Assembly (NCBI GenBank): GCA_002368865.1
Contig: DFDT01000171.1
Coordinates: 1-27,620, forward strand
DNA length: 27,620 nt
Direction: 5' to 3'
From: Lachnospiraceae bacterium UBA3821
GTDB taxonomy: Bacteria; Bacillota; Clostridia; Lachnospirales; Lachnospiraceae
The notes beneath the pieces are model-generated. The model did not search any database and had not been told where the DNA came from. It worked only from the letters and a program-made list of their open reading frames with translations. This document shows positions 1 through 27,620 of this stretch, piece after piece. How positions within the stretch are numbered: position 1 is the stretch's first letter; each line of letters starts with the position of its first letter. A program made the position numbers and the translations under genes.

Positions 1-109
1 CAACGATGTTGACACCGTGCTGACCGAGCGCCGGTCCTACAGGCGGAGCCGGTGTTGCCTTGCCGGCAGGAATCTGTAACTTGATATATCCTTCTACTTT
101 CTTTGCCAT
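1..109 (-). CDS. rplK: Ribosomal protein uL11 (L11), N-terminal part
   Basis: Only the first 36 codons are in the window; the gene runs off the left edge. The reverse strand reads [20 protein letters not shown] and continues with the [13 protein letters not shown] segment, which is the conserved proline-rich N-terminal domain of L11. Known role: L11 forms the GTPase-associated centre of the 50S subunit with 23S rRNA. The start codon is ATG at 109-107, preceded by a strong AGGAGGTG ribosome binding site 5 bases upstream. It lies 171 bases downstream of nusG, in the usual bacterial order secE-nusG-rplK. Confidence 0.97.
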
Positions 110-223
110 TGTGGCACCTCCTATAATGTGGTAATCTGGCGCAGGAACTGAATGTCCCCGCTCCCACCAGGAATGTCTGCGATCATAAAACCGCCAAACA
201 CACTCCCATGTTACTTATATTTA

Positions 224-247
224 CCGGTCCGTCCGAAAACCGACCGG
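224..247 (-). promoter_or_regulatory. GC-rich hairpin in the nusG-rplK spacer
   Basis: The 171-base nusG-rplK spacer contains an inverted repeat, CCGGTC (224-229) and GACCGG (242-247), with a 12-base loop. No T-run follows it on the minus strand, so it does not look like an intrinsic terminator. It could be an RNA processing or regulatory structure in the rplK leader, but the sequence gives no direct proof of function. Confidence 0.3.
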
Positions 248-280
248 GAAATACCTAAAGCTTATAGCTTTCGAGAAAAC

Positions 281-799
281 CTATAGCTTTCTTACTTCCG
301 CGAAGCTGATCTCCACAGGGGTCTCTCTGCCAAACAGCTCCACATTGATGGTTGCAGTCTGCTTGCCGAAGTCGAGCTTCTGCACGACGCCCACGGTATC
401 CTTCCAGACACCGGCAACCACAGCAATGCTGTCACCCTCCACAAAGTCAATGGTGACATTGTCTGTCTTGATGCCCAGAGGTTTCATCTCAGCTTCCGTA
501 AGGGGAACCGGTTTGCTTCCCGGTCCGACAAATCCGGTGACGCCACGGGTGTTACGCACAACATACCATGTGTCATCATTCATTTCCATATTCAGAAGCA
601 CATAGCCGGGAAACATCTTCTTCGGAACAGTTTTCTTCGCACCGTTCTTGATCTCCACAACATCCTGCATCGGTACTCTGACCTCAAGGATCTGCTCTGC
701 AAGATGGGGATTGTTCTCGATGGTCTTCTCAATATTGGCTTTGACCTTATTTTCATATCCGGAATAGGTATGCACTACATACCACATTGCCTCTGCCAT
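281..799 (-). CDS. nusG: Transcription termination/antitermination factor NusG
   Basis: This 172-residue protein has the normal NusG length. It begins MAEAMWYVVHTYSGYENKVK, the conserved start of the NGN domain, has the PMQDVVEIKNG and FPGYVLLNMEM segments, and ends with a KOW domain (about residues 120-172, including VVAGVWKDTVGVVQ). Known role: NusG binds RNA polymerase at the clamp, modulates pausing and Rho action, and couples transcription to translation. It follows secE by 22 bases, so the two are co-transcribed. The start is ATG at 799 with a GAGGG-type site just upstream. Met5 (WYVVH follows) also has a GAGG a few bases before it and could be an alternative start. Confidence 0.98.
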   Translation of the reverse strand: MAEAMWYVVHTYSGYENKVKANIEKTIENNPHLAEQILEVRVPMQDVVEIKNGAKKTVPKKMFPGYVLLNMEMNDDTWYVVRNTRGVTGFVGPGSKPVPLTEAEMKPLGIKTDNVTIDFVEGDSIAVVAGVWKDTVGVVQKLDFGKQTATINVELFGRETPVEISFAEVRKL

Positions 800-821
800 A
801 TTATCGCCCTCGCTCTTATTC

Positions 822-1049
822 TTATAAAGATGTCAGGAAATTCACGCCATACTGGAAAATATAGTCCAGCACTGCGATCAGAACTCCCACTACCAAAGAA
901 ATCGCAACCACGGCAACGGATTGCTTCACAGTCGCCTGTCTGTCCGGCCATGTGATCTTGGCATATTCCGACTTTACGCCCTTAAAGAATGCACCAAGCT
1001 TGGACTGATTCTCTGCAGAATTTTTCTGCTTGTTTGCGGAATCTCCCAT
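822..1049 (-). CDS. secE: Preprotein translocase subunit SecE
   Basis: This is a 75-residue protein of the short, single-spanning SecE type found in Gram-positive bacteria. The polar N-terminus is followed by the conserved amphipathic segment FFKGVKSEYAKITWPDRQ (about residues 22-39) and one hydrophobic membrane helix (about residues 46-64). Known role: SecE clamps SecY and stabilises the SecYEG channel in the cytoplasmic membrane. The start is ATG at 1049, with GGAGGTCGAAA immediately upstream. It sits between rpmG and nusG, the standard position. Confidence 0.97.
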   Translation of the reverse strand: MGDSANKQKNSAENQSKLGAFFKGVKSEYAKITWPDRQATVKQSVAVVAISLVVGVLIAVLDYIFQYGVNFLTSL

Positions 1050-1074
1050 TTTCGACCTCCACTCAATTCATTTC

Positions 1075-1118
1075 AAGAAACATTACTTCGTCTCTGAAGA
1101 AACATTACTTTGTTTCTT
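1075..1118. repeat. Imperfect 22-bp tandem duplication at the 3' end of rpmG
   Basis: Two adjacent 22-bp copies (1075-1096 and 1097-1118) share the 14-mer AAGAAACATTACTT and differ at three positions in the rest. The upstream copy on the minus strand contains the last codons and stop of rpmG. The other lies in the rpmG-secE spacer, so it repeats the KETK-stop end of the gene out of function. It looks like a small tandem duplication that lengthened the spacer. Confidence 0.7.
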
Positions 1119-1254
1119 TGTGTAACGTATGCGTCTTGCAGAATCTACAATACTTCTTGGTCTCCATTCTGTCCGGATGATTCTTCTTCTCTTTTGTTGT
1201 ATTGTAGTTGCGCTGTTTGCACTCGGTACATGCCAATGTAATCTTTGTACGCAT
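1105..1254 (-). CDS. rpmG: Ribosomal protein bL33 (L33)
   Basis: This 49-residue protein begins [17 protein letters not shown] and ends with the YCRFCKTH segment. It has both CxxC motifs (CTEC and CRFC) of the zinc-binding form of L33. Known role: a small 50S subunit protein near the E site. The start is ATG at 1254, with the purine-rich GGAGGTAGGAAG directly upstream. It is the first gene of the rpmG-secE-nusG-rplK unit and sits just behind the strong promoter at 1318-1346. Confidence 0.97.
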
Positions 1255-1317
1255 TCTTCCTACCTCCACGTGTTTTTTAAGCATAAAAAAAAGACCTAAA
1301 TCTCATGTCGCCTGTTT

Positions 1318-1346
1318 ACTATAACACATTGTCCTCTGCCCGTCAA
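1318..1346 (-). promoter_or_regulatory. Near-consensus SigA promoter for rpmG-secE-nusG
   Basis: On the minus strand, TTGACG (1346-1341) and TATAGT (1323-1318) are separated by exactly 17 bases. This is one of the best promoters in the window and lies about 65 bases before the rpmG start. The upstream side (1347-1380) holds two copies of TTTTTTACAAAAA spaced 17 bp apart. These A/T tracts could act as an UP element contacting the polymerase alpha subunit (inference). Confidence 0.88.
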
Positions 1347-1392
1347 CAAATTTTTTACAAAAACTGTTTTTTACAAAAAACAATCTTCCGCA

Positions 1393-1429
1393 GGCAGCAG
1401 GGGGCGCACTCCCTCCGGAAGTCCGCCCC
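1393..1429 (-). terminator. Possible terminator downstream of the ACT-domain gene
   Basis: A GC-rich inverted repeat pairs GGGGCG with CGCCCC, with further ACT/AGT and CC/GG pairs interrupted by symmetric mismatches. It follows the stop of the ACT-domain gene by about 20 bases. A T-run comes only about 15 bases after the stem, so this is not a textbook intrinsic terminator. It also separates the gene from the rpmG promoter region. Confidence 0.4.
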
Positions 1430-1449
1430 GTGACATCATTTTGATGATT

Positions 1450-1884
1450 TTATAAGGATGCGATCTCCTCCTGCGCGACCACGCGGATCCCCGCCTTCGC
1501 CAGCGCAGTCTCCGCCGCTCTGTGGTCATCCACCCGGAACACCATATATGCATTTTTCTTCGAAGTCTCCGAAGACAGGGCATACATATAATCCAGATTG
1601 ATCTGCGCCTGCGCGAACACCTTCAGGATCTGATTCAGTCCGCCCGGCACATCCGGCAGCTCTACGATCACAACGCTTGTCAGCTTGTTGATATAACCCG
1701 CATCCTTCAATACGGTGGTCGCCTCATATACATCGTCCACAATGATCCGGACGATGCCGAATCCCTCCGTCTCCGCCAGGGAAAGCGCCCGCATATTGAT
1801 CTTGTTGGAAGCCAAAACCTCTGTCATCTCACACATCTTGCCCGGCTTATTCTCCAGGAAAATAGAAATCTGCTTTACACTCAT
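1450..1884 (-). CDS. Tandem ACT-domain regulatory protein, PaaK partner
   Basis: This 144-residue protein consists of two ACT domains, one at about residues 4-68 (ISIFLENKPGKMCEMTEVLA, then NINMRALSLAE-like) and one at about 71-138 (VVIVELPDVPGGLNQILKVF). There is no enzyme domain. ACT domains bind small ligands, often amino acids. Stand-alone double-ACT proteins of this type are commonly encoded next to phenylacetate-CoA ligase in Clostridia, and that is the case here: the gene starts 19 bases after the stop of paaK. The likely role is sensing an aromatic amino acid or related acid to modulate the ligase or the pathway (inference). The start is ATG at 1884, with GGAGGGGT upstream. Confidence 0.9.
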   Translation of the reverse strand: MSVKQISIFLENKPGKMCEMTEVLASNKINMRALSLAETEGFGIVRIIVDDVYEATTVLKDAGYINKLTSVVIVELPDVPGGLNQILKVFAQAQINLDYMYALSSETSKKNAYMVFRVDDHRAAETALAKAGIRVVAQEEIASL

Positions 1885-1903
1885 AGTTACCCCTCCTTCT
1901 CGG

Positions 1904-3205
1904 TCAGATCTTACGGTTATCGATCACGCGCACAGCCTTGCCTTCGCTTCTGGTAATGCTCTTAGGCGCCACCAGCGTCACCTTCGCCTTCAGTCCCAGC
2001 ATGGACTTCAGTCCTGCCACCAGCTCATTCTGCCGTTTTGTGATCTCGCCCACATTATCGGTGAACATTTCCGGCGTCATCTCCACATGGACATCCAATG
2101 TATCCGTATTGTTTACGCGTCCCACGATGATCTGGTAGTTCGCCTGATAGCCATGCTCCAGCAGAACCGTCTCGATCTGGGACGGAAATACGTTTACACC
2201 TCTGATGATCAGCATATCGTCGGATCTTCCTCTGGGCTTCTCCATCTTCACATGGGTACGTCCGCAGGAACATTTCTCCCTGCTCAGCTTACAGATATCT
2301 CTGGTGCGGTAACGCATCATCGGGAATGCTTTTTTATCCACCGCAGTAAATACCAGCTCGCCCCACTCACCGTCCGGCAGAACTTCCTCCGTCTCCGGGT
2401 TGATGATCTCCGCAATGAAATGATCCTCATTGATATGCATACCGGTCTGGGCGCTGCACTCAAACGCCACCCCGGGGCCGGAGAGCTCGGTCAGTCCGTA
2501 AATATCATAGGCCTTGATTCCCAGCGTTTCCTCAATATTGTGGCGCATCTCCTCGCTCCACGCCTCCGCGCCGAAAATACCGGCTTTCAGCGGAATATCA
2601 TCGGGGCCAAGTCCCATCTCCTTCATGGTCTCTCCCAGATAAGCGGCATAACTGGGCGTACAGCAGAGGATCGTCGTGGACAGATCCTGGATAAACATGA
2701 TCTGACGCTCGGTATTTCCGGAAGAAATCGGCACCGTCAGACACCCCACTTTGTGGCTTCCGCCATTCAGTCCCGCACCGCCTGTAAACAACCCGAATCC
2801 ATAGGATACCTGGCACACGTCCTCTGCCGTTCCGCCTGCTGCCATGATCGCTCTGGCACAGCAATCCTCCCACAGATCCAGATCCTCCTGCGTATAAAAT
2901 GCCACCACACGTTTTCCGGTGGTTCCGGATGTTGAATGAATTCTGACACAATCCTTCAGGGGAACACCCACCAAGCCATAGGGATACGCATCTCTTAAAT
3001 CTGTCTTTGACAGAAACGGAAGCTTATGCAGATCATCAATGGACTTGATGTCTTCCGGCTTTACGCCTTTTTCTTCCATCTTCTTCCGATAATAAGGCAC
3101 ATTGTCCCACACATGCTTTACCTGCTCCACCAGCTTTTTATTCTGGATGGCAACGATCTCCTCTCTCGAGGCACATTCAATCTCCTGTTGAAAATAGCGC
3201 TCCAC
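1904..3205 (-). CDS. paaK: Phenylacetate-CoA ligase family enzyme (PaaK)
   Basis: This 433-residue adenylate-forming enzyme has the usual PaaK length. The phosphate-binding loop STSGTTGKRV lies at residues 91-100. The downstream segments YGLTELSGPG, the MRYRTRD core and a C-terminal domain with GRSDDMLIIRGVNVFPSQIE are all characteristic. The reaction is an aryl acid plus ATP plus CoA giving aryl-CoA plus AMP plus PPi; phenylacetate and indoleacetate are the usual substrates. The start is GTG at 3205-3203, with AGGAGG nine bases upstream; no nearby ATG fits as well. It forms an operon with the ACT gene. The indolepyruvate ferredoxin oxidoreductase genes often found beside it are absent here, so the substrate source is not shown by context. 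Confidence 0.92.
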   Translation of the reverse strand: MERYFQQEIECASREEIVAIQNKKLVEQVKHVWDNVPYYRKKMEEKGVKPEDIKSIDDLHKLPFLSKTDLRDAYPYGLVGVPLKDCVRIHSTSGTTGKRVVAFYTQEDLDLWEDCCARAIMAAGGTAEDVCQVSYGFGLFTGGAGLNGGSHKVGCLTVPISSGNTERQIMFIQDLSTTILCCTPSYAAYLGETMKEMGLGPDDIPLKAGIFGAEAWSEEMRHNIEETLGIKAYDIYGLTELSGPGVAFECSAQTGMHINEDHFIAEIINPETEEVLPDGEWGELVFTAVDKKAFPMMRYRTRDICKLSREKCSCGRTHVKMEKPRGRSDDMLIIRGVNVFPSQIETVLLEHGYQANYQIIVGRVNNTDTLDVHVEMTPEMFTDNVGEITKRQNELVAGLKSMLGLKAKVTLVAPKSITRSEGKAVRVIDNRKI

Positions 3206-3253
3206 TGTCGTGTTCCTCCTGCCGTTATGGTTATAATAAAATATATTTTCTTA

Positions 3254-3281
3254 AGTATATCACACTCTCACCAATCCGCAA
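3254..3281 (-). promoter_or_regulatory. Candidate paaK promoter
   Basis: On the minus strand, a good -10 element TATACT (about 3259-3254) is preceded by a weaker -35, TTGCGG, with a 16-base spacer. It lies about 50 bases before the GTG start of paaK and just after the terminator of the SDR gene, the expected place for an independent paaK-ACT promoter. Confidence 0.5.
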
Positions 3282-3283
3282 AT

Positions 3284-3323
3284 AAAAAAATCGGAAAAGA
3301 CCCTGGAGTCCTTTCCGATTTTT
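3284..3323 (-). terminator. Intrinsic terminator after the SDR gene
   Basis: An A/T-flanked inverted repeat, AAAAATCGGAAA against TTTCCGATTTTT with an inner GAC/GTC pair, is followed by a T-run on the minus strand. It begins 14 bases after the stop codon of the SDR gene and separates it from paaK. The symmetric A and T tails mean it could work in both directions. Confidence 0.85.
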
Positions 3324-3336
3324 CCACCGTCTTATT

Positions 3337-4110
3337 TTACATACAGGTATATCCGCCATCCACCGGCACGATGTCCCCCGTCACATAAGTGGAGGCCGGC
3401 GATGCCAGGAAGATTGCCGCCGTATCCAGCTCTCCCTCGTTTCCGTAGCGTTCCAGAGGAATCATGGTGCGGGCATTCGCCTGGAAAAACTCGCTGTCCA
3501 GCGTCTCCTTCGTGAGCGGCGTGTAGAAATATCCCGGGCAGATCGCATTCACCGTGATCCCGTATTTGCCCCACTCCGCAGCCAACGCTCTGGTCAGGTT
3601 GACCACGCCGCCTTTCGCCGCATGATACGGCGCGCTGCCCGCAATCTTATTTCCCACCAGACCGTACATGGAGGCAATGTTGATGATGCGCCCATACTTT
3701 GCAGGGATCATCGCCTTCTTCGCCACCGCCCGCGCCATCTTGAAGGTACCGGTCAGATCGATATTGATCTCGTTGAAAAACATCTCGTCAGGCACATCCT
3801 CCGCAGGCGTCACACCGCCGGTCCCGGCATTGTTGATCAGGATGTCGATCCGCCCCAACTTCTCCAGGATCTCATCCACCGCCGCATTCACCCGCTCCGT
3901 ATCCGTGATGTCGCAGGGAACTGCCAGCGTCTTCACCCCGAACTCCGCAGCGATCTCGGCCGCAACCGCCTCGATCTTATCCTGCCTGCGCGCCAGCGCC
4001 ACAATATCCGCTCCCTGGCTGGCCAACGCCTTTGCCATCTGCACGCCCAACCCGGTAGAGCACCCCGTTACCACCGCAACCTGTCCTGTCAGATCAAAAT
4101 AATTTTTCAT
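3337..4110 (-). CDS. SDR-family NAD(P)-dependent oxidoreductase
   Basis: This 257-residue classical short-chain dehydrogenase has the NAD(P)-binding TGCSTGLG loop at residues 15-22, NNAG at 93-96, and the catalytic Ser147, Tyr162 and Lys166 (YHAAK). The C-terminal VTGDIVPVDGGYTCM is the usual SDR ending. Overall it resembles gluconate 5-dehydrogenase or 3-ketoacyl reductase-like enzymes, so an alcohol or sugar-acid substrate is likely but not determined. The start is ATG at 4110, with AGGAGG eight bases upstream. It is divergent from the MocR regulator at 4243 with an overlapping promoter region, which suggests control by that regulator. Confidence 0.93.
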   Translation of the reverse strand: MKNYFDLTGQVAVVTGCSTGLGVQMAKALASQGADIVALARRQDKIEAVAAEIAAEFGVKTLAVPCDITDTERVNAAVDEILEKLGRIDILINNAGTGGVTPAEDVPDEMFFNEINIDLTGTFKMARAVAKKAMIPAKYGRIINIASMYGLVGNKIAGSAPYHAAKGGVVNLTRALAAEWGKYGITVNAICPGYFYTPLTKETLDSEFFQANARTMIPLERYGNEGELDTAAIFLASPASTYVTGDIVPVDGGYTCM

Positions 4111-4160
4111 CCTGTCATCCTCCTCTTCTTTTATTTTTATTTGCCAAGGCTTCCTGCACC

Positions 4161-4189
4161 TTGTAACTTCTTATATTGTTTAGTATAAT
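4161..4189 (+). promoter_or_regulatory. Promoter of the mocR-type gene, overlapping the SDR promoter
   Basis: On the plus strand, TTGTAA (4161-4166) and TATAAT (4184-4189) are separated by 17 bases, about 50 bases before the regulator start. The same A/T core read on the minus strand gives TATACT (4187-4182), a -10 for the divergent SDR gene; its -35 is weak. The two -10 elements share bases, so transcription in one direction should interfere with the other. Confidence 0.65.
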
Positions 4190-4242
4190 CATTTCTGATA
4201 TCTTTTAAATACCCAGTTTTTAAATTTTTTAGGAGGTCAGAT

Positions 4243-5643
4243 ATGCTCACCGTCAATCTGGATCGCAACAGCCCCACATCCCTTTACCTGCAGTTATACG
4301 AATCCGTCAAAAACCAGATCATCCGGAAGGAACTGGCTCCGGACAGCCTCCTTCCCTCCAAGCGCACTTTGGCCATGCACCTGGGCATCAGCGTCAAGAC
4401 CGTAGAAAACGCCTACGCCCAGTTACTGTTGGAGGGCTACATCTATTCCGAGGAGAAAAAAGGCTTCTTCGTCAACACTCTGGAAGACTACCGCACCCGG
4501 AAAGGACCCGCCCCCGCCTATGTCTCCCATTACAAAGAAGATTCTTACCTGGTGGATCTGAAATCCAATAAGCATGCGCTCTCCGAGTTCCCGGTGTCCA
4601 CCTGGTGCCGCCTGATGCGCGAGACACTTTCCTACCAGGATGCCAGCCTCTTCGACACCGTCCCCTTTCACGGCGTGGCCAGACTCCGCGTCGCCATCGC
4701 ACAATACCTGCATGATTTTCGCGGCATGGATGTATCCCCGGACCAGATCATCGTGGGCGCCGGCACGGAGTACCTGTACACGCGCCTGATCCAGCTTCTG
4801 GGACCCGATGCCCGCTACGCCATCGAAGATCCCGGCTACAACAGGATCCGCGCCATCTATAAAAGCAACGGCGTTTCCTACGCGGCGATCCCCGTGGCTT
4901 CCGACGGCATCCGCATGGATCTGCTGGCGGATTCCGGCTGCAATATCGTCCACATCTCCCCGGCACACCATTTTCCGCTGGGCATTGTCACGCCCATCAA
5001 CCGGAGACTGGAGCTTCTGCAATGGGTCAACTCCGCCCCCGGGCGCTATATCATCGAGGACGACTATGACAGCGAATACCGCTATCGCGGAATCGCGGCG
5101 GCTCCCATCTACAGCATCGACATCCGCAGTAAAGTCATCTATATGAACACTTTCTCCAAAAGCGTGGCCCCTGCCGTGCGCATCAGCTACATGGTCCTGC
5201 CCGAGATCCTTATGGAAAAGTATATCGCGACCATGAATTTTTATTCCTGCACCGTGTCCAGTTTCGAACAATACACCCTGGCCAGCTTTATTGAAAAAGG
5301 ACATCTGGAGCGCTATATCAACCGCATGAAACGCCGGGGCGCCGCCCAGCGCGACCTTTTGCTCCACGCCATAGAGCAATCCCCCCTGTCGGCTCACGCC
5401 CGCGTTCTGGACGATACCGCCGGAAGCCATTTCCTGCTGAAGCTGGATACCCGGATGACCGACGTAGAGCTGACCGCCCGCCTGAAAGAGCGGCAGATAC
5501 TGGTCTCCTGCCTGTCGGAATTCTGCGAGCATTCCATGCCGGAATACGCTTCGACTTTGATCCTGAATTATTCCGGCATCACAGAAAAACAGGTCGAATA
5601 TTTTATGGAACAAATTTGCGATATCTTGTCCGTTTCCAGATAA
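4243..5643 (+). CDS. MocR/PdxR-family transcriptional regulator (GntR HTH plus PLP aminotransferase domain)
   Basis: This 466-residue protein has the two-part MocR layout. Residues about 12-78 are a GntR winged helix (LYLQLYESVKNQIIRKELAP, then LPSKRTLAMHLGISVKTVENAY). Residues about 105-460 are a fold-type I aminotransferase domain, with EDDYDSEYRYRG near 272-283 and the PLP lysine in NTFSKS (Lys306). Known role: such proteins bind PLP or a PLP-amine adduct and switch genes of amino acid, GABA or vitamin B6 metabolism. The start is ATG at 4243 after a perfect AGGAGG. It is divergent from the SDR gene, the most likely target. The ligand cannot be read from sequence. Confidence 0.93.
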   Translation: MLTVNLDRNSPTSLYLQLYESVKNQIIRKELAPDSLLPSKRTLAMHLGISVKTVENAYAQLLLEGYIYSEEKKGFFVNTLEDYRTRKGPAPAYVSHYKEDSYLVDLKSNKHALSEFPVSTWCRLMRETLSYQDASLFDTVPFHGVARLRVAIAQYLHDFRGMDVSPDQIIVGAGTEYLYTRLIQLLGPDARYAIEDPGYNRIRAIYKSNGVSYAAIPVASDGIRMDLLADSGCNIVHISPAHHFPLGIVTPINRRLELLQWVNSAPGRYIIEDDYDSEYRYRGIAAAPIYSIDIRSKVIYMNTFSKSVAPAVRISYMVLPEILMEKYIATMNFYSCTVSSFEQYTLASFIEKGHLERYINRMKRRGAAQRDLLLHAIEQSPLSAHARVLDDTAGSHFLLKLDTRMTDVELTARLKERQILVSCLSEFCEHSMPEYASTLILNYSGITEKQVEYFMEQICDILSVSR

Positions 5644-5701
5644 TATTTTTGAGCACTTTTATATTTTCTGATAAATTTTTAAATTTTTTCACAAAAAAGT
5701 A

Positions 5702-5730
5702 TTGTTTTTTTTTCTGTTCTATGCTATGGT
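5702..5730 (+). promoter_or_regulatory. Candidate promoter of the FliD-like gene
   Basis: TTGTTT (5702-5707) and TATGGT (5725-5730) are separated by 17 bases on the plus strand, about 100 bases before the start at 5831. The spacer and flanks are very T-rich. No SigD-type flagellar promoter (TAAA then GCCGATAA) is seen. The leader from about 5737 to 5830 contains a GGGC/GCCC pairing (around 5769 and 5799) but no riboswitch I recognise. Confidence 0.5.
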
Positions 5731-5830
5731 ATATGTATAAAGGTGGGATAGTCTCGGAATGGATATCCGGGCGCCACAAAATGCATGGTTTTTGCCAATG
5801 CCCAGATCAAGGAAGAAAGGAGGCGCGGCA

Positions 5831-7126
5831 ATGAATGTTGCTCTGAATAATGTCTATAATAATTATCTGACAACCTACCAGCCCAAGAATCTGACGAAGC
5901 ATGATGCCCATAAGAAGTCAGAATTGCGCGGCGTATATAATTCCATTGTCAAACTGAATAAAGAAGCGCCTTGGTATCTTCCTACGACCAGCAAGGAAAC
6001 GCAGAACTATGCTGTGGATTTGAAGGAAAATGCCCGCGAGCTGCACAACACACTGGCTGACCTCGGCGGTTTGGACGATACCGGCCTGTTGAATAAGAAA
6101 AGTGCCTTTTCTTCCAACGAAGCGATTGCCGAGGCGGTTTACATCGGCGACCAGGCCACAGCCGGTACCTCTCCCAAGTTTGAACTGGAAGTAGCGTCCC
6201 TTGCCTCTCCACAGGAAAATCTCGGAAACTTTATGGATGACGGCGGTTCCGCTCTTCCTCCGGATACTTATTCCTTCGACGTATCCATCAACGACATGAA
6301 CTATGAATTCCAGTTTGCCGTTGCCCCGGGAGAAACCAACAAAGATGTGCAGTCGCGCTTAATGCGTCTGGTGAACAACTCCAATATCGGCATCCACGCC
6401 GACATGATAGAATCCGAGGGACGAACAGCATTGCGCCTGACCTCCGATTCCAGTGGTCTGCCCTATGGCAAATCACAGATCTTCCAGGTTTCCGACGATC
6501 GCACCAGCAAGGCAAGCGGAACAGTTGAATATTTCGGTCTGGATTACGTCAGTCAGGAAGCTTCGAATGCAAGTTTCACCCTGAACGGCGAGTCCCGCAC
6601 CTCCTCTTCCAACGAGTTTTCCATTGGGAAACAGTTCGAAGTGAAATTAAAGAGTATTACCGAAGAGGGTGAATCCGTACAGATCGGTCTGAAGGAAGAT
6701 GTGGACTCCCTTGCCGACAATGTGACACAGTTGGTGGGCGGATACAACGCCTTTATGAAGGCAGCCTCCAACTACTTAGGTTCGCAGACTAGGAGCAATA
6801 ATCTCGTACAGGAAATGAAAGGCATTGCCGGTCTGTATCACAACTCCATGGAAGCCATGGGATTAAATATGGCGGAGGACGGAACATTGGAAGTGGACTC
6901 CGCGCTGTTAAAAGAAACGGCTCTGCAGTCCGAGGACATCTCGGAGACTTTCTCCTATCTGAAGGATTTCTCCTCCTCGCTGATGCGCAAGAGCAACCAG
7001 ATCTCGCTAAACCCGATGGATTATGTAGATCGCAAGATTGTTGCCTACAAGAACCCGGGACACAATTACGTCAGTCCCTACACGACCAGCGCCTACAGCG
7101 GTATGATGTTCAACAGCTACTGCTAA
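5831..7126 (+). CDS. FliD-like flagellar capping protein homologue
   Basis: This 431-residue protein has two recognisable FliD traits. One is a segment like the FliD N-terminal domain (FELEVASLASPQENLGNF). The other is a C-terminal part with FEVKLKSITEEGESVQIGL followed by VDSLADNVTQLVGGYNAFMK, typical of FliD domain 2. FliD caps the flagellar filament and helps flagellin fold. The far N-terminus (NNVYNNYLTTYQPK onward) is not the usual FliD D0 helix, so this may be a divergent or specialised cap or adhesin-like paralogue. The start at 5831 has AGGAGG seven bases upstream; the reading frame stays open 24 codons further back, but without a comparable site. No other flagellar gene is present in the window. 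Confidence 0.72.
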   Translation: MNVALNNVYNNYLTTYQPKNLTKHDAHKKSELRGVYNSIVKLNKEAPWYLPTTSKETQNYAVDLKENARELHNTLADLGGLDDTGLLNKKSAFSSNEAIAEAVYIGDQATAGTSPKFELEVASLASPQENLGNFMDDGGSALPPDTYSFDVSINDMNYEFQFAVAPGETNKDVQSRLMRLVNNSNIGIHADMIESEGRTALRLTSDSSGLPYGKSQIFQVSDDRTSKASGTVEYFGLDYVSQEASNASFTLNGESRTSSSNEFSIGKQFEVKLKSITEEGESVQIGLKEDVDSLADNVTQLVGGYNAFMKAASNYLGSQTRSNNLVQEMKGIAGLYHNSMEAMGLNMAEDGTLEVDSALLKETALQSEDISETFSYLKDFSSSLMRKSNQISLNPMDYVDRKIVAYKNPGHNYVSPYTTSAYSGMMFNSYC

Positions 7127-7143
7127 ATCAACACATTAAAATC

Positions 7144-7176
7144 AAAAAGGATTGTGGTGACTCACAATCCTTTTTT
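7144..7176. terminator. Bidirectional terminator between the FliD-like and HTH genes
   Basis: A perfect stem, GGATTGTG (7149-7156) with CACAATCC (7163-7170), is flanked by AAAAA on the left and TTTTTT on the right with a six-base loop. It ends the FliD-like gene on the plus strand and the HTH gene on the minus strand, which converge here. Confidence 0.92.
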
Positions 7177-7192
7177 CTGTTGCCTTATTGTC

Positions 7193-7543
7193 TTATTTTT
7201 TTCTGACAGTTTTTGCTCTGTATTTATCTATCTGTGACATATCCTCCATGATCTCCAGCACCCGGTCTCTGCCGAGCTGATTCAGATTCATATAAGACGC
7301 CATCACCTGATTTTCCAGAATGTGTCCGCTCAACACCGCGCCGTCTTCAAGCGGTGAGAAATCAACCGGGTTCAGCTTCAGCTTATCACAGATCCGGATC
7401 ACTGTCCCGTATGCCATTCCGTCAATTCCACGCTCCAGCGCAGTCACCAATGTACTGTAGGGAATATTCATCTCCAAAGCGAACTGCCGCACACTGCGAT
7501 ATTTATTTAATATTTCTTTTTTCAGGATTTCCGCCTTCGTCAT
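7193..7543 (-). CDS. Small helix-turn-helix (XRE-like) regulator
   Basis: This is a 116-residue protein. The N-terminal region (about residues 5-60) reads as an XRE-type helix-turn-helix: SVRQFALEMNIPYSTLVTAL followed by the short wing and GTVIRICDKLKLNP. The C-terminal half is a short helical extension with many charged residues (LGRDRVLEIMEDMSQID). It is likely a DNA-binding regulator of the phage-repressor-like superfamily; its targets are unknown. The start is ATG at 7543, with GGAGGGC upstream. It has its own candidate promoter at 7580-7608 and converges on the FliD-like gene. Confidence 0.85.
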   Translation of the reverse strand: MTKAEILKKEILNKYRSVRQFALEMNIPYSTLVTALERGIDGMAYGTVIRICDKLKLNPVDFSPLEDGAVLSGHILENQVMASYMNLNQLGRDRVLEIMEDMSQIDKYRAKTVRKK

Positions 7544-7579
7544 ACTTTGCCCTCCGGATTCTCACACAATCTTTCAATA

Positions 7580-7608
7580 ATACTACGATTTTTGAGATTC
7601 TTTGACAA
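7580..7608 (-). promoter_or_regulatory. Candidate promoter of the HTH gene
   Basis: On the minus strand, TTGTCA (7608-7603) and TAGTAT (7585-7580) are separated by 17 bases, about 40 bases before the start at 7543. The -35 is strong and the -10 is fair. Confidence 0.6.
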
Positions 7609-7640
7609 GAGAGCCGGGAAAAACTTAAGAAATTTATTAG

Positions 7641-7667
7641 AAATGTGGGTTTTTCCGCTACACATTT
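7641..7667 (-). terminator. Weak hairpin at the end of the phosphonate operon
   Basis: AAATGTG and CACATTT pair across a 13-base loop at the stop codon of the last gene. The following minus-strand sequence is A/T-rich but has no clean T-run, so this is at best a weak terminator. Nothing better is seen between 7609 and 7657. Confidence 0.3.
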
Positions 7668-8806
7668 ATCGTTTTCATAAAACAATCCCTGTTTTCTCTC
7701 GCCGATTCCTTCGGTCTGCCCAAATCCTTGCGGGAGCCCAGACCGACCATGATCTCATACAATACCGGTCCCTCCTGCGTCTCCGCATCCTGCGCCTTCC
7801 CCGCCAGACTGCCCCGCAGTCTTTCCAAACCGGCCTCATCCGTGATCCGCTCCGCATGCCTGTATCCCACAGCCCGCGCAACCTGGGCAAAATCAGTGCC
7901 CTGACAGCCCGTAGGCATGGACCCTACCGATTCATGCGCCTGATTGTTGATCACAATATGCGTCAGGTTCGCCGGCGCCTGGGAGGCCATAAACGCCATT
8001 GATCCCATATGCATCAACGCCGCGCCGTCCCCGTCGATACAGAACACCTGTCTCTTAGGTCTCGCAGCTGCCAGCCCGAACGCAATCATGGACGCATGCC
8101 CCATACCGCCCACGGTCATAAACAGGTTGTCATGGGAACCGAACTGTGCATCGCTCTGCTCGTAAAGCTCTCTGGATATCTTGCCCGTTGTGGACACGAT
8201 CAATGCATCCCGGGGAATCATCTGCAGCAGGCTTCCCAGCACATGCTCCCTGTTCAGGGGATTTCCGTTCTCCCACTCAAATTTTTTATCCGCCGAAAAC
8301 GTATTTTTCTTCACGATGATCGCAAACTGACTGCCGGACTGAAGCGCCTTGCCGCATTCCTCCCACAGAGAAGCCATCTCCTCTTCCGTGGTATCCTCGC
8401 CGATCACCTTATAGGGAATCTCCAGCGTCTCAAACATCTGACAGGTCACTCTGCCCTGAAATACATGCTGGGGCTCATCCTTTGTCCCCGGCTCGCCGCG
8501 CCAGCCCACGATAAACAGCATCGGAATGCCGTACACATCCGCATGCGCCAGCGATGCAACCGGATTCACCGCATTGCCGATCCCCGAATTCTGCATATAG
8601 ATACAGGCCGGCTTCCCGGTGCCCAGATACGTACCGATGGCCACACCCACGGCAGCGCCCTCATTCACCGTCACATAATGCCTGAGTTTCCCCTCGTAGG
8701 TCTGCAGTCCGTCACAGAACTGCTTCAATGTGGAGTCAGGCACCCCTGTCACCACCTCAATCCCCATCTTTTCAATCTGTTGCAAAACTTCCTGCGCTCT
8801 GATCAA
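7658..8806 (-). CDS. Phosphonopyruvate decarboxylase
   Basis: This 382-residue thiamine-diphosphate enzyme has the family's usual length. It starts with the GVPDSTLKQFCDGL segment typical of this decarboxylase and has the catalytic glutamate in VNEGAA (Glu49). The ThDP/Mg motif runs from GDG (259-261) to NN (287-288). Reaction: 3-phosphonopyruvate gives phosphonoacetaldehyde plus CO2, the irreversible step that pulls the unfavourable PEP mutase reaction forward. The start appears to be TTG at 8806-8804 with GAGGAG ten bases upstream. It overlaps the 3' end of the PntC-like gene by 35 bases, implying translational coupling. It is the last gene of the operon. Confidence 0.93.
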   Translation of the reverse strand: MIRAQEVLQQIEKMGIEVVTGVPDSTLKQFCDGLQTYEGKLRHYVTVNEGAAVGVAIGTYLGTGKPACIYMQNSGIGNAVNPVASLAHADVYGIPMLFIVGWRGEPGTKDEPQHVFQGRVTCQMFETLEIPYKVIGEDTTEEEMASLWEECGKALQSGSQFAIIVKKNTFSADKKFEWENGNPLNREHVLGSLLQMIPRDALIVSTTGKISRELYEQSDAQFGSHDNLFMTVGGMGHASMIAFGLAAARPKRQVFCIDGDGAALMHMGSMAFMASQAPANLTHIVINNQAHESVGSMPTGCQGTDFAQVARAVGYRHAERITDEAGLERLRGSLAGKAQDAETQEGPVLYEIMVGLGSRKDLGRPKESARENRDCFMKTINV

Positions 8807-9488
8807 TTCTTTTCAACTCCTCTACCGTATCAATCTCCACCAACTGTCCTGCCTGTACCGGCTCCACGGTAAGCTTCAAGACATCCAGATTCCGGTCCAC
8901 CACATCATCCCAGAACAACTGGGCATTCTCCTCCTGGGCATAAGCCTCCGTGATCTTATCCCGCAGAATCAGCGCCTCCGCCTTCCTAAAATACGCCACA
9001 CCAACCATATTATAGACATCTGTTCCGCCCTTGCCGACCCGCACGATCCGTCCTTGCACATCCTGTTCAAACACCCAGTCATCCGAGTATCCTGCCTGCA
9101 TCCGCCCATAATAGCAGGATTGATTTAACTCTTTTTTGAAAATAGAGGGATCTCTTACATACAGATCCGCCTCGCAGATAAAACAGTTCCCCTGCCCCAG
9201 CCGCTCCCTGGCTGCATACACCGAGGAGATATTATTCTTCACCTCATAATCCCCATTGTGGATCAGATGTACCTGAGGATATTTCCCCGGCAGATAGTCA
9301 AACTGCCCCGCCAGATACCCGGTCACCACATAGATCTCTTCCACCGGTCTTGCCAGCAGCCCGTCTATGACCGTCTCGATCATAGGCTTTCCGAAAACCG
9401 GCACCAACGGCTTGGGCATCCTTTCCGTCAGCGGACGCATCCTGCTGCCAAGCCCTGCCGCCATCAAAATCGCTATCTCTTTTTCCAT
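8772..9488 (-). CDS. CTP:2-aminoethylphosphonate cytidylyltransferase-like (PntC/LicC family)
   Basis: Using the ATG at 9488, the product is 238 residues and starts EKEIAILMAAGLGSRM, followed by PKPLVPVFGKPMIE. This is the nucleotidyltransferase signature of LicC-type CTP:phosphocholine and PntC-type CTP:aminoethylphosphonate cytidylyltransferases. Placed inside a complete aminoethylphosphonate pathway, the likely reaction is AEP plus CTP giving CMP-AEP, the donor for decorating a glycan (inference from context). An in-frame ATG at 9551 overlaps the pepM stop and would add 21 residues, but that leader is encoded by a 16-bp tandem repeat and does not match the family start. The downstream decarboxylase overlaps its 3' end. 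Confidence 0.85.
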   Translation of the reverse strand: MEKEIAILMAAGLGSRMRPLTERMPKPLVPVFGKPMIETVIDGLLARPVEEIYVVTGYLAGQFDYLPGKYPQVHLIHNGDYEVKNNISSVYAARERLGQGNCFICEADLYVRDPSIFKKELNQSCYYGRMQAGYSDDWVFEQDVQGRIVRVGKGGTDVYNMVGVAYFRKAEALILRDKITEAYAQEENAQLFWDDVVDRNLDVLKLTVEPVQAGQLVEIDTVEELKRIDQSAGSFATD

Positions 9489-9536
9489 CGTCTCCGTGCC
9501 TTTCCGTCTCCGTGCATTTCCGTCTCCGTGCTTTTC
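9489..9536. repeat. Three 16-bp tandem repeats before the PntC-like gene
   Basis: Three head-to-tail 16-bp units (9489-9504, 9505-9520, 9521-9536) share CGTCTCCGTGC and the flanking TTTC, differing at one position each. On the minus strand each unit gives GCACGGAGACG, a GGAG-containing, ribosome-site-like sequence, directly before the ATG at 9488. Three units equal 48 bases, so the frame from the upstream ATG at 9551 is kept; any other count not divisible by three would break it. Confidence 0.9.
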
Positions 9537-9540
9537 CCGC

Positions 9541-10833
9541 TTATATTTCATCTACCAGTCTGATGATATCCTTAAACGGCATCAGCTTGGAATCCACCTC
9601 CAGCGCACGATGATTCTTCAGTATCTCGATGGCCGTGCCCTGCATCGCCGGGAACGCACTTCTGGTCAGCTGGTTCGCATAGATCACAATATTCACCCCT
9701 GCCTCCGCCAGTTCTTCCTCCGTGATGCTGTTGAAGGACGTAGGTACTACGACAATCGGGGTCTGTGCATTCTTTTCCCGGAATTTCCGGCAAAACTCCA
9801 CGATCTCCGCCGGATCCTTCTTTCTGGAATGGATCATGATACCGTCCGCACCGGCTTCCACATAGGCAAACGCTCTGGTCAGCGCATCTTCCATCCCCCG
9901 CTCCAGGATCAGGCTCTCGATCCGGGCGATGATCATGAACTCATCGGTTCTGAGCGCCTTCTTGCCCGCGCTGATCTTCGCACAGAAATTCTCGACAGTA
10001 TCCTGAGTCTGTTCCACCTCCGTGCCGAACAGCGAATTCTTCTTCAGCCCCGTCTTATCCTCAATGATCACCGCCGAAACGCCCATGCGCTCCAGCGTCC
10101 TGACATTGTATACAAAATGCTCGATCAGTCCGCCGGTATCCCCGTCCAGGATGATCGGCTTCGTGGTCACATCCATCACATCATCAATGGTCCGGATCCT
10201 GGAGGACATATCCACCAGCTCGATATCCGGCTTCCCCTTCGCCGTGGAATCACACAGACTGGAGATCCACATGGCGTCGAACTGATCCAGCCCGTCCTCA
10301 CGCTCCACCACTGTCTTCTCCGCGATCAGACCGGTCAGACCGGAATGCACCTCAATAGCCTTCACGATCGGACGCATGGTCAAGAGCTGACGCAGACGCT
10401 TGCGACGATACTCCGGCATCGCCAGCTTTTCTTTCATATTGTCGTCGATGCGCTTCACTTCCTCGTTGTAGGTATAAGGCACCTCGATCAGCTTCCCGCC
10501 GTACTTGGCAAGGTTCTCCACCACATTGTCCCGGATCGCCTTCTCAGGTCCTTCCTTCCAGTTATCCCCATGTACCACATACTCCGGCTTCCGCTCTGCC
10601 AGCACCTTATCGTACATGATCTCCTGCTGTACGATCACCTCCGCAGCCAACCCTGTCTGCTTCACGATCTCGATCCGCTGCTCCAGAGATACCGTGGGAA
10701 ACCGATTATAGCGGATCATAGCCTCATCCGCCAAGACCCCCACAGTCACCGGTCCATACTCCGCCGCTTTTTTCAAAAGATTCAGATGCCCCGCATGGAT
10801 CACATCCGTACAAAAACAAGTGTATACGCTCAT
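9541..10833 (-). CDS. pepM: Phosphoenolpyruvate mutase with fused N-terminal cytidylyltransferase domain
   Basis: This is a 430-residue two-domain protein. Residues 1-135 are a nucleotidyltransferase fold with the HxGH motif (HAGH, 13-16). Residues about 150-430 are a PEP mutase/isocitrate lyase-type barrel with the metal-site DGDTGG (230-235) and the mutase signature EDKTGLKKNS (258-267). Reaction: PEP rearranges to 3-phosphonopyruvate, the entry step to nearly all natural phosphonates. Fusions with an N-terminal cytidylyltransferase-like domain are known in this family. The start is ATG at 10833, 25 bases after the stop of phnW. The gene ends at 9541, and an ATG within its last codons overlaps the next reading frame. 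Confidence 0.95.
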   Translation of the reverse strand: MSVYTCFCTDVIHAGHLNLLKKAAEYGPVTVGVLADEAMIRYNRFPTVSLEQRIEIVKQTGLAAEVIVQQEIMYDKVLAERKPEYVVHGDNWKEGPEKAIRDNVVENLAKYGGKLIEVPYTYNEEVKRIDDNMKEKLAMPEYRRKRLRQLLTMRPIVKAIEVHSGLTGLIAEKTVVEREDGLDQFDAMWISSLCDSTAKGKPDIELVDMSSRIRTIDDVMDVTTKPIILDGDTGGLIEHFVYNVRTLERMGVSAVIIEDKTGLKKNSLFGTEVEQTQDTVENFCAKISAGKKALRTDEFMIIARIESLILERGMEDALTRAFAYVEAGADGIMIHSRKKDPAEIVEFCRKFREKNAQTPIVVVPTSFNSITEEELAEAGVNIVIYANQLTRSAFPAMQGTAIEILKNHRALEVDSKLMPFKDIIRLVDEI

Positions 10834-10858
10834 CGTTTTACGACTCCTCTCTGCCTGG

Positions 10859-11986
10859 TTACTCGTACCGCACCGGCACGCTCACGCCATACTCTGCCAG
10901 CGCTGCCTCGAACACTGCAAAGAACGCCTTTACATCCGGCTCATCGATCGCACCCAGCGAACACAGCCGGAACATTCCCTTCTTCTCCACTTTGCCGGGA
11001 TAAATGGTAAAGCCTCTCTCATAACAGTAATCATGCACCTTCCCGAAATCCCAATTGGCGTCGTCCGGGTACAGCGCCGCTGCCACCAGTCCCGACGAAA
11101 TCTCATCTGGAACATAAATTCGGAAGCCCAACCGCTCCAGACCTCCTCTGAGTGCACGATATACCCGGAAATGCCTGTCCCATTTTGCCTGCTCCCCTTC
11201 GGCAAAATACTCCTTCAACGCCTGCCTGGTGGCGTAGATCACCTGCACAGGCGGCGTGAAATGCATCTCACCATGCTTCATAAAATAATCATATTGCAGA
11301 TATAGATTACAATAATAGGACCGCTTCGGATACTCTGCCGAAGCCTCGATCACACTCCGCCTGCCAATTATAAACGAAAGCCCCGTCACCGCCATGATGC
11401 CCTTCTGCGCGGAAGCCATGCAGAAATCAATGTTGTCCGCTTCGATATCAATGGGCCTCATCGCATAAGTGGACGTCGTATCCGTCACCAGGATCGCACC
11501 GTACCTGTGCGCCAGCGCGCCGATCTCCCGAACCGGATTCAGCAGTCCCGTACCCGTCTCATGATGAGTCACATACACCAACGCCACATCCGGATCCTCC
11601 TGTAACGCCTGCTCCACCGCAGCCAGGTCCGGCAGCCTGTCGATCGGCTGTTTCAGATTTATGTGATCCAATCCGTAATATTCACAGATTTCAACGGCTC
11701 TGCTGCTGTACGCGCCATTGTTGATGATCAACGCCTTTTTGTCCGCCGGCAAAAGCGAATTCAAGCAAATATCCAGGTTGATCGTTCCCGAACCGCAGAA
11801 CAGCACCGCCGCATAATCCTTGGGATCCGCATGCACGATCTTGAGCAACCCATCCTCAATCTCCCGCATGATCCCCACAAATTCCTTCTCCCGCGGGCAG
11901 ATATCCGGCACCACCTGCGCCAGCTTCACCGTGTCCGTAGTCGTAGCCGGACCGGGATTCAACAAAATATTCCGCTTGATCTCCAT
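10859..11986 (-). CDS. phnW: 2-aminoethylphosphonate-pyruvate aminotransferase
   Basis: This 375-residue fold-type I PLP enzyme has the usual family length. The LLNPGPATTT start, CGSGT at 64-68, HHETGTGLLNP near 141 and the PLP lysine in SAQKG (Lys195) are characteristic. Reaction: phosphonoacetaldehyde plus alanine gives 2-aminoethylphosphonate plus pyruvate when run in the biosynthetic direction. That direction is indicated by its operon with PEP mutase and phosphonopyruvate decarboxylase, and by the absence of a phosphonatase. The start is ATG at 11986, preceded by a duplicated AGAAGGGAAC element. The gap to pseB upstream is 106 bases. Confidence 0.94.
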   Translation of the reverse strand: MEIKRNILLNPGPATTTDTVKLAQVVPDICPREKEFVGIMREIEDGLLKIVHADPKDYAAVLFCGSGTINLDICLNSLLPADKKALIINNGAYSSRAVEICEYYGLDHINLKQPIDRLPDLAAVEQALQEDPDVALVYVTHHETGTGLLNPVREIGALAHRYGAILVTDTTSTYAMRPIDIEADNIDFCMASAQKGIMAVTGLSFIIGRRSVIEASAEYPKRSYYCNLYLQYDYFMKHGEMHFTPPVQVIYATRQALKEYFAEGEQAKWDRHFRVYRALRGGLERLGFRIYVPDEISSGLVAAALYPDDANWDFGKVHDYCYERGFTIYPGKVEKKGMFRLCSLGAIDEPDVKAFFAVFEAALAEYGVSVPVRYE

Positions 11987-11989
11987 CTG

Positions 11990-12011
11990 TATTGTTCCCT
12001 TCTGTTCCCTT
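11990..12011. repeat. 10-bp tandem duplication in the phnW ribosome-binding region
   Basis: TGTTCCCTTC is repeated head to tail just before phnW. On the minus strand this reads as two copies of AGAAGGGAAC, the nearer of which supplies the AGAAGGG purine tract about ten bases before the ATG at 11986. A third, partial copy (TGTTTCTC) follows. Confidence 0.75.
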
Positions 12012-12092
12012 CTGTTTCTCGATGTTTTTCCGTTTTATCTGTTTTCCCAACTCAACGCGATTTTGAATTTCACTTTGCCGTCGCACCCGGAC

Positions 12093-13091
12093 TTACTCAT
12101 GATGGTCCAGATCCGTCTTTAACAGTCTCCGGATATCCTCCACCGTCAGCCACTCCTTGTTTGTGCCGGAGCTGTAAATGAAGCCGGGCTCCACCAGTTT
12201 GCCGCCGGGGATCAGATAATCCGCGTTCCACCAGTTATAATTCGGATAAATGATATAATGCTTGTCATACTCATAGGTGCGCGCCGAATCCTCCTCCGGC
12301 ACCATCACCTCATGCAGCTTCTCACCTTCCCTGATGCCAACCTCCGGCATCTCACACCCGGGCAGCATCGCCTGAGCCAGATCCGTGATCTTGAAAGACG
12401 GGATCTTCGAGATAAACGTCTCACCGCCCCTGGACTCCTCCAACGCCTTGATCACAAGCTTTACCCCTTCCTCCAGACTGATCCAGAACCGCGTCATCCG
12501 GTAATCCGTGATTGGCAGCTCCTTCCCACCATTATCAATAATGTTCTGAAAAAACGGGATCACCGACCCGCGGCTGCCCGCCACATTCCCGTAACGCACC
12601 ACTGCAAACTTCGTGCCGTCCCCGCCGGAATAAGAATTCGCCGCCGCAAACAGTTTGTCGGAAACCATCTTCGTGGATCCGTACAGATTGATGGGGCTCA
12701 CAGACTTGTCCGTGGACAGCGCCACAACTTTCTTCACGCCGGTATCCAGGCAGGCATCGATCACATTGCAGGCTCCGTTGATATTGGTTTTGATCGCCTC
12801 GATCGGATTGTACTCACAGGCAGGCACCTGCTTTAGCGCCGCCGCATGGATCACATAATCCACACCCTGAAACGCTCTGGTCAGCCTCTCCTTATCCCGC
12901 ACATCTCCGATAAAGAAACGCAGCACCTTCTCATGTCCCTTGTACGCATTCTGCATATTGAACTGCTTGAACTCATCCCGGGAATAAATGATGATCTTCT
13001 TCGGCTGATAATGCGCCAGCACATAATCCACAAAATGATGTCCAAAGGAACCCGTTCCGCCAGTGATCAGAATCGTCTTATTATTCAGCAT
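12093..13091 (-). CDS. pseB: UDP-GlcNAc 4,6-dehydratase (inverting), PseB-like
   Basis: This 332-residue extended-SDR protein matches PseB/FlaA1 along its length. It has the NAD loop TGGTGSFG (10-17), IIIYSRDEFKQF, FFIGDVRDKERL, TDKSVSPINLYGSTK (127-141, with the catalytic Tyr137 and Lys141) and RMTRFWISLEEGVK. Known reaction: removal of water and C5 inversion of UDP-GlcNAc to a 4-keto-6-deoxy-L-sugar, the first step to pseudaminic acid and L-series amino sugars. The start is ATG at 13091 with GGAGAGAG upstream. A candidate promoter lies at 13151-13179, so this gene and the phosphonate genes may be transcribed separately from the upstream part of the locus. Confidence 0.94.
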   Translation of the reverse strand: MLNNKTILITGGTGSFGHHFVDYVLAHYQPKKIIIYSRDEFKQFNMQNAYKGHEKVLRFFIGDVRDKERLTRAFQGVDYVIHAAALKQVPACEYNPIEAIKTNINGACNVIDACLDTGVKKVVALSTDKSVSPINLYGSTKMVSDKLFAAANSYSGGDGTKFAVVRYGNVAGSRGSVIPFFQNIIDNGGKELPITDYRMTRFWISLEEGVKLVIKALEESRGGETFISKIPSFKITDLAQAMLPGCEMPEVGIREGEKLHEVMVPEEDSARTYEYDKHYIIYPNYNWWNADYLIPGGKLVEPGFIYSSGTNKEWLTVEDIRRLLKTDLDHHE

Positions 13092-13150
13092 ACTTTCTCT
13101 CTCCGTTCTTGTCTTGTTACCCTTTTCTTTCGGGAAACACTATATCTTGT

Positions 13151-13179
13151 AGTATAGCATATTTTTTGCCGGTTGTATA
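13151..13179 (-). promoter_or_regulatory. Candidate internal promoter before pseB
   Basis: In the 105-base spacer between the first CgeB-like gene and pseB, the minus strand has TATACA (13179-13174) and TATACT (13156-13151) with a 17-base spacer. No terminator is seen here, so it would be an additional promoter within the operon. Confidence 0.5.
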
Positions 13180-13196
13180 GAGATGGGAAGTTATCT

Positions 13197-14369
13197 TTAC
13201 AAACAGCTCAACATCTCCCGCACCCTGTGCCTGTACGTATGCTGCTCTTCTATCTTCCGAAATCCGTTCTCCGCGATCTGCTTCCGTTCTTCCTCATGGG
13301 CCAGATAATACGCGATCTTGTCCATCAGATCCGCCCTGCTCTCAAAATACACATAATCCTCTCCGGGCACAAAAAACTCCAGAAAATCCGACTGAAAATT
13401 CGTGAGCAGAAAACCTCCCGCCCCCATGATGTCAAATGCCCGAAGCGGCATCCCCGCCAGGATGCTGCGCAGCGAAATATTCAGATTGATCTTCGCTGTC
13501 TTAAATACATAGGGCGCCATATCATAATAATCCACCTTCCCGTGGTTCGTGCAACCCTTCATTCGGAAGCCCTGATCCGGGGTATACAGATCCAGACCGA
13601 ACCGCTCCGCAACCTCCCCCAGCAATTCCTTCCTCTCCATCGCCGTGATCTGTCTGTTGATCACATACTGCGCAAACAGATACTCCACGCTCTCCACACT
13701 GTCATGCCCCGGCGTCATGGGCAGAAACTGCCGCATATCCTCGATCAGCTCCGGATGCGCCTTCAGCGTTTCCTGCACAAAATTATACCCGTACACCTGC
13801 TTCTGCGCCGCCATCAAGCCTTCCAGATATCCCCGGGTATAGTCGCTGATTCCCGTCAACCGATCATAAAAGTTATGTTTTTCCGTATACATCGACCCGA
13901 TAAATGCCACTTCATGGACATTATACCACTGGGTTCCGCGAAACATCCCGAAATCCCGCATTGCACTCAGCCGCTCCGTATTCGCTGCCATAGGTAAGAA
14001 ATGCACCGTCTGGATCCCTGCCTCATGAAACTCTCTGTAAATCGAACTGTCAAACACAAACACATGGCTCGTAGGATATGCGACCGAATAATGATAAACT
14101 CTCACATATGGGCTGTCATAGATCCAGGACAGATAAGGCATCCCCAGCTCCTTACACGCCAGCGCCACCAACGGAAAAATATTAAACGAAAATACACAGT
14201 CTGACCCCGACTGCCCAAACTGTGATTTCAAATCCGCCACAGCCGCAGCTTCATTCTCCACGACTTCATCCGCATATGCAAGCTCCGCAACCTCATGCCC
14301 CTCCTTGCGAAACGCATCTATCACATCATCATTGCCCAAACTTTTCCATGTTAAAAATAAGATTTTCAT
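13197..14369 (-). CDS. CgeB-like glycosyltransferase, copy 1
   Basis: This 390-residue protein has the layout of CgeB-type GT-B glycosyltransferases. The N-terminal Rossmann half begins KILFLTWKSLGNDD and includes YLSWIYDSPY. The C-terminal half has PLRAFDIMGAGGFLLTNF and FFVPGEDYVYFESRADLMDK, the typical nucleotide-sugar-binding end. CgeB is known for spore-surface maturation, and homologues occur in flagellin and surface-glycan clusters. The likely role is transfer of a sugar in this locus; donor and acceptor are unknown. It is 31 bases downstream of a clear paralogue (14401-15567) with the same segment order, suggesting a tandem duplication with divergence. Confidence 0.82.
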   Translation of the reverse strand: MKILFLTWKSLGNDDVIDAFRKEGHEVAELAYADEVVENEAAAVADLKSQFGQSGSDCVFSFNIFPLVALACKELGMPYLSWIYDSPYVRVYHYSVAYPTSHVFVFDSSIYREFHEAGIQTVHFLPMAANTERLSAMRDFGMFRGTQWYNVHEVAFIGSMYTEKHNFYDRLTGISDYTRGYLEGLMAAQKQVYGYNFVQETLKAHPELIEDMRQFLPMTPGHDSVESVEYLFAQYVINRQITAMERKELLGEVAERFGLDLYTPDQGFRMKGCTNHGKVDYYDMAPYVFKTAKINLNISLRSILAGMPLRAFDIMGAGGFLLTNFQSDFLEFFVPGEDYVYFESRADLMDKIAYYLAHEEERKQIAENGFRKIEEQHTYRHRVREMLSCL

Positions 14370-14400
14370 CTACCTCACCGCCATGATCTTCACATGATCC

Positions 14401-15567
14401 TCAGATTTTTCCCTTCGCTGCCAACTCCAGGATCTCCCCAAACCTCTCCTGCAGAGCATATTCGGCAAACACCTTCTGCTGCCCACGCCCCACGATCTCC
14501 CGCCTCATATCCTCATGCTCCAAATAGAACCTGGCCTTTGCGAAAGCATCTTCCACACTCTCATATAATACCATTTCTTCCCCGTCTGCGAACTGCTCCG
14601 CCAATTCCGGCTGATAGTTGGAAAGCAGGAAGCCTCCTGCTCCCATCACATCCAGCGCCCGCAGGGGGATTCCACTCTGGATACAACGCAAAGACGGATT
14701 CAGATTGATCTTGGTACAGGCAAAAATCTTTGGCATCTCCTCCACATAGTCAACAGGCGGAAAACATTTCACTCCCTGCAGGACCGTACTGGATTGAAAA
14801 GAATAAAGTTTGGTATCAAAATAGCGTCCAAACAGCCCCAGCAATAACAGCCTCTCTTTTCTCGTAATCTCACTGGCCATTGCGAAGGTCATCGCCTCCC
14901 GCAGCAGTTGAAACGAAGTTTCGGGATGCTGTTCCTTGATATACTGGTTAATGCTCGTGATCACGCCCTCATTGATCATTTCATCAAACAGATAGGTACC
15001 ATACAGATCCTGCTGTATTGCAATCGCCGCGTCCAGATATCCCTGCGTGTACTCATCAGCTAATGCTCTGATCTCCTGATATCTTGATTCGTACAGACTT
15101 CCCACCAGCGACACTTCAGCTGCAAACCGCTTCCGTTCCCTGTCTGTGATCTGAAGTCTCTTCAGTCTATCCCTGTTCACACAAAGAGGCAGATAATGTA
15201 CTGTTTCAAATCCCGCTTTCACATACTGCTCCGTCTGGATCCGGTCAAAGAAGATCACCGTGTTCACCGGATTGCCCAATGTTTCCTCAATGCGCACCAC
15301 ATTCAAGGGATTGTCATAACACCATGCAATATATCTAATCCCGTTCCTCTGTGCCATTTGAGACAAAAGCGGCCAATAATTCACACTAAACAGCACATCA
15401 AACCGCTTTGTATCCACATGCTCCCCAAACCATTTTTCAAACGCCTCATCCACGTTTTTGTCCGTGAATTTCCATGCAAACTTCTCTACAGAAATCCCTT
15501 TCTCACGACACACCCACTCCACATCATACTGTAGATAGGATGGCCAGTCATACAATAAGATACGCAT
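14401..15567 (-). CDS. CgeB-like glycosyltransferase, copy 2
   Basis: This 388-residue protein is organised like its neighbour. The N-terminal half (RILLYDWPSYLQYDVEW, then IRYIAWCYDNPLNVVRIEE) is followed by a C-terminal half with IPLRALDVMGAGGFLLSNYQ and FADGEEMVLYESVEDAFAKA. The paired IPLRA-DVMGAGGFLL core is shared almost word for word with copy 1, while the N-terminal halves differ more, as expected if they use related donors on different acceptors. The start is ATG at 15567 with GGAGAAGG directly upstream, and it follows the LegC gene by 19 bases. Confidence 0.82.
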   Translation of the reverse strand: MRILLYDWPSYLQYDVEWVCREKGISVEKFAWKFTDKNVDEAFEKWFGEHVDTKRFDVLFSVNYWPLLSQMAQRNGIRYIAWCYDNPLNVVRIEETLGNPVNTVIFFDRIQTEQYVKAGFETVHYLPLCVNRDRLKRLQITDRERKRFAAEVSLVGSLYESRYQEIRALADEYTQGYLDAAIAIQQDLYGTYLFDEMINEGVITSINQYIKEQHPETSFQLLREAMTFAMASEITRKERLLLLGLFGRYFDTKLYSFQSSTVLQGVKCFPPVDYVEEMPKIFACTKINLNPSLRCIQSGIPLRALDVMGAGGFLLSNYQPELAEQFADGEEMVLYESVEDAFAKARFYLEHEDMRREIVGRGQQKVFAEYALQERFGEILELAAKGKI

Positions 15568-15586
15568 CTATCCTTCTCCGTCCAAA

Positions 15587-16741
15587 TTATCCTGTAACCA
15601 GTTTGATCTTCTCAGCCACGTACCGGATCTCCTCCGCTGTCAGATTCGTACTGCAAGGGATATTCACCACCCGTTCACTGTAATACTCTGCTCTTTCGAT
15701 CCGATAAGCCACTGCATCCGCATAGGGCTTCTGCCTGTGGATCAATCCCCAGATGGCACGCGATTGTACCCCTTCCTGCTGCAGCGCTTCTATCACCTCT
15801 CTTACGGTCTTTCCACACTTTTGCGCATCCAACACAACAGAATAAAACCACTTATTGGATGCCGTTCCCTTCCTGAACCCAAGCAACTCCACGGCCCCAC
15901 AATCCTGCAGCAGTTCCCGGTACAATGCATAATTCTGCTGTTTCCTACGGATAAATTCCGGCAGTTCCTCCAGCTGTGCAACCCCCAGGGCTGCCTGTAG
16001 ATTTGTCATCCGATAATTGTATCCCACCTCATTGTGCACATAATACTGCGCATCATCCTTTGCCTGCGTGGAGAGATAACGCATATGATCCACCGTCTCC
16101 TTATGATGCGCCGTGACCGCCCCGCCTCCGCCGGTGGTAATGATCTTATTTCCGTTAAATGAGAACGCTCCATAATCCCCGATGGTTCCGGCGTACTTTC
16201 CGGCATACTTACCTTCCGCATAAAACGTTCCCAATGCTTCCGTGGCATCCTCCACCACTTTCAGACGATACTGCTCCGCAATCTCCATAATAGATTCCAT
16301 ATCTGCCAGATTACCGAAAACATGCACTACCACAACTGCCTTCACAGGTTTTCCATGAAACCGCAGGACACCGTCTGCAACGACACACTCTTTCTCGCAG
16401 AATTCTTTCAGCTTGACCGAATCCATACACAGACTGTCATCACAGTCCATAAAAACCGGCTCAGCCCCAAGATATCTGACCGGATTCACCGCCGCAATAA
16501 AAGTGAGCGTCGGCACAATGACAACGTCACCGAAGCCCACACCGGCATCGATCAGGCTCAAATGGATTGCAGCCGTGCCACTCTGACATGCCGCCACGCC
16601 CTCCGCATAAAGAAAGTCTGCCAGATTCTCCTCCAGCCTGGTGATGAACGCGCCACCCGTGGAAACCCAGGTGGCATCGATTGCCTCATCTACATATTTC
16701 TTTTCATTTCCCTCAAAATTCGGAACCGATAACGGTATCAT
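15587..16741 (-). CDS. LegC-type sugar aminotransferase
   Basis: Using the ATG at 16741 (IPLSVPNFEGNEKKYVDEAI follows, with AAGGA upstream), this is a 384-residue DegT/DnrJ/EryC1-family PLP enzyme. It has VIVPTLTFIAAVNPVRYLGA, VVEDATEALG and the PLP-lysine segment SFNGNKIITTGGGG. The sequence style is that of LegC, which aminates C4 of the UDP-4-keto-6-deoxy sugar made by a LegB or PseB enzyme. An ATG 39 bases further upstream overlaps the previous gene and is less likely. Its downstream neighbours are the CgeB-like genes; upstream is the putative glycosyltransferase, with a 16-base gap. Confidence 0.9.
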   Translation of the reverse strand: MIPLSVPNFEGNEKKYVDEAIDATWVSTGGAFITRLEENLADFLYAEGVAACQSGTAAIHLSLIDAGVGFGDVVIVPTLTFIAAVNPVRYLGAEPVFMDCDDSLCMDSVKLKEFCEKECVVADGVLRFHGKPVKAVVVVHVFGNLADMESIMEIAEQYRLKVVEDATEALGTFYAEGKYAGKYAGTIGDYGAFSFNGNKIITTGGGGAVTAHHKETVDHMRYLSTQAKDDAQYYVHNEVGYNYRMTNLQAALGVAQLEELPEFIRRKQQNYALYRELLQDCGAVELLGFRKGTASNKWFYSVVLDAQKCGKTVREVIEALQQEGVQSRAIWGLIHRQKPYADAVAYRIERAEYYSERVVNIPCSTNLTAEEIRYVAEKIKLVTG

Positions 16742-16757
16742 ATTTCCTTCCCCCTCT

Positions 16758-17705
16758 TCAATCATCCCAGACTTCCACATATCCTCCGTTAAACTCCGGT
16801 TGGATTGCTTGCAGCATCTGCTTTGCCGTCAGCTTTTCCTGATACTCAGGATTATCAAACATGTTCTTATGATCCTCTCTCACAGACTGATTTTTTTCAA
16901 ATGAGATGGCGTCAAAATCCCTGCCTAACCATGTGAAATCCCGCTCAGATATGGTTTTCGGATCAAAAAACTCTGCTCCGAGCCGAAAAGAATGCCACTC
17001 CCTTAAGCGATACGACATCGTATAATTTAACGCGACGAACGTACCATAGGTTTCGAACTCACTGAATACACCCTCCTGCATCTGTTCCGGCGAAATCGCA
17101 TACAGGATTTTCTCCCAGAACTGCGTACCGTCAAAATCCGCATTTGACTCTATTCGGCTGATCAGATCCCGCATAATATCCTTTCGGAACAACATATGCT
17201 CCGAAATAAAGGACTTCTCAATCACCTTATGAAGCCCCGGCAGAAGCCTTCCCATGGTATCAAAATACTCTTGTTTCAGCTCTGTCTTCAGATCCAGATA
17301 AGGCACATCCGTACCCCCTTTGAACATATGGACTGTTCTGCACGGCACCGTATCCCCGTCCCAGGTCATATAATACTCATCTTCACAGAGTAACGCATAC
17401 CGCATCTTCAGAAACTGCTGATAATACCACCCCGTGATTCCCCGCGGCAACTCCTGACCTTTTAATATTCCGGCCAAACGCTTTTTCATCAGCTCATGCA
17501 CATCATGAAAAGGCAGAATGCTATCCTCATCTATCCAGTCGATATCACAGTGTTCCAATTTCTTTGCCATCTGCCCCACGGCACGATTGCCCACAAAGAT
17601 CAGTTTCCGACATTGTATATCCTGCAAAAGTCTATGATACAGATTACTGATCCGCGGAAAATCCTTCTCCGCCACCACAATGAGAACATCAAAATCCTCA
17701 GCCAT
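16758..17705 (-). CDS. Putative GT-A-like glycosyltransferase (DUF6492-like)
   Basis: This 315-residue protein has no strong named match from my reading. It starts like a GT-A glycosyltransferase (FDVLIVVAEKDFPRISNLY). GWYYQQFLKMRYALL (about 92-106) precedes EDEYYMTWDGDTVPCR, which contains a DxD-type metal site (Asp116, Asp118). This layout fits the DUF6492 family of presumed glycosyltransferases. The gene overlaps the stop of the LegG gene by eight bases and is followed by LegC, so it is part of the sugar operon. It probably transfers a sugar, but donor and acceptor are not known. Confidence 0.7.
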   Translation of the reverse strand: MAEDFDVLIVVAEKDFPRISNLYHRLLQDIQCRKLIFVGNRAVGQMAKKLEHCDIDWIDEDSILPFHDVHELMKKRLAGILKGQELPRGITGWYYQQFLKMRYALLCEDEYYMTWDGDTVPCRTVHMFKGGTDVPYLDLKTELKQEYFDTMGRLLPGLHKVIEKSFISEHMLFRKDIMRDLISRIESNADFDGTQFWEKILYAISPEQMQEGVFSEFETYGTFVALNYTMSYRLREWHSFRLGAEFFDPKTISERDFTWLGRDFDAISFEKNQSVREDHKNMFDNPEYQEKLTAKQMLQAIQPEFNGGYVEVWDD

Positions 17706-18879
17706 TTTTGTATCCCTCCACTCCTATATCGTAAAACACTTTTTTCAGATCTATATTCCCGGCGTTCACAACCTCCACAGCTTTTGTAGCGATCCGCTGT
17801 GCTGCATGCCCGTCCCCGTATGGCGAAACTACTTTCCTGCACACAGCCTTATGCGTATCACTCATCGCAAGCATTATGGCATCGATTATGTTCCCGCTTT
17901 CCGGGCCGCAGTTGATGATACTTTCGGATTGCAGCCGCCCTCTTTGTCTGTCGCCAATATTGACAGTCGGCACATGAAATGCCGGGGTCTCAATGATCCC
18001 ACTCGACGAGTTCCCCAGCACAAATTCCGCCGATCTCATCAGCGATAAATACCGACGAACCCCCAGTGATGTGAATACGTGAAGATTCGCAATCTTTTCG
18101 TCCGCTTCGTCAAGCAGAGCATTGATCCTTGCACCGCCCTGATCCGCGTTTGCCTTTGTTATGATAAACTGAATATCCGGAAAACTTTTGACGGCTGATA
18201 AAAGGTTATTCACCTGTTCCTCCACGTCTCCATCCTCATTGGTCACCGGATGATATGTACAGAGCGCATACCGGCACTCAGCCAAGCCTACACTTTCCAA
18301 CGCCTCCGCACGATCCATATCCGCCACGGTAATGATATTATCGATACTGGGGGAGCCAAAGTTGAACACCCGCTCCGGATTCTCTCCCAGCTGAATCACA
18401 CGTCTCCTGCTTTCCTCATTGGTGGTAAAGTGAAGATACGCAATCTTTGTGATGGCATGACGAATCCATTCATCCAGAGCGCCTTCTGTGGTATCACCTC
18501 CGGCAATATGAAAGACCGGCGTTCTCGTGTTTCCGGCAGCTATGGCAACCGCCAGCATCTCATACCTATCGCCGAGTAGCATGACTGCACTGTATTTCTC
18601 CGCGCCGAACAACTTTGTAAACTTTACCAAGACTTCCGCCTGATCATTCGATATACTATTGCAATCCGCAGAGTCTGTCGGGACGGGAATTTCATGATCT
18701 ATCCGATCTCCTGTCGCTTTGATTTCATCAACCGTATATCCAAATTCCCGGCTGAGATGGGTGCCGGAAACAATGAGTTCAACACGAAGCTCTTCACTTT
18801 CAAACTCTCTCAGCTCCTTTATGACGGGATGCATAAGACCATACTCCGCCCTTGTGGTCGTAACTACAGCAATCTTTTT
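17698..18879 (-). CDS. UDP-sugar 2-epimerase (hydrolysing), LegG/NeuC family
   Basis: I place the start at GTG 18879, giving 393 residues beginning KKIAVVTTTRAEYGLM, the exact family start, with AGGGA seven bases upstream. An in-frame ATG at 18897 would add six residues but lacks a comparable site. Family segments include VMLLGDRYEMLAVAIAAG, IAGGDTTEGALDEWIRHAI, FNFGSPSIDN and VLGNSSSGIIETPAF. Known reaction: C2 epimerisation and removal of UDP from a di-N-acetylated or N-acetylated sugar, giving the free sugar that NeuB-type synthases condense with PEP. No such synthase is in the window. Confidence 0.93.
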   Translation of the reverse strand, partial: KKIAVVTTTRAEYGLMHPVIKELREFESEELRVELIVSGTHLSREFGYTVDEIKATGDRIDHEIPVPTDSADCNSISNDQAEVLVKFTKLFGAEKYSAVMLLGDRYEMLAVAIAAGNTRTPVFHIAGGDTTEGALDEWIRHAITKIAYLHFTTNEESRRRVIQLGENPERVFNFGSPSIDNIITVADMDRAEALESVGLAECRYALCTYHPVTNEDGDVEEQVNNLLSAVKSFPDIQFIITKANADQGGARINALLDEADEKIANLHVFTSLGVRRYLSLMRSAEFVLGNSSSGIIETPAFHVPTVNIGDRQRGRLQSESIINCGPESGNIIDAIMLAMSDTHKAVCRKVVSPYGDGHAAQRIATKAVEVVNAGNIDLKKVFYDIGVEGYKNG

Positions 18880-18924
18880 CACGATAATTTCCCTCATTTT
18901 ATTTGCTTCTTTTGAATTCCCTGC

Positions 18925-20118
18925 TCATACAGCAAACAGCACATGGTCACACGGCCAAAGCCCCCTACCGTTGAACCTTAGGTAATAGGTATAATCCTCC
19001 CGCATACTGTCGATCAATCGAGGTATCTGAAAGAGATCCTCTGGCTTGTGATAAGTGGAGATCAAAAGTCTGGGTTTGTCCTCTGTGATATGACGCTTGG
19101 CGCCCTTCAATGCATCCTGCTCCGCGCCTTCGATGTCCATCTTGATCACAGTCACGGGCTCTTTGATATCCTCATCCAACGCCACCACGTCAACAGCTAC
19201 TTTACCATCAGAAGCCATCCGCGTACCAGCTTTATAGGAGTTTTCATCTATAAACATAGAACCGCTTGCGGCGCCTGCCCCCTTACGTCTGAATATAACG
19301 TCATCATATCCAGCCAGATTCTGCTTTGCCTGCTCTATGATCTCGGGGGAAATCTCATAGCAATAGATTCGCCTGTATTTTCCTCCATAAATCTCCAGAT
19401 AATCCATCACGGTATCACCAATATAAGCGCCGCAATCCACAAAAACTTCCTTCTCATCACAGTCCAACAGATCCAGATCAAAATAATCCCTGTAAATATT
19501 CTCATGAAGATCATTTAGATCATTCGTATCAAATGTAAACCAAAACCGTACGATCCGCAGCAGAATCTGTTTGGACTTATAATCCGCAAGCCTCTCATAT
19601 AACCATCTGAAATTTTCAATCTCCCGTTTCATCATATCCACATAGGCAACAATCAGAGAGTAATCCTCCCGCTCCACGTCTATTGTCCCTGTCAAAAAAG
19701 GATATATCTGGGGAAGCATTGCAAACTGCGGTTTGTATTCCTCTGGGTAAGAGTTAAAAAGAGCTATGGTATTCTCTACAATAATGTCCCTGTCCACATA
19801 ACAGAAATACTCGTAAATCGCCCAAAATTCACTGTCAATCTTCTTCCCACTCCGACGCTCCATGCTAAGCTTCCAGACAGGCAGCATTCCTTTGATTTCC
19901 GCACACCCCCCCTTATCCCCTTGCCAGTCGGAATTGATACACTCCAGATTGATTTCCTGAGACAGATAAAGCTGCCAGTTTAACTGTCTTGCCGTAACAG
20001 CCAAAACCTCCTCTATACTGGAAGACAGTTCTCCTCCCTCGGCGCGCTCCACCAGCGCTTCCACATTCGATATGATTTCTGCGAGTTCATTCAATGTTTT
20101 TGTATTTAGATAACGCAT
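18925..20118 (-). CDS. FkbM-family methyltransferase with a long N-terminal extension
   Basis: With the start at ATG 20118 (RYLNTKTLNELAEIIS follows; GAGGT seven bases upstream), this is 397 residues. Two other in-frame ATGs further upstream (20154, 20148) are possible but less well placed. The C-terminal half holds the SAM-binding motif VFVDCGAYIGDTV (about 226-238), IYCYEISPEI, and the FkbM segment VTVIKMDIEGAEQDALKGA. The first 220 or so residues are a helical region outside the normal methyltransferase core. It is the first gene of the glycan operon and probably O-methylates a sugar. It lies 35 bases after the terminator at 20177-20214, and I see no convincing promoter of its own. Confidence 0.88.
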   Translation of the reverse strand: MRYLNTKTLNELAEIISNVEALVERAEGGELSSSIEEVLAVTARQLNWQLYLSQEINLECINSDWQGDKGGCAEIKGMLPVWKLSMERRSGKKIDSEFWAIYEYFCYVDRDIIVENTIALFNSYPEEYKPQFAMLPQIYPFLTGTIDVEREDYSLIVAYVDMMKREIENFRWLYERLADYKSKQILLRIVRFWFTFDTNDLNDLHENIYRDYFDLDLLDCDEKEVFVDCGAYIGDTVMDYLEIYGGKYRRIYCYEISPEIIEQAKQNLAGYDDVIFRRKGAGAASGSMFIDENSYKAGTRMASDGKVAVDVVALDEDIKEPVTVIKMDIEGAEQDALKGAKRHITEDKPRLLISTYHKPEDLFQIPRLIDSMREDYTYYLRFNGRGLWPCDHVLFAV

Positions 20119-20176
20119 GATTTTTACCTCTGCCACTACCTCATTCATTACCATTTATATCTCTTGTCCATCAAAA

Positions 20177-20214
20177 AACCGTATTCTATGGTAAGAATAC
20201 CATAAAATACGGTT
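20177..20214 (-). terminator. Terminator of the RADAR cassette
   Basis: A long A/T-rich stem, AACCGTATTCTATGGTA (20177-20193) with TACCATAAAATACGGTT (20198-20214), has one interior mismatch pair and a four-base loop. On the minus strand it is followed by TTTTTT (20178-20173). It lies 51 bases after the rdrB stop and separates the cassette from the glycan operon. A smaller inverted repeat, AAAGGA/TCCTT, lies between it and the stop (about 20226-20242). Confidence 0.9.
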
Positions 20215-20265
20215 CTATGCAAATTAAAGGAACGCTCCTTAACATAAAATATTACTTTGTGTAGA

Positions 20266-22860
20266 TTAGACAAAATCATTCCCTTTCTTGTCAAATCTTA
20301 TTTTAAATCCATTTTGGCGAATATGCTCCAAATATTCATATATTTGCTCATCATTATAATTTTGGGATTTGTGCCTTTGCCTTCGTATTGCACTTAATAA
20401 CAACGCATATTCATAGCTCAGAGATGTATCAAACACACCTAAGTCATCTGTATTGACAGAAACCATAATCTGCGAATGCGTACTATCTGGATCGAGTTTA
20501 TAATCGCAAAATTCCAGGATTGGATGCTGATCATAGTTTGTAAAATATCCAATCAGCCGGTTAGACGTAGGATTGCATTCTATCGCAATTCCTTTTTTAG
20601 CAATGATATTACAGCGCATATACTCCTGCATTTCTTTCATCAGATTTTCATACCATGGTTTTATCTCTATCGGAACCACTTCCAATCCCTTCAATTTGAC
20701 ATTTTTGTCAAATTGGTATCTATAATACAAGTTGGCAATCTCGTCATCTTTCCTATAAAAACTCTCGTTTTTATTCCTCGTACAATACGAATGATATGGA
20801 TATGCCTCATGCAAATAATTATCTAGATACTTTCCCGATCTATATAAATCAGGATGATCCCCCCGCAAATGCCAACTACGGTAGAATGCTTCCAAGTCAT
20901 TCATACTTCTTCCGGCACTACCCCCGCCATATATCTCATCAATCAACTGATATGCCCTCTGCCTCAAACGTTCTCGCGCCGAGGTCTCCAGATGAATCCC
21001 CCATTCCAACGTCCGAAACAAAAGCCATATACAGTTATCCAGATAATCCTGCTTTGTTAAGTATACATGTCGAAACCGACTTTTATAGTAGCTTTGTGGA
21101 TCAATCCCCATAACCATGCCATGACCTATCCGATCGGCATTGTTCAATTCCAAAAACTCTATGGCCTCATCCACTGCCCGCAATCCATCGCAAATATCTA
21201 AAAAATCCTCTCCGACATGATATGTGATTCCTAAATCCCCCTTTTCACTACATCTTGTCCAATACCTGCTTCCCTCTGAATATCTGTTGCTTCCACGCAA
21301 AAAACGAAATTCCGTAGCAAAGGTTTCAGGCCGACATCCAATTTCACTTGAACACGCATCTATTCCACGCAACCTTGCCTGCAGACTATTTCCATCTTCT
21401 CCTCTGACGCTTTGATAATTATGGCGAAAAAAGTAAATTGCCCTGGCCTGTTTATATATTAAATTACGAAGTTTCCAGTTTCTTGGGCGCAGAACAAACA
21501 TCCCTGTCTGTTTTACCTCTTTCTCCGTAAAAGGACTTTTGGCAAAATGAGTCACATAGAATACTTTTGAACAATCTTCTTTAGAACTCTTCTTAATGAG
21601 CAGATCATTATTGCTGATATACCCTGCCATTTTACCCGCACTCTTCTCCGGCATAATCCTCGCTTCCAAAGACACAATGTGGTTTTCCTGAATCGTTGAA
21701 CAAACAGCAAGCCTTTGCGCCTCTGCTATATATTCCGGAATTCTGTAAAACTGACGTTTTCTATTCTGATATTGCTGAAAATTATGAAAACCATTTCTTT
21801 GATTTGTCTGAATCAATTCGCCCCTGAAATTACTCTTAATCAAAAGATATAAATAAAATATTGATTTTTCAAAGTTTGTGAATTTATTTCTATAAATACG
21901 GGTAAAACACTCATATAGAAAAGCTCTTTCCGCTGACAGCAACCGATTATAGGATTCCGCTTTCAATGCGTACAGCTTTGTACTCATTACATAGTCCAGA
22001 CATCTGCCTTTGGGAGTCTTACATACTTTGGCTCCATAAAACATACGAAGACAATCCACTGCATATATAATACTGTCGTGGTTCTGGAAACGATCATATG
22101 CCATAAAATCTTTCTTAACCCCGGACTCCTCAGAAACTCCTATACAACGCTCGAACAGTAATGCGCGGATAAATGCAGCATACCGCAGCCACTTCGTCCA
22201 TCGCTCTTCATTTGTGATAGAAATATCAGTCTTAGCATCCTCAAGATTTCTTTCAAATCGTTGGCTCTCCCGCAAAGTCTTATATATCGTTTTCGGATGA
22301 TTCATCAGTGCTGCCCATGAAAGCGCAAAGGACTGGGATGATCCGCCCAAATGAAAGTGATTTTCTGCCAATCCGTTTTCCAGCATCTTATTTAATCTTA
22401 AATCGTCTGTACGAATACAATATGGCCAGTCAAAAGACTGTGTGCATGTGCTGGTTCCACTTTTGCGCACATCGCCATGCGCCAGCCATGATGTCACTAT
22501 AAGATCCTGCCCCAGCCTTGCCGTAATCGAATTCCATCCCAATATCTCGTCTATTTTACACAATGGCTCATGATTCTTATACAGCAACACTCTGTCGCCG
22601 TATTGATGAAGCAGTCCGAATACTGAGTCACCTGAATCCTTCCACTGCTTTTGCATCTGTTTAAATCGCATATGTATTTCATCACCGGAATATCCCTTTA
22701 ATTCATCCTTCCCATAATAGTCGTACCACTCAAATGAACCTATTTCGTAAGGACGAGTTTCTTTAAATTTCCCGTTATACAAGTTCCTTATTTCTCCGAG
22801 AACATCCTCCGGTGTCCTCTTTCTGAAGATAATATCCAGATTTTCTCTATCCTGATGCAT
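20266..22860 (-). CDS. rdrB: RADAR adenosine deaminase-fold subunit RdrB
   Basis: This 864-residue protein is far longer than the roughly 350 residues of a metabolic adenosine deaminase, as expected for RdrB. The full metal and catalytic set is visible in order: HFH (168-170), HVGE (548-551), NADRIGHG (574-581), ECNPTSN (761-767) and TDD (804-806). Known role: in RADAR, RdrB forms large cage-like assemblies and deaminates adenosine, reported on RNA and on ATP/dATP, to stop phage growth, working with the ATPase RdrA. The long region between the HxH and HxGE motifs (about 380 residues) is the family insertion. It starts 17 bases after rdrA with only a weak ribosome site, and its ending points to co-expression from the cassette. 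Confidence 0.9.
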   Translation of the reverse strand: MHQDRENLDIIFRKRTPEDVLGEIRNLYNGKFKETRPYEIGSFEWYDYYGKDELKGYSGDEIHMRFKQMQKQWKDSGDSVFGLLHQYGDRVLLYKNHEPLCKIDEILGWNSITARLGQDLIVTSWLAHGDVRKSGTSTCTQSFDWPYCIRTDDLRLNKMLENGLAENHFHLGGSSQSFALSWAALMNHPKTIYKTLRESQRFERNLEDAKTDISITNEERWTKWLRYAAFIRALLFERCIGVSEESGVKKDFMAYDRFQNHDSIIYAVDCLRMFYGAKVCKTPKGRCLDYVMSTKLYALKAESYNRLLSAERAFLYECFTRIYRNKFTNFEKSIFYLYLLIKSNFRGELIQTNQRNGFHNFQQYQNRKRQFYRIPEYIAEAQRLAVCSTIQENHIVSLEARIMPEKSAGKMAGYISNNDLLIKKSSKEDCSKVFYVTHFAKSPFTEKEVKQTGMFVLRPRNWKLRNLIYKQARAIYFFRHNYQSVRGEDGNSLQARLRGIDACSSEIGCRPETFATEFRFLRGSNRYSEGSRYWTRCSEKGDLGITYHVGEDFLDICDGLRAVDEAIEFLELNNADRIGHGMVMGIDPQSYYKSRFRHVYLTKQDYLDNCIWLLFRTLEWGIHLETSARERLRQRAYQLIDEIYGGGSAGRSMNDLEAFYRSWHLRGDHPDLYRSGKYLDNYLHEAYPYHSYCTRNKNESFYRKDDEIANLYYRYQFDKNVKLKGLEVVPIEIKPWYENLMKEMQEYMRCNIIAKKGIAIECNPTSNRLIGYFTNYDQHPILEFCDYKLDPDSTHSQIMVSVNTDDLGVFDTSLSYEYALLLSAIRRQRHKSQNYNDEQIYEYLEHIRQNGFKIRFDKKGNDFV

Positions 22861-22877
22861 TACTCTACCTACTTCTT

Positions 22878-25448
22878 CTATTTTCCCTGTACATTTTTTA
22901 TCTGTTCTTGGATCAGATTTTTTATTTCCAAAGCTTTCTTCTCGCGACTCTCACTGTTTTCTCCACTATCTGCCTTAACCATCACATTATACTCCTGAAT
23001 CTGCTTCAGCAATCCTTCCACTGCTTCATCCATTTTTTCGATTTTATCATCTTTCGTTAACCCGCATATCAAATCTATGAAAGCCTTATCGCTGGACAAC
23101 GAAATCATTGCATTTTGCAAATCCATTGGAGCATTTATAATTTCATTGGATTCATCCGGATTTATCGTAGTCGTCACATTTTGGTATTCTGCGAAAGTCT
23201 TTTCCCAAATATCCTTATATACCCCCGCAAATAAATCCCCAAATGCGCTCCCCAGTTTCTGTTTTTCAAGACGTTCCCTGATACTCTCCCAGAAAAACAA
23301 TGAGTAATACCCTCTCCCATCTTGATATACCTTGAACCAGTAATCACCAACTGAACTCATAGGCCCGGCTGTTATACCCAGATATTTGATATTATACGAA
23401 TCTAAATTGAAACACAAAAAAATGTTTTGGTAGATTTCAGACAATCTCGAAAATGCAATAAGCGAGATTCTGGAAAACTCCTGTGCGATTTTCTCCGTAA
23501 TACATTGAGTTATCTCATAATTTGCCAGCAAGTTCTTCATTCCAATCAGTAGACTTGTCCGTTCTACATGCGCAGCTTCCTTTAAGTCACCATTTCCTTT
23601 TTCTGTTGCCGAACTGTCTACCGAAGTATCCGTGATTAACTCTTTTTTTCCATCCGCTGCTTTCTCATTTATTAGTGCATCCATCTCATAAAATGCGTTT
23701 AACATAGTACCCGGAATATCAAATTTCCAATTATCCTTAGCGATGTTTTTACAGAATGCAAGAGTGGATTTTGCATCTACCGCTCCGGTATTTGTGTTTG
23801 GTCCCTCTCCAAATCTGAAGGATAAAAATTGTAACTTAAACATACCAATTCTGGTAGAACTTCTGACCTTATTCTTCGCAATTTCTTTTATATCGCTCAC
23901 TTTCAAAATATCACATCGCTCAATAATTGCATTTCTAAACGAATCTGCCAAAGAAGTGAATGCTTCCCGCTTACCAACACATTCCGCGAACCTGCTGTTG
24001 ACTAATATGGAATAGAGAATTGAATATGCACTGCGCAATTTGAAGCTGTTTTGAATATTCTTCTCAATTTCCGGCAATATCTGCATATTCCCCTCATCAT
24101 AAATCGCATCATCTTTTGACTTTTCTATGATAATAAGTTCATCTTTTGTCAGGTTATTTTTGCACCAAAAATTCCAAAAGTATTGCTCCATGATATCCAG
24201 ATTGTGCAATAAATTTTTTGTGTCTTGACATTTGTCAACATATGCCCTTTCAAAGTCTATCACCGGCATACCTCTCAGCATTTTCACAAAATGTGTCAGT
24301 TCACGTATCGTTTTGGGTAAAACATCATGTAATGTGAAATCGTGTTTGAAGAAGATTAGTCCAGTGCGTTCATAAAGCGCGCGCAATAGTTGTTCCTGTA
24401 TATCGCTACACTGTTCGGCATACTCCGCAAACAGATCACGCTCCTCAATATCCTTATATACCAGCTTCAATGTTTTAAATTTACTTTTAATGAAGGATTC
24501 CATTTCGGGAAGCTCCATTCTGTGTCCAAAAGGAAACATTTTCTCAACATATCTGCTGCCCATTTCCTCACAATCCTTCAGATATGTGTCATGCAAGAAC
24601 GCCTTAGATGTTGTTATCAACTCATGATATTTTTTAATATATTCCTGTGTAATTGCATTCGTCAATTGTTTTATATCAGCAGCCATAAAGACTATCACAT
24701 TAGGCAATGAAAAATAATTCCGAATATCTTCACACATTTTGAAGACACCGTCTAATGCCATATCTGAATCGTCTATCTGTATAATCAAAAAATTGTATTC
24801 ACCCTTTTTCCCATAGCGGGACTGAAAATCAAGGAATTTTTTGACTAAATCTTCTAGATTTTTGCGCAATTTATTACTGCTGCCCAATTGATTCAGCAAT
24901 TCCAAGTCATCCATACCAAAATCATCTTTATTCTCTTTTACGGAATAATCCACGTTATGAAAACAATTTTCAAAACATTGCATCAACCCTGATCTGTCTG
25001 ACCTGATTCTGTCTTCTGCATCCTCATCCGCGTTGTCCTTATAATAGTTTTCTATCGATACCGTCGCTTCATTAAATAATTTGGATATCATAACACGAAT
25101 AATAGACTCCTCTGATCTCAAAGAAGACGGATCAATTGAACTGAGCACATAAAACTTTTTTCCACCCAACACGTCCTTTTCAGCATCCCTCAGGTAATAG
25201 GAAAATGTCTGCATGGCACTGGTCTTGCCCTGACCACGATGTCCACAAAAAGCAATAATGTTATTCCCAATTCGATATTGTCGTCCATCTTTTTCTTCTT
25301 TTGGACGATTCTGATCTGCATGGTCTACCAATTCACCTAATACGCCTAATGCCTCCTGATAAACCTCATGAAAGAAAGCCTCTTTCTCAGATACTTTTCC
25401 GATTCGTGCCCTGTATTCATCACCTTGTCTGATTTCAATTGTACTCAT
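22878..25448 (-). CDS. rdrA: RADAR ATPase subunit RdrA
   Basis: This 856-residue P-loop NTPase has the Walker A segment GHRGQGKTS (residues 69-77). It has a Walker B-like LIIQIDDSDM (221-230, acidic Asp226/Asp227), followed by NVIVFMAADIKQL, a sensor-1-like strand. This is the STAND/KAP-type layout expected for RdrA. The rest is helical with no membrane segment. Known role: in RADAR, RdrA is the ring-forming ATPase that docks on RdrB and is needed for defence; the phage trigger is not settled. The start is ATG at 25448, and its AAGGAG overlaps the stop of the upstream gene, so the two are coupled in translation. Assignment rests on partner, length and motifs together. Confidence 0.88.
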   Translation of the reverse strand: MSTIEIRQGDEYRARIGKVSEKEAFFHEVYQEALGVLGELVDHADQNRPKEEKDGRQYRIGNNIIAFCGHRGQGKTSAMQTFSYYLRDAEKDVLGGKKFYVLSSIDPSSLRSEESIIRVMISKLFNEATVSIENYYKDNADEDAEDRIRSDRSGLMQCFENCFHNVDYSVKENKDDFGMDDLELLNQLGSSNKLRKNLEDLVKKFLDFQSRYGKKGEYNFLIIQIDDSDMALDGVFKMCEDIRNYFSLPNVIVFMAADIKQLTNAITQEYIKKYHELITTSKAFLHDTYLKDCEEMGSRYVEKMFPFGHRMELPEMESFIKSKFKTLKLVYKDIEERDLFAEYAEQCSDIQEQLLRALYERTGLIFFKHDFTLHDVLPKTIRELTHFVKMLRGMPVIDFERAYVDKCQDTKNLLHNLDIMEQYFWNFWCKNNLTKDELIIIEKSKDDAIYDEGNMQILPEIEKNIQNSFKLRSAYSILYSILVNSRFAECVGKREAFTSLADSFRNAIIERCDILKVSDIKEIAKNKVRSSTRIGMFKLQFLSFRFGEGPNTNTGAVDAKSTLAFCKNIAKDNWKFDIPGTMLNAFYEMDALINEKAADGKKELITDTSVDSSATEKGNGDLKEAAHVERTSLLIGMKNLLANYEITQCITEKIAQEFSRISLIAFSRLSEIYQNIFLCFNLDSYNIKYLGITAGPMSSVGDYWFKVYQDGRGYYSLFFWESIRERLEKQKLGSAFGDLFAGVYKDIWEKTFAEYQNVTTTINPDESNEIINAPMDLQNAMISLSSDKAFIDLICGLTKDDKIEKMDEAVEGLLKQIQEYNVMVKADSGENSESREKKALEIKNLIQEQIKNVQGK

Positions 25449-25459
25449 CCATTTTCTCC

Positions 25460-27304
25460 TTAACTATGTGCATTCATATTATACTTCATGTATTCATCCA
25501 CATATCTATTTTTCTCTTCTTCAAATTCATACTGTTGTTCTATATATTCCCGTTGTGTCTGATACTCATAAGAAACCTTTTCATAATAACTGCCGCCCCA
25601 ATCCTTGATCGTCTGCCCCACCTTAGCAATAAGATCAATAAACTCAATCAGTTCCTCCATTTTTTCGGATCCGATACTGCTATATTTTGACGCGGCAAAT
25701 GCTCTTAGATGAGCATAATAATCTCTGTTGAAGTTTTTGCACCAGTCATAGGCAATACATAAAAAAGACACATACTGAAGATTTCTTAATGGCTTTATTA
25801 ACAACGACTGCTCTCCTGCTTTGGCAAATTGTGCGTAGCCCACAACCCTCAAACCTTTAGCTGTGTGTGATGAAAGCGATAAGACACCAACATCCATCAT
25901 AAGCAAAAAAATCGAAATCATATATTTCACATTTTCACTTGTATTCTGATCCATCAGCCTTTTGAGCAGAAAGCAGCAATTCTTCACCATACGATTAGTC
26001 ACACCTTGCTGCTGACTCGGCATACCATTATATAACACAGCCTCCCTTTCTTCATAATATCCCTGTTCATAAAAACAATCCTCCAACCGGTTTCGCATAG
26101 ACTCGTTATCAGAAAAATGCATTCCCAATTTCATTATCGGCCTATTGTGATTACATGCTAAAAGGATTTCTGATAATTGATCTACCCCTTCAAAAATCGG
26201 AGCCTCTTCTATACATTTTTTGAGATAACCGATATGGTCTTCCGTTTGATCAAATCGATAATTTCTTCCTAATTTAACAATTTCGCGATTAAGCAAATCT
26301 TTTCTTTCATCTGAAATCGTTATATTATACTTCATATTGAAATCACGTAATATCGCATTACTGATTATCAATGAAACCCATTCATTAAAAGCTCTTTTCC
26401 CGTTTACCTGATATAATCCCTTTAATTTAGCTATAAAACCAGCCGGATACTGTTTCGCAATACATAATTCTTCTATGCGTTTTAAAAGTATTCCCGTCTC
26501 TCCGTCATCCAAGTTAGGCATAAAAACAAAAGGAATCACACGATAAAAATTTTCAGCTTTATTTTTTAATATTCTAAGGGAGTACACGGCATATACATAT
26601 TCTTCTGGATTTTTCAAAAACTCAACCTTGATACATCCCTCAAGATTTTGAAATACCTGCCGCTTATATCCGACACCTTCCTCACTATGGATTATCCTCT
26701 CATATTCATCTCTAAATATCACTTCGGAATTAATGTATGTGGCATTAGCAACTCCAGATTCGACAATGAGCGAAGAAATATGTCCTGACAATTCACGCCA
26801 TTTTAACGGCTCATACTTTACAATATATCTGGCATCATTCATATATCTTGTTTTCAGCAATAGGTGCTTATTTTCCGCATAGCAGTACACTCTGATCTGA
26901 ATCGCATCTGCCAATGCCTGATGAATAGTATCCTTATCTTCTTCACCAAGCAACTCTTCTAAGCGTTCTTCTACATTTTCAATTACACGATTGAGATTTC
27001 GTCCATGAATAAGCGTATCATCGCACAATCTTATCTTGGGGAACCGCCCATTTTCTCTATAAAAATCTGCTAGTTCCGGACAGCACGACAAAAAAGCCGA
27101 ATCCGTCACATATTTCTTATCCTCGGAGTCAACCATATTAATACCGGTGATTTGTTCTAATATAACTGATAAAATATAGCTTCTGCGAACAACAAAGACC
27201 ACATATTGAACCTGTGCCTCAATACTCTCCGTATACCATTTGGAGAGTCCATCCAAGTCCCCTGAGCCAAGCCTTCTAATCGCCAAAGCCCTTAAATCGT
27301 TCAT
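25460..27304 (-). CDS. RADAR-associated protein of unknown function with phosphoribosyltransferase-like segment
   Basis: I do not recognise this 614-residue protein as a named family. Near the N-terminus, VVFVVRRSYILSVILEQITG (34-53) is followed about 40 residues later by IRLCDDTLIHGRNLNRVI (91-108). The pair resembles the arrangement in type I phosphoribosyltransferases, where an acidic DD and a glycine loop bind PRPP; here the loop is DDTLIHGRN. The middle is mostly helical, and the C-terminal 40 residues are strongly charged and likely coiled (QREYIEQQYEFEEEKNRYVD). There is no clear membrane helix. It is the first gene of the cassette, 11 bases before rdrA, and its stop overlaps the rdrA ribosome site. 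The function could be sensing or nucleotide handling; this is inference. Confidence 0.75.
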   Translation of the reverse strand: MNDLRALAIRRLGSGDLDGLSKWYTESIEAQVQYVVFVVRRSYILSVILEQITGINMVDSEDKKYVTDSAFLSCCPELADFYRENGRFPKIRLCDDTLIHGRNLNRVIENVEERLEELLGEEDKDTIHQALADAIQIRVYCYAENKHLLLKTRYMNDARYIVKYEPLKWRELSGHISSLIVESGVANATYINSEVIFRDEYERIIHSEEGVGYKRQVFQNLEGCIKVEFLKNPEEYVYAVYSLRILKNKAENFYRVIPFVFMPNLDDGETGILLKRIEELCIAKQYPAGFIAKLKGLYQVNGKRAFNEWVSLIISNAILRDFNMKYNITISDERKDLLNREIVKLGRNYRFDQTEDHIGYLKKCIEEAPIFEGVDQLSEILLACNHNRPIMKLGMHFSDNESMRNRLEDCFYEQGYYEEREAVLYNGMPSQQQGVTNRMVKNCCFLLKRLMDQNTSENVKYMISIFLLMMDVGVLSLSSHTAKGLRVVGYAQFAKAGEQSLLIKPLRNLQYVSFLCIAYDWCKNFNRDYYAHLRAFAASKYSSIGSEKMEELIEFIDLIAKVGQTIKDWGGSYYEKVSYEYQTQREYIEQQYEFEEEKNRYVDEYMKYNMNAHS

Positions 27305-27425
27305 GTAAAACCCCCATATATGCTTTTTATATCTTATGCGACTAAACTTCCCCTCGTGCTCTTCAAATTTATCATCCTATTTTATCCAGGCACCTCAATA
27401 GCATATCTTGTACAATTTTCAATCA

Positions 27426-27450
27426 ATTATACCATATATAGTTATATAAG
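27426..27450 (-). promoter_or_regulatory. Extended -10 promoter before the RADAR cassette (proximal)
   Basis: On the minus strand, TATAAT (27431-27426) is preceded by TGG, forming an extended -10, and by an A/T-rich stretch with only a poor -35. It lies about 120 bases before the first cassette gene. Confidence 0.6.
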
Positions 27451-27521
27451 AAAATATATTTTTAAAAAATAATAAACATGTTGTTTAGGCACCAGAGATT
27501 GCATTAAGGCAATGCGCTAAT

Positions 27522-27550
27522 ATTATACACCCAAAAGATAAAATTAGCAA
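27522..27550 (-). promoter_or_regulatory. Promoter before the RADAR cassette (distal)
   Basis: On the minus strand, TTGCTA (27550-27545) and TATAAT (27527-27522) are separated by exactly 17 bases. It lies about 220 bases upstream of the first cassette gene, implying a long 5' leader if it is used for the cassette. Confidence 0.65.
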
Positions 27551-27620
27551 TCGCCACATCTAGATTAATTCACTCAAGAATTGCACAACATATGCCTAAG
27601 TTACCAACCACCACTTCAAG

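Follow-up and report, generated by a model that had tools for sequence, protein, structure and literature searches.

The window analyzed here is the whole 27,620-nucleotide stretch of contig DFDT01000171.1 from Lachnospiraceae bacterium UBA3821. It carries a compact operon in which a gene for a 614-residue protein is followed by rdrA and, directly after that, by rdrB, all on the same strand, with spacers of 11 nucleotides from the first-gene TAA to the rdrA ATG, and of 17 nucleotides between rdrA and rdrB. The genes and signals of the operon are:

25460..27304, minus strand: gene for a 614-residue phosphoribosyltransferase (PRTase)-like protein, provisionally named RdrP; ATG start, placed from the list of open reading frames (ORFs), the relatives and an AlphaFold2 (AF2) model
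25456..25461, minus strand: AAGGAG, a Shine-Dalgarno-like sequence for rdrA that overlaps the first-gene TAA and ends 7 nucleotides before the rdrA ATG
22878..25448, minus strand: rdrA, 856 residues; PADLOC RdrA model, e-value 1.7e-19 over residues 28-334, with Walker motifs
20266..22860, minus strand: rdrB, 864 residues, adenosine deaminase; PADLOC RdrB model, e-value 3.4e-29, and Pfam A_deaminase, e-value 9.8e-10
20175..20216, minus strand: likely transcription terminator after rdrB, a 19-bp hairpin with a 3' T run; fold z-score -8.7

As the AAGGAG site of rdrA and the first gene's stop codon overlap, translational coupling of the two genes is plausible. An initial annotation of this DNA had placed a 614-residue gene in a RADAR operon; the ORF is present and heads the operon with rdrA and rdrB, and its description as the first gene holds for this contig, which extends only 316 nucleotides further upstream before it ends. 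At the other end, none of 200 shuffled sequences folded as stably as the hairpin 3' of rdrB. This hairpin is absent from the output of a scanner for consensus terminators; from its predicted fold, it is likely a terminator that would separate the RADAR operon from the FkbM methyltransferase gene and so set the three genes apart from the glycosylation cluster to which the latter belongs. That cluster, of the polysaccharide/flagellin-glycosylation type, adjoins the operon at window positions 10859-20154 (Polysacc_synt_2, DegT, Epimerase_2, glycosyltransferases and FkbM), and a FliD_C gene lies at 5759-7126.

A divergent RADAR lineage

The predicted RdrA protein displays a Walker A motif (GHRGQGKT) and a Walker B-like motif (IIQIDDSD), while RdrB retains the metal-binding and catalytic motifs of the deaminases (HFHLG, TYHVGED, DRIGHG and NTDD). 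Against the NCBIfam equivalog models, RdrA scored 88.4 bits for a cut-off of 600 and RdrB 167.1 bits for a cut-off of 800; these cut-offs are annotation thresholds rather than biological features, and scores so far beneath them point to a divergent RADAR lineage and not to the described equivalogs. By its motifs and profile matches, the rdrA-rdrB pair is accordingly a RADAR of divergent lineage, for which phage defence and ATP-to-ITP conversion are predictions only. As in known RADAR, rdrA adjoins rdrB and the ATPase and deaminase motifs are in place; unlike in known RADAR, a large PRTase-like gene stands before rdrA, and RdrA and RdrB are themselves divergent.

The available text of the literature on RADAR recognizes three subtypes, namely rdrAB, Csx27-associated and SLATT-associated (PMC7699616), and describes Csx27 and SLATT proteins as the extra genes (PMC7699616, PMC11676413), in agreement with what the initial annotation had stated of the known accessories. 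Searches of the open-licence PMC literature, a scope that leaves most subscription papers outside, gave no mention of a PRTase in a RADAR operon, nor did the portions available of PMC9994260, PMC12548924, PMC13092281, PMC7699616, PMC9122126 and PMC11676413.

The first gene defines a two-subfamily protein family

Used alone as a query, the 614-residue protein hit no named family in Pfam (best e-value 0.062, DED), PADLOC, NCBIfam or the PDB. A protein search with the same query recovered itself and 57 relatives at 30-57% BLASTP identity, with a coverage of at least 91% in all of them but P0010 and P0058, and a search with the homologue from Sarcina recovered a second subfamily of 19 proteins, the Sarcina query among them; these are only about 17-20% identical to the window protein. 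The 57 and 19 related proteins listed argue that the ORF is not a chance one. The family thus totals 77 proteins (P0001-P0077). The alignments comprise 76 of them and include the window protein, with 56 in A1 and 20 more in A4; the fragment P0010 was left out.

A profile search of the PDB with the family returned eight sequences at e-values up to 10, the best being a SAVED protein (0.029, residues 87-166), and the A4 profile matched nothing there. A mixed profile used as a bridge to other PRTases brought back 57 proteins, none of them new. In Pfam, searched member by member, a HetE-N match (0.00037) was seen in one of 56 members, and matches to a UBP24-type ARM domain (0.0001), 2CompART (0.001) and PBP_dimer (0.001) in one of 25 members each; we read all of these as chance. 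PADLOC searches at e-values up to 0.1 with 25 members gave single-member matches alone, to RT_X (0.05) and JetA (0.062). Hence no model in three family libraries (Pfam, PADLOC and NCBIfam) names this protein, and the NCBIfam cut-offs miss its RADAR lineage.

A PRTase-like core with altered ligand loops

The AF2 model of the 614-residue protein is confident (pLDDT 92.5). With it and the alignments, the following segments were delineated in the N-terminal part:

26756..27280, minus strand: PRTase-like core, residues 9-183; Foldseek and VIA-align matches to PDB PRTases, and the strand/helix order of the AF2 model
27173..27193, minus strand: PPi-loop-like segment, residues 38-44; R40 and R41 each in 75/76 by column counts
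26990..27031, minus strand: PRPP-loop-like segment, residues 92-105, with the pattern C-D-D-x-L-I-H-G-R-N; column counts and register test

A structure comparison, the check that the initial annotation had suggested, recovered a PRTase-like core spanning residues ~9-183. Type I PRTases fill the top 22 rows of the Foldseek output, at weak e-values (best 0.014), and 49 of 50 VIA-align rows; the scores of both are weak, while the rows are uniform. Hypoxanthine-guanine PRTases are among the best structural matches. As modeled, residues ~9-183 resemble the core fold of the type I PRTases.

The initial annotation had further placed the string DDTLIHGRN (residues 95-103) in a type I PRTase-like context, and profile-profile comparisons lend weight to this: against 36 PRTase sequences, the string and the PRPP motif came into exact register in 26 (28 cover the loop, two of them with a shift, and eight miss it). 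The 36 comprise 39 ORFs collected by a PRPP-motif pattern minus three judged not to be PRTases, and 19 of them form one HPRT-like cluster. Among 100 unrelated ORFs from the same loci (eight PRT-like ORFs excluded), only five cover the PRPP-loop segment at all. The evidence here is the register and not the score, as the profile-profile e-values are weak (best 0.0019, most above 0.01). Single-sequence alignments to PRTases are weak throughout, the best being PyrR-like (e-value 0.0019), in a panel from which L055, L058 and L066 were left out for want of a usable frame or motif. The Pfam PRTase models all stay below their cut-offs with the window protein, the 56-member set and the 25-member set alike; PF00156 was matched by one of 56 members at an e-value of 0.021 and by none of the 25 in the mixed alignment.

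Across the 76 aligned members, positions 95 and 96, the acidic pair of the PRPP loop, are acidic in every protein, G101 is invariant, and H100 and R102 are each kept in 73. The consensus of the 5'-phosphate loop in type I PRTases is T/S-G-x-T/S; in this family T-G-x-T is replaced by H-G-R followed by N, G, S or A. The PPi loop of the PRTases carries a glycine, which is lost here, position 42 being S, C, A or M in 76/76 members; we presume this loop, by its position, to lie at residues 38-44. Of the 46 columns with at least 90% conservation in the mixed alignment of 25, seven belong to the two loops, which together span 21 residues and for which 1.6 are expected (p=0.0004, with the loop borders set after the alignment was seen). 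The protein therefore shares with type I PRTases such as HPRT, OPRT, UPRT and PyrR the core fold, the acidic pair of the PRPP loop and the position of the PPi loop, and differs from them in its H-G-R-N/G for T-G-x-T, the missing PPi-loop glycine, ~430 extra C-terminal residues and the lack of a family model at cut-off. In view of the two altered loops we class it only as PRTase-like, not as a type I PRTase enzyme, any enzymatic activity being putative.

These loops bear on whether the protein might be a second effector, that is, an active or repurposed PRTase that would consume PRPP or alter purine bases or nucleotides once RADAR fires, such that the cell could not rebuild ATP from the inosine nucleotides made by RdrB. 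The nearly invariant acidic PRPP pair and PPi-loop arginines, and the presence of hypoxanthine-guanine PRTases among the best structural matches, would suit such a role. The replacement of T-G-x-T by H-G-R-N/G and of the PPi-loop glycine by S/C/A/M speaks against it, as does the failure of all Pfam PRTase models to reach their cut-offs. Moreover, salvage PRTases carry a flexible catalytic loop, at whose position the model instead has helices (residues 68-85). We consider a second effector somewhat unlikely. A non-canonical phosphoribosyl-transferring enzyme, which would use the H-G-R loop to burn PRPP or to turn the purines that RdrB produces into a phosphoribosyl-based signal, appears more doubtful still; if it were true, this RADAR lineage would be a two-enzyme purine-collapse or signaling circuit, with ATP deamination and PRPP chemistry each strengthening the other.

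Another possible comparison is with PRTase-CE (PF24390), a family with a PRTase-type loop in conflict-type genes, and this is the likeness by description. As a closest relative it was rejected: the window protein has no Pfam match to it at an e-value of 1 or less, nor do the 25 A4 members; it does not occur among the 25 families, of 37, that were listed for A1; and no meaningful profile alignment was obtained with three PRTase-CE proteins (from three of four loci compared).

The C-terminal region

Downstream of the PRTase-like core lie:

25463..26755, minus strand: C-terminal region, residues 184-614; predicted by AF2 to fold independently (pLDDT 92.2, pTM 0.91)
25784..26104, minus strand: possible winged-helix domain, residues ~401-507, weakly indicated

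The C-terminal region matched nothing in the PDB at an e-value of 0.001 or less, and there is weak support for a possible winged helix near residues 401-507. Several residues that rank among the best conserved in the family are situated in the C-terminal part, outside the PRTase-like domain: D471-x-G473 and K495-x-G497 are invariant (76/76) and E498 is found in 75/76, all within the span of the possible winged helix, and W569 is also conserved. The conservation of K495-x-G497-E498 and W569, alongside PRTase loops that are off consensus, is what one might expect of a structural adaptor, in which a degenerate PRTase fold would dock on RdrA and bring or position another factor without a ligand; since an acidic pair and an H-G-R that are nearly invariant over 76 proteins would be difficult to account for if no ligand were bound, we hold this to be improbable. 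A winged helix and a PRTase domain are the pairing found in wHTH-PRTase regulators, of which Bacillus PurR unites both in one chain. Compared by description, the 614-residue protein has the same two domains in one chain as PurR, and differs in the reversed domain order, its much greater length and an unrelated genomic context.

Linkage to rdrAB and phyletic distribution

A scan of genome contigs with the single protein confirmed none of five candidate stretches, while a scan with the family profile yielded eight loci from 58: one each in Roseburia, Sarcina sp. DSM 11001 and a Muribaculaceae metagenome-assembled genome (on an 8.5-kb contig whose binning is uncertain), three in Lachnospiraceae and two in Eubacterium. 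Bearing directly on the linkage survey that the initial annotation had called for, rdrA adjoins the homologue of the 614-residue gene in all eight of these other loci and rdrB comes next in all seven where the contig continues. At the remaining locus, L007, only the first 77 codons of the following gene are present before the contig stops; they resemble the beginning of rdrA (e-value 4e-6 to the window RdrA, as computed in a small comparison set). RdrB in the carrier loci is 31-45% identical to that of the window. The locus from Sarcina (L008:5897-7900) encodes a distant form of the second subfamily, up to 667 residues long, with its own rdrA-rdrB; its origin in a named DSM strain makes it convenient for testing.

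An order-level search with RdrB matched 24 of 392 genomes, namely the window's own, 14 with frames of RADAR size and nine with frames of at most 397 residues that look like plain adenosine deaminases. In the 14 RADAR-like loci, which were identified by similarity to the window RdrA and RdrB, no ORF matches the family profile at an e-value of 1 or less, and the 614-residue gene is absent from all 13 with visible upstream DNA, the contig of L043 ending before the DNA upstream of rdrA. PADLOC models of RdrA or RdrB match seven of eight proteins of these comparison loci; the RdrA-position protein of L038 matches mad8 only (7.4e-5), which makes this locus less sure as RADAR. A second RdrB search of 378 genomes found the window's own genome alone, as did the whole-genome search with the family profile (1/397 at the family level and 1/398 at the phylum level).

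In an RdrB tree of 22 loci, the window and the seven other rdrB-bearing carriers form one group (support 100/99); L008 sits on a long branch, and five of 19 inner branches are open, the deeper forks partly so. The RdrB searches of 392 and 378 genomes revealed no member of this group without the third gene; as the seven non-window carriers were found through the homologue of the 614-residue protein itself, gene loss inside the group is poorly tested. None of 61 candidate stretches in viral contigs was confirmed and plasmids and phages gave no match, so that there is no sign of travel on phages or plasmids in the collections searched.

The comparison loci display other genes before rdrA. At L039:5845-7179 and L041:5842-7218, TPR proteins of 444 and 458 residues are encoded 57-61 nucleotides before rdrA; these related RADAR loci share an N-terminal segment in the two proteins (BLASTP 2e-4), with the Pfam TPR match above cut-off only in L041, and this protein may represent a further third component of RADAR, of a different kind, that occupies the same place. 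At L038:8251-8892 (minus strand), a DUF6088 gene (Pfam 1.5e-5) lies 63 nucleotides before the rdrA-like gene, and at L042:7372-9982 (minus strand) the rdrA region is split into two ORFs (364 and 502 residues), so that this copy looks broken.

From the PRTase-like fold and the linkage to rdrAB, the three-gene locus is a new RADAR variant, as the initial annotation had supposed, and we regard this as well supported; the structure comparison and the linkage survey, either of which could have refuted the annotation, did not do so. The 614-residue protein would be the third component of a RADAR lineage and have a PRTase fold, a reading to which we assign a probability of roughly 0.9.

DNA upstream of the operon

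The gene start is separated from the nearest called upstream ORF by ~270-609 nucleotides in L001, L003, L005, L007 and L008, whereas in L002 and L004 small opposite-strand ORFs are much closer or overlapping. The nearest same-strand upstream ORF of at least 70 residues is at least 480 nucleotides away in L001, L004, L005 and L007; in L002, L003 and L008 the nearest upstream ORF of that size is on the opposite strand, and in L006 none was called. A comparison of nine leaders gave no signal of a conserved leader RNA, upstream DNA or small peptide, and Rfam had no match within the window. A promoter-like site at 27550-27522 was rejected as no better than chance (one found, 1.7 expected).

The DNA-binding winged helix of PurR, with the PRTase pocket as effector site, offers a template for a transcriptional regulator of the operon itself, in which the winged helix would bind upstream DNA and the PRTase-like pocket would receive the effector. 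The possible winged helix, the position of the gene at the head of the operon and the free upstream DNA of the five loci above would accord with this. The near or overlapping ORFs in L002 and L004 and the lack of conserved upstream DNA or peptide in the nine leaders do not, and 614 residues with a long conserved middle are large for a repressor; nor was any loss seen from the carrier group (eight loci in the tree, seven of them found via the gene itself). We judge such a regulator slightly more improbable than even the adaptor.

A proposed role in the control of RdrA-RdrB

The initial annotation had conjectured that such a protein could sense nucleotide pools, supply a signal or act on the inosine products of RdrB. 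We tentatively favor, at somewhat under even odds, a sensor-regulator of RdrA-RdrB. The PRTase-like pocket, with its acidic pair and H-G-R site, would bind a phosphoribosyl ligand, either PRPP or a purine nucleotide that changes in abundance during infection; the C-terminal part would relay the ligand state to RdrA and/or nucleic acid and thereby license RdrA-RdrB to convert ATP/dATP to ITP/dITP. PyrR and Bacillus PurR are PRTase-fold regulators that bind PRPP or nucleotides, and the 614-residue protein would work like these and not like a salvage enzyme. The departure from T-G-x-T and from the PPi-loop glycine argues for binding rather than standard catalysis, and the ligand-loop residues are kept across two subfamilies that share ~17-20% identity. 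The possible C-terminal winged helix may also match the domain pairing of the wHTH-PRTase regulators.

In the available text of a study of RADAR, the system makes ITP/dITP during infection, RdrB of E. coli makes ITP alone in vitro with RdrA increasing its activity, and RdrA 'may control sensing' of phage, the matter of sensing being unsettled (PMC9994260). If the studied RdrB needs no help to make ITP, the missing function would more likely be sensing or control. Both this and the combination of altered catalytic loops with a retained acidic pair and neighbors favor a sensor-regulator over a second effector.

The split between these two is not large, because the defence precedents favor an effector. 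One of them is the DprA-PRTase system, presumably ShosTA-like. As far as the available text goes, type III-A1 retrons typically carry genes for PRTase/winged-helix effectors (PMC12548924), and the PRTase is the proposed effector of the DprA-PRTase pair, which gives protection from T7 and lambda (PMC9122126). Likened by description, both place a PRTase in an anti-phage operon together with DprA or with a winged-helix/DNA-binding partner (PMC12548924, PMC9122126, in the portions available); they differ in that these are separate proteins, while the third protein of this RADAR lineage is a single chain, and in that the partner is a reverse transcriptase in the retron or DprA in the DprA-PRTase pair, as against rdrA-rdrB here. 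By the marks of a retron, the window has rdrA and rdrB downstream, no Rfam match and only 316 visible nucleotides upstream.

With its nucleotide-type pocket and its place next to rdrA in all loci found, a third subunit of this large size would offer a handle on RADAR sensing or, alternatively, on a second arm of nucleotide poisoning. The third protein of this RADAR lineage would join those of the type III-A retrons and the DprA-PRTase pair as a further PRTase fold in phage defence, and would provide a new setting in which to test, more generally, what PRTases do in defence.
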